Below are positions 1-51,932 of a stretch of 51,932 bases of DNA, piece by piece (position 1 is the first letter of the stretch; every line of letters begins with the position of its first letter). Under the pieces are notes generated by a model that saw nothing but the letters and a program-made list of their open reading frames with translations, made no database searches and was not told the DNA's origin. A program made the position numbers and the translations under genes. The DNA comes from a virus: positions 1 through 51,932 of IMG/VR virus record IMGVR_UViG_3300045836_000007. The stretch is one strand, 5' to 3'.

Positions 1-138
1 ATTTCGGTGAGAAACAAAATGAAACATTGCGCAATGCTTGCACAGAGGTTACTTCTGAAGATGATTCTGACGTATGTAATCTTGGAAGCATCAATCTGGG
101 CAACATTAAGAGTTTGGAAGAATTTACAGAAGTGGTTG
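1..138. repeat. Terminal repeat, left copy
   Basis: Bases 1..138 repeat 51795..51932 with a single difference: C at 127 against A at 51921, a Thr/Lys change in NrdJ. Most simply this is the overlap left when a circular or circularly permuted genome was linearised. Confidence 0.95.
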
Positions 139-914
139 GATTGGCAGCCAAGTTCCTCGTTTGCGGGACTCTCCGTGCAGATTTGCCATACGAGAAAGTA
201 TACAAAGTTAGGGAACAAAATCGTCGTTTGGGCCTTGGACTCATGGGAATCCACGAATGGCTCCTCCAACGAGGACAAAAATACGAAGTAACAGATGAAC
301 TCAAACAATGGCTTGCAGTATACCGAGACGAGTCTAAGCGATCTGCGGATGAACACTGTGATCGCTTCTTTATCTCACGCCCTGTCGCTTACAGAGCGAT
401 TGCTCCTACCGGATCAATTGGGATTCTCGCAGGGACAACTACAGGAATTGAACCATTATTTGCAGTGGCTTACAAACGCCGTTTCCTCACTGAAGGAACG
501 AAGTGGAAGTACCAGTTCGTTGTTGACCCAACAGCACAAGGACTAATTCAGGAATACGGTGTTGACCCAAACAAAATCGACTCAGCCCTTGATCTTGCAG
601 CAGACCCTGAACGAAGAATTAAGTTCCAGGCCGACCTACAAGATTACGTTGATATGTCAATCTCTAGTACCATTAACCTCCCTGCCTGGGGAACGAAAGA
701 AAACAACGAAGACAGAGTTAAAGGCTTTGCTAAAACACTTGCTAAGTATGCACCAAGGCTCCGTGGTTTTACGTGCTATCCAGACGGAAGTCGTGGAGGT
801 CAGCCGTTAACTCCAGTTCCCTACGAAGAAGCAATTAAACATAAAGATGCAATCTATGACGAAGTTGTTGACATCTGTGAATGGACTGGGCACGGTGGTT
901 CTTGCGGCGTATGA
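1..914 (+). CDS. nrdJ: Class II ribonucleotide reductase, C-terminal part (split by the window ends)
   Basis: This is the 3' part of the gene that begins at 51035; the two pieces share a 138-base overlap and join in frame to give about 557 aa. The enzyme reduces ribonucleotides to deoxyribonucleotides for phage DNA synthesis. Visible here are the active-site N-x-C-x-E (NACTEV), CNLGSIN, and the APTGSIG and TTTGIEP loops, as expected for adenosylcobalamin-dependent NrdJ. No small radical subunit gene is present in the window, which also favours class II. The last residues carry Cys546 and Cys555, probably the redox pair that recharges the active site. The first complete codon is at 3. The family call is firm; class II against class I rests on motif style and the missing partner. 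Confidence 0.9.
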   Translation, partial: FGEKQNETLRNACTEVTSEDDSDVCNLGSINLGNIKSLEEFTEVVGLAAKFLVCGTLRADLPYEKVYKVREQNRRLGLGLMGIHEWLLQRGQKYEVTDELKQWLAVYRDESKRSADEHCDRFFISRPVAYRAIAPTGSIGILAGTTTGIEPLFAVAYKRRFLTEGTKWKYQFVVDPTAQGLIQEYGVDPNKIDSALDLAADPERRIKFQADLQDYVDMSISSTINLPAWGTKENNEDRVKGFAKTLAKYAPRLRGFTCYPDGSRGGQPLTPVPYEEAIKHKDAIYDEVVDICEWTGHGGSCGV

Positions 915-917
915 GTA

Positions 918-1355
918 ATGACAACAATCGCAGTAACTAAAAACCAGATTGCTTGTGATTTACAGATCAGCCACAACAGTGGCTACAAGTTTAAAGGAAA
1001 GACAAAGTTATATGAATTTGAATCTTCTCTCGTCTATCCGAAACCGTTTTGTGTCGGTTATTGTGGGAACACAGATGCGGTTGTCCCTGTTCTGGACTGG
1101 CTTGTCAACCCGACTACAAAGCCTCCGAAAATTGTTTCAACGGAATTCCTCGTCTTAACCAGCGATCATAAGATTTACACATTCAATAGTCCTAATGATT
1201 GGATGCTTGTAGACCAACCCATCTATGCAATTGGTAGTGGTTCTCTACTAGCTATCGGAGCAATGGAGGCAGGAGCCTCTGCCATTGAAGCTGTAAAGAT
1301 CGCTTCCAAGTATGATCCTTCCACTGGAATGGGATTCAGGAAAGTAGACTACTAA
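918..1355 (+). CDS. HslV/proteasome beta-like Ntn-hydrolase peptidase
   Basis: 145 aa. After removal of Met1 the protein starts TTIAV, the N-terminal threonine nucleophile of T1-family peptidases. Further matches are a VGYCGNTD segment (about 45-52) like the HslV GFAG region and a C-terminal AIGSGS..AIGAMEAGASAIEA motif that is nearly diagnostic for HslV/proteasome beta subunits. It would form a self-compartmentalised peptidase or work with a host unfoldase; no HslU-like ATPase is encoded here. It starts four bases after the nrdJ stop, as the last gene of the rightward arm. Its role in infection is not evident: possibly removal of scaffold or host proteins. Confidence 0.8.
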   Translation: MTTIAVTKNQIACDLQISHNSGYKFKGKTKLYEFESSLVYPKPFCVGYCGNTDAVVPVLDWLVNPTTKPPKIVSTEFLVLTSDHKIYTFNSPNDWMLVDQPIYAIGSGSLLAIGAMEAGASAIEAVKIASKYDPSTGMGFRKVDY

Positions 1356-1387
1356 AAGAAAAGGGCCCCTATTGGGGCCCTTTTTAT
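1354..1387. terminator. Bidirectional intrinsic terminator between the arms
   Basis: Perfect 7-bp stem GGGCCCC/GGGGCCC (1363-1369 with 1374-1380), loop TATT, flanked by an A-rich run on the left and a T-run on the right, so it can stop both converging transcripts. The endolysin stop codon (1384-1386) lies inside the T-run. Confidence 0.93.
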
Positions 1388-1824
1388 TTGCCTAAGAACA
1401 TTGCTTGTTCTTTAGATCGTCTATTAATTAAACCATCCACTTTCTTTCCATTATCATAAATCCATCGACTGAACTGATCTGCTGCTTCCGCATACAGCAT
1501 CATATTTAGTAGTTTAAGCATAGTAGACTTCTGGAAAGCATCTGCACCCACGTTGTACACAAAGCACACTAGAGCATCGAATTGATTCTGTTTTAGTGGG
1601 ACGTGTACGTTCTGATTGATGCAGGTCTGTGCCCAAGTAACGTCTAACAGGAGTTGATGCTCAGCCTCTGGCTCAGTAATTGTATCTCCCATCTTTACAG
1701 GAATACCATTAACTTTGGTACTTCCATATCCGATAGTAGGAACACCTCCCGTGTCTAGGTAGGCTTCGTTCCTGAAACCCTCCAACTCCTTTAGAAGTTT
1801 TACACCGTTGTAACTGATTTGCAT
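1384..1824 (-). CDS. Endolysin, GH24 (T4/P22-type) lysozyme
   Basis: 146 aa muramidase that cuts the peptidoglycan glycan backbone. The GH24 triad Glu15 - Asp24 - Thr30 has the same spacing as Glu11/Asp20/Thr26 of T4 lysozyme, inside ELEGFRNEAY and PTIGYG. There is no signal peptide or signal-anchor segment, so it probably depends on the holin at 23415..23825 for release. It is the last gene of the leftward late operon, and its ATG shares one base with the stop of the 1514-aa gene (TAATG). Unusually, it is about 22 kb from the holin. Confidence 0.94.
   Translation of the reverse strand: MQISYNGVKLLKELEGFRNEAYLDTGGVPTIGYGSTKVNGIPVKMGDTITEPEAEHQLLLDVTWAQTCINQNVHVPLKQNQFDALVCFVYNVGADAFQKSTMLKLLNMMLYAEAADQFSRWIYDNGKKVDGLINRRSKEQAMFLGK
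1799..1814. promoter_or_regulatory. Dispersed palindrome in the late arm: TTTACA-N4-TGTAAC
   Basis: Inside the 5' end of the endolysin gene; one of few copies in the late arm. Confidence 0.4.
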
Positions 1825-4800
1825 TATTTACTTCCTTGTAATTCTTGCTTGAACTTTGACATCTGCTGAACATTAAGCATAGATGCTCTACGCAGGAACT
1901 CTCTCTGTTCTGAGGTAGTAGCATAGTCCTTGAGTTTGCGTTCTAGATCACGACTGAATGTATCTGCTCCACCAAAGTCCACAGCGTACATCTGAGCAAA
2001 CTTGTCCATAGAGGCTTTATCTCCATGTACCAGTGCATCAAAGTAACGGTCCATAGCAGACTCTTGTGCAGTTTTTTGCATCCTGGTATTCTCATTCATA
2101 CGATACATGATATCGTTAGTACGGGCTTCACCAAGATCGCGCAGACCTAATGAACGCTTGAATTCTTGGTCAGGAGTTCTTGCTACTTGTCCTTGATAGG
2201 AACTAAGGTCAGAAGCTCTTTGATAGAGTTGTCTGCCTTCAGCATCCTTCATAGGTTGACCAGTTTCAAGATTCTTGGTCTTAAACACATCCCAATGAGT
2301 TTCCATAAAGCCCTTCATCCATGGGGTACCTGATACCCATAAAGCTTGAGCAATATTCTGCTCAGTAGGATGGAGCACAAACTTGGCCTGACTCATAGCT
2401 TCCTTAGCATCTAAAGTCATCGGGAAGATATCTGCTAAAGGATGTCCCGTATTAACAATACTAGTAGAGAATCTAGTAGACATATTGACACCAGACAAAG
2501 CACTCATAGGACCATATGCTACCCAATTTGGCATATTAGCAGCAATGGCTTCTTTAAGACCTCGCATTTGACTAACTTTATCATATGCAGCAATAGTGTT
2601 GCGACTACCAGCCAGGAGATTCTTTCCCTGTTGGAATAAACCATCAGCCTCGTTGACTCCAGGCATATTGTTTAAACCACCGATCATGAACTGAACCCCA
2701 AGGAAAGCTAATAGTGGAGTTACAGTCCCCTTAGCTGCCAGTCTACTCATACCACTCAATTGATTAAAGTAGCTAAATAGGAAAGACTTCAGAGGGATTG
2801 TTTGCTCACCTAGTGCACCTAACTTATTAAACATCATTGGTCGCTCTGAACGACGGAAATCATTCATTACAATATTAGTTAAGTCTTCGGCTTTTTGAAA
2901 CAATTCTGCTTTAGAAGCATACTTTCCACTTTGGTCTAGGTGATGCACAAAAGACATGAATGCCGATAAGCGACCAATCTTCTCAGGGACACTAAGAGTA
3001 ACCCCAAGGGTATGACGAACCGCACTCATAGCCTTACCAGTACCAATAGCCTGGTTCTCATCAAACACATCATGGGAAATAATCCCATTGTCTTCAGCAT
3101 ACTTCAGAGCTTCTTTACCAATAGAAGTCATTGGCATGTTGGCATCTTTACCGGCTAACTCACCATAACCGTGCTTAATCAGTCCTGAGAAAGTATCTCC
3201 TAAAGACAAGGCAGTAGTCTTAGCCATATTATGACTAATCCCTTCCGTTGAGAGTAGTCTATGGTATGCAATACCAAAAGCAGCCTGAATAGGAGCAGCA
3301 ATCATATAACCTAATGAGCCCCCTAGAGTCTGAAGATAGAACATCGACTTCAGATTATTAGTTGCTCTATAGAATGTAGAACGTGAAGTACCAAGCATTT
3401 CTGCCACATTAGACTCTAGGGCAGCAATCGCTCTATTAGTTCCCATACCAAGGGCGTTTTGAAGATACTGGTGAGCATAAGCTACATTATTTGGTTGAGC
3501 TTTTTGCACATCAGGATCAGCAAGAAACTTTTTGATTTCACCCATAGCTTGTTGAGTTTCAGACCAACGGTGAGCATCCTTCAGGTAGGCAAACTGTTGC
3601 TTCACCAATTCGGTGGCTTGTTGCTTCTCATTCTTCCATGGTTGATCTCCAATGAAGCCCTTGACATTTGACTTATTAAGAAAGTGCTTCTTGGTATTCA
3701 TGAAGTCATAGGCTTCATTCTTCATATGCTCTTCCATAGCAGACTGAATAGCTTCTTTCTTTGGGCCATCAGGCAACAAGTCTACAAACTCTTTGTAGGC
3801 ACTCATAACATCCCGAGCAGAGTTTGGGTCAAACGCTGACTTACGATATGTCACTTCTGCTTTAGAAAGATCAAGGTCTTTAGCAAAGTCCTGAGACTTT
3901 AGATACTCAAGAGCCTTGTTAGCAGACTTGCGGGATTGTTCACGGATATACCATTGGATACGTCCTTCCTTATCATAGATAGGAACATGCCAATCACCAG
4001 CCCAACGAGAGGCTAGATAAGCATCACGAGCTTCAATAGGCTTCTTACCGAAAGCAGCCCGACCTTCATTTAGCTTCTGTAGAGCAGCATCGAAGTTCTT
4101 CCGAAGAGCTTGATGTGCTTGAATTGCACGGTCGGTCATACCATTTTCTCGGAGTTGTTCAACTGTGTGGGTCTTGCCATCAAACATTTCACGTTTGAGC
4201 ACAGTAGCTACGTGGGAAAGCTCCTGCATGCTTAGTCTCTTGAACATCTTCTCCGTAGGAACTACTAGATTACGGATAGCATATTCACTACGCTTCATCG
4301 CATAATTGTTCCAGTGGTAGATTCCTTCAATCAAAGAGGAGCGAATCTTCTGTGCTGTGTTAAGAGCACCAGATTGAATTCCCTTGATTAGATTGGGACC
4401 ATCCTTTTCCCCAAGAATACGTTGCTTGAGGTTCTCGAAGACTTCAGGCTTAGGAATTACATCTTGTAATCCTTGCTTGATAGAAGAGTGGATGCCATCA
4501 ATAACCTCACGAGGAGTTTTTGGCAAATCATATACGTCATCAATCTTCTTGGTTAGACCAGAAGCAAAGTCAGCGATAGCATTTACAGCGGACTTGGCGA
4601 CATCTGCCGCAGCCTTGAAGGACTTTACAGCCCCATATGCTAGGTCGGTTAGGAGTTGTGAACTGCCACCTTGTTTGTTGTAGTTGCCTCCACGGACGCC
4701 TTCAATCTTTCCGTTTTGGCTTAATCCGTTTTTTTCAAAACGATCCCACATGGCTTTGCCAGCAGCAGTCTGAGTCTTTGAAGGAACCACATCATTACCC

Positions 4801-6368
4801 ATATCACGAGCAAACTTGTATAGTTCCTTGGCAACCCCAGGTTCTGAAGACTTGACAAAGTTAGCTTCTAAATTTCCCTTTTCTGGATCAAACCAGTTGG
4901 TAGAGCCAGCACGAAGCTCACCCACTACCCCACCTTTACGGAGTGCTTGGATGACGGGGCCATTCTCAGTGCCTTTAAACACTAAGCGTAGGCCATTAGC
5001 AAGATCACGAATACGTTGGAAACCTTCTTCAAAGCCTTTTGGATTAACCCAACCACCTTGCTTACCACGACCCATCTTGGCAAGTGGAGAAGGACCACGC
5101 CCACCAAATGAATACCCGTTAGCTTCAGATACAGCTTGATTGAGTTCTGGAGAAGCGTTTAATTCACGACCCACATGATTGGATGGTTGATCCCATGGAG
5201 GCATTTGATCCATCGCCTCAGTCATACTACGCTGTTGATCTAGAGCAGGACCAAGTTCATCACCCCACAGATTACGCTGTAGAGGATTTTCTAGGTTTTG
5301 CAACTCCATGGAAAGGTCGGCACGAATAGGCATCCGTGTTTCAGCATAGGTGCCATCAGGTTGTAACTGGCGTACAATATCCTCTCTCATGTTTGGCATG
5401 CGAGACATAGGATCATTGTTTCCATAGTCTTCAACAATACCCATTTGTTGACCACGTTGGTTCAGTTCTTGGGTTCTACGAATAGAATCTTGTAATTCGG
5501 CCAGTTGTTGTTGCTCAATAGCAAATTGTTCACGAGCACGGGCGTCTGCCAAACCAGCAGGTTCAGCATTCTCAAAGCGTTGCCTCTGAGCAGCGTTCTG
5601 ATCCAGTGAGGTTTGACGAGCTACTTCTTGTTCTAGTGCTTGTTGACGAGCTTCAATTGCAGCTTGTGCTTGATTCTGGACACTGGCTTGTCTTGCAGCA
5701 TCCACCTGATCTGTAGGAACCTGATTACCTTGACTATCCACATTAATGATGTCAGGAGTTTGATCTGGAGTTCTATTAAGGACAGCTTCTAGTCTATCAG
5801 CAGTTTGTGCATTCCGCATCTGGTCTTCAGCACGAGCTTGATAGAAATTTGGTGATTGTGGGTTATTAAAATCATCCCAAGGACCAGAAGATTTCTCCGC
5901 AGATTTTTCTAATCCTGCTTCAAATTCAGTTCTAGGAGCAGGAGCTTCCTTACCAAGTCTAGCACGAACAGCATCCACCCCTGGCATAGCCACAGGAGCC
6001 ATCGTGCCATGTACCATACCCGCAGGCAGTAACCAATCATTAATGAAATTACTGGCATTGTTTAGATACTCTTGACCCTCTTTAGTACGGGGTTGATAAG
6101 TATTAGCTTCGGTAGATTGTTGTGTGATATCTCCCTCATAGTTGGCAAACTCAGGAGTACCAAACTTATAAGGACTACGTGCAGCATTTGCAAAACCTAC
6201 TGCCTGTCCATATACTGACGCAGGAATATTAGTAGCAAGAGACAGTGCGGCTTCACCTACACCTTTAGCTTTATCTAGAATAGAAGAGTTATCTTCTGAG
6301 CTACCCCCAGAAGAGAAATCGGCCCATGGGCCGTCTTCCGATTGAAAGTCTTCCCATGGAGCACTCAT
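1824..6368 (-). CDS. Giant internal virion / DNA-ejection protein
   Basis: 1514 aa, the largest protein of the genome. The N-terminal third is polar and rich in Gln, Asn and Asp, with three copies of a PWxDF-type motif (residues 4-8, 14-18 and about 162-166) often seen in such phage proteins. The centre is highly charged and helical, and the C-terminal half has long hydrophobic stretches (for example LGGSLGYMIAAPIQ and LLAFLGVQFMIGG) that could line a channel. Position after two smaller virion-type proteins and before the endolysin, and its size, match the ejected inner-core proteins of podoviruses. No catalytic motif (transglycosylase, RNA polymerase) was recognised. Confidence 0.75.
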   Translation of the reverse strand: MSAPWEDFQSEDGPWADFSSGGSSEDNSSILDKAKGVGEAALSLATNIPASVYGQAVGFANAARSPYKFGTPEFANYEGDITQQSTEANTYQPRTKEGQEYLNNASNFINDWLLPAGMVHGTMAPVAMPGVDAVRARLGKEAPAPRTEFEAGLEKSAEKSSGPWDDFNNPQSPNFYQARAEDQMRNAQTADRLEAVLNRTPDQTPDIINVDSQGNQVPTDQVDAARQASVQNQAQAAIEARQQALEQEVARQTSLDQNAAQRQRFENAEPAGLADARAREQFAIEQQQLAELQDSIRRTQELNQRGQQMGIVEDYGNNDPMSRMPNMREDIVRQLQPDGTYAETRMPIRADLSMELQNLENPLQRNLWGDELGPALDQQRSMTEAMDQMPPWDQPSNHVGRELNASPELNQAVSEANGYSFGGRGPSPLAKMGRGKQGGWVNPKGFEEGFQRIRDLANGLRLVFKGTENGPVIQALRKGGVVGELRAGSTNWFDPEKGNLEANFVKSSEPGVAKELYKFARDMGNDVVPSKTQTAAGKAMWDRFEKNGLSQNGKIEGVRGGNYNKQGGSSQLLTDLAYGAVKSFKAAADVAKSAVNAIADFASGLTKKIDDVYDLPKTPREVIDGIHSSIKQGLQDVIPKPEVFENLKQRILGEKDGPNLIKGIQSGALNTAQKIRSSLIEGIYHWNNYAMKRSEYAIRNLVVPTEKMFKRLSMQELSHVATVLKREMFDGKTHTVEQLRENGMTDRAIQAHQALRKNFDAALQKLNEGRAAFGKKPIEARDAYLASRWAGDWHVPIYDKEGRIQWYIREQSRKSANKALEYLKSQDFAKDLDLSKAEVTYRKSAFDPNSARDVMSAYKEFVDLLPDGPKKEAIQSAMEEHMKNEAYDFMNTKKHFLNKSNVKGFIGDQPWKNEKQQATELVKQQFAYLKDAHRWSETQQAMGEIKKFLADPDVQKAQPNNVAYAHQYLQNALGMGTNRAIAALESNVAEMLGTSRSTFYRATNNLKSMFYLQTLGGSLGYMIAAPIQAAFGIAYHRLLSTEGISHNMAKTTALSLGDTFSGLIKHGYGELAGKDANMPMTSIGKEALKYAEDNGIISHDVFDENQAIGTGKAMSAVRHTLGVTLSVPEKIGRLSAFMSFVHHLDQSGKYASKAELFQKAEDLTNIVMNDFRRSERPMMFNKLGALGEQTIPLKSFLFSYFNQLSGMSRLAAKGTVTPLLAFLGVQFMIGGLNNMPGVNEADGLFQQGKNLLAGSRNTIAAYDKVSQMRGLKEAIAANMPNWVAYGPMSALSGVNMSTRFSTSIVNTGHPLADIFPMTLDAKEAMSQAKFVLHPTEQNIAQALWVSGTPWMKGFMETHWDVFKTKNLETGQPMKDAEGRQLYQRASDLSSYQGQVARTPDQEFKRSLGLRDLGEARTNDIMYRMNENTRMQKTAQESAMDRYFDALVHGDKASMDKFAQMYAVDFGGADTFSRDLERKLKDYATTSEQREFLRRASMLNVQQMSKFKQELQGSK

Positions 6369-6369
6369 A

Positions 6370-7320
6370 TTAGCTTACCTTTTCCCAATTGTTTTTATCC
6401 CCAGGGTTACCACCCTTGAAACGATATCCTTTACGCACTTCACCCACTTTAGGCATCCCAGATGGGGTGGCCTGTGGAGCAGGAGATTGTGGTTGACCTG
6501 CATCCAGTTGTACTGGGGCAATACTAGGAACACCAAGCCCACCCATATTTGGTTTAGCCTGATTACCGGCAGTTTGTGCTGCTAGTTTGGCATTCACCGC
6601 AGGAAGGTTCTTTTCCAGAAGCCCTTGATAGTATTGTGCTGATTCCTGGTCACCAGAAGCAGTGGCTTGCTGCACGGCACCACGTAAGAGAACATCACGT
6701 TTAACAGGGTCACCTTCTAACATGATTTGAGTGTCAAGCCCTTGGTTATAGCGGTTCTTAAATCTACCGGCATCAATCTCCATCTTCATTAGTTGCTGCT
6801 GATTCTGGCCTTGAATTCCAGCCACACCATAGGCACGTTGAGTTTCAGCGTCTTCCCTCATTTTGGCAATTTGAAAATCTTTGAGATTAGCCATTCTCTG
6901 CAAGCCAGAAGCACGGGTTTGTGGGTCTGTGGATAAAGCGTCATTCTGGGCATCATTAGCCATCTGTGCAGCTTGATCGTCGCTGATTTTGCGATACAAA
7001 CCATACATTTGAGCTTTTGTTTCAGCATCAAGAGGAACACCAAGCCGAGCCTGGAATGTTCTAGCAGCGTCGGCATTCTGTGTTGCTTTACCTTGATTGG
7101 ATAGGTCTTGTCCTTGGTTTTGTAGTTGTTGTTGTTGGACTAACAATGGAGTCAGTTGCTGGTAGCGTTGATTCTCCATTTGCTGTGCTTGAAGGTTTTG
7201 TTGATTATATTGTTGCTGTAGATTCGCAGTATTTTGTGCCATGTCCCATGAACTTGTATACATAGGACCGAAGGTATTTACTAAATCCTGCGGACTAGCC
7301 ATTGGGCCGGGATAGGGCAT
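6370..7320 (-). CDS. Gln-rich virion/ejection protein
   Basis: 316 aa. The N-terminal third is extremely Gln-rich (about 33-75), the middle is helical and charged, and the tail ends in a short Gly/Lys/Trp module (RKGYRFKGGNPGDKNNWEKV) that recurs at the ends of many phage internal proteins. It lies one base upstream of the 1514-aa gene, suggesting a co-packaged ejection complex. Function inferred from composition and position only. Confidence 0.6.
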   Translation of the reverse strand: MPYPGPMASPQDLVNTFGPMYTSSWDMAQNTANLQQQYNQQNLQAQQMENQRYQQLTPLLVQQQQLQNQGQDLSNQGKATQNADAARTFQARLGVPLDAETKAQMYGLYRKISDDQAAQMANDAQNDALSTDPQTRASGLQRMANLKDFQIAKMREDAETQRAYGVAGIQGQNQQQLMKMEIDAGRFKNRYNQGLDTQIMLEGDPVKRDVLLRGAVQQATASGDQESAQYYQGLLEKNLPAVNAKLAAQTAGNQAKPNMGGLGVPSIAPVQLDAGQPQSPAPQATPSGMPKVGEVRKGYRFKGGNPGDKNNWEKVS

Positions 7321-7324
7321 TTAA

Positions 7325-8791
7325 TTAACCTCCAAAAATAGAACCAAGACCGGAGTACCCACTATTAGGATCATAAGAGAAAGAACCAAGATTCAATCCA
7401 TTATCACCAGAACCCATTCCAGAAAACGGGTTAGTTGAGCCATCATAATTCATTCCATCACCAAAAGAACCTAGATTCAAACCACCCTCATTACTTTGAC
7501 CTCCGCCAAATAAGCCAGCTAACCCAGGGATATTCTGCTTCATCCAAGGCATTGCAGTATTTTGCATGAAATTACTGTTCATGAATTTAGCACCAAGAGG
7601 CATAAGTTGTTGAAGACCTCTGGTACCATAACCAAGTTGTGCCATTTGAGCATTATAAATTGGTTGGGCATTACGAGACATTAAATCTGCAAGACGTGCT
7701 TGTAGTTCCACTTCTCGTGGACCATACTGACTTCTACGACCAGCAGCAGCATCCTGTCTCATTAGTTGTTGTCTGAGGGCTTGGGCATATGGACTATCTT
7801 GCCCATACATACCACTTAAATTATTTACAAAAGCATTATGGACTTTATTATTCTGGTACATTCCATAAAGAGTACCAAGACCATTTACCAGATCACCACC
7901 AGATAATCCTGATCCCATTATTCCACTCCCATTATTGTCATAAGCATTACTCCCCACATTGTAAGCAGTACCAAGTCCAGGGGATACAGAATTAAGGGCA
8001 GTTGTTCTTCCTGATCTTCCTAAAGCTTGTCCAGCATTTGTAGATTCTAATCCACCAAAAGTATCTCCAGTATAAGTGCCAGTATTGGTTAGGTAAGTGT
8101 TCCTACCATAATTAACTGTATTTGGGATTTGACCTCCACCAGCGTAAGCCCCACTAGAATCTAAGCCACCATTTGCTAAACTATTATAATATGCCTGCGA
8201 ATCCGCCGCCCCTAAAGTACCAGAAGAACCCCCCATGGCATCTCCAGTTGCTCCTCCTGAGCCTGCTGCATCACTTGCCCCGGCGCTACCCCCTCCTGCG
8301 GCACCTCCAATAGCTGCACCAATACCAGAACCAATTAGTGCCATTGCACCAGCTTGGATTACTTTTCCAGGCCATCCACCCTTATCATCAGCCCATCCAA
8401 ATGGCTTCCCTTGTAGTTGTCCTTGGTTATTAAATGCTGCTAATTGGGTATATCCATTCCCAGGCCCTCCTATATATAATTGTGGTAGACCAGAAAAATC
8501 ATACTGAGCAGGAAGACTGGCATCGTTATTGGTCGCTGCTTGAGTCATTGTGGGATTTAGTCCCATCTGCTGATAAATACTGGCTAAAGAACTTTGATCC
8601 CCACCAAGACTATTCCATGCCTCAGAGCCCATTGGCTGCCAATTATATTGCCCATATGTTTGAGAAAACAAAGAGTCTGAGGGCATCTGATAGGATTGTG
8701 GGGAATCAATAGAATTCCCATTTTGGTCATACCCATAGGATGAAGAATAACTATCTTGCCATGGAGTATACGTTGACATATTATCTGCCAT
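7325..8791 (-). CDS. Gly/Ser-rich internal virion protein
   Basis: 488 aa, low complexity and rich in Gly, Ser, Asn and Tyr. A small hydrophobic Gly/Ala segment (VIQAGAMALIGSGIGAAIGG, about residues 144-163) could insert in a membrane, and the C-terminus carries repeated GLNLGSF units. First of the three consecutive ejection-type genes, and possibly part of the injected trans-envelope conduit. No enzymatic signature is visible. Confidence 0.55.
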   Translation of the reverse strand: MADNMSTYTPWQDSYSSSYGYDQNGNSIDSPQSYQMPSDSLFSQTYGQYNWQPMGSEAWNSLGGDQSSLASIYQQMGLNPTMTQAATNNDASLPAQYDFSGLPQLYIGGPGNGYTQLAAFNNQGQLQGKPFGWADDKGGWPGKVIQAGAMALIGSGIGAAIGGAAGGGSAGASDAAGSGGATGDAMGGSSGTLGAADSQAYYNSLANGGLDSSGAYAGGGQIPNTVNYGRNTYLTNTGTYTGDTFGGLESTNAGQALGRSGRTTALNSVSPGLGTAYNVGSNAYDNNGSGIMGSGLSGGDLVNGLGTLYGMYQNNKVHNAFVNNLSGMYGQDSPYAQALRQQLMRQDAAAGRRSQYGPREVELQARLADLMSRNAQPIYNAQMAQLGYGTRGLQQLMPLGAKFMNSNFMQNTAMPWMKQNIPGLAGLFGGGQSNEGGLNLGSFGDGMNYDGSTNPFSGMGSGDNGLNLGSFSYDPNSGYSGLGSIFGG

Positions 8792-8800
8792 TATATTTCC

Positions 8801-9430
8801 TTATGCTAATGCCACAGATTTCATAGTACCTCCATCATTCACCCACAATTTTACTGCTCCGGTGGATGTATTCTTGTATATCCTTCCGTTACCAGCAGTG
8901 ATATCCGATGTGGTTGGGTCTCCGGCTTTTGTCGCAAACACTTCTTGCCCACTGAAAGTCGCTGTGATAGTTCCAGCAGAAAAATTACCAGAGGCATCTC
9001 TTGCTACAATAGTAGAAGCTGTGTTCGCATTTGTGGCATTAGAAGTAATAGTTGGGTTACCAGCCGCACCTGTGGGGTTAGTCACTGACAGCCCCGTACC
9101 AGAGACTGCAATCGATCTAGTGGCTGAAGAACTTGCACCAATCCGAACTGCAAGACCTACACCAGACAAAGAGAAGAATGGTGTAATTCCAGTTACTTGA
9201 GCAGTAGTAAGATGCTGATAGTCAGTAGCCGCACCACCTTGAATATTTTGTAAATCATTATGGTTTCTTGTCTGGATATCAGTCAGGTTTGAATTAGTAA
9301 AATTAAGATTTTTCCAAGTAACATTAGTGGCATTATTAATCGAATATCTTACTTGTTTATAGAACTCAATCCAAGCCCATTGATTTTGTGGAGTAAAATC
9401 TGCTGGAGGAGGTGGAATAATATCAGCCAT
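8801..9430 (-). CDS. Tail-appendage / fibre-associated protein
   Basis: 209 aa. It begins with a proline-rich ADIIPPPPADF leader, contains NHNDLQNIQGG followed by YQHLT (a motif of phage fibre and appendage proteins), then a Thr/Ser/Ala-rich beta-type region (TIVARDASGNFSAGTI). It lies two bases below the 492-aa spike gene. Probably an adaptor or short fibre that anchors or trimerises the spike. Confidence 0.55.
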   Translation of the reverse strand: MADIIPPPPADFTPQNQWAWIEFYKQVRYSINNATNVTWKNLNFTNSNLTDIQTRNHNDLQNIQGGAATDYQHLTTAQVTGITPFFSLSGVGLAVRIGASSSATRSIAVSGTGLSVTNPTGAAGNPTITSNATNANTASTIVARDASGNFSAGTITATFSGQEVFATKAGDPTTSDITAGNGRIYKNTSTGAVKLWVNDGGTMKSVALA

Positions 9431-9431
9431 C

Positions 9432-10910
9432 TTATGTCAACAGTCCAATAGTTCTAAGTGCTTTAACCACTTGTTTGATTGTGTATCCATCAAAAGTACT
9501 AGCATCATTCACTGCTGTACCAGCATTTGCTACAAAAGTAGCAGCCGCTCCGGCAGTAGTAGCCCTAGCAACTGGTGTAACTCCATAAAATCCGATCAAG
9601 CCTCCTGTACTTTTGCCAATATGTGTACCATCACTAGCAGCAATTACTTGAAGATTGGCATCTGTTTCTGTATCACCACCATAAAGCAATCCAAGATAGC
9701 CCCCGCTTGCCCCAGAAGCAATTACTGAACGGCCCCCTGGGTTCCCCATCTGCATACGGAAGACACCCTTACTATACCAACCAGCATTCGAGCTATTTGG
9801 AACATTTAGTTGGGTTAGAGTTCCATTATCAACAATCTCAGTATCATTTACTGTGGCAGAATCAATGCGATTATATACAGCCCCGGCTTCAATGCGTAAT
9901 TTTCCAGAAGCATTTCCACTATCAAAATCCATTCCAATCACAGAATTGTAGTTAGCTCCAGCACCATTGATTCTTAGACCACAACCACCATTGCTTTCGA
10001 CTGTACCACCTACCAAAGTATTAAGAGTGGCATTTCCGATTCGCACTCCATCATTACCATTAGATTGGGCTACACAATTAATCCAAGTACCAGCATTTGC
10101 ATTTGGTAATGTCGGAGACACTTGGTCACTAATATATAAACCAAATCTACTATTATTGTTCAGACGACAATGTGATAGTGTCCATGAATTTGCGTTTGTG
10201 CCACTATCCAGGCCGATTCTAACACCATCGTTCCCCATTGAAAACACAGATACGTGATCCAGCGTTACACTGTTGGCCGAAATTTGAATACCATCGCCGG
10301 TATTTCCGGTGGCACCACGAACAACTAAATCTCGAATTTTTGCAAATGGAGAAGTAATATTTAGAACTGCTGTTGAAAGTGACCCTGACTTGATAATCTC
10401 TGTGCTTCCAACATTATTAGAAGCTTCAGCCGCTCCGGCTCCAAAAATATCAATATGCCCTGTACCAGCGGCAGTTAGTTGAGAACCAACCAGATATCGT
10501 TTTCCTTGACGAAGAGCGATCCTTCCTCCTACAGATGGGAGGGCATTAATTGCAGCTTGAAGAGCCGCAGCGTCATCAGTTCCTGTGGTACCATTCCAAT
10601 CCCCTTTGGCGCCGAATTGTTCTGCATAAAATGTTCCTTGATGAATTAGTTTCCATCGCCCGCCATCTGTAGCTACAATTATACTTCCACCATTGTCAGA
10701 GCTGGTAGTATCAGAACTATCATAATAATATTCTCCATGCCCACCATCTCCAGGGGTAGAGTATCCCAGTGTTCTCGCCCGAGTAAATCTAGTTTTATCT
10801 AGAGCTTTAAGAGCTGTAATATTTGAGACACGTTCATAAGTAGCCACATTGGCATCATTCAACCAACTAGAAGCTACAGTAGTTCCAGAAGTAAAAGTAG
10901 TGTCAGCCAT
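9432..10910 (-). CDS. Tailspike, pectate-lyase-like beta-helix
   Basis: 492 aa. After an N-terminal virion-binding part (about 1-100), YAEQFGAKGDWNGTTGTDD and LPSVGGRIALRQGKRYLV mark the start of a right-handed beta-helix of the pectate-lyase type, followed by many short Asn/Gly-rich coils. Such proteins bind and often depolymerise capsule or O-antigen. I chose ATG 10910, which overlaps the upstream stop (TGATG) and sits behind AGGAAA, over TTG 10913. Enzymatic activity cannot be judged from sequence alone. Confidence 0.75.
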   Translation of the reverse strand: MADTTFTSGTTVASSWLNDANVATYERVSNITALKALDKTRFTRARTLGYSTPGDGGHGEYYYDSSDTTSSDNGGSIIVATDGGRWKLIHQGTFYAEQFGAKGDWNGTTGTDDAAALQAAINALPSVGGRIALRQGKRYLVGSQLTAAGTGHIDIFGAGAAEASNNVGSTEIIKSGSLSTAVLNITSPFAKIRDLVVRGATGNTGDGIQISANSVTLDHVSVFSMGNDGVRIGLDSGTNANSWTLSHCRLNNNSRFGLYISDQVSPTLPNANAGTWINCVAQSNGNDGVRIGNATLNTLVGGTVESNGGCGLRINGAGANYNSVIGMDFDSGNASGKLRIEAGAVYNRIDSATVNDTEIVDNGTLTQLNVPNSSNAGWYSKGVFRMQMGNPGGRSVIASGASGGYLGLLYGGDTETDANLQVIAASDGTHIGKSTGGLIGFYGVTPVARATTAGAAATFVANAGTAVNDASTFDGYTIKQVVKALRTIGLLT

Positions 10911-12406
10911 CAATAATTTCCTATTAATACGTCAATTTCAAATGCAGTGACTCTTAATGGGTAATTATCAGCATATGAAATTCTAAATGACCTTGTTCTA
11001 AATTTTCCTAATTGTCTGGCACAAGCCAGATCATTAAATACATTGACTTGAACTGGCCCAATGCTACTTGCCCAATCATCATCAGACCAGTATACTGAAC
11101 AATTTGATGCACCAGTATTGTTATATTTATCAGAAATCAATGTAAATCTATAACAAAACTTATTGTTTACAGTTTCAGCATCAATATCTTCTGTGGTATA
11201 TGTGCAAGTAAAGTTTGATCCAAAATCATTATAGAGTGCTTGACTCATTAGGGTCATCGCAGATTGATTGGTAATTGCTAAATATTGGGCACCGTCGTAC
11301 ATGGGCCAAGAAGCTTCAATCTGAAGACCAGCACCATCTGATCCTTTCCACTCATACCACATCTTCTCGTCAATGTCATATACCCAAGTAGTTTGATTAG
11401 TAACTAGAACATAAAAATCATGTCCATCAATGGATACAATATAACCATCTCTGTTTAGATAAACATTACTCTTCATATTATCGGCTGAACCTACAGATTG
11501 CAAAGTTCTATCCACAATCTCATTGGAGATTTTTTGCACCGTAAAGCCGTCCAAAAGATACACTCCGATATTCTGGGAAGCATTTTGACCCACGAAGAAA
11601 ATCTTGTCCCCAGCCTGGGCAAACCCAGTGACGAAACCAATATTTCTAAATGGGGCATCATTTCTAGACATTGGAGAACCAGTGGCATTTCCAGCATCCC
11701 AATAATACTCTGTAGAATTTGAACCCATTACAACAAGGTAATTCTTTGCTTTCACAAGCCGCACTGCGTAGTCGGCACTCATTTCTGCTGAGAAGAAGTT
11801 ACCAGCGGTCCATGAACTTGGATTATCTGTATCGCAATTATAGACATCAGATGTTCCAGATTTAATCAAAAAGATATAACCATCAATATAAACAGGGCAT
11901 GGCACATGGGGGACTGGTAAATCAGGATCGGCTACTTGAGTGCATGTAGTGGTCCCCCAATTGTCTAGCCACAAACTCTGACCATCAGTAATAACCACAT
12001 ATGCTGTATTATTACTTTGTAGATAAGAGCAAAACCCTACATACCCTGAAGAGGTAGGTAGAGTCGCCACTGTTCTTACAGTATTTCCTGAATCTGGTTT
12101 TACATTGTAAACCTTATTGTTTACAGCCCAATAAAAAGCATTCTGTGCAATATCATAAAAATAACCACGAATAGAATCAGTATTGGCATTTTTAGATAGA
12201 GAATACCCGCTGGCCTGTAGTCCCGGCCTTTTCTTTAATGCAAATTCAGGTCTATGATCTTCTTTTGTGATCCTATCGTAATAAAAATTAATCACATTCA
12301 TATCTCTTTGGGTAGAGAGACTACCATAACGATAGAATGGAGAACCAAGAATAGGAATTCTAACTGTTCGTGGAATTTGACTATTAGGTGGTACTTGATA
12401 CGCCAT
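10910..12406 (-). CDS. P22 gp10-like tail hub / DNA-stabilisation protein
   Basis: 498 aa. The N-terminal NVINFYYDRI...ALKKRPGL signature and the repeated short beta-blades fit the packaged-DNA stabilisation (gp10) / tail nozzle family of P22-like podoviruses. It closes the portal vertex after packaging and carries spikes. Start ATG 12406 overlaps the upstream stop as TAATG. Preceded by the gp4-like adaptor, the usual order for this tail type. Confidence 0.75.
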   Translation of the reverse strand: MAYQVPPNSQIPRTVRIPILGSPFYRYGSLSTQRDMNVINFYYDRITKEDHRPEFALKKRPGLQASGYSLSKNANTDSIRGYFYDIAQNAFYWAVNNKVYNVKPDSGNTVRTVATLPTSSGYVGFCSYLQSNNTAYVVITDGQSLWLDNWGTTTCTQVADPDLPVPHVPCPVYIDGYIFLIKSGTSDVYNCDTDNPSSWTAGNFFSAEMSADYAVRLVKAKNYLVVMGSNSTEYYWDAGNATGSPMSRNDAPFRNIGFVTGFAQAGDKIFFVGQNASQNIGVYLLDGFTVQKISNEIVDRTLQSVGSADNMKSNVYLNRDGYIVSIDGHDFYVLVTNQTTWVYDIDEKMWYEWKGSDGAGLQIEASWPMYDGAQYLAITNQSAMTLMSQALYNDFGSNFTCTYTTEDIDAETVNNKFCYRFTLISDKYNNTGASNCSVYWSDDDWASSIGPVQVNVFNDLACARQLGKFRTRSFRISYADNYPLRVTAFEIDVLIGNY

Positions 12407-13095
12407 TATTTCCAACGTTTCTCTGGTTGAACATAAATACTACCATCCTCATCACCATATCCCTGGGCAGATTCCTTATACATCTCAAACTCTCTAAGGA
12501 GTTGTTGACGATCCATTAGAGGTAGACCATATTCTGGAGCAAGGCGAACTGCTAACCCATAAATCATTGCATCCATCCAATATGCTGGGAAATCCGGGTT
12601 ATCCGTTGCGGATACGAAATCATCAAACTTCTTTTGTGCAACCACAGTAAGGGAGTAGGTAGTTGCTGATGTAGAATCAGGGGTAGGCCAGATGTTGATA
12701 GTATAATCAGTGAGAGTGGGAGTAGCACTCCAATGAACAGGAAGGCTCCCAGAAGAATTAGGAAGAGCTAAGAAATCATACCGTGATTTTTCCACCATTG
12801 GATATCTGGTGGTAGTTCCTGAAGTTAAAAGATACACCGCAGGAATCTTAATAGCGTTAGTAACAGTATAATTAGCGGTGCCATTGACCAGAGTGATTGG
12901 AACTTCAGTCCTCTTCCATAATGGCATACCATCTGTTTGTAAAACACGTAAAAGAGAGTTTAATGCAAGATTAGCATTAGTAAGTTGAGTGCTTGAAGCA
13001 GTTTGTCCATCCGCTAATGCTCCAATCTTTCTTAGAGCAGCATTAATAATATCATCCCGAGTTAGTACCCAAGAAGTATCTCCACTTGTACTCAT
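12406..13095 (-). CDS. P22 gp4-like head-tail adaptor / tail accessory factor
   Basis: 229 aa. An N-terminal helical part (LTRDDIINAALRKIGAL, then LNSLLRVLQTDG) and a C-terminal YGLAVRLAPEYGLPLMDRQ..GYGDEDGSIYVQP block are characteristic of gp4-like adaptors that dock under the portal. Its neighbour is the gp10-like hub, which supports the call. Its start overlaps the upstream gene's stop by four bases. Confidence 0.75.
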   Translation of the reverse strand: MSTSGDTSWVLTRDDIINAALRKIGALADGQTASSTQLTNANLALNSLLRVLQTDGMPLWKRTEVPITLVNGTANYTVTNAIKIPAVYLLTSGTTTRYPMVEKSRYDFLALPNSSGSLPVHWSATPTLTDYTINIWPTPDSTSATTYSLTVVAQKKFDDFVSATDNPDFPAYWMDAMIYGLAVRLAPEYGLPLMDRQQLLREFEMYKESAQGYGDEDGSIYVQPEKRWK

Positions 13096-13439
13096 GTTGT
13101 AAATGTCCCCCCTGGAATACTTCCTTTATCTGATAATGCTTGAGAATAGGTAATGGTCTTCGTGTCAGCTTGCATACAATCTGCTTCGCCTACATCGGCA
13201 TATGCTTGCTTTCCATAAATATAACAAACATACTCTAAAGTGGAATTATCCTCACGAATAAATGGTGCAGCGATTCCTGTTTCACGTACTCTTATGTATT
13301 TTTGTGGGTGATCCATCTCATAGTCTTGTTCACAAACCATGAGGTTATCCCATCGACGTTTTAATTTATCAGCTTTAAACCGGAAGCCGCAAACATCGCA
13401 AACGGCGTTCCAGCTTCCTGATTTAAACCAAGTTTTCAT
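13092..13439 (-). CDS. Conserved small structural-region protein with CxxC
   Basis: 115 aa. An N-terminal WNAVCDVCGF zinc-knuckle-like motif, then a RRWDNLMVCEQDYEMDHPQKYI block that resembles small proteins found beside tail genes of many podoviruses. Function unknown. Its ends overlap both neighbours by four bases, so it is translationally coupled within the tail operon. Confidence 0.55.
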   Translation of the reverse strand: MKTWFKSGSWNAVCDVCGFRFKADKLKRRWDNLMVCEQDYEMDHPQKYIRVRETGIAAPFIREDNSTLEYVCYIYGKQAYADVGEADCMQADTKTITYSQALSDKGSIPGGTFTT

Positions 13440-13684
13440 GAATTAAAACGAGCCTCCACTTTTTCTTCAAACTTGTCTAGTCTCTTCCACAATTCATCTC
13501 TAAAGTCCTTGAAGTCCTCTTTTTTAAATGCTGTATCTCGAACTTCCTTGACTTCAGATTCAAGACGCTTGATGTTATCCTTTGTATTATCGTGAGCTAG
13601 TTTCATGAAATACATAGCAATAGTAAGTAAAGCGTTAAATCCAAGGGATGCCAAAGCAATGTACACATACATATCATCTCGCAT
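13436..13684 (-). CDS. Small membrane protein with coiled-coil tail
   Basis: 82 aa from ATG 13684 (13672 is an alternative). One N-terminal membrane segment (YVYIALASLGFNALLTIAMYF) is followed by a long charged coiled coil (about 30-80). The layout resembles an inner-membrane spanin (Rz) or a holin/antiholin accessory. No outer-membrane spanin partner was recognised, so the lysis role is only a possibility. The first 11 bases overlap the 3' end of the upstream beta-helix gene. Confidence 0.5.
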   Translation of the reverse strand: MRDDMYVYIALASLGFNALLTIAMYFMKLAHDNTKDNIKRLESEVKEVRDTAFKKEDFKDFRDELWKRLDKFEEKVEARFNS

Positions 13685-15563
13685 TTTTTGTTGTTGGCAC
13701 TTCAAAACCCCCAATAGTAGGAGGATTGTTGAACATAATTCCTGTTGCATCTCGTGTATTACTAGACACAAATGTACCAGCATGGTACAATGGGGATAAT
13801 GTTGAAGGAACGTATTGGTTGTTCACAAGAGGGTTTGAATTAATATCACTACCTTTGGCAGAAATAGTAACGGTTGACCCCAATAATGCATTTGCTCCAG
13901 CGTTCCAATAAGCATTGGCAGTGATATTTGTATCCTCACTGTTTCCCAGAGTCAACTTCCAGTTTCCTGTAGTGTAAGTAGTAGAAGCAAAGGGACTAAG
14001 GATTTGCACTGTTACTTGGGTAGAACTCTGTTTTGAACTGATAACCGCAATACCAGTACCACCAACTTCTCTAATACCATAATTGGTAGAAAAAGTAGCA
14101 AAATCTCCAGCAGTAGAAGTACAAGTAGCATTCCCAATAGTTGATTGGGAAAGAGTGATGTTTCCAGTAGTAGTTTTATCTGCCACTGTACTATGTAGGA
14201 TATTGTAAGTATTACTATGGAACAGATTGTTCTTAACTAGATTTTGTCCACTACACCACGAGAGAGCAACTCCAGCAACATAATTATTTACAAGGGTGTT
14301 ATTAAACACATTGACATTTACTGAAAAACCATCTACTCCAATACCAACACCATTATCATAACAATAGTTACCAAAGATATTTACATTCTTTGCACAGTAA
14401 GTTCTGATACCAGCAGGAGGCTGTGTTACATAATCTGGAGCGTAATTAGCTACATAATTACCAAGAGTGCTATTGGATGAACTTCCATGACAACCATACA
14501 CTTGATTGCTATAAATATCTACCTGAGAAGAGCCAGTTTTCTTCTCAGTAAATGCTGTATTAATATCTAGGAAGATTCCAACACCATCTGCTCCAGAAGT
14601 AGAGGCATTAAATGATACATTATTGTAAATTGAATATCCCTGGACAATAAATTGCATATTGCCAGTAGTACCACTATATTGTGTATTAGCATCTCTACAC
14701 ACATTATAAGCAGCAAAACCTCCAATACTTGTGATACTCATACAAGTATTTTGACAGTTTGTAATCTTGTTTCCAACTACTTGAATATCTCTACATTGTG
14801 CATTTGCTGTAGAGAAATTGGCTGCCTGGTTTGCTGCTGGAGTAATATAAATACCGCCAGCAGATCGACAATTAGAGATAGTATTATAACCAATATAGAT
14901 ATGATTAATTTCTGATGAAGCAGCAGTCGCCCCACCAGAGACCCCATAAATTCCATAATTGGCTTGTGTAATTACATTATTCGTTACTGTGAGATATTGA
15001 ACATCATATACACCTTGGTCTGTGGCACCATATTGACCATTAATATTAATTGCCGCATTACCTGCAGTAGTTCCTGTCTGGGTAATAGTGTTACTGTCTA
15101 CTAAGTTTCTACGGGAAGCTCTATTTGCTGCTGAAAAAGAAGCGGCTGATACCTGGATACCATTAGCCACAGCAGTAACATTATTGTTCTTTACGGTGCA
15201 ATCATTAGTTGCTGCTAGTGCAATCCCTGAAGTGGATGCCCCAGTTGAAGTAACATCTAAGTTTTGTACATTTACCCAATTTCGAAATGTTACAGAAATA
15301 CCATTTCCAGAAGCTACAATCTTTGGGAGGGGTTGTGTGGTATCATCACTACCATCACTGTTATAGTAAGAACCTAACCAGATTTGGGCAGTAGCAGAAG
15401 TGCCAGAAGCACCAACAGTTACTGTACCAATATAAGTTGTATTACGTTTTTGAAGATATGTATTACCTGCTGCCCACGTCACACTGCCCCATGAGTTAAA
15501 TGGAGAAGCGGCCGTACCAGAGCCGTTTACTGCTGCGGATGGATCAATATAGTAGGTAGTCAT
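13674..15563 (-). CDS. Right-handed parallel beta-helix protein, second tailspike candidate
   Basis: 629 aa. The N-terminus TTYYIDPSAAVNGSGTAASPFNSW is the start typical of pectate-lyase/chondroitinase-B-like beta-helix proteins, and the rest consists of Asn/Ser/Thr/Val-rich coils with repeated NNxxxN turns (for example about 120-300). It lacks an obvious virion-binding head domain. It could be a depolymerising spike or a virion surface protein. With the 492-aa spike it gives two different beta-helix receptor-binding candidates. Confidence 0.65.
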   Translation of the reverse strand: MTTYYIDPSAAVNGSGTAASPFNSWGSVTWAAGNTYLQKRNTTYIGTVTVGASGTSATAQIWLGSYYNSDGSDDTTQPLPKIVASGNGISVTFRNWVNVQNLDVTSTGASTSGIALAATNDCTVKNNNVTAVANGIQVSAASFSAANRASRRNLVDSNTITQTGTTAGNAAININGQYGATDQGVYDVQYLTVTNNVITQANYGIYGVSGGATAASSEINHIYIGYNTISNCRSAGGIYITPAANQAANFSTANAQCRDIQVVGNKITNCQNTCMSITSIGGFAAYNVCRDANTQYSGTTGNMQFIVQGYSIYNNVSFNASTSGADGVGIFLDINTAFTEKKTGSSQVDIYSNQVYGCHGSSSNSTLGNYVANYAPDYVTQPPAGIRTYCAKNVNIFGNYCYDNGVGIGVDGFSVNVNVFNNTLVNNYVAGVALSWCSGQNLVKNNLFHSNTYNILHSTVADKTTTGNITLSQSTIGNATCTSTAGDFATFSTNYGIREVGGTGIAVISSKQSSTQVTVQILSPFASTTYTTGNWKLTLGNSEDTNITANAYWNAGANALLGSTVTISAKGSDINSNPLVNNQYVPSTLSPLYHAGTFVSSNTRDATGIMFNNPPTIGGFEVPTTKNAR

Positions 15564-15566
15564 AAA

Positions 15567-15989
15567 TTAAACGTAAAGCAGAATGATATTTGGATTGGCG
15601 GTTGCAGTTACAGCAGTAATACCAGTAGTACAAATTACACCCATACCAGCAGCGCCTGCTGGTATAAAGGTACCAGATGTAGCACAAGAAGCAGTATCAA
15701 TTAATTTTTGACCTGAGCCAGCAGTGTTATCATATACAGTAACTGTACTGGTGGCTACCCCTGTTACTACATATACACCATAAAGAATACCAGTACCATT
15801 TTTTACCACACTAGTAGTTTGCGTAGTAATAGGAAAATAAGAAGCAATTGCACCGCCAGCGAGGCGATTAAATTGTGAGAGTTCTCCTGCGGCAGCAGTC
15901 GTACTAATTTGACCACTAGAGTTAACTAAGACCTCTTGTACCTTAGTTCTATCTGTGTTTAGTTTGCCCTGAATCAGAACGTTTTGCAT
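15567..15989 (-). CDS. Unrecognised beta-rich virion-type protein
   Basis: 140 aa from ATG 15989, behind a GGAGG ribosome binding site and just below a terminator hairpin. Rich in Thr, Gly, Ala and Val, with alternating beta-strand-like segments; no known motif. Located between capsid and spike genes, so a decoration or tail-fibre component is plausible. Confidence 0.5.
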   Translation of the reverse strand: MQNVLIQGKLNTDRTKVQEVLVNSSGQISTTAAAGELSQFNRLAGGAIASYFPITTQTTSVVKNGTGILYGVYVVTGVATSTVTVYDNTAGSGQKLIDTASCATSGTFIPAGAAGMGVICTTGITAVTATANPNIILLYV

Positions 15990-16003
15990 TAATTCCTCCA
16001 AAA

Positions 16004-16024
16004 AGAGGGGGACAAGCCCCCTCT
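16004..16024 (-). terminator. Intrinsic terminator within the late operon
   Basis: 8-bp stem AGAGGGGG/CCCCCTCT with a 5-base loop; read leftward it is followed by TTTTT. It directly follows the stop of the 16026..16460 gene and would reduce transcription from the capsid genes into the spike and tail genes. Confidence 0.8.
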
Positions 16025-16025
16025 A

Positions 16026-16460
16026 TTAACGAACATACCAAATTAGAATAGTCCAAGGCCCGCCACTTGAAGAGGCAGTTCCTGTCTCTGCATACTTGGC
16101 AAAAATTTGCAGATCAGGACCAAGAGGAAGAGGCTCCACGTTTGGAAGAGATGTAGAATATGTACTAGTTGGACGAATCTTACCCCCAGCAGTTTTCACA
16201 TCTTGTCCATTCACATACTCGTTAGAGTTTGCAGAAGTTGAACCAATACTGATTGTTGCTGTAGTACCAGCATTTGATGCTGGACCATTGATATCAATAT
16301 CAACAATAGAAGCATCTGCAGGAAGAACTGCCTTTAGGGAGGCAGTAGTATCTGTGCGAGACACCTGGAATGCTTTGACTACCGCATCTTTATTGGTTGG
16401 AACAGTAACGGTAGGCCCATTACTATTGATTGGGACTAGATCAGTTGCTTTGAAACCCAT
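16026..16460 (-). CDS. Probable head decoration or fibre protein
   Basis: 144 aa. Starts MGFKATDLVPINSNGPTVTVPTNKDAVVKAFQ; small, beta-rich, with a C-terminal GPWTILIWYV strand. It lies between two hairpins, 44 bases below the major capsid gene, which suggests a stoichiometric capsid-associated protein. No recognised family. Confidence 0.5.
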   Translation of the reverse strand: MGFKATDLVPINSNGPTVTVPTNKDAVVKAFQVSRTDTTASLKAVLPADASIVDIDINGPASNAGTTATISIGSTSANSNEYVNGQDVKTAGGKIRPTSTYSTSLPNVEPLPLGPDLQIFAKYAETGTASSSGGPWTILIWYVR

Positions 16461-16476
16461 AGTTTCTCCTTAAAAT

Positions 16477-16496
16477 AGGGGCCGTTGCCAGCCCCT
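16477..16496 (-). terminator. Weak terminator-like hairpin after the capsid gene
   Basis: Stem AGGGGC/GCCCCT with an 8-base loop; read leftward it is followed by ATTTT and then the AGGAG ribosome binding site of the next gene. May tune expression downstream of the major capsid gene. Confidence 0.6.
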
Positions 16497-16503
16497 GTAA
16501 CTA

Positions 16504-17412
16504 TTAGGCACCAGCGGAACCGTAGATCGCACGGGGATCAGTCCAACCAAATGAGTAACGAGCGGTGGCCTTGAACTTAGCATTCTCGGTATCGAAATCG
16601 TTATCCATGTCGAACTGGTCAGCGCGGCGCTCCCAATACTTCAGACCATTAGGTACATCAGTACGGATGAACCAAGCATCAGTGTCAGTCAGATAATGGT
16701 TAACAACCACATCTGAGAACAGACCCATATCCTTCAGAGCATTGGTATCGTTATTATCGGTACCAACACGACCAGTGGAACCAAGGATACGCTTGGCTTC
16801 AAAGGTTAGCTGACGAGGAATAATGAGGGTCTTGGGACGAACTGAAATCAGCAAACCACGATCATTAGTGAAACCATGGATGTCAATAACAGCTTGCTCA
16901 AGGGCAGCTTCTGACAAGTCAGAGGCAGTGCCAATCTGGTTAGACCAAGTACCACCAGCAAAGTTGGGGTGAGAAGCATTAATCATGCTGACACCGTCAC
17001 CACCAGTATATGAGCTGTTAAATGCACGGTTGTAAACATTAGCACCAACCACTTCCTTGGTTTGACGCATTGAGAACGCCAGACCTTGGGCCTTACGCTG
17101 ACCAACTACGTCATACAAGTCATCTTCCATGATTTCACGGGTGATGACGAAACCAAGGGCATACACCACATGGCTATAGCGAGTGATGAATGCTTGACGC
17201 TCGGTATCATAAGTGATAGGAGCACCTTCAGACTTCTGAATCGCTAGACCAAAGCTGGTTACACCAACATCTTCTTCAAATGCACGATTTGATTTGTTAG
17301 TGTCGAAGAGTTTGGTATACTCTACTGGATACTCTGAGTAAGCCTTACCATACCAAGCATTAACGCCAGGCCATAGGGCTTTCGCAAAACTGGAACTATT
17401 GATAATAGCCAT
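16504..17412 (-). CDS. Major capsid protein (HK97-like fold)
   Basis: 302 aa. Matches the capsid style seen in Mu gpT-like and podovirus families: KLFDTNKSNRAFEEDVGVTSFG, YSHVVYALGFVITREIMEDD and a late SFGWTDPRAIYGS end. It follows the scaffold and decoration genes and has a strong ribosome binding site (AGGAGGG). No cleaved N-terminal delta domain is apparent, consistent with the separate scaffold gene. Confidence 0.85.
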   Translation of the reverse strand: MAIINSSSFAKALWPGVNAWYGKAYSEYPVEYTKLFDTNKSNRAFEEDVGVTSFGLAIQKSEGAPITYDTERQAFITRYSHVVYALGFVITREIMEDDLYDVVGQRKAQGLAFSMRQTKEVVGANVYNRAFNSSYTGGDGVSMINASHPNFAGGTWSNQIGTASDLSEAALEQAVIDIHGFTNDRGLLISVRPKTLIIPRQLTFEAKRILGSTGRVGTDNNDTNALKDMGLFSDVVVNHYLTDTDAWFIRTDVPNGLKYWERRADQFDMDNDFDTENAKFKATARYSFGWTDPRAIYGSAGA

Positions 17413-17425
17413 TGACTATCCCTCC

Positions 17426-18019
17426 TTAGACGCCAGCAGTACCGGTGCTAGAACCGTACTGATGGTTGTTGATTGTGACAAGAACCTTGCCGTTTGCGCT
17501 AGCAGGATCATTGTCGATTCGCTGGCTGAAGCCATGAACCTTAAAGGTTAGGGTAGCAGTGGTAGCCTTAGTACCAACGTCTACAGTTTCACCAGACATA
17601 CCTGTAGTAGCAGAACCACCAGCATCAGCATGGTTGATATTCTTATTAACATCTGTAGCAGCAAGTGTACCGTTTGAGGTTTGCACTTCAAACACGACAT
17701 CAGGTGAGTCAGCAACAAGAACATAACCAGCCGTTGAGGCAGCATGGAACACAGGAGTATTCAAGTTAGCATAGAAGTTAGCAGTAGGCATATTGCCAAT
17801 ACCAACAACCACACCAACAATAGCATCTCCAACGCTAGCCTTAGTTACCGCAGGAATACCAGCGGAATCAGAGTTGGCAGCGAGTTTGACTGCATCCCCA
17901 ATATAGACAGCAGTAGAGTCTGAAGAGGGAATGTAGTACATATTGACTTGCCCATTATAAGCAGAACCATTTAGGTGCTTAACAGGACGAAAGCCATATA
18001 CACGACTTACATTTGACAT
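17426..18019 (-). CDS. Capsid decoration / head stabilisation protein
   Basis: 197 aa. The N-terminal YGFRPVKHLNGSAYNGQVNMYYIPSSDSTAVYIGDAVKL and the C-terminal INNHQYG end are features of a head protein encoded beside capsid genes in many tailed phages. Its ribosome binding site is partly buried in the hairpin at 18024..18051. Likely one of the most abundant virion proteins after the capsid protein. Confidence 0.65.
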   Translation of the reverse strand: MSNVSRVYGFRPVKHLNGSAYNGQVNMYYIPSSDSTAVYIGDAVKLAANSDSAGIPAVTKASVGDAIVGVVVGIGNMPTANFYANLNTPVFHAASTAGYVLVADSPDVVFEVQTSNGTLAATDVNKNINHADAGGSATTGMSGETVDVGTKATTATLTFKVHGFSQRIDNDPASANGKVLVTINNHQYGSSTGTAGV

Positions 18020-18023
18020 AAAA

Positions 18024-18051
18024 TCTCCATTAAGTTAGATCATAATGGAGA
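18024..18051 (-). promoter_or_regulatory. Hairpin covering the ribosome binding site of the decoration gene
   Basis: 9-bp inverted repeat TCTCCATTA/TAATGGAGA with a 10-base loop. Read leftward, its 3' arm contains GGAG, the Shine-Dalgarno of the gene starting at 18019, and is followed by TTTT. It can act as a weak terminator or as an RBS mask. Confidence 0.6.
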
Positions 18052-18059
18052 CTTTGGGC

Positions 18060-18467
18060 TTAATCTCGTTTGATTTCAAGTTTCCCATAAGTTCCATTAA
18101 GAGCTTCCTGTTTCATAGTATTCTCTACTTCATCAAGATGCGCTTGCTTGGCTTTTTGGTCCTCGTCATACCATTCCTTACGGATACGCATAACATAGCC
18201 CTTATTACCTCCGCCTACAGCAACCTGTGCCTTAGAGCCTTCGGGTGTAGCCTTTGAAACTCGCTTATCACCGACTTGAACATCAGCAGCATCAACAAGT
18301 TCATATCCAGCTTCCTCGAACATAGCGATACGATCGCCAATATCATTCACAATACGATACTCATAGTTGGGGTCTTTATTCTTGACTGTAAGAATATTGC
18401 GTTGTCCAACACGGGTACGGCTAACACGCCCTCTTGGGCTCTTTGCGATTGGTTCTTTTGGGGTCAT
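18060..18467 (-). CDS. Conserved head-region protein of unknown function
   Basis: 135 aa. A basic, disordered N-terminus (about 1-30) precedes RIVNDIGDRIAMFEEAGYELVDAADVQVGDKRV and GGGNKGYVMRIRKEWYDEDQ. Similar proteins sit between scaffold and capsid genes in related podoviruses. May be a scaffold partner or a capsid-assembly factor. Located four bases after the scaffold gene. Confidence 0.5.
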   Translation of the reverse strand: MTPKEPIAKSPRGRVSRTRVGQRNILTVKNKDPNYEYRIVNDIGDRIAMFEEAGYELVDAADVQVGDKRVSKATPEGSKAQVAVGGGNKGYVMRIRKEWYDEDQKAKQAHLDEVENTMKQEALNGTYGKLEIKRD

Positions 18468-18470
18468 GGT

Positions 18471-19247
18471 TTAAACTCCTTTGACTCGCTTCAGTTCTTT
18501 AATATACTCGGCTTCTGTCATAGCGCCGCTGCTTACGATCTTTCGCATAATAGTTCTTTCATCTTCACTTAGAGAATAACTCTCCTTGTTAGATGTATTT
18601 CCTGATCGGCTTGAACCTTCAGGGCTTGGAGGCCGCTTACGTTCAAACTTATGGGGGAATTCTTTTCGCACTTCTGCGTCAATCTCTTTTAGTGCCTGCT
18701 CCAGAGGATAACCACGAGCATGTAATTCACGACCCATTTGGTCTACAAATGCAGTCATTGCTCGATCCTTCTGATACCAGGTATTAGTGTCCATCCAGGC
18801 TTCAAGTGCTGGGGGAACTTGAGGAGCGACAGGCTTCTTTGCTTCTTGTTCAACCAGGGCCTTTTCTTCTTTAATTAGGTCCATTTGGCCTTCAAGTTCA
18901 AAAAACTTGTCAGTATCTCCAGCTTCAAATGCCTTACGGCGTTCAGCTTCTACAGCCTTAAGAGCACGGTTATACTCTGATTCCCGTACCTTACTATGAT
19001 GCACTTTTAGTGCCTCTAGAGCTTCTCGAAGTTGTTTAACTTCCCGAGATTGCTTCTCAATCTTTGAGAAAAGTTCACCACGGCGAACAAATTCAGCAGC
19101 ATCAATGAAGTCTTCTTCCGCACCTTCAAATTGGTCCTTTGGACGCCAACCTTGTTCTAGTGCTTTCTGCTCAATAGGAGAGAGTTTGACTTCTTGCTCC
19201 CGATGTTGTTCTTGGTTAACTTCTTGGTTTTGATTTTCTGTAGTCAT
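18471..19247 (-). CDS. Capsid scaffolding protein
   Basis: 258 aa, highly charged, Glu/Lys/Gln-rich and mostly helical with coiled-coil stretches (about 55-130). Position between portal and capsid genes, composition and size are typical of scaffolding proteins. It guides procapsid assembly and leaves before packaging. Start overlaps the co-chaperonin stop by four bases. Confidence 0.75.
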   Translation of the reverse strand: MTTENQNQEVNQEQHREQEVKLSPIEQKALEQGWRPKDQFEGAEEDFIDAAEFVRRGELFSKIEKQSREVKQLREALEALKVHHSKVRESEYNRALKAVEAERRKAFEAGDTDKFFELEGQMDLIKEEKALVEQEAKKPVAPQVPPALEAWMDTNTWYQKDRAMTAFVDQMGRELHARGYPLEQALKEIDAEVRKEFPHKFERKRPPSPEGSSRSGNTSNKESYSLSEDERTIMRKIVSSGAMTEAEYIKELKRVKGV

Positions 19248-19573
19248 TGGGCTTCCTTTAGCACTGCTACAACATCTTCATCGTTGATAGCGTAGTATTT
19301 ATCTCCCGTATCGGGATCAATAAGCAACTTTCCTGCAAACTTAGCATAGGTAATAAAATCTCCTACCTTACACCAGTGTTCTGTTCCAAAGTCCTTCCAT
19401 GCAGAAGGTCCAATCTGGAGTACAGTACCCTGGTCCATACTTTCCTTTGCACGACGATTATCATCAGTCTCTGCAATCTCAAGACCCATCTTTTTAAGTT
19501 CTTGATAAGCAGAGTTATCAGAAAGATAATCAATTTGCTTAATTAAAAGTCGGTGCCCACACACTTTAATCAT
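19244..19573 (-). CDS. GroES-like co-chaperonin
   Basis: 109 aa. The ends of the Cpn10 fold are recognisable: N-terminal VCGHRLLIKQ, central GTVLQIGPSAW, then VGDFITYAKFAGKLLIDPDTGDKYYAINDEDVVAVL, matching the GroES barrel (GxVxxxGxG, VGDxVxFxKY, ..hxILxExDIlAV). The mobile loop region (about 17-45) is divergent and contains no GGIVL. It probably caps host GroEL to fold the capsid protein, as T4 gp31 does. Placement directly before scaffold and capsid genes supports this. Confidence 0.75.
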   Translation of the reverse strand: MIKVCGHRLLIKQIDYLSDNSAYQELKKMGLEIAETDDNRRAKESMDQGTVLQIGPSAWKDFGTEHWCKVGDFITYAKFAGKLLIDPDTGDKYYAINDEDVVAVLKEAQ

Positions 19574-19787
19574 TCTCTAGAGCCTCCTCTAAATCTGCAT
19601 TTAGTAGATCGTTAATAGCAGCAATGTAGCCAGTATGGAAACGATCCTGTAGCGGGTCTTTACCTGCCTCTTGCTGTAGAATTTCGGTAATCACTTTTTT
19701 GCGATTCTCGAACTCTTGCTTTACCGCTTTGGTGATTTTGTGGTTTTGCCAGTCGCGGAACCACTCTTTAGCTGTTGATTCTTTAAT
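19566..19787 (-). CDS. Small conserved protein, ATT start
   Basis: 73 aa, containing WFRDWQNHKITKAVKQEFE and AGKDPLQDRFHTGYIAAIND. Similar small proteins occur between portal and head genes of other podoviruses. The frame has no ATG, GTG or TTG after the preceding stop that would give this N-terminus. A perfect AGGAGG lies 7 bases before ATT at 19785-19787, which I take as the start. It overlaps the portal 3' end by 67 bases and the co-chaperonin start by 8. Confidence 0.75.
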   Translation of the reverse strand: MKESTAKEWFRDWQNHKITKAVKQEFENRKKVITEILQQEAGKDPLQDRFHTGYIAAINDLLNADLEEALEND

Positions 19788-21784
19788 TTTGCTGCCTCCT
19801 CTTGGTGACGCATACTCTGTTGATGTTGTTGGTCAGACTGAACCATTTGTTGTTGGTGTCTCATCATTTCACCTTGAATCTTTGCTTGATCCGAATGGTA
19901 TTGTGCTGAGGCTTTGACGGCAGTCATTACTTGTTCATGCCGTTGTTCCATAGCCAACTTCATGGCTTCCATCTGATGTTGGAATATCTGATCTCGTTGT
20001 GCTAGATCAGATTTAAAGTTCTCATGTTGTGCTTGCAACTGGAACTTTTGTTGGTCCATCTGAGCCTTCATTTGAAGTTCTTGAACCTTGGGGTCTGGTT
20101 GTTGTGGCATCTGACCAGTTTGTTGAATTTGAGGATGCAGTAACTTATCTGCATTGGGCTGGTCTTGTGCCTCAAGAATACGTCTAGTGACTTCTACTGG
20201 ATCAAGAGTTCCTACTGGTAGAAGTTCCATCAAGCCTTGTGCCTTCATCAACTTTTCAGTCTGGGTAGCAATGCTGGGGTCAGCACTTGGGCATACATCA
20301 TACTGGTCTGGATCGAAGTCATCCTGCATGACGGGTTCATTATCTACCATCTGGTATTCTTGCATATCCAGATAAAGATTATTCAGTTCAAAAATCTTCT
20401 TGAACTCACACTTTAAACTACGATATACACGCTTGTAAACAGCGGTGAATACTTTCATACCTTGCTCAATGGTAGCCATTGTGGTAGTAGCTGGAGTATT
20501 TTGTCCAGGCATCTTGCCAACGAAAATTTCAGCTACTGAAGCAAGTTCCTTTCCTGAAGTAACCAGTTGGCCCATGAGTTCAAAGAGAACATTAGAAGGC
20601 TCTTTGACGGGTAGTGGAAGAATTTGTTTACGGAGATCATCAGAAGTAGTATTAACCGTCTTCCATTCTCCTGGGGTCCAACGAGACTCACCCATTTTCA
20701 ACTTCAGACCTTTACCAAGAAAACCACCTTGTAGATTTGAAATTGTACCAGCATCAATAAGCTGGTTGATAATAGTATTTACAGACTCGTTAATTGGGGC
20801 CAGAAGTAGACCAAACCCCATGTCATAAAACCCACCATCAGGATTAGGAATAAAAGAAAATTTGGTGTAGTACTGGATAGGTTCGATCTTTTGGAGCTTA
20901 CCCTTGTCATTTACTTGAATCCCCCTGTCATCATATCTTGCCACCATGCGTAGGACTTTACCAGTATGTCGTTCAAAAGTAATAACATATGGTTCTGAAT
21001 ATCCGTCACCGTCAAGGTCGTAGAACGTGTGTTGTTCGATGATGTCATATGGCGTGGTTTCATCTTGTTTGCCCTCTCTTTGTTGGGGCTCACCAAGGTC
21101 AATGTCCAGATATTCTTCTGCACGCTGACGCTCAATCAACCTACGCTTACTCATTGGAATAATCTCAGAAATTCGTTCAGCAGTATCTAGAGACTTGGCC
21201 CAATAGTTTACTACCACATTCTTAGGCAGAATCAATTCTGAGATAATGCTCTTTTTCAGTCCTGAGTAATATGTCTTCTTGAAGACTGTACCAACGATAG
21301 GAAGCATGACCAGGAGTTTATCCATATCATCTTCCCAACATTCCATACCATTCAAGAGTTGGTAAGACATATAAGTAGCAATACGTTCAGCCTTAGCAGA
21401 ACGAAGACCTTGGGGGTCTTTGCCAATCACTTCCACATTTACGATATTGCCATTTGCAGGTACTAAGGAAGGATAGGCTCTTGCATTGAACTGCATAGCC
21501 GCAGTAGAGAGCAATGGGTATTTGACATTAGAAGCATTAACCCAGGGGAATGTCTTTTCCTCTTTTACTTGCAGAGCAAGCTTTGTCCACTCATCAAGAT
21601 TGTCTTCCCAGGTAGAGCGGCTTTGGAGGTCATAATCGAATCCTTCTTTGCACTGATGGGAAATCTTTTCCAGTTCTACATCATCTAAATCAGCAGCAAT
21701 ATTAATACTTTCAATCTGAGATCGAAGTTTAGTAGCCGGTCCAGCTTGATCTTCCTGGTTGTCCAAGGTTTCTGTCTCGTTCAT
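19721..21784 (-). CDS. Portal protein (P22-like)
   Basis: 687 aa. The N-terminal two thirds carries portal features (EKTFPWVNASNVKYPLLSTAAMQF, GTVFKKTYYSG, FYDMGFGLLLAPINESVN), and the C-terminal about 130 residues are a Gln/Lys-rich coiled coil comparable to the helical barrel of P22 gp1. It forms the dodecameric vertex for DNA entry and exit. The gene overlaps the end of the large terminase gene by 56 bases. Confidence 0.88.
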   Translation of the reverse strand: MNETETLDNQEDQAGPATKLRSQIESINIAADLDDVELEKISHQCKEGFDYDLQSRSTWEDNLDEWTKLALQVKEEKTFPWVNASNVKYPLLSTAAMQFNARAYPSLVPANGNIVNVEVIGKDPQGLRSAKAERIATYMSYQLLNGMECWEDDMDKLLVMLPIVGTVFKKTYYSGLKKSIISELILPKNVVVNYWAKSLDTAERISEIIPMSKRRLIERQRAEEYLDIDLGEPQQREGKQDETTPYDIIEQHTFYDLDGDGYSEPYVITFERHTGKVLRMVARYDDRGIQVNDKGKLQKIEPIQYYTKFSFIPNPDGGFYDMGFGLLLAPINESVNTIINQLIDAGTISNLQGGFLGKGLKLKMGESRWTPGEWKTVNTTSDDLRKQILPLPVKEPSNVLFELMGQLVTSGKELASVAEIFVGKMPGQNTPATTTMATIEQGMKVFTAVYKRVYRSLKCEFKKIFELNNLYLDMQEYQMVDNEPVMQDDFDPDQYDVCPSADPSIATQTEKLMKAQGLMELLPVGTLDPVEVTRRILEAQDQPNADKLLHPQIQQTGQMPQQPDPKVQELQMKAQMDQQKFQLQAQHENFKSDLAQRDQIFQHQMEAMKLAMEQRHEQVMTAVKASAQYHSDQAKIQGEMMRHQQQMVQSDQQHQQSMRHQEEAAKLKNQQLKSGSATGKTTKSPKR

Positions 21785-23231
21785 CGTAGAATTCTTCTTC
21801 CTCTATTTCCTCCCTGGAGGGAGCCTCGATTAGTTTATCTAACATCATTCCAAGATAAGCGAAAGCGTCAAATTGGTCATCATGACGGCCTCTGGGAAAG
21901 GTGCAACACTCTTCCTCAAACTCGTCGTACCAATCCGCATTCTTATCAAATCGCACGGCATGCGCTCTCATACGTGCTTGGATAGAACGTCCTCTAGAGA
22001 TTTTATCCTTACCACCATGTTTAAGCATTTCGATACTAGGAAATGTGTTAGTATTTATCATTTCTTCTCGCAGGAAAGGCCCAATGGCCTTGGAAACCTG
22101 CATTTCCTCAATACCAATAGCATGTGGTTGGTATGTTCTTTCTAGAGCTAGGATGGTATCCACAATTTCTCGTCCATCCATTCGGTCTCGAATTACATCA
22201 ATAACGTGAATTCTTCTGTTTTCATCTACTCCAGCAACCAAAAATACTGAGTAGTCAGCCCTATCTGCTTCAGATACTGCTAGGTCAGCAGTAATGTAGA
22301 TATTGACGATTCTATCCCTGTCCTCATCACTCATTGGCAAGAAATCCTGCCGTTTTAGGTATGCAATCGACTCATCAATAGGGATATTTAGGTATTCTTG
22401 AGAGTATTTATCACCAATACCTTGGTCAATGAAGCTCTGACGTTCCTCTTGAAGACGTGCTTTAGGCCATCTTTGGGGCCATAAAATCTCAGAAAAATCA
22501 TCTGTATGGGCTCTATACTTGACAGAACGCCATCCTTTGATTTTCTTCTCACTCCAAGTCTTCAATCCTGTTTGTTTTGTGTATCTTCTGTCCCAAACTG
22601 GAGGCATGAGACGCTCAAGCATGGAGTCGGTGTGGAGAATAGTTCCAACGTATCTGACAATACCAGAGACGGACTTACAGGGTAGGAGTGCTGCATAGAA
22701 CCAGTGTCTGAACTTTTCTCGTCTGTCTTTGTTAAGTACGATTTCATCATTTTCCAGGTCATCACAGACGATTAAGTCCGGTCGTTTTGAGTCCCACTTA
22801 AGTCCTCGAACCTTTTGTTCTGAGCCTTTTGCTTGCACTCTGAATTTGTATCCATCATGACACATGACGATAATATCGTCTTCGGAGTCTTTGATGAATT
22901 CTCTAATGCCAAACAATTGTCGCAGACGTTCATTGTCATATAGTTCCCGTTTGATATCCCCAAGGAACTGGGTAGCCTGGGCAACGGTGTCAGAGACCAG
23001 AATTGCGTATTGTCGTTCCCTAAAGACGAGACAAGCCAATGTGTACGTAAAGCTAATAGCAGTGGATTTAGCATGGTTACGAGGGGCTGCAATAGCCACT
23101 AAAGGGGATCGGGGATCACAACACAGTTCCCACCATTCCATATGGCAGGCAGGAGATTCAACGGCTCCGTCGAAATTCTTTTGTAAGAGAGAGCCGCTGA
23201 AACCAGCAATAGTATCAGCGGTCAGTGCCAT
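21729..23231 (-). CDS. terL: Terminase large subunit
   Basis: 500 aa packaging motor. ATPase: Walker A APRNHAKST (49-57) and Walker B LIVCDDLE (153-160). The nuclease domain has the acidic set at Asp316 (ITADLAV), Glu375/376 and HDDQFDAFAY (450-459). Its ATG overlaps the stop of the preceding 60-aa gene (TAATG). Full length for the family. Confidence 0.95.
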   Translation of the reverse strand: MALTADTIAGFSGSLLQKNFDGAVESPACHMEWWELCCDPRSPLVAIAAPRNHAKSTAISFTYTLACLVFRERQYAILVSDTVAQATQFLGDIKRELYDNERLRQLFGIREFIKDSEDDIIVMCHDGYKFRVQAKGSEQKVRGLKWDSKRPDLIVCDDLENDEIVLNKDRREKFRHWFYAALLPCKSVSGIVRYVGTILHTDSMLERLMPPVWDRRYTKQTGLKTWSEKKIKGWRSVKYRAHTDDFSEILWPQRWPKARLQEERQSFIDQGIGDKYSQEYLNIPIDESIAYLKRQDFLPMSDEDRDRIVNIYITADLAVSEADRADYSVFLVAGVDENRRIHVIDVIRDRMDGREIVDTILALERTYQPHAIGIEEMQVSKAIGPFLREEMINTNTFPSIEMLKHGGKDKISRGRSIQARMRAHAVRFDKNADWYDEFEEECCTFPRGRHDDQFDAFAYLGMMLDKLIEAPSREEIEEEEFYDERDRNLGQPGRSSWTGY

Positions 23232-23413
23232 TATTGTTGAACCGGAGGAACCTTGACAGTTACATCATATCCATTTGCTTCTAAAAGAGCCTTGGCATCC
23301 TCCAACTTCTTTTGCTTTTGTTCTACCCAATTAAGGAAATCGTGTAGTTCTTGAGTAGCCAAACCATATTCAGTTGATAGCCACTGACGAGCTTTTGTAA
23401 TAAATTCTAGCAT
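23231..23413 (-). CDS. Small helical protein in the lysis/packaging block
   Basis: 60 aa from ATG 23413 (AGGA eight bases upstream). Amphipathic, helical and charged, ending VTVKVPPVQQ; no membrane segment. Lies between holin and large terminase, coupled to both by 1- to 2-base junctions. Function unknown. Confidence 0.6.
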   Translation of the reverse strand: MLEFITKARQWLSTEYGLATQELHDFLNWVEQKQKKLEDAKALLEANGYDVTVKVPPVQQ

Positions 23414-23414
23414 G

Positions 23415-23825
23415 TTAATGTCCTGAGTTAATTCCTTGAAGTTTTTCAACGGTTCTATAAGCACCAAGTCCAAGCATTCCGAGGAGGATTGGGAGCATCT
23501 CGGTAAGGGATGCCGGTTCCAATACAATCGTGTAATGAGCCACAGCGCAGATAGTTTTTGCAATACTAATTCCAATCCAATTCCAAGCACAAGCAGCACC
23601 ACATACCCAACCAATAAAAGGACGCCATCCAGCTACAAAAAGATTAGGATTAGCTGCCTCAGTCTTGTCAACTTCAATCTGCCCTTGTAAGGCATTCAAT
23701 TGTCCGTTTAGAGCAGTAAGCTCCATAACGAACTCATTCTGCTGTTCTTGGGTCTTATCAGGAATCCACTTGGAAACTAGACTAGTGATACCCTGAATGG
23801 CAGAGCCGATTCCTGTGATATCCAT
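23415..23825 (-). CDS. Holin, three-TM gene-transfer-release type
   Basis: 136 aa. A polar N-terminal half with an amphipathic helix is followed by WRPFIGWVCGAACAWNWIGISIAKTI and, near the end, LPILLGMLGLGAYRTVEKLQG, the typical signature of the 3TM holin family. It would permeabilise the inner membrane so that the GH24 endolysin can reach peptidoglycan. Confidence 0.8.
   Translation of the reverse strand: MDITGIGSAIQGITSLVSKWIPDKTQEQQNEFVMELTALNGQLNALQGQIEVDKTEAANPNLFVAGWRPFIGWVCGAACAWNWIGISIAKTICAVAHYTIVLEPASLTEMLPILLGMLGLGAYRTVEKLQGINSGH
23521..23536. promoter_or_regulatory. Dispersed palindrome in the late arm: AATACA-N4-TGTAAT
   Basis: Inside the holin gene. Confidence 0.4.
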
Positions 23826-23827
23826 TT

Positions 23828-23968
23828 TTACCCCTTCTTAGGATGATTCTTAAACCATTCAATCTGACCAAGGCGCTTTTCAGCTTGCTTCTTAGACATT
23901 GGTTTAGAGAGATTCTTGGTACCATTCTTGTTCTTTACAACGAACTTTCCACCTTGCTTTTTAATCAC
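23828..23968 (-). CDS. Small basic protein, GTG start
   Basis: 46 aa: GTG at 23966-23968 overlaps the stop of the HNH gene as GTGA. Lys-rich, with KFVVKNKNGTKNLSKPMSK and QAEKRLGQIEWFKNHPK. Small proteins of this kind recur beside holin/terminase genes in phages. May bind nucleic acid or be a packaging accessory. Confidence 0.7.
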   Translation of the reverse strand: MIKKQGGKFVVKNKNGTKNLSKPMSKKQAEKRLGQIEWFKNHPKKG

Positions 23969-24234
23969 TTCATGCTCCCGTCTTTATTCCGGCGATACGA
24001 CCGATTGCGAGAAGCAGAAATAGCGCGCAGGTTTTTAGGAGTCGTTTTACCGCCTTTACTAAGAGGCTGAATATGATCCACGTCTTTACCATCACCCTTG
24101 TGAACCTTCCCCGCCTTCATCATCAAGGCTCTCGCTTTGTTCCTCTCCTCCCTCTTCTTCACCACTGAGGGTTTCGAGTCGTACTTCGCGTTCTCCTTCT
24201 TGTAATCCCTCTTCCCGTTTGTCATATACGGCAT
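23965..24234 (-). CDS. HNH endonuclease beside terminase
   Basis: 89 aa from ATG 24234, behind GGAGG at 9 bases. The HNH core DVDHIQPLSKGG (51-62), NLRAISASRNRSY and flanking Arg/Lys-rich helices are intact. Small HNH proteins next to terminase genes often act with the packaging motor in cos/pac cutting. The 5' part overlaps the small terminase gene in another frame by about 140 bases. Confidence 0.8.
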   Translation of the reverse strand: MPYMTNGKRDYKKENAKYDSKPSVVKKREERNKARALMMKAGKVHKGDGKDVDHIQPLSKGGKTTPKNLRAISASRNRSYRRNKDGSMK

Positions 24235-24778
24235 CTTCAATAACCTCCGTAGCCTTTACGTCAACTGTGCGTTTAGCATTGAACTTGGCAAACTCAGTTG
24301 CCAGGAACATCAGTTGATCTTGAATGGTTTGTGTTTGTTGGTGTTCGATTTCAGCAGCGGAGATTTTCTCCAGTGCTTCCTGACGTTGCATCAGGTCATT
24401 GGCTACTTTGGTAGCAGTGAGGGCGGAAACTGGTACTCTATCGAGTTCACCAGTCTTGCGATTGTAGTGGATATCCCCGTTCTCGATACGATCCTCTACA
24501 GCCTGTAAAGCCTTGTCAACGATCTTGGAAAGCTTGGAATTGGTCTGGAGTCGTCTAGAAGCCTTGATTTCAGCTTCCAGTTCCTTCCACCAATCCTGGC
24601 TTTTCCAGAGCTTGATATTGGGATAACTCACACCTGTGATGGCAGCAACCTGCCTCAGATTCCCTAACGCTAGGTAGTGGGTTACAGCCTCAATCTTCTT
24701 CTCGATTGGGTAGTTCTTTTTACTGTCCGCAGGACGTTTTAGGTTTGTTAGTCGTAGATGTTTATCGGATAGGTTCAT
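24092..24778 (-). CDS. terS: Terminase small subunit
   Basis: 228 aa. N-terminal helix-turn-helix (PIEKKIEAVTHYLALGNLRQVAAITGVSYPNIKLWK), central helical oligomerisation region, and a very acidic C-terminal tail. It recognises the packaging site and recruits TerL. ATG 24778 is preferred: a longer reading of the frame would run into the tRNA-Gly gene. Confidence 0.8.
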   Translation of the reverse strand: MNLSDKHLRLTNLKRPADSKKNYPIEKKIEAVTHYLALGNLRQVAAITGVSYPNIKLWKSQDWWKELEAEIKASRRLQTNSKLSKIVDKALQAVEDRIENGDIHYNRKTGELDRVPVSALTATKVANDLMQRQEALEKISAAEIEHQQTQTIQDQLMFLATEFAKFNAKRTVDVKATEVIEDAVYDKREEGLQEGEREVRLETLSGEEEGGEEQSESLDDEGGEGSQG

Positions 24779-24803
24779 ATCAACTCTGAAGGAATGTTCT
24801 GTG

Positions 24804-24878
24804 TGGAGCGGGCAGCGAGACTCGAACTCGCACCGTCGGTTTGGAAGACCGGCATGCTGCCATTGACACCATGCCCGC
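24804..24878 (-). tRNA. tRNA-Gly (anticodon UCC)
   Basis: 75-base tRNA with acceptor stem GCGGGCA/TGCCCGC, anticodon loop CTTCCAA (anticodon TCC, reads GGA), T-arm GCGAG/CTCGC around TTCGAGT, and an encoded CCA after discriminator T. The outermost anticodon-stem pair (C-A) is mismatched. First gene of the leftward transcript, 26 bases before terS. Confidence 0.92.
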
Positions 24879-24956
24879 ATGACCAGCAGCAGGCGATCAA
24901 CCCTGCTGGCTCCTCAAGGAGGAGACTCAAAGCCTGCTTTTATGCAGGATACTCAT

Positions 24957-24971
24957 TAATGGGAGCGATCT
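24957..24971 (+). repeat. 15-bp direct repeat, copy 1
   Basis: TAATGGGAGCGATCT, identical to 25267..25281. This copy runs into a 6-bp hairpin CGATCT/AGATCG (24966-24980) in the leader of the leftward transcript. Confidence 0.85.
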
Positions 24972-24995
24972 GAAAGATCGTGACCAATAGAGAAA

Positions 24996-25014
24996 GCTTC
25001 TCATAAAGAGAAGC
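24996..25014 (-). promoter_or_regulatory. 5' hairpin of the leftward transcript
   Basis: 7-bp perfect stem GCTTCTC/GAGAAGC with loop TTTAT (leftward reading), just after the predicted start site of PL and followed by TTTCTCT. Either a stabilising 5' stem or an attenuator. The CTTCTC/GAGAAG core recurs at 41838-41855. Confidence 0.7.
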
Positions 25015-25023
25015 ATTACTAAT

Positions 25024-25052
25024 ATTATAACACAAATAAAAGCAAAAGTCAA
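25024..25052 (-). promoter_or_regulatory. Promoter PL (late arm, leftward)
   Basis: -35 TTGACT (25047-25052), 17-bp spacer ending TGT (extended -10), -10 TATAAT (25024-25029). The start would be near 25017. An 8-bp inverted repeat AGCAAAAG/CTTTTGCT (25041-25062) lies over the -35 box. It would drive tRNA-Gly, terminase and the structural genes. Confidence 0.85.
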
Positions 25053-25092
25053 TACTTTTGCTAAATAATTTTAAAAAAGTTAAAAAAACATT

Positions 25093-25118
25093 AAAGACTC
25101 TTGACAAAAAGAGTCTTT
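25093..25118. promoter_or_regulatory. Inverted repeat over the -35 box of PR
   Basis: Perfect 10-bp arms AAAGACTCTT and AAGAGTCTTT separated by GACAAA; the -35 hexamer of PR is inside. Candidate operator or structured promoter element; read rightward it also resembles a weak terminator (followed by TCTG). Confidence 0.7.
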
Positions 25119-25129
25119 TCTGTTAAAAT
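25101..25129 (+). promoter_or_regulatory. Promoter PR (early arm, rightward)
   Basis: -35 TTGACA (25101-25106), 17-bp spacer ending TGT, -10 TAAAAT (25124-25129); start near 25136. A second possible -10 TATAAT lies at 25144-25149. It would head the early transcript, with a leader of about 1.3 kb before the first gene unless another promoter intervenes. Confidence 0.85.
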
Positions 25130-25154
25130 AAGATTAATTATTATATAATTATAT

Positions 25155-25179
25155 AAAGGACTACTTTATGTAGTCCTTT
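25155..25179 (+). promoter_or_regulatory. 5' hairpin / attenuator of the rightward transcript
   Basis: 10-bp perfect stem AAAGGACTAC/GTAGTCCTTT with loop TTTAT, followed by T-rich sequence, about 20 bases after the PR start. Same TTTAT loop as the hairpin below PL. Strong enough to act as an intrinsic terminator, so early transcription may need antitermination. Confidence 0.7.
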
Positions 25180-25235
25180 TATTGTATTTATTCTTTTCTT
25201 TCTTTGAAAGAGATTGTAAGAGAAAACTTTCTTTC

Positions 25236-25251
25236 TTTACAAGGTTGTAAT
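25236..25251. promoter_or_regulatory. Dispersed palindrome: TTTACA-N4-TGTAAT
   Basis: Member of the TTACA-N3/4-TGTAA family, intergenic, downstream of PR. Confidence 0.6.
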
Positions 25252-25266
25252 GCTACTTATGCTTCC

Positions 25267-25281
25267 TAATGGGAGCGATCT
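25267..25281 (+). repeat. 15-bp direct repeat, copy 2
   Basis: TAATGGGAGCGATCT, identical to 24957..24971, lying on the rightward side of the promoter pair. Confidence 0.85.
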
Positions 25282-25787
25282 AGCGACCCTAACCGATCCG
25301 AAGGCTTAGGAAGGCCCCTAAAAGGGCCTACAATCAATTTTCTAGGGTACATGGCTACCCGTCTATAGATTAGCCTATTTAAAACGCTCTAAAGGCGTTT
25401 AAATCGTTTCCCCAATGTTGACTTTTGAAAATTACTAGTAGCGATACAAACAGCATTACGCGATTTTCGTACCCCAGAAGTTTTCCCCCCAGGGGGTCTT
25501 AAAAATAAAGCACTCCCTTAATTTTTAAAGGGATTCTCCTGATTTATGCAGAAAATGGCCTTAAAATGGCCTAAAACTGTGTAAAATACACTAAAAATGG
25601 CCCTTTCGATGGTATGGTATTTTGAGTGATTTTGATAAACATTCCTTTATCAAATAGTTACCATCAGATATACCCGACTAATAAACCCCCAGTCTTAATA
25701 CCCTTAGAACGCATTTAAACACCCCTAGAAGCGTTTAAAACAGGGGTGTTAATACCCTGCTATACCCTTCCTGATTTAAATCGCTCT

Positions 25788-25802
25788 AATACACATTGTA
25801 AT
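25788..25802. promoter_or_regulatory. Dispersed palindrome: AATACA-N3-TGTAAT
   Basis: Intergenic copy, 50 bases before the GTTACA direct repeats. Confidence 0.55.
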
Positions 25803-25852
25803 TATTATTAGGGTTAGTACCTAGACTACCAGACAGGAACGGAGCGAAGGCT

Positions 25853-25888
25853 GTTACAATTAGTTACATCTGTTACACGCACGTTACA
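25853..25888 (+). repeat. Four GTTACA direct repeats at helical spacing
   Basis: GTTACA starts at 25853, 25863, 25872 and 25883 (steps of 10, 9 and 11 bases), so all copies face the same side of the helix. The half-site is that of the dispersed palindrome. Iteron-like: candidate origin or regulator-binding array. Confidence 0.6.
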
Positions 25889-25969
25889 ATTACCTGGGGT
25901 ACACTATAGGGGATTGGATAAGGGTAAACCCTATAAGATTGTTACCAAGTTTTACACTTTGTGGCGGTT

Positions 25970-25993
25970 TTACAACGCATTATCATGTTGTAA
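25970..25993. promoter_or_regulatory. Wide inverted repeat TTACAAC - 10 bp - GTTGTAA
   Basis: Perfect 7-bp arms at 25970-25976 and 25987-25993 with a 10-bp spacer; same half-sites as the dispersed palindrome but further apart. Outside it, GATTGGAT (25912-25919) can pair with ATCCAATC (25993-26000). Confidence 0.5.
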
Positions 25994-26000
25994 TCCAATC

Positions 26001-26340
26001 ATCGCCTAGTGACTAGCTCACGACAGCGCCCAGGGGCGAACACCTGGGAGGCGATACCCGAAGCTAGGGCTATGTTCTAGCAGGCAGTGCAGCGCGAAGT
26101 CTGTACCGGGTTCTTTAACAATTCGCGGGGTTCCCGTATAGGGGCGTAGTCCAGTGCTAAGAATGCCGGGAGGCATGCTGCCGCATGGATAAAGCCCACA
26201 CTAACGGGCATGGCAGCATGTTGCGCACGGGTTAGAGCTTCAAACTTAAGAGAGGCGAGCGCCAGAAGGCGGACTAGTCAAGCTCCCTAGCGAACCCCCG
26301 TTTTGTCGGGTTTGAGTGAAGCAATCCGGCCGACTATTCA
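26001..26340 (+). ncRNA. GC-rich structured leader segment
   Basis: No reading frame. Visible pairings: ATCGCCT/AGGCGAT (26001-26007 with 26049-26055) enclosing CCCAGG/CCTGGG; GCTAG/CTAGC near 26062-26080; a 10-bp stem GCATGCTGCC/GGCAGCATGT (26173-26182 with 26212-26221) enclosing GCCC/GGGC; and AACCC/GGGTT near 26294-26312. Dense pairing in a GC-rich stretch next to AT-rich DNA suggests a functional RNA, either part of the early leader or a separate transcript. No known RNA family was recognised. Confidence 0.45.
26109..26120 (+). promoter_or_regulatory. boxA-like antitermination sequence
   Basis: GGTTCTTTAACA matches the rRNA boxA consensus TGCTCTTTAACA at 10 of 12 positions and is followed by ATT, as in rrn leaders. 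It precedes several early terminators, consistent with Nus-factor antitermination of the early transcript. Confidence 0.45.
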
Positions 26341-26351
26341 CAATTTGTAAT
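26337..26351. promoter_or_regulatory. Dispersed palindrome, degenerate: TTCACA-N3-TGTAAT
   Basis: One mismatch in the left arm; lies eight bases before the structured 5' UTR of the Cys-repeat gene. Confidence 0.4.
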
Positions 26352-26358
26352 CTTCTGA

Positions 26359-26462
26359 TTATGGATTGTGGGTAGATTGAACGGTCTTAGATTCCTTTGG
26401 GATTAGCCAAAGGCGTTATGCCCCGTAAGGGGAGGGTCTAGGGTCGTTCAACTTATCCATAA
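26359..26462 (+). ncRNA. Multi-stem RNA in the 5' UTR of the Cys-repeat gene
   Basis: Outer stem TTATGGAT/ATCCATAA (26359-26366 with 26455-26462). Continuous 15-bp stem TTGAACGGTCTTAGA with TCTAGGGTCGTTCAA (26377-26391 with 26437-26451; three G-U pairs). Inside lie two hairpins: CCTTTGG/CCAAAGG (26394-26413, loop GATTAG) and CCCC-GTAA-GGGG with a GNRA tetraloop (26421-26432). It ends nine bases before the GGAGG ribosome binding site, the layout of a cis-regulatory RNA. I do not recognise a known riboswitch class. Confidence 0.7.
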
Positions 26463-26480
26463 CCCTATAGGAGGGTGAAA

Positions 26481-26993
26481 ATGCGTTATGAGTCTGTAAA
26501 AACCGAAAAAGGTAACGTGGGTGTTAGCTACATTAGCCAAGCGGAAGCCGACAAACAAGCCGCAGTAATGGACGCTGCAGGCTGCACCAACTGCACCAAC
26601 TGCACCAACTGCACCAACTGCACCCGCTGCACCAACTGCACCAACTGCACCAACTGCACCTACTGCACCTACTGCATCGACTGCACCTACTGCACCTACT
26701 GCACCTACTGCATCGACTGCACCTACTGCACCTACTGCACCAACTGCATCGACTGCACCTACTGCACCTACTGCATCGACTGCAACGACTGCAAAAAGCA
26801 ACCAAAACAATTGATCGGGCTTCGCTGGATTGTGACAATTCGGGCAGAAGGCAGTATCAAAATCGGTTGCCAGGATCACTCAATTTCATTTTGGGAGCGG
26901 GCTTGTGATGGCACTATTTCCAAAATGGACCCGTATGCCCTTTATTTTTGGAATCAATACAAGGGTGTAATTCTCGCTTTGGCGAAGGGGTGA
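26481..26993 (+). CDS. Cys-x-x tripeptide-repeat protein
   Basis: 170 aa from ATG 26481, behind GGAGGG. Residues 35-106 are 24 uninterrupted Cys-x-x units, mainly CTN, CTY and CID, encoded by a 9-bp repeat of TGC-ACC-WAC / TGC-ATC-GAC. It is flanked by an N-terminal [19 protein letters not shown] segment and a C-terminal domain with [20 protein letters not shown] and [14 protein letters not shown] recall similar flanking domains with Cys repeats in other phage or proteobacterial proteins but know no function. A regular three-residue cysteine period suits a beta-solenoid or dense metal/disulfide binding. First gene of the early arm. Confidence 0.8.
26577..26800 (+). repeat. 9-bp tandem repeat coding Cys-x-x
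   Basis: About 24 degenerate copies of TGCACCWAC/TGCATCGAC in frame. The tract also opens spurious Cys-rich frames on the other strand. Confidence 0.9.
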
Positions 26994-26995
26994 CA

Positions 26996-27085
26996 ATGCT
27001 TTACTATGTCCTGTTTCTCTGCGGCATTATCTTTGTGATAATCCGTAGTATCCATGCTGAGATGGATAAATTCGACGCTGAGTAA
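26996..27085 (+). CDS. 29-aa single-span membrane peptide
   Basis: Begins MLYYVLFLCGIIFVIIRS, a hydrophobic helix of about 15 residues, and ends in an acidic tail. ATG 26996 lies two bases after the preceding stop, behind AAGGGG. Function unknown; early membrane peptides often act on host processes or superinfection. Confidence 0.6.
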   Translation: MLYYVLFLCGIIFVIIRSIHAEMDKFDAE

Positions 27086-27105
27086 CGCAGCGAATTGCAC
27101 GGTTT

Positions 27106-27120
27106 AATACACTGTGTAAT
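27106..27120. promoter_or_regulatory. Dispersed palindrome: AATACA-N3-TGTAAT
   Basis: Intergenic, 85 bases before the 271-aa early gene. Small hairpins AGTGC/GCACT and CCTAG/CTAGG follow. Confidence 0.6.
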
Positions 27121-27204
27121 TCAGTGCGTTAGCACTACTGGCCTAGCAGTTCTAGGTGTTCAATGCCTATGCGCGAGAGTGCGCTAAAGGTTTGGAGCAA
27201 ACAA

Positions 27205-28020
27205 ATGGCTACTCGTTCTTCTGCCGCTGCGGCGGTCAAGGTTCAATCTGGCACTGCTACTCGTGTCGCAATCAACGGCGCGGCCGTGGCTGACGCCTAT
27301 ATCCGCACTATCGCGGAACAAGGCACCAAGCTTCTCAATTTCCTGAACGACATTTTCCAGATGTCGCAGGATGCCCGGAAGGAATTTCGGCTTGGGCTTA
27401 AGGCACACTTGGACAAGACCCGCGAGCAGATCAAGGGCATCAAGACCCAACGCGATGCTGCCCAAAAATCCGGTGATGTGGACGGATACAAAGAATTCAA
27501 CGGTCAACTGAACCTGTTGCAAAAGGGGTTCGATTCTGCCAAGGTTCGCATCAGCGAAGCGACCACGTTCGCGCAAGCGGTCGATTCCGGTTATGCTGAT
27601 TTCAACGTCGGCGATGGCTACCACAAGAGCATTGCCAAGGCACGCATTTATCGGCAAGCCCATGCCAAGGGTGCGGGGCAAGAGGGGGAAACCCGAGGCC
27701 GCAAAGCGAAGGCACCCTATGATGTGCTCAAGGCTACCGCTCTCAAGTTGATCGAAGAGGGGCGGATCACCCATGAAGAACTGGTCAAGGCTCTCAAGAC
27801 CTTGGAAAAGGAAGTTAAGGGTGTGACGCAATCCGATGCGGGCAAGGCCGCACAAGAATGGCAAAACAAACTGACTGCCTCCAACAATCCTGCCCCGCGC
27901 GCCATCGGCCCGTCTCAACAAGTTGAACGCCGTAAGAACAAGGGTACGAAGGCGCAGATGAAGGCCGCAGGGGTTCCGACCGAACGCCGCACCCACGATG
28001 CCCCTCCCGTGGTGCAGTAA
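27205..28020 (+). CDS. Basic helical early protein, GC-rich codons
   Basis: 271 aa from ATG 27205 (GGAG eight bases upstream). Ala/Lys-rich and mostly helical: a coiled-coil central part (about 55-110, with repeated KxxxD/Q spacing), a basic GRKAKAPYDVLKATALKLIEEGRITHEELVKALK segment that could be a helical DNA-binding module (about 170-205), and a disordered basic C-terminus. Codon use (GCC, CGC, AAG, GGC) is much more GC-rich than the rest of the phage, suggesting adaptation to high expression or recent acquisition. Not recognised; a nucleoid-like or regulatory protein is one possibility. Confidence 0.7.
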   Translation: MATRSSAAAAVKVQSGTATRVAINGAAVADAYIRTIAEQGTKLLNFLNDIFQMSQDARKEFRLGLKAHLDKTREQIKGIKTQRDAAQKSGDVDGYKEFNGQLNLLQKGFDSAKVRISEATTFAQAVDSGYADFNVGDGYHKSIAKARIYRQAHAKGAGQEGETRGRKAKAPYDVLKATALKLIEEGRITHEELVKALKTLEKEVKGVTQSDAGKAAQEWQNKLTASNNPAPRAIGPSQQVERRKNKGTKAQMKAAGVPTERRTHDAPPVVQ

Positions 28021-28058
28021 CCCCAACAATTACAACGGATAATCAATCATCAACCGAC

Positions 28059-28085
28059 AGCCCGCCTAACCCGCGGGCTTTTCTT
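28059..28085 (+). terminator. Intrinsic terminator after the 271-aa gene
   Basis: 7-bp stem AGCCCGC/GCGGGCT (28059-28065 with 28073-28079), loop CTAACCC, then TTTTCTTTT. Confidence 0.85.
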
Positions 28086-28097
28086 TTGGAGTGAAGC

Positions 28098-28223
28098 ATG
28101 TACCATCAATTCAAACCTTTTCGCGGGTATCAAATGGCAATGGCTCTCGTCAACGCCGCTATCAAGACCCCGCATCCTCTGTCTGCCACTGTGATTCAGT
28201 GCGCGCAGCGTAACGCGAAGTAA
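28098..28223 (+). CDS. 41-aa peptide between two terminators
   Basis: MYHQFKPFRGYQMAMALVNA start with GGAG eight bases upstream; basic, helical, GC-rich codons like its upstream neighbour. Flanked on both sides by intrinsic terminators, so its expression is probably limited or depends on readthrough. Function unknown. Confidence 0.6.
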   Translation: MYHQFKPFRGYQMAMALVNAAIKTPHPLSATVIQCAQRNAK

Positions 28224-28230
28224 TTCAATT

Positions 28231-28258
28231 AGCCACCCTTTGCGGTGGCTTTTCCTTT
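28231..28258 (+). terminator. Intrinsic terminator
   Basis: 7-bp stem AGCCACC/GGTGGCT, loop CTTTGC, followed by TTTCCTTTT. Confidence 0.85.
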
Positions 28259-28281
28259 TCCAAAACCGAATAGGTGCAACC

Positions 28282-28533
28282 ATGCTACAGGTAATCACAT
28301 TCAACGATCGGCCGTATGCAAACCGCATGCGTGTATTCGCTGCCATGGCACGCAGTCACATTATGCTAATGGAAGATGGCAATTGCAGTCTGGCTCTGGT
28401 CCCCATGGAAAAGAATGACCGACCGTTTGATGCCATGGTGCCCGGATGCATGCCGTGTGAAGTAGATTGCACTGTGTATGCTGCTGAACGCTGGGACGTA
28501 GTGCAGTCTTTGCGCTGCGCTGGTGTTCTGTAG
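28282..28533 (+). CDS. Hypothetical early protein
   Basis: 83 aa from ATG 28282. Mixed alpha/beta, with five cysteines including a PGCMPCEVDC cluster (about 56-65). No family recognised. Its stop overlaps the GTG start of the next gene (TAGTG). Confidence 0.6.
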   Translation: MLQVITFNDRPYANRMRVFAAMARSHIMLMEDGNCSLALVPMEKNDRPFDAMVPGCMPCEVDCTVYAAERWDVVQSLRCAGVL

Positions 28534-28784
28534 TGCTTTACACCGTTGTAAATGCTGATGATGGTAGGATATTCCTAGATAAAGGTAATGCTTTGGAAAT
28601 GGATTGGTGGTTTAACAGCCATCGCTATTACAAAGTGTTATTCGTTCGTCGCAAGATATCCATTCATCGGACGGCACCGGACGTAATGACGTTCTACGTT
28701 CAATTATTTTGGAAAGGGAAAAACCGTGGCAAATATAGAACTGAGTATTCGGGAATGGAAAATTCTCAAACTCGCACTGGATGA
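28533..28784 (+). CDS. Hypothetical protein, GTG start
   Basis: 83 aa. GTG overlaps the preceding stop. Rich in aromatic and basic residues (MDWWFNSHRYYKVLFVRRK). It overlaps the next gene by 59 bases in another frame, so its last 20 residues are less certain. Function unknown. Confidence 0.45.
   Translation: MLYTVVNADDGRIFLDKGNALEMDWWFNSHRYYKVLFVRRKISIHRTAPDVMTFYVQLFWKGKNRGKYRTEYSGMENSQTRTG
28537..28552. promoter_or_regulatory. Dispersed palindrome: TTTACA-N4-TGTAAA
   Basis: Within codons 2-7 of the GTG-start gene at 28533; the same core recurs in the endolysin gene at 1799. Confidence 0.55.
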
Positions 28785-29019
28785 ATTGCATGATGTCTCT
28801 GCTGTAGTCGATGGGCATTCTGTAACTCTGGCAGAATTCAACCATGTATACGATCGAGTTATGGCTGGAATGGGAGAAGACCTCAAAAGAATCGAGGATG
28901 AAAACAAGGAATATGCATCCTCATTCTCTGCGGATGATGCCGAGCAAGAAGCCCGGCATAAGATGCAATTAGCGTCGGCAAAGAAACTTTATACCGGCGT
29001 GGAGCGTCGGAAGAGTTAA
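28726..29019 (+). CDS. Charged helical early protein, GTG start
   Basis: 97 aa: GTG at 28726, preceded by GGAAAGGG. Acidic, almost all helix (REWKILKLALDELHD, then LKRIEDENKEYASSFSADDAEQEARHKMQ). Could be a small inhibitor or adaptor; no family recognised. Confidence 0.6.
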   Translation: MANIELSIREWKILKLALDELHDVSAVVDGHSVTLAEFNHVYDRVMAGMGEDLKRIEDENKEYASSFSADDAEQEARHKMQLASAKKLYTGVERRKS

Positions 29020-29036
29020 GAGTTCAGAGACTAGGA

Positions 29037-29051
29037 TTTACACATTGTATT
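29037..29051. promoter_or_regulatory. Dispersed palindrome: TTTACA-N3-TGTATT
   Basis: Intergenic, 50 bases before the 36-aa gene; followed by a small CCTGCA/TGCAGG hairpin. Confidence 0.55.
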
Positions 29052-29098
29052 TCCTAGTTCCTGCACTTTTGCAGGTTTTATCAGACGGAGAAGGAGAT

Positions 29099-29209
29099 AT
29101 GAAAATCAAACTCTCGTTTCGCACTCTCCTAGATGCTTGGAACTATGCACGACAGCATGGCATCAAGCGTAAACCCCGCCGTGTTTCCATGCACGAGTGG
29201 GTTCTCTGA
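29099..29209 (+). CDS. 36-aa basic peptide
   Basis: ATG 29099 behind AAGGAG. Arg/Lys-rich (FRTLLDAWNYARQHGIKRKP), possibly a nucleic-acid-binding peptide. Directly precedes the tRNA pair. Confidence 0.6.
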   Translation: MKIKLSFRTLLDAWNYARQHGIKRKPRRVSMHEWVL

Positions 29210-29214
29210 TTACG

Positions 29215-29229
29215 ATTACAAGTTGTAAT
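29215..29229. promoter_or_regulatory. Dispersed palindrome: ATTACA-AGT-TGTAAT
   Basis: Perfect 6-bp arms, abutting the first base of tRNA-Leu. Confidence 0.65.
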
Positions 29230-29316
29230 GCCCGGGTGGCGAAATAGGCAGCACGCAGCGCACTTAAAATGCGCCGATCTTAGATCGTGCGGGTTCGAGT
29301 CCCGCCCCGGGTACCA
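29230..29316 (+). tRNA. tRNA-Leu (anticodon UAA)
   Basis: 87 bases with a long variable arm. Acceptor GCCCGGG/CCCGGGT, anticodon loop CTTAAAA (TAA, reads UUA) on stem GCGCA/TGCGC, T-arm GCGGG/CCCGC, encoded CCA. Very close to the bacterial tRNA-Leu(UAA) pattern. Confidence 0.95.
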
Positions 29317-29317
29317 T

Positions 29318-29393
<76 letters not shown>

Positions 29394-29537
29394 CAAACAT
29401 AGAATAGAATATAGCCGATGGGAGTCGGCAAAACCTAAGTTGCAAGTAGTATAGGTATTCACTGACGTACCCTTGGATGCAACCCAAGGATAAGTGAACT
29501 ATCGTGTATCCTGTACACGATGGGGGAATTCCTTTAA
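29394..29537 (+). ncRNA. Structured leader of the DenV gene
   Basis: Three hairpins: GCCGA/TCGGC (29414-29429); TTCACT/AGTGAA (29458-29463 with 29493-29498) enclosing CCTTGG/CCAAGG; and ATCGTGTA/TACACGAT (29501-29521) directly before the GGGGG ribosome binding site. Likely controls translation or RNA stability. Confidence 0.5.
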
Positions 29538-29930
29538 ATGACACGTATCAATGTGGTTCCTGTTGAGGAACTATGTGACCAACATCTACTAGCAGAGCAT
29601 AGGGAACTCACACGTATCCCTAATGGTTTGCTCTCTGGTCGTCTCTCGCTGACCTATCATGACCGACCTTCACACTACACGCTAGGGGCTGGTCATGTAA
29701 AGTTTTTCACTGATAAGATCGGGTATCTTTGGCTGAGGTATCTACAATTACATTCCGAAGCTGTTTGTAGAGGATTCAACGTCACGGATCGTTGGCCTAT
29801 GGATGCCAGGAATATTCCTGAAGGATTGTGGAATTATTACAAGCCTACGCCAGAAGCATTGGCGTTAAACCGTGCGCGTATTCGTGAGCGCATGCCTATC
29901 CACCCTCGATTTACAAACAAACGTGGATAG
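29538..29930 (+). CDS. denV: Pyrimidine-dimer DNA glycosylase/AP lyase (T4 endonuclease V type)
   Basis: 130 aa, like T4 DenV (138 aa). The N-terminus TRIN gives catalytic Thr2 after Met removal; Gln15-His16, Arg22, the catalytic Glu23 (HREL) and Arg26 are at T4 positions. LGAGHVKFFTDK matches the conserved core. It repairs UV cyclobutane dimers, useful for a phage exposed to sunlight. Translation may be regulated by the upstream hairpins. Confidence 0.92.
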   Translation: MTRINVVPVEELCDQHLLAEHRELTRIPNGLLSGRLSLTYHDRPSHYTLGAGHVKFFTDKIGYLWLRYLQLHSEAVCRGFNVTDRWPMDARNIPEGLWNYYKPTPEALALNRARIRERMPIHPRFTNKRG

Positions 29931-30129
29931 ATACAAATTGTATCGGGTCTTAGTGACTCCAATTGAGTGGATTGAGAGTGTGTGCTCGTTTGTGCGTATC
30001 TTTCTATGGCATTATTGCCATTACGCCAATCCAGCAACACATATTAAACATCCGCATTTAAAACACTTTGGGCAATGGTCCGTGTTCAAAGTTGTTTCTT
30101 GGTCTTGGACCCATCGAAACGAGGAATGA
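29923..30129 (+). CDS. Possible small protein, GTG start
   Basis: 68 aa from GTG 29923, overlapping the denV end by 8 bases. Aromatic-rich with one hydrophobic stretch (IEWIESVCSFVRIFLWHYCHY), ending just before the next gene's ATG. No clear ribosome binding site; retained because it fills the gap with an open frame of coding character. Confidence 0.4.
   Translation: MDRYKLYRVLVTPIEWIESVCSFVRIFLWHYCHYANPATHIKHPHLKHFGQWSVFKVVSWSWTHRNEE
29930..29944. promoter_or_regulatory. Dispersed palindrome: GATACA-AAT-TGTATC
   Basis: Perfect arms, at the denV stop codon. Confidence 0.6.
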
Positions 30130-30130
30130 T

Positions 30131-30451
30131 ATGACTCCTGAACGTGCAAAAGAACTGTTGCCTATTATTCAGGCATTTGCTGCTGGTAAGACCGTGCAGT
30201 ATCGCCATCAAGACAGCTTCGATAGCGAGTGGAGAACTGTTGACAACCCCACATGGAGCAATGGACATATATACCGCATCAAGCCGGAAACAAGGAAGTT
30301 TCGTGTTTGTTTACTAAGGGACCCGATCCGTGCGCGCGCCTGGTTGGTCAATAGTACTGACCTAGATGTCAACAAGGTGGAGAGCTATCCCAACTTCATT
30401 CGTTGGCTCACCGATTGGGTGGAATATGAAATCCATGATTCAACTACCTGA
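30131..30451 (+). CDS. Conserved phage protein with YRIKP motif
   Basis: 106 aa from ATG 30131 behind GAGGA. ERAKELLPIIQAFAAGKTVQYR, then W..G.IYRIKPE, resembles small proteins of unknown function common in tailed phages. Ends overlapping the next gene. Confidence 0.6.
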   Translation: MTPERAKELLPIIQAFAAGKTVQYRHQDSFDSEWRTVDNPTWSNGHIYRIKPETRKFRVCLLRDPIRARAWLVNSTDLDVNKVESYPNFIRWLTDWVEYEIHDSTT

Positions 30452-30575
30452 GGGGTTAACACTAAAACAATTTGTAATTCAAATCTTCAACGCCTATTAC
30501 TCCCGTGATCCAGAAGGATTGCGGAAACTTCTTGAATCTCTTATTGAGGTGAAACATGAGCAAGATCATGTATAA
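30426..30575 (+). CDS. Small helical protein
   Basis: 49 aa from ATG 30426 (or 30435). Contains LTLKQFVIQIFNAYYSRDPEG; overlaps genes on both sides. Function unknown. Confidence 0.5.
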   Translation: MKSMIQLPEGLTLKQFVIQIFNAYYSRDPEGLRKLLESLIEVKHEQDHV

Positions 30576-31317
30576 ACTGGTGTCTAAGGACTGGACCACA
30601 CATGGGGGTATGAAGTGGGAAATTGGTAAAACCAATTGTGCTACGAAACCAGGCACTGAAATGTGTACAAACCAAGTGCTTCATTGCTACAACGACCCAA
30701 GACTAGTAGTAATCTTCAACCCTATTCATGCAAATATTTCAGGACCTCACCTTCTGGAAATTCGTGTGGATAAGATTGTCAATTCGGATGGTTTGAAGTT
30801 TGCTTCTAAAGAGCAGACTCCAATTAAGGAGATTGAACCACCTAAACTTTCCCTGAACCAAAAAGTTGCGTTTGCGATTAAATGTGCTCTATTGGTGTAC
30901 AAAGAAGCATCATTTGTGTCTTGGGCCAATAATTGGTTGGGTAATGTGGATCGCTCCGACTCCACCGCCGCCGCCGCCTACGACTACGCCGCCGCCGCCT
31001 ACGCCGCCAGAGCCGCCGCCTACGCCGCCGCCTACGCCGCCTACGCCGCCGCCTACGCCGCCGCCGCCTACGACTACGCCGCCGCCGCCACCGCCTACGC
31101 CGCCGCCTACGCCGCCAGAGCCGCCGCCTACGCCGCCAGAGCCGCCGCCTACGCCGCCGCCTACGCCGCCGCCGCCTACGACTACGCCGCCGCCGCCAGA
31201 GCCGCCGACTCCACCGCCTACGCCGCCGGCCTCGCCGACAACAAAGTTGCCGCTGACAACACTCTTGGAGATAAATTTATCGAGATTATCGATTGGGTAA
31301 TGGAGAATATTGAATAA
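30556..31317 (+). CDS. Ala-Ala-Tyr repeat protein
   Basis: 253 aa. Residues 1-135 form a globular domain (MYKLVSKDWTTHGGMKWEIG, VLHCYNDPRLVVIFNPIHAN, LNQKVAFAIKCALLVYKE) that resembles phage/prophage proteins whose C-termini carry Ala-rich repeats. Residues about 136-222 are mostly AAY/AAA/YDY tripeptides encoded by a 9-bp GCC-GCC-TAC repeat, followed by a helical tail (LGDKFIEIIDWVMENIE). Function unknown. Ribosome binding site GAGGTG. Confidence 0.75.
   Translation: MSKIMYKLVSKDWTTHGGMKWEIGKTNCATKPGTEMCTNQVLHCYNDPRLVVIFNPIHANISGPHLLEIRVDKIVNSDGLKFASKEQTPIKEIEPPKLSLNQKVAFAIKCALLVYKEASFVSWANNWLGNVDRSDSTAAAAYDYAAAAYAARAAAYAAAYAAYAAAYAAAAYDYAAAATAYAAAYAARAAAYAARAAAYAAAYAAAAYDYAAAARAADSTAYAAGLADNKVAADNTLGDKFIEIIDWVMENIE
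30964..31235 (+). repeat. 9-bp tandem repeat coding Ala-Ala-Tyr
   Basis: Degenerate GCCGCCTAC repeats, much more GC-rich than the flanks; they also create an open Pro-rich frame in another phase. Confidence 0.85.
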
Positions 31318-31457
31318 TGGCTACTGAAAGAAACAAAGTTAGAGCACAACAACTGCTCCTTGAGGGTGAAGTAGGTGTCACGGGGCTCAAAGAAATATTG
31401 ACGTTCCTCAGTCGTTGTGTTTGTTTTTTGTTGGCTCGTTATATCAACGGAGATTAA
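31317..31457 (+). CDS. 46-aa protein with hydrophobic C-terminus
   Basis: ATG 31317 overlaps the preceding stop (TAATG). Polar N-terminal half, then LTFLSRCVCFLLARYI, a possible membrane-associated helix. Function unknown. Confidence 0.55.
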   Translation: MATERNKVRAQQLLLEGEVGVTGLKEILTFLSRCVCFLLARYINGD

Positions 31458-31458
31458 A

Positions 31459-31650
31459 ATGCTGATTCGTAAAGTTGATCGTTACACGTATGATGTGTTT
31501 GGTGATGTGGGCTTTGACAACTGGAGCCGCATCCACAAGTTCCCGTGGGGATACAAAGTTGTAAAAGGTATCCGACTGGATAAGGAACTGATGGATCAAG
31601 TGATCCAAAAGCTCCAGGAGTTTCCTCGTGGTTCTCTTCAAAATGTGTGA
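31459..31650 (+). CDS. Small early protein
   Basis: 63 aa from ATG 31459 (GGAG upstream). Beta-rich start (LIRKVDRYTYDVFGD) and a helical end. No family recognised. Confidence 0.6.
   Translation: MLIRKVDRYTYDVFGDVGFDNWSRIHKFPWGYKVVKGIRLDKELMDQVIQKLQEFPRGSLQNV
31550..31565. promoter_or_regulatory. Dispersed palindrome: GATACA-N4-TGTAAA
   Basis: Inside the gene at 31459 (codons for YKVV). Confidence 0.55.
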
Positions 31651-31657
31651 GGTTTAA

Positions 31658-31978
31658 ATGCTTCGTAAGATTCGTTATCACCACTGTCAAAGTAAGTGGT
31701 GGAAGACTGCCTACAAGGGCTACAGCATCATGATGATTCCTGTGGATCAGGAATATGTGGAGCTGCGCCATACGTTCTGTTCCCAACAAGATCAATTCTG
31801 CAAGAGGCAGGCTCGTGAGGAATTGCAGCACAAAGAAGGTGCTATTATTCCCGTGAGTCTTCTTCCACAAGCGGTGGCTGAAATATCTTCTCAAATGTGG
31901 AACGGCGTTCGCATCGGCACCGGCGTTCATGGGGAAAATGCCGATATGTTTGCTTGGTTGTGGAAGTATTTTCTGTGA
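31658..31978 (+). CDS. Hypothetical early protein
   Basis: 106 aa, rich in aromatic and basic residues at the N-terminus (KIRYHHCQSKWWKTAYKGYS), helical after residue 40. No recognised motif. Ribosome binding site GAGG seven bases before ATG. Confidence 0.6.
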   Translation: MLRKIRYHHCQSKWWKTAYKGYSIMMIPVDQEYVELRHTFCSQQDQFCKRQAREELQHKEGAIIPVSLLPQAVAEISSQMWNGVRIGTGVHGENADMFAWLWKYFL

Positions 31979-31986
31979 GGTGAGTT

Positions 31987-32079
31987 ATGGACTGGATTGA
32001 TATGACTAAACTCCTAGTGTTTGTTGCTGGGTTCGCGGGCATTGTTCTTGTGTTTTGTTTTTTGATGGAAAAATTGTAA
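31987..32079 (+). CDS. 30-aa single-span membrane peptide
   Basis: MTKLLVFVAGFAGIVLVFCF hydrophobic helix with a short N-terminal acidic flank; GAGGTGAG ribosome binding site. Second tiny membrane peptide of the early arm. Function unknown. Confidence 0.55.
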   Translation: MDWIDMTKLLVFVAGFAGIVLVFCFLMEKL

Positions 32080-32085
32080 ATAATC

Positions 32086-32247
32086 ATGTGCCCTATCTGT
32101 CACGAAACTCGTGTGTGTAATAACTGCATCAATGCAGAGCTTCGCTGTATTTCCTACGAACAAGAGGAATTACAACCTGTAAAGAGGAAATTCATTGGCT
32201 CTGGTGAAGATGTTCGTTTGGAGGATTTGGAAGAATGCTTGGACTAA
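32086..32247 (+). CDS. Small zinc-ribbon-like protein
   Basis: 53 aa with C2-x2-C5-x5-C11-x2-C14 at the N-terminus (MCPICHETRVCNNC), then an acidic helical tail. Probably binds one zinc. Its stop overlaps the next ATG (TAATG). Confidence 0.55.
   Translation: MCPICHETRVCNNCINAELRCISYEQEELQPVKRKFIGSGEDVRLEDLEECLD
32169..32183. promoter_or_regulatory. Dispersed palindrome: ATTACA-ACC-TGTAAA
   Basis: Inside the zinc-ribbon-like gene. Confidence 0.5.
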
Positions 32248-32438
32248 TGAAGCAAGGCACACAATTGCCTATGGATGAAGTGATGACGTACCTGCGTAGT
32301 ATCCAAGGTGCCGAGTATCCTTCTGTTGTCATCTATCCTCTTGGGCACATCCATGTGCTCGATCTCGGGGACAAGGCTATCCAGAAGTTCAAGGATGCTG
32401 ATGAGTTCTTGAGCCACATTCGCAAAGGAAAGAAGTGA
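32247..32438 (+). CDS. Hypothetical early protein
   Basis: 63 aa from ATG 32247; ATG 32235 is an alternative. Mixed alpha/beta (PSVVIYPLGHIHVLDLGD), Lys-rich end. Coupled at both ends to its neighbours. Confidence 0.55.
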   Translation: MKQGTQLPMDEVMTYLRSIQGAEYPSVVIYPLGHIHVLDLGDKAIQKFKDADEFLSHIRKGKK

Positions 32439-32842
32439 TTACTCTCTCAATTGAGAAACACAAGGGGTTATATACTCCTAATTTTCCGATCAACAATCGA
32501 CGATGGAATCCCATCACTAATGAATGGCAGGATAATGATCGACCTTCAGAAAAACCAAAACTCGGCAAACTTGAGTACTCGTTGCACCTACAACGCAAGG
32601 ATATTACTGTAGGGGACTGGGTGGTTTACTCTGGTTGTGTGCAGTTGACTGAAAATAATATCTTCAAAGTGGTTTACGTTGAGGAAATGCACCATTTGTG
32701 TAATGACTATGACCACGACAATAATCCGAAGGCATACATTATTAAACCTGTACATGGGAGTCCGTTCAAGAGTTCTTGCTCATTCCATCGTAAGGTGGCT
32801 GAAAGCGAGGTGCCTCAAGAAATCAAGGATAAATTCAAGTGA
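32435..32842 (+). CDS. Hypothetical protein, GTG start
   Basis: 135 aa. GTG overlaps the previous stop (GTGA). Contains VGDWVVYSGCVQLTENNIFKVVYVEE, a short beta-barrel-like stretch comparable to the EPGDMVCRRSKRSKETGQVINVED segment of the next gene, so the two may share a fold. No known family. Confidence 0.55.
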   Translation: MITLSIEKHKGLYTPNFPINNRRWNPITNEWQDNDRPSEKPKLGKLEYSLHLQRKDITVGDWVVYSGCVQLTENNIFKVVYVEEMHHLCNDYDHDNNPKAYIIKPVHGSPFKSSCSFHRKVAESEVPQEIKDKFK

Positions 32843-33162
32843 TTACACAATCTATTTACAAGGTTGTATCTAAACCACACAGAACTCCACATACCAACGA
32901 AGCCAAGCCTCGATTCGTTGCTGGCTCTGAAGAACACAAGCGATATATCTTCCAGAAAACCTTGGATGAAACCAAGTTCGAGCCGGGAGATATGGTGTGT
33001 CGGCGTAGTAAACGAAGTAAAGAAACTGGTCAAGTCATCAATGTGGAAGACACATTTGAAATGGTCAGTTGGAATGGTTTGATGTGCAAGTTCATTGAGG
33101 TTTATTGGTACGACAGCAATGATATGGGCTTGTATCATCCTTCTGAATTAAGAACGGGGTAA
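32839..33162 (+). CDS. Hypothetical protein, GTG start
   Basis: 107 aa. Begins GTG-ATT like its upstream neighbour and overlaps it by four bases. FEPGDMVCRRSK..TGQVINVED suggests a small barrel similar to that of the upstream gene; possible duplication followed by divergence. Confidence 0.55.
   Translation: MITQSIYKVVSKPHRTPHTNEAKPRFVAGSEEHKRYIFQKTLDETKFEPGDMVCRRSKRSKETGQVINVEDTFEMVSWNGLMCKFIEVYWYDSNDMGLYHPSELRTG
32855..32870. promoter_or_regulatory. Dispersed palindrome: TTTACA-N4-TGTATC
   Basis: Inside the 5' end of the gene at 32839 (codons for YKVV). Confidence 0.55.
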
Positions 33163-33164
33163 AT

Positions 33165-33500
33165 ATGTATCCTTACGTGGTAATGGTTATGAAGGAACCA
33201 TACAACATCACTAATTATAACTTCATTGACGATCAAACAGGTGGGGTTGCCAAGGCACTTGTCTATGCCAATCCTACGGAGTATAACCAACCAGGATTAG
33301 ATAGTACAGAAGATTTTTTGCGTAGGTCGTCCATTATCTTCTGCAAGACTGCTCAGTTTGCAGAAGTGGCTGCAAAGGAATTGGCAAAAGCACAGCCTGG
33401 AGCTGAAGTCATGATCCTGCAAACTACTTCTGTGGTTACTGCTCCCCCTGGTGTTCCTGTTGTTTCTACTGTTACTGAGAAAGGAGTTCTTCCGAAATGA
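33165..33500 (+). CDS. Hypothetical protein
   Basis: 111 aa. Central helical part (AQFAEVAAKELAKAQPGAEV) and a Val/Thr/Pro-rich C-terminus. Not recognised. Confidence 0.6.
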   Translation: MYPYVVMVMKEPYNITNYNFIDDQTGGVAKALVYANPTEYNQPGLDSTEDFLRRSSIIFCKTAQFAEVAAKELAKAQPGAEVMILQTTSVVTAPPGVPVVSTVTEKGVLPK

Positions 33501-33715
33501 GTTATCTTAAGCAAACCACCAAGATGGGTACCTGGAAGGCCCGTAAGGTTGAGAAGGGCCATCGTGCCTCCCGTACCCCTGGTAATAAGAAGGGCCTTGT
33601 TCCTCCTTCATGGGCGAGATATATCTGCCGATCCAATCGTTCGTACAAGCATTCCATGTATGAGCGTTGGTCTGAACTCTGTAACGGTCAAAAGATTAAG
33701 TGGAGTGCTGCATGA
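33497..33715 (+). CDS. Small basic protein
   Basis: 72 aa, very rich in Lys and Arg (KARKVEKGHRASRTPGNKKG), ends KIKWSAA. Overlaps both neighbours by four bases, directly before the amide-bond enzyme cluster. Could be a nucleic-acid-binding protein or a modification substrate; no evidence decides. Confidence 0.6.
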   Translation: MSYLKQTTKMGTWKARKVEKGHRASRTPGNKKGLVPPSWARYICRSNRSYKHSMYERWSELCNGQKIKWSAA

Positions 33716-34344
33716 ATCTCGCTGCGTGTAAGCTGGGTACGGGAATGTTCTTCCCGTTTGACAACATGGGTTTGTTCAACGATAGCAAGGTTGTAAATAA
33801 CCCTGATGATCTGACATCAGACGATTGTCTCGTCGTTTGGGGTGGTGCTGATATTAGTCCCAGCCTGTATGGCAAGAAAGCTAGTCGTTATTGTCATGCA
33901 GATGAGCAGCCGAGTTATCGTGATGCTTACGAGTGGGCGTGCATGCAACGTGCAAAGGAACTAAAGATTCCTATCATCGGTGTGTGTCGTGGTGCCCAGA
34001 TGCTGTGTGCATTGGCTGGTGGTCATCTGATCCAGCATGTTGACAATCATGGTAGCCATCACAGTGTGGTGACTAATGATGGGCTGGAACTGAAGGTTAA
34101 CAGTCTGCACCATCAGATGATGTATCCGTGGAATGTTAACCATGTGCTTGTTGCCTGGTCCAAGGATGCACGTAGCGGGGTTTACTACGATGAAAACAAT
34201 CTTGTAAATGTTCCGTGTGAACCTGAGTTTGTCCACTTCCCTGACGTGCGTGGCGCTGCAATTCAGTGGCATCCTGAGTTTATGTCGGGTGATGCTGAGG
34301 CAACTCATTACCTTGCTAATTGGCTGAAGGAGAATCTTCTGTGA
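33712..34344 (+). CDS. Class I glutamine amidotransferase / gamma-glutamyl hydrolase (PuuD-like)
   Basis: 210 aa. Catalytic triad visible: nucleophile Cys92 in GVCRGAQM, His187 and Glu189 in QWHPEF; oxyanion-side WGGADISP near 43-50. The family hydrolyses gamma-glutamyl amides or releases ammonia from glutamine. First member of a run with two amidoligases, a class II glutaminase and an ATP-grasp ligase, so it likely supplies ammonia or trims a gamma-linked product. ATG 33712 lies behind GGAG. Confidence 0.82.
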   Translation: MNLAACKLGTGMFFPFDNMGLFNDSKVVNNPDDLTSDDCLVVWGGADISPSLYGKKASRYCHADEQPSYRDAYEWACMQRAKELKIPIIGVCRGAQMLCALAGGHLIQHVDNHGSHHSVVTNDGLELKVNSLHHQMMYPWNVNHVLVAWSKDARSGVYYDENNLVNVPCEPEFVHFPDVRGAAIQWHPEFMSGDAEATHYLANWLKENLL

Positions 34345-34799
34345 AACAGGTTATTTATGGTGATTGTGGTCTTCTAAGGGATTATACACCTAAGTTTGAA
34401 ACTGGACTGAATTCATCTTTTAGAAATGACTGGCTTTTTACCCAGCCAGGGGAGAATCTAACCAATGGATGGCCTCTGGCAATGGGGGCATCATTGGGTG
34501 CAACCAATTGTTGTGGTGGATTTACTTTCACTCTAGTAGGTAGTGTTAACTATGTAACTTTACTAGAACTTCTTAGGACTTTGAAGAAAACAGTATTTGT
34601 CTTCTCAACTCCAAATAACGGAGGTGTTTATACCGCTAAGGAGGTTTCACGACAATTTCAAGCATTGAAAACCATAGCAGAAGAAAGGTACAAAGGACTT
34701 CAGCTTCAATGTATTGAATTGCAAGAGGGATTACTTTACTTGGTTACGGTACAAATTAATAACCAAGATACCTTTAAGTCCTTCTACAGTGGAGAATAA
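34341..34799 (+). CDS. Unknown cluster protein, GTG start
   Basis: 152 aa from GTG 34341 (AGGAG upstream, overlap GTGA). Two Cys in ATNCCGGFTF; alpha/beta, with no recognised motif. Position inside the amide-bond cluster suggests a related role. Confidence 0.55.
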   Translation: MKQVIYGDCGLLRDYTPKFETGLNSSFRNDWLFTQPGENLTNGWPLAMGASLGATNCCGGFTFTLVGSVNYVTLLELLRTLKKTVFVFSTPNNGGVYTAKEVSRQFQALKTIAEERYKGLQLQCIELQEGLLYLVTVQINNQDTFKSFYSGE

Positions 34800-34802
34800 A
34801 CC

Positions 34803-35078
34803 ATGAAACTTGGCAGCCTATATATTTATCAGGACTCTCAATATACTTGGGAGAAATTAAAAGAATTAAAGTTGAAGGATTGCGACCATGCTATTGTTGT
34901 GGGGGTAGCCAACGTTGGTAGTCACTTCGATCTTGACTACTTTCTCAAAAGGTTTCCACAATTTAAAGTAGTCCATCGTCTTCCTGATATGATTAATAAT
35001 AATTATTGGGTACCTCCTGAGCAGTACAAAGATTCTTCTCACATGCTTCAAACCGCAATTCTCACTTGGGATAAGTAA
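34803..35078 (+). CDS. Unknown cluster protein
   Basis: 91 aa. Contains DCDHAIVVGVANVGSHFDLDYFL, a Rossmann-like beta-alpha start. Not recognised. Immediately upstream of the first amidoligase. Confidence 0.55.
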   Translation: MKLGSLYIYQDSQYTWEKLKELKLKDCDHAIVVGVANVGSHFDLDYFLKRFPQFKVVHRLPDMINNNYWVPPEQYKDSSHMLQTAILTWDK

Positions 35079-35079
35079 C

Positions 35080-35856
35080 ATGCAATTCAAAATCGGCGCA
35101 GACCCCGAGATTTTCGTGGGTGATTCTCAATCTGTTCGTTCCATCATTGACAAGATTGGGGGGACTAAGGAATGCCCTGCTCCTTTGCCTCTCGGTGATG
35201 GTTTTGCTGTGCAAGAGGACAACGTAGCGTTGGAGTTCAATATTCCTGCCTCGTCTGGTAAGGATCAATTTGTCAGCAACATTTCTGCTGCAATGGAATT
35301 CTTGGAAAACGTGGTCAAGGATCGTTACGGATACAACTTTGTAAATCAAAGTGCCGTGAGTTTTCCTGAATCTGAACTTATTGATCCGCGTAGTTGGGTG
35401 TTCGGATGCGATCCTGACTTCAATGCGTGGACCCTGAAGCGCAATCCTCGTCCTAAGGCGAAGGATCGTAATCTCCGCTCTTGTGGTGGGCATGTCCACA
35501 TTGGTTGTGAACTTACCAAAGATCAGAAGATTGAACTGGTTCGCATGTTGGACATGAGGCTTGGTGTTCCGTCCACTCTGATGGATCAAGGGGAACTCCG
35601 TAAAGAACTATATGGTAAGGCCGGGGCTTTCCGTGATAAGCCTTATGGTTTGGAGTATCGTACCTTGAGTAACTACTGGGTGTTCGATAAGAAGTTGATG
35701 GGTTGGGTGTATGAACAAGTAGACCGTTCACTGGACGCAGTGATTAGTGGTGAGTCTGCATCTTCTGAGAAGGACAACATTCTGGCTGCTATCGACGGAA
35801 ACAACAAAGACATCGCTGCGATGCTGGTTGGGAAGTATTCTCTGGAGCTTGTGTAA
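35080..35856 (+). CDS. Amidoligase, phiEco32-type COOH-NH2 ligase
   Basis: 258 aa. The start IGADPEIFVGD, then EDNVALEFNIP, SCGGHVHIGCEL and GLEYRTLSNYWVF, are the metal/ATP-binding signatures of the glutamine-synthetase-fold carboxylate-amine ligase family first noted in phiEco32-like phages. It is predicted to form an amide bond between a carboxylate and an amine using ATP. The substrate is unknown. Stop overlaps the next ATG. Confidence 0.82.
   Translation: MQFKIGADPEIFVGDSQSVRSIIDKIGGTKECPAPLPLGDGFAVQEDNVALEFNIPASSGKDQFVSNISAAMEFLENVVKDRYGYNFVNQSAVSFPESELIDPRSWVFGCDPDFNAWTLKRNPRPKAKDRNLRSCGGHVHIGCELTKDQKIELVRMLDMRLGVPSTLMDQGELRKELYGKAGAFRDKPYGLEYRTLSNYWVFDKKLMGWVYEQVDRSLDAVISGESASSEKDNILAAIDGNNKDIAAMLVGKYSLELV
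35330..35345. promoter_or_regulatory. Dispersed palindrome: GATACA-N4-TGTAAA
   Basis: Inside the first amidoligase gene (codons for YNFV). Confidence 0.5.
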
Positions 35857-36449
35857 TGCTGGAAGTATTCAAGTCTAATGGGTGGAATGATTTCCGCCAA
35901 CGGTATTCAAATACCTACGGGTGGTATAACCACGAAGGCAAGAAAGTCATGGTTCACGTTGACGAGGTGTTTGAGGATGAAGTACATTTCTCTGATAAGA
36001 ATGGAGTAAAGTACAACGCCATCGCCGACAAAGGTGTGACGTTTGAATTTCTTCCCGTTCAGCGTGGTGTTTACAACTATGTAAATGATGACCTTCTGTA
36101 CGTCAGCCGCAAGCCTGCACGTATGTGGAAGCGTGGCATTGCGATGGACAATACAAACTTTTACAGCTTCCGAAAAGGTGCTGTTCGCCCAGACTTCTCC
36201 ATGTTGGAGACAGTGTTTGGTACTCCTGCCACTAACCCCATTACTGATTGGGTGAAGGGTAAGAGAAACAATGTGGCTCTGTCCCCACAGTTCTCTGTGT
36301 ATGACAATAAGGTCTTTCTATATGACCAGAAGATTGGGGTGTACAAGACTGGAGTAATTACCCTTGACACTAATCTGTTCTCTCAAGAAATCACTGACCT
36401 CATTCGCAAGAATGATTTGGCCTACACTGTGGAGGTGGCTAATGGGTGA
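35856..36449 (+). CDS. Unknown protein between the two amidoligases
   Basis: 197 aa, beta-rich, with GVYNYVNDDLLYVSRKPARMWKRGIAMDNTNFYSF and SVYDNKVFLYDQKIG. Some phages encode a protein like this beside such ligases, which hints at a partner or substrate role. Overlaps the next gene by eight bases. Confidence 0.55.
   Translation: MLEVFKSNGWNDFRQRYSNTYGWYNHEGKKVMVHVDEVFEDEVHFSDKNGVKYNAIADKGVTFEFLPVQRGVYNYVNDDLLYVSRKPARMWKRGIAMDNTNFYSFRKGAVRPDFSMLETVFGTPATNPITDWVKGKRNNVALSPQFSVYDNKVFLYDQKIGVYKTGVITLDTNLFSQEITDLIRKNDLAYTVEVANG
36070..36085. promoter_or_regulatory. Dispersed palindrome: TTTACA-N4-TGTAAA
   Basis: Perfect arms, inside the gene at 35856 (codons for YNYV). Confidence 0.55.
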
Positions 36450-37590
36450 CTATAGTAAGCATAATATCGCGGAGATCACTGGGCGTAAACCACCTACTCC
36501 GTACAACTCCAAACATGGTACTTTGACTATGGCATCCCCTGCCACCGTCGTTGGATTGGAATTGGAGATTGAAAACTTCACCATTAATAAGGAGCATGTT
36601 TTTGGTGGATTCACTTTTACTACTGATGGTAGTCTCCGTAATAATGGTATTGAGGCGATCACCAAGCCTGTAATGATGGCGCATGTGCCTCCATTGTTGG
36701 AAGCATTCTATAAACACTTCGGTGTCACTCAGGATAATTATTCTGAGCGATGCTCTACCCATGTGCACATGAATGTGCTGGACATGACGGTGGAACAGTT
36801 AGGTACTCTGTCGTTGTTGTATCAAACTCTGGAGAGACTGCTGTTTGCTTTCATCAGCAACAATCGTGGGATGAATATCTTCTGTGTTCCTTGGTACCAG
36901 TCTAGTATCAATTACACGCTTGTAACGAAGATGTTTGCTGATCCACACTACACCTTGCGCCGGTGGCAGAAGTATTCTGCTCTCAACTTCCTTCCGGTGT
37001 ATGAACAAGGGAGTATCGAATTCCGTCACTTGTATGGTACTTGTGATGTGAAGTTGATTACCTCGTGGTTGAACATCCTTGGACGGATGCGAAACTATGC
37101 AACCACATTCTCTCTGGATCACCTGAAGAAGCATCTTCTCAATATGAATACTATTTCCAACTACAACTCATGGTTGGATGAAGTGTTCTTGCAGGATGCC
37201 TATCTCTTGAAGCAGTTCCGTGACTTCGAGGGTGAGTTGAGTCTCGGTGTGGTGGATAGTAAGGCTATGTTGTACGGGTCTTCTGAGAAGAAGGAAAGCT
37301 TGCTCGAAAGGCTGATTAGACGCCAACAAGAAGAGAATCAACAGATTATTGCAGCACAGCGGGAGATTGCCGCGCAAACTGCACAAGCTCCTCTTAATCC
37401 ATGGAATTTTACTGCAGTTGACCAAGGGCTTGCTGTCAGACAAGGTATGGCTGCACAGAATACTGTTGTTGTTGCGGGTACAGCAGGTCAAGGAAATTGG
37501 GTTCAACAAGCGGCTCAACTGCAACCTCTCGAACACTGGCCGGAACCTCAGGACTTTGGTTTTCCTGATGATGACGACAATAATTTTTAA
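36442..37590 (+). CDS. Second amidoligase (GS-fold, Amidoligase_2 type)
   Basis: 382 aa from ATG 36442. VGLELEIENF, CSTHVHMNVLDMT and GSIEFRHLYGT carry the paired acidic, HxH and E-x-R residues of the family. The last about 110 residues are Gln/Ala-rich and disordered, ending in an acidic FPDDDDNNF tail. It differs clearly from the ligase at 35080, so the two probably act in successive steps. Confidence 0.82.
   Translation: MGDYSKHNIAEITGRKPPTPYNSKHGTLTMASPATVVGLELEIENFTINKEHVFGGFTFTTDGSLRNNGIEAITKPVMMAHVPPLLEAFYKHFGVTQDNYSERCSTHVHMNVLDMTVEQLGTLSLLYQTLERLLFAFISNNRGMNIFCVPWYQSSINYTLVTKMFADPHYTLRRWQKYSALNFLPVYEQGSIEFRHLYGTCDVKLITSWLNILGRMRNYATTFSLDHLKKHLLNMNTISNYNSWLDEVFLQDAYLLKQFRDFEGELSLGVVDSKAMLYGSSEKKESLLERLIRRQQEENQQIIAAQREIAAQTAQAPLNPWNFTAVDQGLAVRQGMAAQNTVVVAGTAGQGNWVQQAAQLQPLEHWPEPQDFGFPDDDDNNF
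36911..36926. promoter_or_regulatory. Dispersed palindrome: ATTACA-N4-TGTAAC
   Basis: Inside the second amidoligase gene (codons for YTLV). Confidence 0.5.
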
Positions 37591-37605
37591 CTAGGAAATA
37601 CCTAA

Positions 37606-39018
37606 ATGTGTGGACTTGTTTGTGTAATTACTAAGCAGCAGAATGGTTTCAACAAAGAACAACAGGATGTGTTCGAGCTTCTGTTGTTCATTGATACTCT
37701 GCGTGGTGAGGATTCCACTGGTACTTTCCTAGTGGAGAATAATGGGAATGTGCATCTGGCAAAGGATGCTCTCAATGGGGCTAACTTTATTGAAACGAAT
37801 GAGTATCAATCTCTGAAACGCAAAGCGTGGAGTTCAGGTTGGGCAATGGTCGGTCATAATCGCAAGGCAACTCGCGGGCAAATCACCGACAAGAATGCAC
37901 ACCCGTTTGTAGTTGACAACAATATTGTTCTAGTGCATAATGGTTCTTACTTCGGGGATCATAAGCATCTGAAGGATACTGAAGTTGACAGTGAGGCAAT
38001 TGCTCACCATATCTCGGATGCTGGTGACAACATTGAAGAGGCAATGCGTAAGGTACATGCCGCTTATGCGTTGATCTGGTACAACGTGGAGAAGAAGCAG
38101 CTTCATATCCTGCGTAACGATCAACGCCCTTTGTGGCATATCGAAACTCCCAATGCATACATCTTCGCCTCAGAGAAGTCTTTTCTGGAATTTGCAATTA
38201 CAAGATGTAATCTGAAGCCAAAGGAGGCACCATATCTTCTTGCTGATGAATACTTGCTGACGTACACTCTCAAAGATAATCGTAATACTGATTTCGTCCA
38301 AAAGGAGGTGGACGTTAAGTACCGATTTCAACAAACACAGCACACCAATCTCTTTCCGCACGGACAAGCTACTCCGGTACGCCAAATCGCACACCATAAC
38401 ATCGAAGACGCCTGCGGTTACTGGCCCGGCTGTGGTTGGGGTGAGTTCGATGGGTATGAGGGAGCAGCCGAGGATGTCCCGTTTAGAACTCCTGCTAATG
38501 ATGGGAATAGCACTCCTCGTTTACCTGCTCCTGAAACGCCTGTAGTTGATACGTCAAATATCAAGGAACATTTCGGGAAGGAACCTGTGAACACACCTAG
38601 ATATATTGCGGGAGAAAAGATGTATGATGTTCTTGGTGAAAATGCTGTGGTTACTAAGTTCAAAGAATACCAGTCTACTGCGGAGAAAATCAAGACTGGT
38701 CAGAAACTACGTGTCATTATCAATGACATGATCGAAGCGGATGATAATCCGAAGACTACAAACTTCTTCTTGATGGGGGAGACTCTTGATGATAGTAAGA
38801 TTCACGTTAGCCTTCCTATGAAAGAGAATGATTTTTCCAAGTTAATGAAGTGTGCTAATGAGGCAATCTTTGAGATTGAAGTTGATGCCATCACTTGGAA
38901 GCGTACTGATCTAAAGGGGTCTACCAACATGGAGGATTGGGAAGGTATGATGATTCTTCATGGTAAGAATCCTGTTCAAATCGTTCCAGTGGAAGGGGAA
39001 GAACATCGTGTCCAATAA
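37606..39018 (+). CDS. Class II glutamine amidotransferase (GlmS-type N-terminal domain)
   Basis: 470 aa. MCGLVCV exposes Cys2 as the nucleophile; GEDSTGTF, GHNRKATRG, LVHNGSY and DSEAIAHHI line the glutamine pocket as in GlmS/PurF. Residues about 1-220 form the glutaminase; no sugar isomerase or synthetase domain follows. The C-terminal half has a proline-rich linker and a beta-rich module (about 350-465), perhaps for partner binding. Probably delivers ammonia to a ligase of the cluster. Confidence 0.85.
   Translation: MCGLVCVITKQQNGFNKEQQDVFELLLFIDTLRGEDSTGTFLVENNGNVHLAKDALNGANFIETNEYQSLKRKAWSSGWAMVGHNRKATRGQITDKNAHPFVVDNNIVLVHNGSYFGDHKHLKDTEVDSEAIAHHISDAGDNIEEAMRKVHAAYALIWYNVEKKQLHILRNDQRPLWHIETPNAYIFASEKSFLEFAITRCNLKPKEAPYLLADEYLLTYTLKDNRNTDFVQKEVDVKYRFQQTQHTNLFPHGQATPVRQIAHHNIEDACGYWPGCGWGEFDGYEGAAEDVPFRTPANDGNSTPRLPAPETPVVDTSNIKEHFGKEPVNTPRYIAGEKMYDVLGENAVVTKFKEYQSTAEKIKTGQKLRVIINDMIEADDNPKTTNFFLMGETLDDSKIHVSLPMKENDFSKLMKCANEAIFEIEVDAITWKRTDLKGSTNMEDWEGMMILHGKNPVQIVPVEGEEHRVQ
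38197..38211. promoter_or_regulatory. Dispersed palindrome: ATTACA-AGA-TGTAAT
   Basis: Perfect arms, inside the class II amidotransferase gene, in a different codon phase from the N4 sites. Confidence 0.6.
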
Positions 39019-39736
39019 GCGTAAGGTGGTTAAGATCAATCCTAACCGCATCGTAGTAACCTCTCACAATCTGCGTTCAAATGCTCTTAAATCTCTGGCG
39101 AGTGCTCTGTCTGAGCGCGTGGGTTATAAAGTATGGCGTGTTACTCCTGATAGGGTACGTGGTCGCCGAGCTGTGGTATTCCATCAAGGGGTGGATAAAA
39201 TCGAGCAGTTCCGGCGATTCCACGAAGCAGGAGTAAGCGCTCCAAAGTTCTCTACTAATTACAATACTGTAAAGGAAGATATTGACTCAAGACAAATTGT
39301 ATGCCGTGCTCTCACTAATTCCTCGGAGGGTCGTGGAGTTTCTATTCACGAGAGGGATTCTGAGTTACCCCGCGTACCTCTCTACACTGCGTACATCCCC
39401 AAGAAACGGGAGTTCCGTGTCCACGTCTTCGACAACGAAGTAATTGATGTTGCGGAGAAGCGTAAGCGTCGTGGGGAGAATCCTGATCGCAACACTCAAA
39501 TCCGCAATACTGCTAACGGTTATGTCTTTTGCCGTGGTGATATTGTTGAGCCTAGCGATCTTAGGGCTCTCGCTGTATCTGCCGTTCGTGCTCTTGGACG
39601 CACTCAAGGGGCAGTCGATATCATCTGGAACGAAAGGCAGAACAAGTCTTTCGTACTGGAAGTAAATAGCCGTCCAGGTATGGAAGGCACAACCGTGCAG
39701 CGTTACGTTGATGCTGTACTTCGTAGGTACCAATAA
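39008..39736 (+). CDS. ATP-grasp ligase (RimK-like)
   Basis: 242 aa from GTG 39008, overlapping the previous gene by 11 bases. ATP-grasp landmarks: SSEGRGVSIH (phosphate loop), KKREFRVHVF, then GAVDIIWN and VLEVNSRPGMEG, the Mg/ATP-binding D..LExN motif. It would activate a carboxylate as an acyl-phosphate and join it to an amine. It completes the set of two ligase folds and two ammonia suppliers. Confidence 0.85.
   Translation: MSNKRKVVKINPNRIVVTSHNLRSNALKSLASALSERVGYKVWRVTPDRVRGRRAVVFHQGVDKIEQFRRFHEAGVSAPKFSTNYNTVKEDIDSRQIVCRALTNSSEGRGVSIHERDSELPRVPLYTAYIPKKREFRVHVFDNEVIDVAEKRKRRGENPDRNTQIRNTANGYVFCRGDIVEPSDLRALAVSAVRALGRTQGAVDIIWNERQNKSFVLEVNSRPGMEGTTVQRYVDAVLRRYQ
39258..39273. promoter_or_regulatory. 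Dispersed palindrome: ATTACA-N4-TGTAAA
   Basis: Inside the ATP-grasp gene (codons for YNTV). Confidence 0.5.
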
Positions 39737-39954
39737 TGCGTTGTATTAGTTGTAACCGTGCTCTAAATGATTTCGAGAGTACAAGAAAAGATACTCATGG
39801 GAATTACTTAGATATGTGTAGGAAATGCTTTCGGGATATTGAGGATGTAGTTCCTACCATTGATCGTGATGATCTTAACGAGTTTGAAGAACTTGATGAT
39901 GAAGATTTTGCAGAGTATTCTGAAGAGATTGAAGAAGGAGATGAAGATGAGTGA
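39736..39954 (+). CDS. Small zinc-finger protein with acidic tail
   Basis: 72 aa. N-terminal CISC (3-6) and CRKC (28-31) form a four-Cys zinc site; residues about 45-72 are almost all Glu, Asp and hydrophobics, ending EEGDEDE. ATG overlaps the ATP-grasp stop (TAATG). Its carboxylate-rich tail is a conceivable target for the cluster's ligases, but that is speculation. Confidence 0.6.
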   Translation: MRCISCNRALNDFESTRKDTHGNYLDMCRKCFRDIEDVVPTIDRDDLNEFEELDDEDFAEYSEEIEEGDEDE

Positions 39955-40273
39955 TCCTATTTACGCATTTAGAGAAGATATCCCCGGTGCTTGTGGTATT
40001 TGCCACATCCAAGACTTTAATACTGAGGACGATTTTGATCTAGAAGAACTTACTGAGTGTGGTCGATGCGGCGGTGCCGGGTTTGCTATTGCTTCATTTA
40101 TTGAAACTACAAGTGAATACCACCGGGCACAGGCTGAAAACTCTCAACAAGCATACGAAATTCTCAAGAAGAAATATAAGGTTGTATATGAATCTCCGAA
40201 GAGATTGAATAACAACACTGGTAATATGTTCTGGTTCTGTGTTTATGATACCACTAAAAAGGGAGAAGAGTAA
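39947..40273 (+). CDS. PGACG-motif protein, paralogue A
   Basis: 108 aa from ATG 39947 (AAGGAG). Shares DIPGACGI, an ASFIE segment, and an internal repeat of spacing with the next gene, so the pair arose by tandem duplication. This copy also has an extra CGRCGGAG. Function unknown. Confidence 0.6.
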   Translation: MSDPIYAFREDIPGACGICHIQDFNTEDDFDLEELTECGRCGGAGFAIASFIETTSEYHRAQAENSQQAYEILKKKYKVVYESPKRLNNNTGNMFWFCVYDTTKKGEE

Positions 40274-40560
40274 TGGCTGTGTATGCTTGGGATGACCAGG
40301 TTCCTGGTGCTTGTGGTGTGTCAGCTCTGAACGGGTTTAGTCTTGATAATGGGGATTGGTTGGGTCCATACTTAAAAATTGGTAGTAAAAAGTTGGACAA
40401 TGGTGGAAAACTGGTATTTGCTTCATTTATTGATAACGAAGAATGTAAAGCTGCGTATGATGAAATGTGTAAGCATTACAAGTTGTTATACCAAACTGAG
40501 CCGCGCCCTAATAAGTTTCATGGAAATAGAAAATTCTTTGTAGCTCTGTTTGAATATTAA
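40273..40560 (+). CDS. PGACG-motif protein, paralogue B
   Basis: 95 aa. QVPGACGV, FASFID and a KHYKLLYQTEPRPNKFHGN end align with the upstream paralogue. Both junctions are TAATG overlaps, tying the pair to the ligase cluster and to the primase. Confidence 0.6.
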   Translation: MAVYAWDDQVPGACGVSALNGFSLDNGDWLGPYLKIGSKKLDNGGKLVFASFIDNEECKAAYDEMCKHYKLLYQTEPRPNKFHGNRKFFVALFEY

Positions 40561-41357
40561 TGAGTAGGTTTGACCATTATGAATGCTGTCCAAAATGCAG
40601 GGACAACGGTAGGGATTCACGAGGGGACAATCTCGCTGTTTGGTCTGATGGCAGCGCTCACTGCTTTAGCTGTGGGCACCATGTGTGGCCGAAGCACTAC
40701 GTCCCCAAGCAAGAGGAACGAAAGGACTGTAATGCCTCAAAAGTGTTACCTTCTGACTTCACCAGAGAAGTTCCAGCAAGAGGATGGCGATGGCTCCTCC
40801 AATACGGACTCCCATACAGCTACTGGCAACCGTACACCGGCTATTCTGAAAAAGATGAAAGACTCATCATCACCATCCCAGACACAAGTAACGTGGCCTT
40901 TTCCCTCGGGCGTTACATCGGAGAATCCTCCTCCGAAGGAAATCACGCATCAAGAAGAAAGTGGTATGCCTACGGAAACTGTCATGAATCCGCCCACCTG
41001 CTCTACCCAGGATGGAACAAAGAAGGATCAGAAGGCAATGACATTCGTGGAGATTATCTTGAGAGCAGAGAGGTCGTCCTCGTAGAGGATATTATCTCAG
41101 CACATAAAGTAGGACAAACAAATGCTTGCATTCCTCTTTTTGGTACTCATATCAGCGATCCCGTTGTTAATCTTCTTCGCTTTATTGGATTACCTGTGGT
41201 ATTGTGGCTGGACAAGGATCAAGAAAATGGTATTCAAAAGAAAGCAATGGGATTATCTATTCTCCTAAATAAACCAGTGAGATATATATTTACCTCAGCC
41301 GATCCTAAATTACACAGTGTAAATCAAATTAAGGATATTCTAAATGAATCGGTTTAA
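40560..41357 (+). CDS. DNA primase (zinc finger + TOPRIM)
   Basis: 265 aa. An N-terminal zinc-binding domain (Cys10, Cys13, Cys35, Cys38) reads the template, followed by a compact TOPRIM fold with VVLVEDIISAHK (conserved Glu) and LWLDKDQENG (Asp-x-Asp). Resembles the primase half of T7 gp4, with the helicase encoded separately downstream. Starts at the stop of paralogue B. Confidence 0.88.
   Translation: MSRFDHYECCPKCRDNGRDSRGDNLAVWSDGSAHCFSCGHHVWPKHYVPKQEERKDCNASKVLPSDFTREVPARGWRWLLQYGLPYSYWQPYTGYSEKDERLIITIPDTSNVAFSLGRYIGESSSEGNHASRRKWYAYGNCHESAHLLYPGWNKEGSEGNDIRGDYLESREVVLVEDIISAHKVGQTNACIPLFGTHISDPVVNLLRFIGLPVVLWLDKDQENGIQKKAMGLSILLNKPVRYIFTSADPKLHSVNQIKDILNESV
41309..41323. promoter_or_regulatory. 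Dispersed palindrome: ATTACA-CAG-TGTAAA
   Basis: Near the 3' end of the primase gene. Confidence 0.55.
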
Positions 41358-41523
41358 ACCAGAACGGCTGGAGCCCAACAGCGTGTCTATGGGTATGGAT
41401 GAGAATGGTGCTTGGGTGAAGTATGATGATCTCCCTGTGTGGTACAGGAAGAGTGTGGAGCTTTTTGAAAGGCTCACCAAGGGGTCTAAAACGCCCCAGG
41501 ATCAACCGAAACGAGCAGAGTAA
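41344..41523 (+). CDS. Small protein after primase
   Basis: 59 aa from ATG 41344 (AGGA eight bases upstream), overlapping the primase end by 14 bases. Polar, with WVKYDDLPVWYRKSVELFERL; no family recognised. Confidence 0.6.
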   Translation: MNRFKPERLEPNSVSMGMDENGAWVKYDDLPVWYRKSVELFERLTKGSKTPQDQPKRAE

Positions 41524-41536
41524 GGGGTGGGTAGCC

Positions 41537-41746
41537 ATGAAACATAAAATGGATTGTGCAGCGAATCTTGGAAGCCAATGTGAATGTGGGCTTGACAAAC
41601 AGGAAGAAAAGTGGTACACTATTAACCTGAGTGAAGAAGAGTGGTACGCTCTTTTTAGGGCGATGGAAGATCGAGTTGAGTTGTATCACTTTCCAGAGGA
41701 TGCTTTCCTCCTTGACAGATTGATAAATCTTAAAGGAAGTACTTGA
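41537..41746 (+). CDS. Small protein with CxC motif
   Basis: 69 aa from ATG 41537. Cys6, Cys15, Cys17 and an acidic, aromatic helix (NLSEEEWYALFRAMEDRVELYHF). A promoter lies within the gene. Function unknown. Confidence 0.6.
   Translation: MKHKMDCAANLGSQCECGLDKQEEKWYTINLSEEEWYALFRAMEDRVELYHFPEDAFLLDRLINLKGST
41592..41620 (+). promoter_or_regulatory. Promoter inside the 69-aa gene
   Basis: TTGACA (41592-41597), 17-bp spacer ending TGG, TACACT (41615-41620). Confidence 0.65.
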
Positions 41747-41771
41747 CAAGTTGAAGGAATTGTGATACCCT
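41743..41771 (+). promoter_or_regulatory. Promoter before the helicase gene
   Basis: TTGACA (41743-41748), 17-bp spacer ending TGA, TACCCT (41766-41771); start near 41778. The -35 lies in a perfect small inverted repeat ACTTG-A-CAAGT. Confidence 0.65.
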
Positions 41772-41801
41772 AATATAATTAATTATTAAAGGAATATAAT
41801 T

Positions 41802-43049
41802 ATTAATTATAATTTAGAATTAATATTAATTAAAATACTTCTCTATAAAGAGAAGTATTTCTTATATAAAGAATATATTGATATTAAATATATTAAAGAA
41901 AACCTTAATGAGGTTTTCTATTTATATAAAGTATTAGATACTCTTCATAATGAATTAAATAAAGATTTAAGTATTGATGAATTAAAAGCAGCATTCTATG
42001 CTGCTTATCCTGATAGTAATTACAATGTGTATAATCCGCTGTTTGATGCTATCGCAACAGCGGATATTTCATTGGAGGCTGGAGACAAGATTCTCCAGCA
42101 AATCAAGCAGAGGAAATCTCTGCTGAAACTAAGCGAGGTAGCATATGCTGCGACCCAAGGTAGGGCTGTTCTCGAAGACGTTCAGCGACTCACTGAGGAA
42201 GTCTGCTGTGCGAAGGAAGAAGTTCTGGATGAAGAGGTATTTGTCTCAGATGACCTCGAAGCGCTTATTCAAAGCGCTGTGCAAAAACCTGGGTTACGAT
42301 GGAGACTTAACTGCCTCAACAAATCCCTCGGATCGCTGAGAAAGGGTGACTTTGGTTTCATTTTCGCTAGGCCGGAAACGGGCAAGACTACGTTCCTTGC
42401 CTCAGAAGTGTCCTACATGCTTACACAAACGGACAAGGACATTATCTGGTTCAACAACGAGGAACAAGGTGAGAAGGTCATGCTACGGGTATACCAAGCA
42501 TTCTTCGGGGTTACTCTACACGAACTCATCGGGAATGCCTCTACCTACCGTCAAGCTTTTTCTGATCGTGTGGGGGGTCGTTTCCGTCTTGTCGATAATG
42601 CTTCGGTTACTAAAACCAATGTAGAAAGGCTTTTACAACGTGTTAACCCCGGGTTGATTATCTATGACCAAATTGACAAGATTAAAGGCTTCAAGGCGGA
42701 TCGTGACGATCTTGTATACGGGGAAATCTATCAGTGGGGTAGAGAACTCAGTAAAAGCTACGCGCCTTCCATCGGGGTGTGTCAAGCGGGTGGTATGGCG
42801 GAGGGGCAAAAGTGGCTCACTATGGATCACGTATCCAACGCGAAAACCTCGAAGCAAGCTGAAGCGGATTGGATTTTGGGTATCGGTAAAACTCACGAAG
42901 AGTCTACCGAGTACATCCGGTTCCTTAACATCAGTAAGAACAAACTCATCGGTGATGAAGACTCGCTTCCTAATCTGAAGCATGGTAGATTTGAAGTATT
43001 GATTCAACCAGAACAAGCGAGGTATAAAGATATTGTGGATTACCAATGA
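41802..43049 (+). CDS. Replicative DNA helicase (DnaB C-terminal family), ATT start
   Basis: 415 aa hexameric helicase. RecA core: Walker A ARPETGKTT (189-197), Walker B LIIYDQID (285-292), later SNAKTSKQAEADWIL. The first in-frame GTG (42027) would remove 75 residues of obviously coding N-terminal domain (LLYKEKYFLYKEYIDIKYIK, DLSIDELKAAFYAAYP). The frame opens at 41790 with no ATG/GTG/TTG before them. AAAGGA (41788-41793) points to ATT at 41802 or 41799. The first 200 bases are extremely AT-rich compared with the rest. Confidence 0.85.
   Translation: MNYNLELILIKILLYKEKYFLYKEYIDIKYIKENLNEVFYLYKVLDTLHNELNKDLSIDELKAAFYAAYPDSNYNVYNPLFDAIATADISLEAGDKILQQIKQRKSLLKLSEVAYAATQGRAVLEDVQRLTEEVCCAKEEVLDEEVFVSDDLEALIQSAVQKPGLRWRLNCLNKSLGSLRKGDFGFIFARPETGKTTFLASEVSYMLTQTDKDIIWFNNEEQGEKVMLRVYQAFFGVTLHELIGNASTYRQAFSDRVGGRFRLVDNASVTKTNVERLLQRVNPGLIIYDQIDKIKGFKADRDDLVYGEIYQWGRELSKSYAPSIGVCQAGGMAEGQKWLTMDHVSNAKTSKQAEADWILGIGKTHEESTEYIRFLNISKNKLIGDEDSLPNLKHGRFEVLIQPEQARYKDIVDYQ
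41833..41860 (+). promoter_or_regulatory. 11-bp hairpin in the 5' coding region of the helicase
   Basis: AAATACTTCTC/GAGAAGTATTT with loop TATAAA, 31 bases after the ATT start. The core CTTCTC/GAGAAG matches the hairpin below PL. Could mask translation or be part of an origin. Confidence 0.6.
42019..42033. promoter_or_regulatory. Dispersed palindrome: ATTACA-ATG-TGTATA
   Basis: Inside the helicase gene, at the end of its AT-rich 5' segment. Confidence 0.5.
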
Positions 43050-44215
43050 AGCTAGTCTATGACGTTGAAACTACCATTAGAAATAAAGGCAATCCCTATA
43101 CAGCAAGTAACCGCCTCGTCTCATTCAGTGTTAGAACAGAACAGGATAACTCTTGCTCTTTCTTTTATCACGATCACCCGGCTTTCATCAGTGAGCTTAG
43201 GCGCCTTATTTCGGAGGCTACCTTACTCATAGGACTGAATCTAAAGTTCGACATTGCTTGGGCGAGACGATACGGAGCAGTAATCCCTAAAGGCTGTAGA
43301 ATTTGGGACTGCATGCTTGCTGAATTCATTTTATCTGGACAAACAAATTCCTTTGCCAGCATGGAAAGCCTATGCGAACGGTATGGCATCCCTGGCAAGG
43401 AAGATGCGGTGGCCCAGTATTGGGCGCAAGGTATTGATACCGACAAGATTCCAGTAGAAATATTACAAGAGTATGGAAACGGTGACGTTGAGCGCACTTG
43501 GAAGATTTACCAAGCACAACTCAATGACCCCCGCATGACTCCTAAATTACACAAATTAATTCTTCTAGATGGTGCTGATCTTTTAGTGCTCCAGGAAATG
43601 GAGCAGAATGGATTGAAATATGACATTGAACGGTCTAAAGCTGAAGCTGAAAGGCTTAGGGCAGAGCTTACTGAAACCGATAACTTTCTGCTTGACTTGG
43701 CTGATCGCTTTCCCATTAACCTTGATTCTGGGGATCACCTCTCTGCTTTTCTCTATGGCGGCGAAGTCGTTATTGAACGCACAGAGCCTATTACCCTTGT
43801 CTACAAGACTGGTCCCCGTAAAGGTGAAGAGTACACTCGCAACAGAGTGGTGGAAGTTCAGAGAAAGAATTTTCCAGGTTACTTTAAACCATTGGCTAAG
43901 AGCGAGATTGCTCGATCAACCCCCGAGCGTCCATTATATTCTTCTGCGGAGCCTATTCTTAAACAACTCAAATGTAGATCAAAGATTCAGCAGCGAATTA
44001 TTGAATCGCTACTTCGCAGAGCGGAACTCTCAAAACTGATTGAGACATATTTAATTAAGCTCCCTGAGCTTATTGAAGAAATGGAATGGGGTGAGTATCT
44101 ACATGGGCAGTACAACCAAGTGGTCGCGCGTACTGGACGGCTTTCGTCGTCTAAACCAAACATGCAAAACAATCCTTCTGAGGTGGACCGGATGCTCATC
44201 ACCAGATATCCCTGA
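43046..44215 (+). CDS. DNA polymerase I family, N-terminal half (3'-5' exonuclease, thumb)
   Basis: 389 aa. Exo I DVETT (6-10), Exo II NLKFD (65-69), Exo III Y143..D147 (EYGNGDV); then the thumb and the first polymerase motif TGRLSSSKPNMQNNP. The frame stops at CCC-TGA (44210-44215), a known kind of +1 slip site. A +1 shift extends the protein by 24 residues (DPNWTEEERSMWEYGEMLRR...) to TGA 44286-44288, which overlaps the ATG of the palm half. Catalytic motifs A to C are in the next gene. Confidence 0.88.
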   Translation: MKLVYDVETTIRNKGNPYTASNRLVSFSVRTEQDNSCSFFYHDHPAFISELRRLISEATLLIGLNLKFDIAWARRYGAVIPKGCRIWDCMLAEFILSGQTNSFASMESLCERYGIPGKEDAVAQYWAQGIDTDKIPVEILQEYGNGDVERTWKIYQAQLNDPRMTPKLHKLILLDGADLLVLQEMEQNGLKYDIERSKAEAERLRAELTETDNFLLDLADRFPINLDSGDHLSAFLYGGEVVIERTEPITLVYKTGPRKGEEYTRNRVVEVQRKNFPGYFKPLAKSEIARSTPERPLYSSAEPILKQLKCRSKIQQRIIESLLRRAELSKLIETYLIKLPELIEEMEWGEYLHGQYNQVVARTGRLSSSKPNMQNNPSEVDRMLITRYP

Positions 44216-44290
44216 CCCCAATTGGACTGAAGAAGAAAGATCAATGTGGGAATATGGTGAAATGCTGCGGCGAACAGATTATTATTGATG
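44210..44290 (+). promoter_or_regulatory. Possible +1 frameshift site and TGATG reinitiation junction
   Basis: CCC-TGA-C at 44210-44216 followed by an open +1 frame that ends exactly at TGATG (44286-44290). The intervening bases contain three stops in the original frame. Alternatives: a one-base sequence error, or remnants of an insertion. Confidence 0.5.
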
Positions 44291-45001
44291 TTAATTAACG
44301 CTGATGTAAAAAGCCTTGAAGTTGTAGTAGCAGCACAGTTATCAGGGGACAAAGTTCTTTGCCAAGAGATTATTGGCAAACAGGACATCCATGAAAACAA
44401 CAGAAGTGCTTTTGGTCTTCCCTCAAGACTTATTGCCAAGGTGTTCAAGTTCAGGCTTATTTATGGTGGTAGCGCTTATAGCTACGCCCATGATCCTGAT
44501 TTCATGGCTGTGTCTGCCGACGAGAAATTCTGGCAGAATGTGATTGATAACTATTACAAGAAGTATTATGGTATTGCTGCATGGCACAAGGAATTAATCT
44601 ATGAAGCACAATCAACTGGACGACTTGTGATACCGTCTGGACGATACTATCCAATTACTCCAGACCACTCCAAAAGGAATCCGTGGCCTCTCACGGTCAT
44701 CAAGAACTACCCTGTGCAGGGATTTGGAGCGGATTTGGTTAAACTGGCCCGTCTCAGAGCAAATCAACTTCTTGAAGATGCTGCAATCGAAGCACTTCTC
44801 GTCTCTACAATCCACGATTCAATCGTAGCAGATTGTCCTGAGAAGAATGTAGAAGCTGTGGGGCGTATCCTTTTACAAAGTGTAATGGAAGTGCCAAAGC
44901 TCTGCAAACAGATTTGGGATTATGATTTCAAGTTGCCGTTGACGGCAGAAGTGCAGGTCGGTCATAACAAGGCTGACATGGAAGAGTTGACTTTCAACTG
45001 A
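44288..45001 (+). CDS. DNA polymerase I family, C-terminal half (palm/fingers)
   Basis: 237 aa. Motif A: NADVKSLE, with catalytic Asp6 and Glu11 (usual D-Y-S-Q-I-E is here D-V-K-S-L-E). Motif B: RLIAKVFKFRLIYGG (47-61), R, K and YG kept. Motif C: IHDS (174-177), Asp176 kept but the usual final Glu replaced by Ser. A functional polymerase would require association with the N-terminal half. ATG 44288 is favoured over TTG 44285 because of the TGATG junction. Confidence 0.88.
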   Translation: MLINADVKSLEVVVAAQLSGDKVLCQEIIGKQDIHENNRSAFGLPSRLIAKVFKFRLIYGGSAYSYAHDPDFMAVSADEKFWQNVIDNYYKKYYGIAAWHKELIYEAQSTGRLVIPSGRYYPITPDHSKRNPWPLTVIKNYPVQGFGADLVKLARLRANQLLEDAAIEALLVSTIHDSIVADCPEKNVEAVGRILLQSVMEVPKLCKQIWDYDFKLPLTAEVQVGHNKADMEELTFN

Positions 45002-45015
45002 AAATTTGATACACT
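44987..45015 (+). promoter_or_regulatory. Promoter before the SSB-like gene
   Basis: TTGACT (44987-44992), 17-bp spacer ending TGA, TACACT (45010-45015). Small inverted repeats lie over both boxes: AGTTGA/TCAACT at 44985-44999 and TACACT/AGTGTA at 45010-45024. Confidence 0.7.
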
Positions 45016-45043
45016 ATTAGTGTACCCTTTAGAAAGGAACTAA

Positions 45044-45583
45044 ATGCAGATTAAGATTGTTAGTGTAACAGTAGAGTATGTTAAGAATCCTGGTAAGAAG
45101 CAAGGCTATGACAAAGCCGAGATTGTCTACCGAGATGAACGTAATGAAGTAAAGACGAAGAACATTGTTTCTTTCGCAAATCCAGCAGTATTCGCAGCCA
45201 TCAAGGATGCACAAACAAATGATGTCTTTAACGTTGAGTCTACCCAAGACGCCAAGGGGTATTACCAGTGGACAAGTATTACTAAGTCTGATGGCGCCGC
45301 ACCAGCTCCGGCTGTTTCTAAAGCTGGCTCCCAAGGCTCAGGTGCCCCTATCGGTACTGGCCGAAGCAATTTTGAGACTCCGGAAGAGCGAGCACTACGG
45401 CAGCGACTAATTGTTCGTCAGAGTTCTCTAAGCACTGCTGTAGAGGTTCTTACCACAGGTGCTAAGACGGCCCCCGACAAGGACGCTGTGTTTACTCTGG
45501 CTGAAGAGTTTTATGATTGGGTTTATCAAAAGCCTGATCTCTTTGACCAACCGAATGATTTGAATACGGATATCCCGGTCTAA
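45044..45583 (+). CDS. Single-stranded DNA-binding protein candidate
   Basis: 179 aa. The beta-rich N-terminal about 85 residues (IKIVSVTVEYVKNPGKKQGYDKAEIVYRD) fit a small OB-type fold, then an Ala/Pro/Gly linker and a helical ETPEERALRQRLIVRQSSLSTAVEVL segment found in phage SSB-like proteins. The end is acidic. It has its own promoter and AAAGGA ribosome binding site in the replication module. Confidence 0.65.
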   Translation: MQIKIVSVTVEYVKNPGKKQGYDKAEIVYRDERNEVKTKNIVSFANPAVFAAIKDAQTNDVFNVESTQDAKGYYQWTSITKSDGAAPAPAVSKAGSQGSGAPIGTGRSNFETPEERALRQRLIVRQSSLSTAVEVLTTGAKTAPDKDAVFTLAEEFYDWVYQKPDLFDQPNDLNTDIPV

Positions 45584-45586
45584 AGT

Positions 45587-45940
45587 ATGATTAGGATAGC
45601 CTCAAGGCAAGCAGAGAAGTCAACTCACAGATACAAACTCGGCGCTGTAATTGTTAAAGGTGGTAGGGTTCTTTCCACAGGTTACAACGAGATTCGCTAC
45701 TCTAAAGAACTACAAAAAGGTAGCATCCATGCAGAAGAAGCAGCAATCTTGAAACTTCTTAAAGCTAAGAGGCTATCCGATCTTGCAGGAGCAGATTTAT
45801 ATGTTAGTCGTATTAGTCACGGTGGGTATTCTCGCCTTAGTTGTCCTTGTGCTGGCTGCATGGCTCTCATTAGAGCTGTTTTGATTAAGAAAGTGATATA
45901 CACAACCGATGATGGAGGTACTGCAACATTATCGCTTTAA
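45587..45940 (+). CDS. Deoxycytidylate/cytidine deaminase family
   Basis: 117 aa. Zinc site His48-Ala-Glu50 (IHAEEAAI) and Pro-Cys88-Ala-Gly-Cys91 (CPCAGC) are complete. Likely converts dCMP to dUMP for dTTP supply; free cytidine deaminase cannot be excluded. Confidence 0.85.
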   Translation: MIRIASRQAEKSTHRYKLGAVIVKGGRVLSTGYNEIRYSKELQKGSIHAEEAAILKLLKAKRLSDLAGADLYVSRISHGGYSRLSCPCAGCMALIRAVLIKKVIYTTDDGGTATLSL

Positions 45941-46644
45941 TTGATGCAGATACACTTTGTTTTGCAGCAGCTTCTATGGCTGAAGGAATGCCAGAAGCAC
46001 ACGCAATTTGGAATGTAAATAATGGACTTAATGCCCTTCTTGCCGCTTGGAATATTTCTGATTACCAATTGTTTGTTACTGGTGAAGGTAATTTCAGATA
46101 TCAAATTTATCCAGAGTACAAAGGAAATAGACCTAAAGAGCGTCCTCAACACTTACATGCTTGTAAATCTCATCTTGTCCATGAATTTGGGGCATTATGT
46201 AGTAATGGTTATGAAGCTGATGATGCGATAGGTATCGCTGCTTATAAGCATCTGGAACAAGGTGATGAATATGTAATTGTGAGTATTGACAAAGACCTCA
46301 ATATGTTGGAAGGCCTGCACTACTCACCAGAGATTACTCGTGGAGGTAAAGTTGTCAAAGAAGCAAGACGATACCACGTCAGCCCAACAGACGCCATTAA
46401 GTTCTTTTACCATCAGCTTCTCATTGGAGACACCACAGACAACATCAAGGGAGCACCTGGAGTGGGTAAAGTTAAGGCTGAAAGAGCACTTAGCGGACTT
46501 GATGATGAGCGATCCCTATATGAAGCAGTTCGTCCACACTATTCATGTGACGAAGAACTAGAACTTAATGCAAAGGTTCTCTGGATTTGGCGTAAAGAGA
46601 ATGATGACGTTACAGAAAGATGGAAGGAATTCAAGATTGACTAA
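45928..46644 (+). CDS. 5'-3' exonuclease (FEN/Pol I type), ATT start
   Basis: 238 aa. The N-terminus ALIDADTLCF (metal-binding Asp6, Asp8), YEADDAIGI, IVSIDKDLNML and GDTTDNIKGAPGVGKVKA with the helix-hairpin-helix are all present, so the fold is complete only if translation starts upstream of ATG 45976. The frame offers ATT 45928, nine bases after GGAGG, exactly where the family starts. It removes RNA primers and flaps. Overlaps the deaminase by 13 bases. Confidence 0.88.
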   Translation: MIALIDADTLCFAAASMAEGMPEAHAIWNVNNGLNALLAAWNISDYQLFVTGEGNFRYQIYPEYKGNRPKERPQHLHACKSHLVHEFGALCSNGYEADDAIGIAAYKHLEQGDEYVIVSIDKDLNMLEGLHYSPEITRGGKVVKEARRYHVSPTDAIKFFYHQLLIGDTTDNIKGAPGVGKVKAERALSGLDDERSLYEAVRPHYSCDEELELNAKVLWIWRKENDDVTERWKEFKID

Positions 46645-46819
46645 TTATCGAATCGTAGAGATTGAGTTTGACAATGGGGATAAGAAGTATCGCTTAGAGA
46701 AGAGCGCTCCAGGTGGTGAATGGGTGAGTGTGTATCAACATGAGAGCCTGGAAGAGATTCGTGCTGCAAAGCTCAAGCGTGAGACACAAACTACAGTTAA
46801 GGTGAAAGTTATTGAGTGA
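46637..46819 (+). CDS. Small hypothetical protein, TTG start
   Basis: 60 aa from TTG 46637, eight bases after AAGGA. Beta-rich (YRIVEIEFDNGDKKYRLEKS), then a basic helix. No family recognised; overlaps both neighbours. Confidence 0.6.
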   Translation: MTNYRIVEIEFDNGDKKYRLEKSAPGGEWVSVYQHESLEEIRAAKLKRETQTTVKVKVIE

Positions 46820-47367
46820 AGCCACAGAATAGTGACTATATCATCTTTAGAGACAAAAATGGAATTCAACGAAGACGGTATTTGTCTTTATGTCCAGATT
46901 GTGGGGCAGAAAAATATGTACAAAAGCATTTAGTTAAGAAAAATAGACGATGCAGAAGTTGCCAGTATAAAGCATTCGCTTTAGATGAAGCTAGAAATCG
47001 TAAAATTGGTGATACTCTTAGGCGTAAGTATCAAGAAGACGTAGAGTTTAAAAGAAGAGTAGCTGCTGCTAAAGTTGTAAAAAGTGGTGATTCTCATTGG
47101 AATTGGAAAGGTGGAATAACACCACTAACACAAAGGACCAGAACCTCTGAAGAATCTAATGCATGGAAATTAGCAGTGTTACATCGAGATAACTATACAT
47201 GCCGTATTTGTGGTAGTAAAGAACAGCTACATGCCCATCACATTAATAGTTGGGCAGAATTCCCAGAGGATCGTTTTATTTTAGAAAATGGTCTTACTCT
47301 GTGTAGTTCTTGTCATGAGCAATATCATCGGTATGAGAAAGAGGTGAAGAAAAATCTTACCAAGTAG
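46816..47367 (+). CDS. HNH homing endonuclease, GTG start
   Basis: 183 aa. An N-terminal four-Cys zinc module (26, 29, 46, 49), then SHWNWKGG, a motif of phage HNH homing enzymes, and the C-terminal HNH with two CxxC pairs (129/132, 163/166) and HAHHIN (139-143). Free-standing selfish element inserted between replication genes; lower GC than its neighbours. Its 3' end carries the start of the next gene. Confidence 0.88.
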   Translation: MKPQNSDYIIFRDKNGIQRRRYLSLCPDCGAEKYVQKHLVKKNRRCRSCQYKAFALDEARNRKIGDTLRRKYQEDVEFKRRVAAAKVVKSGDSHWNWKGGITPLTQRTRTSEESNAWKLAVLHRDNYTCRICGSKEQLHAHHINSWAEFPEDRFILENGLTLCSSCHEQYHRYEKEVKKNLTK

Positions 47368-47692
47368 TAGTAAAGCAAAAGGAAGGAACTTCCAGAAATA
47401 TGTCCGCGATAAACTGCTGGAGACGTTTCCCGATCTGGAGCCCGATGATGTACGAAGCACTAGTATGGGCGCTCCTGGGGAAGACTTGCAGTTATCTCCT
47501 GCGGCTCGTAAGAAGATTCCGTATCAGATCGAATGTAAGAGTAAGGTTGCATCGCAGGTACACACGTATTATTCTCAGGCTAAGGATCATGGAACTCATG
47601 AACCATTGGTAATTGTAAAGAAGGATAGAGACATTGCACTAGCCATTGTTAGTCTTGACCACTTCCTTCAACTTATAAAAGGAAAAGAATAA
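47354..47692 (+). CDS. Resolvase-like endonuclease, ATC start
   Basis: 112 aa. SKAKGRNFQKYVRDKLLETFP, then DDVRSTSMGAPGEDLQLSPAARKK and YQIECKSK match a common phage nuclease family (E..., GEDL, ECK active site) related to Holliday-junction/VRR-type enzymes. The conserved N-terminus needs a start upstream of ATG 47465. The frame opens at 47348; ATC 47354 lies seven bases after GAGGTG. This start overlaps the HNH gene by 14 bases. Confidence 0.78.
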   Translation: MLPSSSKAKGRNFQKYVRDKLLETFPDLEPDDVRSTSMGAPGEDLQLSPAARKKIPYQIECKSKVASQVHTYYSQAKDHGTHEPLVIVKKDRDIALAIVSLDHFLQLIKGKE

Positions 47693-47908
47693 ATGAAGAT
47701 TGACGTTAAGTTTAGGGATGAAGATGGTAACGTAACTCTAGAGGGGTACTTGAATCGCAATGAGGTATCTTTCCTTCTACAGTTTGCAATCAATGAATTG
47801 ATGGCCGAGGGTGTACGCTTCAATATCGCTAATGATCTAGATGAAGATGAGGAACCAGACGATGATGATGAAGCTCGCCTGGAGTTCCCGAAGGAGGAAT
47901 TAAACTGA
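47693..47908 (+). CDS. Small acidic protein
   Basis: 71 aa. A beta-strand start (KIDVKFRDEDGNVTLEGYL), a helix, then an acidic tail (DLDEDEEPDDDDE). Not recognised. Its stop overlaps the CTG start of the next gene. Confidence 0.6.
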   Translation: MKIDVKFRDEDGNVTLEGYLNRNEVSFLLQFAINELMAEGVRFNIANDLDEDEEPDDDDEARLEFPKEELN

Positions 47909-48672
47909 GTAGAACTCATCTCGTAGTTCCAGACTGTCAGGTAAAACCAGGGAATGATCTTGAATTCCTTAAAGCGATTGGTAACTACATTGTGGCGAAG
48001 AAGCCAGATGTGGTGGTCTGCATCGGTGATTTTGCGGATATGCCTAGTCTATCGTCTTACGATGTTGGAAAGAAGGATTTTGAGGGACGCCGGTACAAAG
48101 CTGACATTGAAGCATCAATTACTGGAATGGAAACTCTCTTGGAACCTCTCCAATCGTACAATGAGAGAGCTAGAAAAAATAAAGAGAAGCAATATCATCC
48201 AAGATGTGTCCTGACACTTGGTAATCATGAAAACCGTATTAACAAGGTTGTAAATAGTGATCCTAAGTTGGATGGCACTATATCTGTTGATGATCTACGT
48301 TATGAAGCATTTGGATGGGAAGTGTATCCGTTCCTTGAACCTATCGTTATTGACGGTGTGGCTTATTGCCATTACTTCACTACTGGCGTTCTTGGTAAAC
48401 CTTGTACAACCGCTCAACTACAACTGAACAAGAAGCACATGAGTTGTGTTGCTGGACATCAACAAGGTCTTCAGATTGCAACAGCGTACAGAGCCGATGG
48501 TAAGCGTCTAACCTCTGTAATTGCTGGTAGCTGCTACGAGCATGATGAGGACTATATGGGACCACAGGGCAACAAACACTGGAGAGGATTACTCATGCTG
48601 CATGAGGTCAAGGAAGGTGAATTCGATCTTATGCCTGTTTCACTCAATTGGTTAAAGAAGAAATATCTATGA
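47905..48672 (+). CDS. Calcineurin-like metallophosphoesterase, CTG start
   Basis: 255 aa. Metal-binding motifs in order: VPDCQV (Asp10), VVCIGDFAD, TLGNHENR, CVAGHQQG. Without residues upstream of GTG 47992 the first metal ligand would be lost. AAGGAGGAATTAAA precedes CTG 47905, which overlaps the previous stop (CTGA) and gives the family N-terminus. Probably a phosphodiesterase or nucleotide phosphatase. Confidence 0.85.
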   Translation: MSRTHLVVPDCQVKPGNDLEFLKAIGNYIVAKKPDVVVCIGDFADMPSLSSYDVGKKDFEGRRYKADIEASITGMETLLEPLQSYNERARKNKEKQYHPRCVLTLGNHENRINKVVNSDPKLDGTISVDDLRYEAFGWEVYPFLEPIVIDGVAYCHYFTTGVLGKPCTTAQLQLNKKHMSCVAGHQQGLQIATAYRADGKRLTSVIAGSCYEHDEDYMGPQGNKHWRGLLMLHEVKEGEFDLMPVSLNWLKKKYL

Positions 48673-49058
48673 CATTAACTGCTGAAATTTTCAAACTATC
48701 GGCTCCATATGATAATCCGTATCAAGGAAAAGATTATCGAGTGTTATTCGTTTGTAGTGCGGGCCTTCTTCGCTCGGCTACTGCAGCCAATTTCTTTGCG
48801 AGAAAGGGTTATAATACTCGTAGTGCAGGTAGCGCTCCTTATGCTCTGGTGCCTTTATCAGCTAATTTAATTCATTGGGCACAAAACATTGTATTTGTAA
48901 ACCAAGAAAACTATGAACAAGCCCTGAATACTTTTGATAAAGACCCTGACTTGTACCACATGATTCAGGATAAAGCGCAAGTGCTAAAGATTCCTGATAA
49001 CTTTGAGTACAACAATCCTGTGTTGATTAGTATGTTAGAGGATCAAGTAGCTCTATGA
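48669..49058 (+). CDS. Low-molecular-weight phosphatase-like protein
   Basis: 129 aa from ATG 48669. P-loop CSAGLLRS (C29-x5-R35) directly after a hydrophobic strand, as in LMW protein-tyrosine phosphatases; the following TAANFFARKGYNTRSAGS agrees. A C-terminal DP acid motif (DPDLYHM) may be the general acid. Substrate unknown. Confidence 0.7.
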   Translation: MTLTAEIFKLSAPYDNPYQGKDYRVLFVCSAGLLRSATAANFFARKGYNTRSAGSAPYALVPLSANLIHWAQNIVFVNQENYEQALNTFDKDPDLYHMIQDKAQVLKIPDNFEYNNPVLISMLEDQVAL

Positions 49059-49396
49059 CAGAGAAAGACCCTAATGGAAAATCTCCTCATGAACCAGGAG
49101 CAAAACTTGATGCAGGGAAGTCGGCCATGTTTCGGGGGTTACTTGCATATTTCCCTAGAGCGTGTGAATCAGTTGCTGCTGTATCAACTTTTGGAGCAAC
49201 TAAATATGCTTGGAAAGGTTGGGAATCCGTTCCAGACGGCGTTGAACGTTATAGTGATGCGCTGGTTCGTCACCTTGCCAAAGAAGGAACAGGAGAGGCT
49301 AAAGACCCTGATTCTGGATTCCTCCATGCAGCGCACACAGCATGGAACTCTTTAGCCAGACTTGAACTACTTCTTAGAGAAATGGAATCAAAGTGA
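49055..49396 (+). CDS. dATP/dGTP diphosphohydrolase-like protein
   Basis: 113 aa. KLDAGKSAMFRGLLAYFPRA, STFGATKYAWKGW and RYSDALVRHL..HAAHTAWNSLARLEL match a phage family annotated as the N-terminal domain of dATP/dGTP diphosphohydrolases. It likely adjusts purine dNTP pools together with the MazG-like protein two genes downstream. Confidence 0.7.
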   Translation: MTEKDPNGKSPHEPGAKLDAGKSAMFRGLLAYFPRACESVAAVSTFGATKYAWKGWESVPDGVERYSDALVRHLAKEGTGEAKDPDSGFLHAAHTAWNSLARLELLLREMESK

Positions 49397-49626
49397 ACTA
49401 TCTACATCTGTTTTATTACACTGGTATTGGTACTGCTCTTACCACACTAGCTACTCTCTTCACTGCAAACAAGTATTTGGCTTGGGCACAGAAGTCTTTT
49501 CTTAGTTTATTTGCATTTAGCTCCGTGCTATGGATGTATGTCCTGTGCAGCGCTATTGATTATAACAATCAACAAATTATGCAGCTTTTCATGGCTGTGT
49601 TCTCTAAGCTAGGAAACCCGACCTAA
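49393..49626 (+). CDS. Two-span membrane protein
   Basis: 77 aa with two hydrophobic segments (FYYTGIGTALTTLATLF and FLSLFAFSSVLWMYVLC). No family recognised; in the middle of the nucleotide module. Confidence 0.6.
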   Translation: MNYLHLFYYTGIGTALTTLATLFTANKYLAWAQKSFLSLFAFSSVLWMYVLCSAIDYNNQQIMQLFMAVFSKLGNPT

Positions 49627-49940
49627 TGGATTTAAACACTTATCAAGATAAAGCTGGTGAATATCAAGTCAAGACTGCTCCCCCTGAAGAACGTGTTATG
49701 GGGCTTCTTGAAGAGGCTGGGGAAGTTGCTGGTGTATTCAAGCGATTGCTACGAGGAGATTTCCCACCAGAGCAAGCCATGGCAAGACTTCATAAAGAGC
49801 TTGGTGATGTACTATGGTATGTGTCTCGTGTTGCTGCTGACAATGGTTGGAGTCTTGAAGATATTGCCACTACTAATCTGGAAAAGCTGGAGTCTCGTTC
49901 CGTGAGAAACCTAATCCTTGGTTCAGGAGATAATCGTTAA
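49626..49940 (+). CDS. MazG-like NTP pyrophosphohydrolase
   Basis: 104 aa single-domain MazG. Metal site Glu29-Glu30..Glu33 (LLEEAGEV) and Glu58..Asp61 (KELGDVLWYV). Hydrolyses NTPs/dNTPs to monophosphates, possibly lowering ppGpp or recycling nucleotides. Overlaps its neighbours by one base. Confidence 0.88.
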   Translation: MDLNTYQDKAGEYQVKTAPPEERVMGLLEEAGEVAGVFKRLLRGDFPPEQAMARLHKELGDVLWYVSRVAADNGWSLEDIATTNLEKLESRSVRNLILGSGDNR

Positions 49941-50131
49941 TGGAAAATATTGGTATTAAAGTAGAAGGTGTGTCTAGTCGGACTCTAGAAGACCTTACGA
50001 CTGCTATCCTGCTTGTGTTGGATACTCCTGTTGGTGATTCTGTAAAAATGCACGCTTTAGATACTTTAAAGATTCCATTTGGTCAGCCGATCACAATTGC
50101 AAATTGTAATATCCAAATGGGTAATACATAA
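49940..50131 (+). CDS. Small hypothetical protein
   Basis: 63 aa. Contains TLEDLTTAILLVLDTP and ends IANCNIQMGN. Coupled to both neighbours by one-base overlaps (TAATG). Not recognised. Confidence 0.6.
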   Translation: MENIGIKVEGVSSRTLEDLTTAILLVLDTPVGDSVKMHALDTLKIPFGQPITIANCNIQMGNT

Positions 50132-50382
50132 TGCCATATGTAACTATTGACGATCGAGAAACCTATCACCCTAAGTTCAAGGTGGCTAGTTTCCCAGGAC
50201 AGTTGAACTATCAAATCACTGTTCTGATTACAGAGTACATCAAGAAGCATGGCCTGAAGTATCAGAACATCAACGATGTGATCGGTGCCTTGGAAGGTGC
50301 TAAGTTAGAGTTCTATAGGCGTGCTGCTGCACCATATGAGTCAATCAAGATTGAAGAGAACGGAGACGGTTTATATGAGTAA
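50131..50382 (+). CDS. Conserved phage protein of unknown function
   Basis: 83 aa. PGQLNYQITVLITEYIKKHGLKYQNINDVIGALEGAK and EFYRRAAAPYE..KI.ENGDG are highly characteristic of a small phage family. Function not known. Confidence 0.65.
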   Translation: MPYVTIDDRETYHPKFKVASFPGQLNYQITVLITEYIKKHGLKYQNINDVIGALEGAKLEFYRRAAAPYESIKIEENGDGLYE

Positions 50383-50746
50383 GTTAATTTATCTGGCCTC
50401 GCCGTATAGCAAGTACCCTGGTGGGCGTAATGCTGCCTTCTTAGCTGCTTGTGACAAGGCGGCTGAGTTGATGCTACAAGGGCATTTGATCTTCTGTCCA
50501 ATTGCCCATAGCCATCCTATTGAGAATATTGGTATGGATGGTGAAATCAAGGATGGTGATTTCTGGCTGAAACAAGACTTCGCAGTTCTGAGTAAGTGTG
50601 ATGAACTGTGGGTGTATCAGATGCCTGGGTGGGATACATCCTATGGTGTTGGCAAAGAGATTGAATTTGCTAAGAAGAATAACATTGAGGTAAAGTATTT
50701 GGAATATGAATTTGACCGAAGTAGTACAGAAATTACGGCAGACTGA
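50375..50746 (+). CDS. Nucleoside deoxyribosyltransferase-like protein
   Basis: 123 aa from ATG 50375. YLASPYSKYPGG, ELMLQGHLIFCPIAHSHPIEN, and CDELWVYQMPGWDTSYGVGKEIE fit the deoxyribosyltransferase-like Rossmann fold (DUF1937/DUF4406 type). Probably acts on nucleosides or a related metabolite; activity unproven. Confidence 0.7.
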   Translation: MSKLIYLASPYSKYPGGRNAAFLAACDKAAELMLQGHLIFCPIAHSHPIENIGMDGEIKDGDFWLKQDFAVLSKCDELWVYQMPGWDTSYGVGKEIEFAKKNNIEVKYLEYEFDRSSTEITAD

Positions 50747-50864
50747 GGAGACTATTCTACTAGAACTGCTAGAGCTTACATCTGACGATATTGTGGATGC
50801 GTTCCTGGACCGTATTGAAGACAATTACACTCGTGTAATCCGATTCATTGAAGAAACAGAATGA
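50706..50864 (+). CDS. Small acidic helical protein
   Basis: 52 aa from ATG 50706. TILLELLELTSDDIVDAFLDRIED resembles a small phage protein usually found in early regions. Overlaps the previous gene by 41 bases. Function unknown. Confidence 0.55.
   Translation: MNLTEVVQKLRQTEETILLELLELTSDDIVDAFLDRIEDNYTRVIRFIEETE
50824..50839. promoter_or_regulatory. Dispersed palindrome: ATTACA-N4-TGTAAT
   Basis: Perfect arms, inside the gene at 50706; the most distal strong copy on the right arm. Confidence 0.6.
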
Positions 50865-51034
50865 CAGGCAAAAAGACCTATAAAGAACGTGAGACTGAGC
50901 AGAAACGCGGTAAGAAGCGTTATCTGGAACGTGAGATTCAGGACAAAGAATCCAAGAAAGAAGTAGAAGAGTTTTATGACGATAAGGGGCGCAAAGTCCC
51001 TCGTGACTGGTTGAATTTTGGGGGAACTGATTAA
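50861..51034 (+). CDS. Small charged protein before nrdJ
   Basis: 57 aa. Lys/Glu-rich helix (YKERETEQKRGKKRYLEREI), ends PRDWLNFGGTD. Its stop directly precedes the TTG of nrdJ. Confidence 0.6.
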   Translation: MTGKKTYKERETEQKRGKKRYLEREIQDKESKKEVEEFYDDKGRKVPRDWLNFGGTD

Positions 51035-51932
51035 TTGACAGAAAAGAACAGATTTAGGAATTCATTTGGTGAAAACATTTTTAAATACAAATACGCCCAA
51101 GGACCTGCCGATACTTGGGACAAGCTTGCAGAACGACTTGTTGAGGATGTGTGCGGAACAAGGTGGGGAACTACATCTGCGCTGCTCTCTGACGGAGACA
51201 GGAAACAACTTGTTGAGTACATTAAGACAATGCGGTTTCTCCCAGGAGGCCGCTATCTCTATTATGCGGGACGCCCCTATAAAGCCTATAACAACTGTTT
51301 TTTACTTCGAGCGGAAGAAGACACAAGAGAAGAATGGAGCAACGTAACATGGCGGGCAATGTCCTGCCTTATGACAGGAGGTGGAATTGGAATCGACTAC
51401 TCTAGACTACGCCCAGCAGGCAAAGCGCTTACTCGAACAGGCGGAACAGCTTCTGGTCCAATCCCTCTTATGTGCGCGATCAATGAAATCGGACGAAACG
51501 TTATGCAGGGTGGATCAAGACGCTCTGCGATCTACGCTTCTCTCAATTGGGCGCACGAAGACATCCATAGTTTCCTTAATGCGAAAAATTGGTCAAGCCA
51601 CAGGATTGGTAAAAGCTCACTAACTTTGCATGATGCGAAGCAGGAGGATTTCAATTTCCCTGCTCCACTAGATATGACTAATATCTCAGTGAACTATGAT
51701 GATGCTTCGCTAGTTAATGGATTGGAAAACAATTCCATCTTTCTAAAGAATGTGCATCAAGCATTAAGTACTGGTGAACCAGGCTTCTCTTTTAATTTCG
51801 GTGAGAAACAAAATGAAACATTGCGCAATGCTTGCACAGAGGTTACTTCTGAAGATGATTCTGACGTATGTAATCTTGGAAGCATCAATCTGGGCAACAT
51901 TAAGAGTTTGGAAGAATTTAAAGAAGTGGTTG
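51035..51932 (+). CDS. nrdJ: Class II ribonucleotide reductase, N-terminal part (runs off the window)
   Basis: Residues 1-299 from TTG 51035, which directly follows the previous stop with GGGGGA upstream. Visible: Cys88 (NNCF, first active-site cysteine), GGGIGIDYSRLRP (115-127), GGTASGPIPLM (136-146) and NACTEV (265-270; Asn265, Cys267, Glu269). The GGTASGP form is typical of B12-dependent NrdJ. Continues at window positions 1-914. The total of about 557 aa is compact for the family and leaves no room for an ATP cone. Confidence 0.9.
   Translation, partial: MTEKNRFRNSFGENIFKYKYAQGPADTWDKLAERLVEDVCGTRWGTTSALLSDGDRKQLVEYIKTMRFLPGGRYLYYAGRPYKAYNNCFLLRAEEDTREEWSNVTWRAMSCLMTGGGIGIDYSRLRPAGKALTRTGGTASGPIPLMCAINEIGRNVMQGGSRRSAIYASLNWAHEDIHSFLNAKNWSSHRIGKSSLTLHDAKQEDFNFPAPLDMTNISVNYDDASLVNGLENNSIFLKNVHQALSTGEPGFSFNFGEKQNETLRNACTEVTSEDDSDVCNLGSINLGNIKSLEEFKEVV
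51795..51932. repeat. Terminal repeat, right copy
   Basis: Same 138 bases as 1..138 with A instead of C at 51921 (Lys instead of Thr in NrdJ). Confidence 0.95.

Follow-up and report, generated by a model that had tools for sequence, protein, structure and literature searches.

The window analyzed here is a viral sequence of 51,932 nucleotides (IMG/VR record IMGVR_UViG_3300045836_000007, positions 1 to 51,932) that contains 11 tightly packed genes at 33712-40560, all on the + strand and designated A-K. An initial annotation had described this region as an amide-bond cluster, and all of the genes that it named were found. Pfam and PHROGs matches bear out its two GS-type ligases, its ATP-grasp ligase, and its class I and class II GATase-fold proteins, with PHROGs E-values for A, D, F, G, and H ranging from 4e-31 to 1e-75. 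The genes are as follows:

A: 33712..34344, + strand, Peptidase C26/class I GATase-fold protein, probable gamma-glutamyl-amide hydrolase; core
B: 34341..34799, + strand, protein without assigned function, in this phage only; probably outside the module
C: 34803..35078, + strand, protein without assigned function, in this phage only; probably outside the module
D: 35080..35856, + strand, phiEco32-type COOH-NH2 ligase with a GS fold; core
E: 35856..36449, + strand, conserved protein between the two ligases, with a candidate new fold and a proposed role as ligase partner; core
F: 36442..37590, + strand, Amidoligase_2 family ligase; core
G: 37606..39018, + strand, class II glutamine amidotransferase (Ntn) domain plus an uncharacterised C-terminal region; core
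H: 39008..39736, + strand, RimK-like ATP-grasp ligase with a GTG start; core
I: 39736..39954, + strand, small acidic CxxC...CxxC (zinc-ribbon-like) protein; accessory
J: 39947..40273, + strand, PGACG-motif paralogue 1; lineage-specific
K: 40273..40560, + strand, PGACG-motif paralogue 2; lineage-specific

Replication genes, coding for a DnaB-like helicase and a DNA polymerase A, lie near the cluster (42027-45001). The window proteins lack any membrane-helix-like stretch, the highest 19-residue mean hydropathy being 1.43, and a megablast search of positions 30000-45000 against phages gave no match.

Conservation and distribution of the core

Homologues of the cluster genes recur together in 131 loci, 81 of which have enough flanking sequence to be considered well-covered, and because the genes in these 131 loci share one strand, chance clustering can be rejected. 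F, G, and H are each present in 79 of the 81 well-covered loci and E in 71, and the conserved core is A-D-E-F-G-H, which is also the commonest gene order among the loci compared. Retention of active-site residues and co-conservation in other phages were the two points on which the initial annotation made its reading depend; the motifs are conserved on alignment and the genes travel together in the 131 loci. A and D-H form a genuine cluster, and the active-site motifs conserved in relatives suggest that the enzymes it encodes are active.

The remaining genes differ in their distribution. Homologues of I occur in about half of the loci (67 of 131), always on the strand of D. The idea that I is a split-off domain of G was rejected, as its presence is not anticorrelated with a CxxC...CxxC motif in the G C-terminal part (p 0.29). 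The initial annotation had asked whether the genes at 34341, 34803, and 35856 are conserved with the ligases; this holds for E (35856), but B (34341) and C (34803) have homologues in none of the 130 other loci. It had counted B, C, and the PGACG pair as cluster members, a view that is not borne out; J and K match each other and homologues in just three other loci (L062, L070, and L129). B, C, J, and K are thus lineage-specific and probably not part of the module, and they can be dispensed with in the relevant gene set, which comprises A or a GGACT cyclotransferase together with D, E, F, G, and H.

The module is present in hundreds of phage genomes, and the phages infect very different bacteria. 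Among GenBank phages, D is found in 313 records and H in 308, with nearly equal spread over organisms. D occurs almost exclusively on viral contigs: across about 85,000 genomes, only eight MAG contigs contain a detectable relative.

Ligases, glutaminase, and gamma-glutamyl removal

D matches Pfam COOH-NH2_lig (PF14395, 4e-12) and phrog_3815 (1e-75), and its AF2 model (pLDDT 95) has the GS/GCL fold. Foldseek matches the model to glutamine synthetase (probability 1.00, E 4e-5), although a TM of about 0.45 marks this as a distant relationship, and also to GCL and YbdK; Pup ligase and depupylase appear among the GS-fold relatives at lower rank. F is predicted to be a GS-type ligase too, from its match to Amidoligase_2 (PF12224, 5e-6; phrog_7469, 3e-37) and its conserved residues (E40/42/44, H107, H109, E193, and R195). 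Searches by sequence for PDB homologues of D, E, and F found none.

E lies between the two ligases. In 110 of 115 loci, D, E, and F are direct neighbors, and the genes mostly overlap or lie within 50 nt of each other; from this gene order we propose that E is a physical partner of both D and F. Its AF2 model (pLDDT 94) has no PDB fold match at E<=0.001, making it a candidate new fold. Single E proteins used as queries retrieve close relatives only, and no conserved C-terminus was found in E. An N-terminal extension of F of 120 or more residues (mostly 160-250 aa) is present in 11 of the 12 loci without E versus 1 of the 115 loci with it (p 6e-14), as might be expected if E were fused to F there, although several of the E-less loci may be one lineage; profile comparison of the extension with E revealed no similarity.

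G has a Pfam GATase_6 domain (PF13522, 2e-14), GlmS as its nearest PDB entry, and a class II glutaminase site, with an MCG start and invariant R86, N112, G113, and D128. Of the 131 G homologues, 99 fit a simple MCG-type pattern close to where the gene is called to start, and several of those that depart from it begin ICG or are truncated. H is just above the gathering score of Pfam RimK (1e-4; 22.2 bits versus 21) and matches phrog_2599 (1e-45); its nearest PDB entries are RimK-type alpha-L-glutamate ligases (2e-16), and K64, D204, E218, and N220 are conserved. It scores 25 bits against NCBIfam TIGR00768, below the cut-off of 143.

A belongs to Pfam Peptidase_C26 (PF07722, 3e-19), has a Cys-His-Glu triad (C92, H187, and E189) that is invariant in 27 sequences, and is nearest in the PDB to Lin1909 and PuuD. 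Its scores against the NCBIfam hydrolase models are all far under the curated cut-offs, including that of the best match, gamma-glutamyl-CDP-amidate hydrolase (NF045546; 2e-13, 51 bits versus 250), and the PuuD equivalog (NF008471; 27.4 bits versus 266).

Either A or a GGACT cyclotransferase, an enzyme unrelated to C26, is present in all 81 well-covered loci; both families are known to take off glutamyl groups, and a gamma-glutamyl remover of one kind or the other is a constant component of the module. GGACT is found in each of the 12 loci that lack A (Fisher p 2e-8; p 2e-4 when thinned to <55% D identity), and the GGACT assignment is backed by PF06094 and an invariant Glu. In a second set of loci seeded with H, 12 of 13 contain C26 or GGACT within the flank, and the thirteenth has GGACT about 2 kb past its flank, giving 13 of 13. 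The two are not strict alternatives, as they co-occur in 11 of the 81 loci, and the best tree has six changes for A and five for GGACT, representing few independent events; only two contrasts for the exchange fall on well-supported branches, and a sign test is not significant. GGACT is absent from the 51,932 nt of this phage's genome sequence.

Because GGACT liberates a free amine rather than ammonia, the exchange of the two enzymes suggests that the step they share is removal of a gamma-glutamyl group, and the presence of one or the other in every well-covered module argues that A removes gamma-glutamyl groups and does not supply ammonia. A is therefore a probable gamma-glutamyl-amide hydrolase, as judged from sequence and gene content. 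The initial annotation had proposed two glutaminases; the class II site of G agrees with this, but for A the proposal is probably wrong, its nearest relatives being gamma-glutamyl-amide hydrolases and its place in related modules being taken by GGACT, which cannot supply ammonia.

Relation to known systems and possible products

Clusters of this kind have already been described in phiEco32, LUZ24, PA11, and RIO-1-like phages under the name 'putative peptidoglycan modification module', and the cluster reported here is a new member. They are presented as a putative peptidoglycan-modification cassette in PMC5498523 and PMC11945000, with citation of Iyer 2009 and Hardies 2013. In the literature available to us we found no experiment that identifies the module product, tests its genes, or demonstrates an activity for any of its enzymes, in agreement with the initial annotation as regards the product; a screen of LUZ24 ORFans makes no reference to gp16-22, nor are ligases of this type named in the CRISPRi-ART text. 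Additions to the known module are the delimitation of its core, the inclusion of E in that core, the rule of C26 or GGACT, and the near-viral confinement of D.

The podoviral module (RIO-1, PSA-HP1, phiEco32, LUZ24/PaP3, PA11, and CW02) has the same enzyme set as seen here, with PF14395- and PF12224-type amidoligases, an ATP-grasp ligase, a class II GATase, and a gamma-glutamyl remover (here C26) in one cluster, to which this phage adds the lineage-specific B, C, J, and K. The location among replication genes is also that of LUZ24, PA11, CVT22, and phiEco32. The remover is a C26 hydrolase in this phage, PA11, and CVT22, and GGACT in LUZ24, phiEco32, and PSA-HP1.

Similar pairs of ligase and remover are known from the Puu pathway (GS-fold PuuA and C26 PuuD) and from butirosin side-chain synthesis (an ATP-grasp ligase and the GGACT-type BtrG). 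Unlike these, the phage cluster has two GS-type ligases, E, and a class II GATase, and among the ten cluster proteins scanned with Pfam, none matches an oxidase, a dehydrogenase, a carrier, or a decarboxylase. Gamma-glutamyl-CDP-amidate hydrolase, of the Campylobacter capsule phosphoramidate pathway, takes gamma-glutamate off an amide nitrogen and is the best NCBIfam match of A, not an equivalog; partner enzymes of that pathway have no Pfam match in this cluster. The RimK-type alpha-L-glutamate ligases, the nearest solved structures to H, are likewise ATP-grasp enzymes, but their gene context is unrelated.

On balance, we favor the module being a phage-owned cytoplasmic amide-bond pathway that proceeds through a gamma-glutamyl amide intermediate. 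In the following scheme, the reaction order, the assembly of complexes, and every substrate are inferred. D and F, with E as partner, would activate carboxylates with ATP for coupling to amines, and one of the two ligases would make the gamma-glutamyl amide; G would hydrolyze glutamine and may supply ammonia to a ligase; H would attach a further amino acid; and A, or GGACT in related phages, would strip the gamma-glutamyl group, by hydrolysis in the case of A. With E as a core partner and the gamma-glutamyl remover constant, the chemistry is narrowed to a directly assayable range. The likeliest single acceptor is a cytoplasmic cell-wall precursor peptide, a choice that we make tentatively. More speculatively, the pathway may be virus-only and as a unit unlike any cellular one, with two GS-type ligases around a new-fold E building a gamma-glutamyl-protected amide that either of two unrelated enzymes deprotects, yielding a novel metabolite or cell-wall unit. 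A modified wall precursor as product would mean a phage route to rewriting host peptidoglycan, and a small molecule would be a new viral metabolite.

The published peptidoglycan hypothesis (PMC5498523, PMC11945000), in which unusual linkages are introduced into cell-wall precursor peptides against superinfecting phages or in preparation for lysis, is possible but doubtful as it stands. Wall precursors originate in the cytoplasm and contain a gamma-glutamyl bond as well as free amines and carboxylates, and so universal a target predicts the observed occurrence in phages of very different bacteria. However, none of the Pfam matches in the cluster is to a Mur-ligase-like or a wall-binding domain, and H, while weakly matching D-Ala-D-Ala ligases, is closer to the RimK-type glutamate ligases. 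Moreover, the PaP3 counterparts p47 and p48 are middle-expressed, together with the primase ORF40, and not in the earliest class. The kinship of H with RimK-type enzymes, and the lower-ranking relationship of D to Pup ligase and depupylase, would fit a protein modification in which H and the amidoligases tag a phage or host protein with glutamate or another amino acid, and A or GGACT edits the tag. We consider this unlikely, as H is far under the NCBIfam RimK cut-offs and no small tag protein is conserved: E lacks a conserved C-terminus, and B, C, J, and K are not conserved.

A role in nitrogen assimilation or amino-acid auxiliary metabolism, helping the host to use ammonia during infection, was proposed for Phage-ZRK32, whose comparable set of genes contains a homologue of E, but the growth tests used whole phage rather than individual genes (PMC10945688). 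It is very improbable here, since five dedicated ligases and amidohydrolases are more than ammonia uptake requires, and D, with its scarcity outside viral contigs, is not a host-type gene. Some phages carry amino-acid-derived groups on their DNA bases, and the adjoining replication genes could suggest such hypermodification here. We regard this as the most improbable of the explanations: no base-modifying enzyme was found among the part of the window proteins that was scanned, and in module-bearing LUZ24-like phages 11 of 16 restriction enzymes cleave the DNA of U17, and BamHI cleaves that of Delta.

An amide-bond gene cluster of a described phage type

Eleven open frames with short overlaps are packed into positions 33712-40560 (+) of the 51,932-base window, which spans one whole IMG/VR virus record. 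The initial annotation had placed two glutamine synthetase-fold ligases, two glutaminases and an ATP-grasp ligase here, and profile searches recover the five genes, the two called glutaminases matching as GATase-fold proteins; a further protein, E, lies between the two ligases.

Core genes of the cluster, as assigned by profile searches
A: 33712-34344, +, Peptidase C26/class I GATase-fold protein
D: 35080-35856, +, phiEco32-type COOH-NH2 ligase
E: 35856-36449, +, between D and F; matches limited to uncharacterised phage families
F: 36442-37590, +, Amidoligase_2 protein
G: 37606-39018, +, class II GATase
H: 39008-39736, +, RimK-like ATP-grasp protein

Alignment with relatives revealed no loss of the expected active sites, with retention of Cys92/His187/Glu189 in A, His138-x-His140 with acidic and Arg positions in D, Glu40/42/44, His107-x-His109, Glu193 and Arg195 in F, an MCG start, Arg86, Asn112-Gly113 and Asp128 in G, and Lys64, Asp204, Glu218 and Asn220 in H. 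We take these columns to be catalytic by reference to PuuD, GlmS, glutamine synthetase and ATP-grasp enzymes. No solved structure related to D is detectable by sequence; its predicted model (pLDDT 95, pTM 0.92) shares the fold of glutamine synthetase and glutamate-cysteine ligase (probability 1.00, E 4e-5, TM about 0.45).

The cluster is real, functional-looking and co-conserved, yet known in outline, as it belongs to an already described set of phage gene clusters. In RIO-1-like phages it was termed a peptidoglycan modification cassette, with both ligases, the ATP-grasp enzyme and a cyclotransferase named, and was also reported in phiEco32, 7-11, PA11, tf, MR299-2, LUZ24, PaP3 and CW02 (PMC5498523). 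The same reading was given for a LUZ24-like phage, with two proposed roles: superinfection exclusion, or creating endolysin targets/weakening the wall (PMC11945000). Elsewhere, the amidoligase and GATase of OM43 phages were counted as auxiliary genes (PMC10580990), and the same gene types were interpreted as nitrogen-metabolism genes (PMC10945688). A literature search with incomplete coverage of key papers found no experiment naming a substrate or product. The present analysis adds to this by delimiting the core, recognising E and deriving a rule for gamma-glutamyl removers.

Co-conservation and the protein between the ligases

Viral contigs were scanned with D, first yielding 51 relatives and later 529, from which the best 80 were retained; with GenBank stretches these gave 131 loci, annotated by iterated profiles. 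Ligases and GATases are co-conserved across this set: F and G each occur in 127 loci, and H, E and A in 123, 115 and 110, respectively; all matches but one lie on the strand of D. D-E-F are contiguous in 110 of the 115 loci with all three, the genes mostly overlapping or less than 50 nt apart, and the two commonest orders are A-D-E-F-G-H, as in the window, and A-G-D-E-F-H. Among bacterial and archaeal genomes (one per species), D is nearly missing in a short-pattern scan that reaches fairly close relatives only; the eight MAG contigs carrying it may be binned phage.

Three unknowns, at 34341, 34803 and 35856, had been singled out for co-conservation with the ligases. That at 35856 is E, and it is a core part of the module; the other two, B and C, have no homologues outside the window among the 131 loci by iterated profiles. 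The J/K pair probably does not belong to the module either: these tandem paralogues (39947-40560) share a PGACG motif and have homologues otherwise only in L062, L070 and L129, as single matches.

E has no Pfam family or credible PDB relative by sequence. Its predicted model is confident (pLDDT 94, pTM 0.85) and matches 11 phage proteins, and no PDB entry, at E<=0.001. R85, R89 and G94 are its most strongly kept residues, and it adjoins the two ligases in LUZ24-like GenBank phages. Of the 12 loci that have F and lack a detectable E, 11 (L022, L028, L037, L038, L058, L105, L106, L111, L116, L117 and L131) encode an F with a long N-terminal extension, versus 1 of the 115 with E; sequence similarity between extension and E could not be shown. 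The extension in L037 resembles zinc ribbons.

Eight modules (L014, L020, L027, L030, L045, L046, L048 and L049) have two copies of H. L021 and L023, on 200-300 kb contigs, have D, A and a gamma-glutamyl cyclotransferase (GGACT), with E, F, G and H absent within the fetched flank, possibly a reduced form of the module. In the crAss-like phage cr108_1 (L058), primase and helicase lie next to A, D, an N-extended F and genes for a class II GATase and an ATP-grasp protein, so the module is not restricted to podoviruses of Proteobacteria.

Proposed gamma-glutamyl removal and candidate targets of the chemistry

Because the clusters of UFV-P2, LUZ24 and phiEco32 contain a GGACT, which is unrelated to A, the distributions of the two were compared in 81 loci where the sequence extends 4.5 kb or more upstream of D and 6 kb or more downstream. 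A alone is present in 58, GGACT alone in 12, both in 11 and neither in none (Fisher p 2e-8; 2e-4 after thinning to D proteins <55% identity). The GGACT genes are PF06094 by Pfam (ten tested) and have an invariant Glu; none was found in the window. Phylogenetic independence of the pattern is limited, the best tree having 6 changes for A and 5 for GGACT; its 2 well-supported contrasts are not enough to apply a sign test. In a second set of 13 sufficiently flanked loci, from an H-seeded scan with earlier loci left out, D, F and G are in all 13 and A or GGACT in 12; the exception, L218, has a GGACT about 2 kb past the fetched flank and no C26 found in its 446-kb contig, so the rule held there too. 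Homologues of A are rare in GenBank phages (63 of 50,697 records), mostly in D-carrying groups; short contigs from Listeria and faecal samples are among the exceptions.

Class I GATases can supply ammonia; GGACT releases pyroglutamate and a free amine and hence is no ammonia source. If either enzyme suffices, their common activity is gamma-glutamate removal, and A or GGACT would strip that group; the 11 loci with both indicate that they are not strict alternatives. Gamma-glutamate-removing enzymes are among the nearest named relatives of A: PuuD is among its nearest solved structures, and its best NCBIfam match, far under cut-off, is gamma-glutamyl-CDP-amidate hydrolase. The combination resembles gamma-glutamyl protection/deprotection in the Puu and butirosin pathways, although their remaining enzymes are absent and the module is not a member of either.

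None of the window proteins contains a segment resembling a membrane helix, and the chemistry should therefore be cytoplasmic, which is compatible with wall precursors, proteins or small molecules. We regard cell-wall precursors as the likeliest single target, though a doubtful one, and protein modification as unlikely, with the remaining weight on small molecules and lesser rivals. Hypermodification of DNA is less likely, since many restriction enzymes cut the DNA of LUZ24-like relatives. The corresponding PaP3 genes belong, with replication genes, to the middle-expressed class.

Other features of the window

The left end of the record (27-914) encodes a partial ribonucleotide reductase large subunit (PF02867). 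A family A DNA polymerase is divided between frames 43046-44215 and 44285-45001, about 70 bases apart (PF00476 profile positions 52-133 and 153-378); a split gene, a frameshift and an assembly error are all possible explanations. A tRNA-Gly (24804-24878, -) overlaps the start called for ORF 24092-24880 on the minus strand, whose true start is therefore probably further downstream. At 29230-29393 (+) there is a tandem of tRNA-Leu and tRNA-Arg genes.
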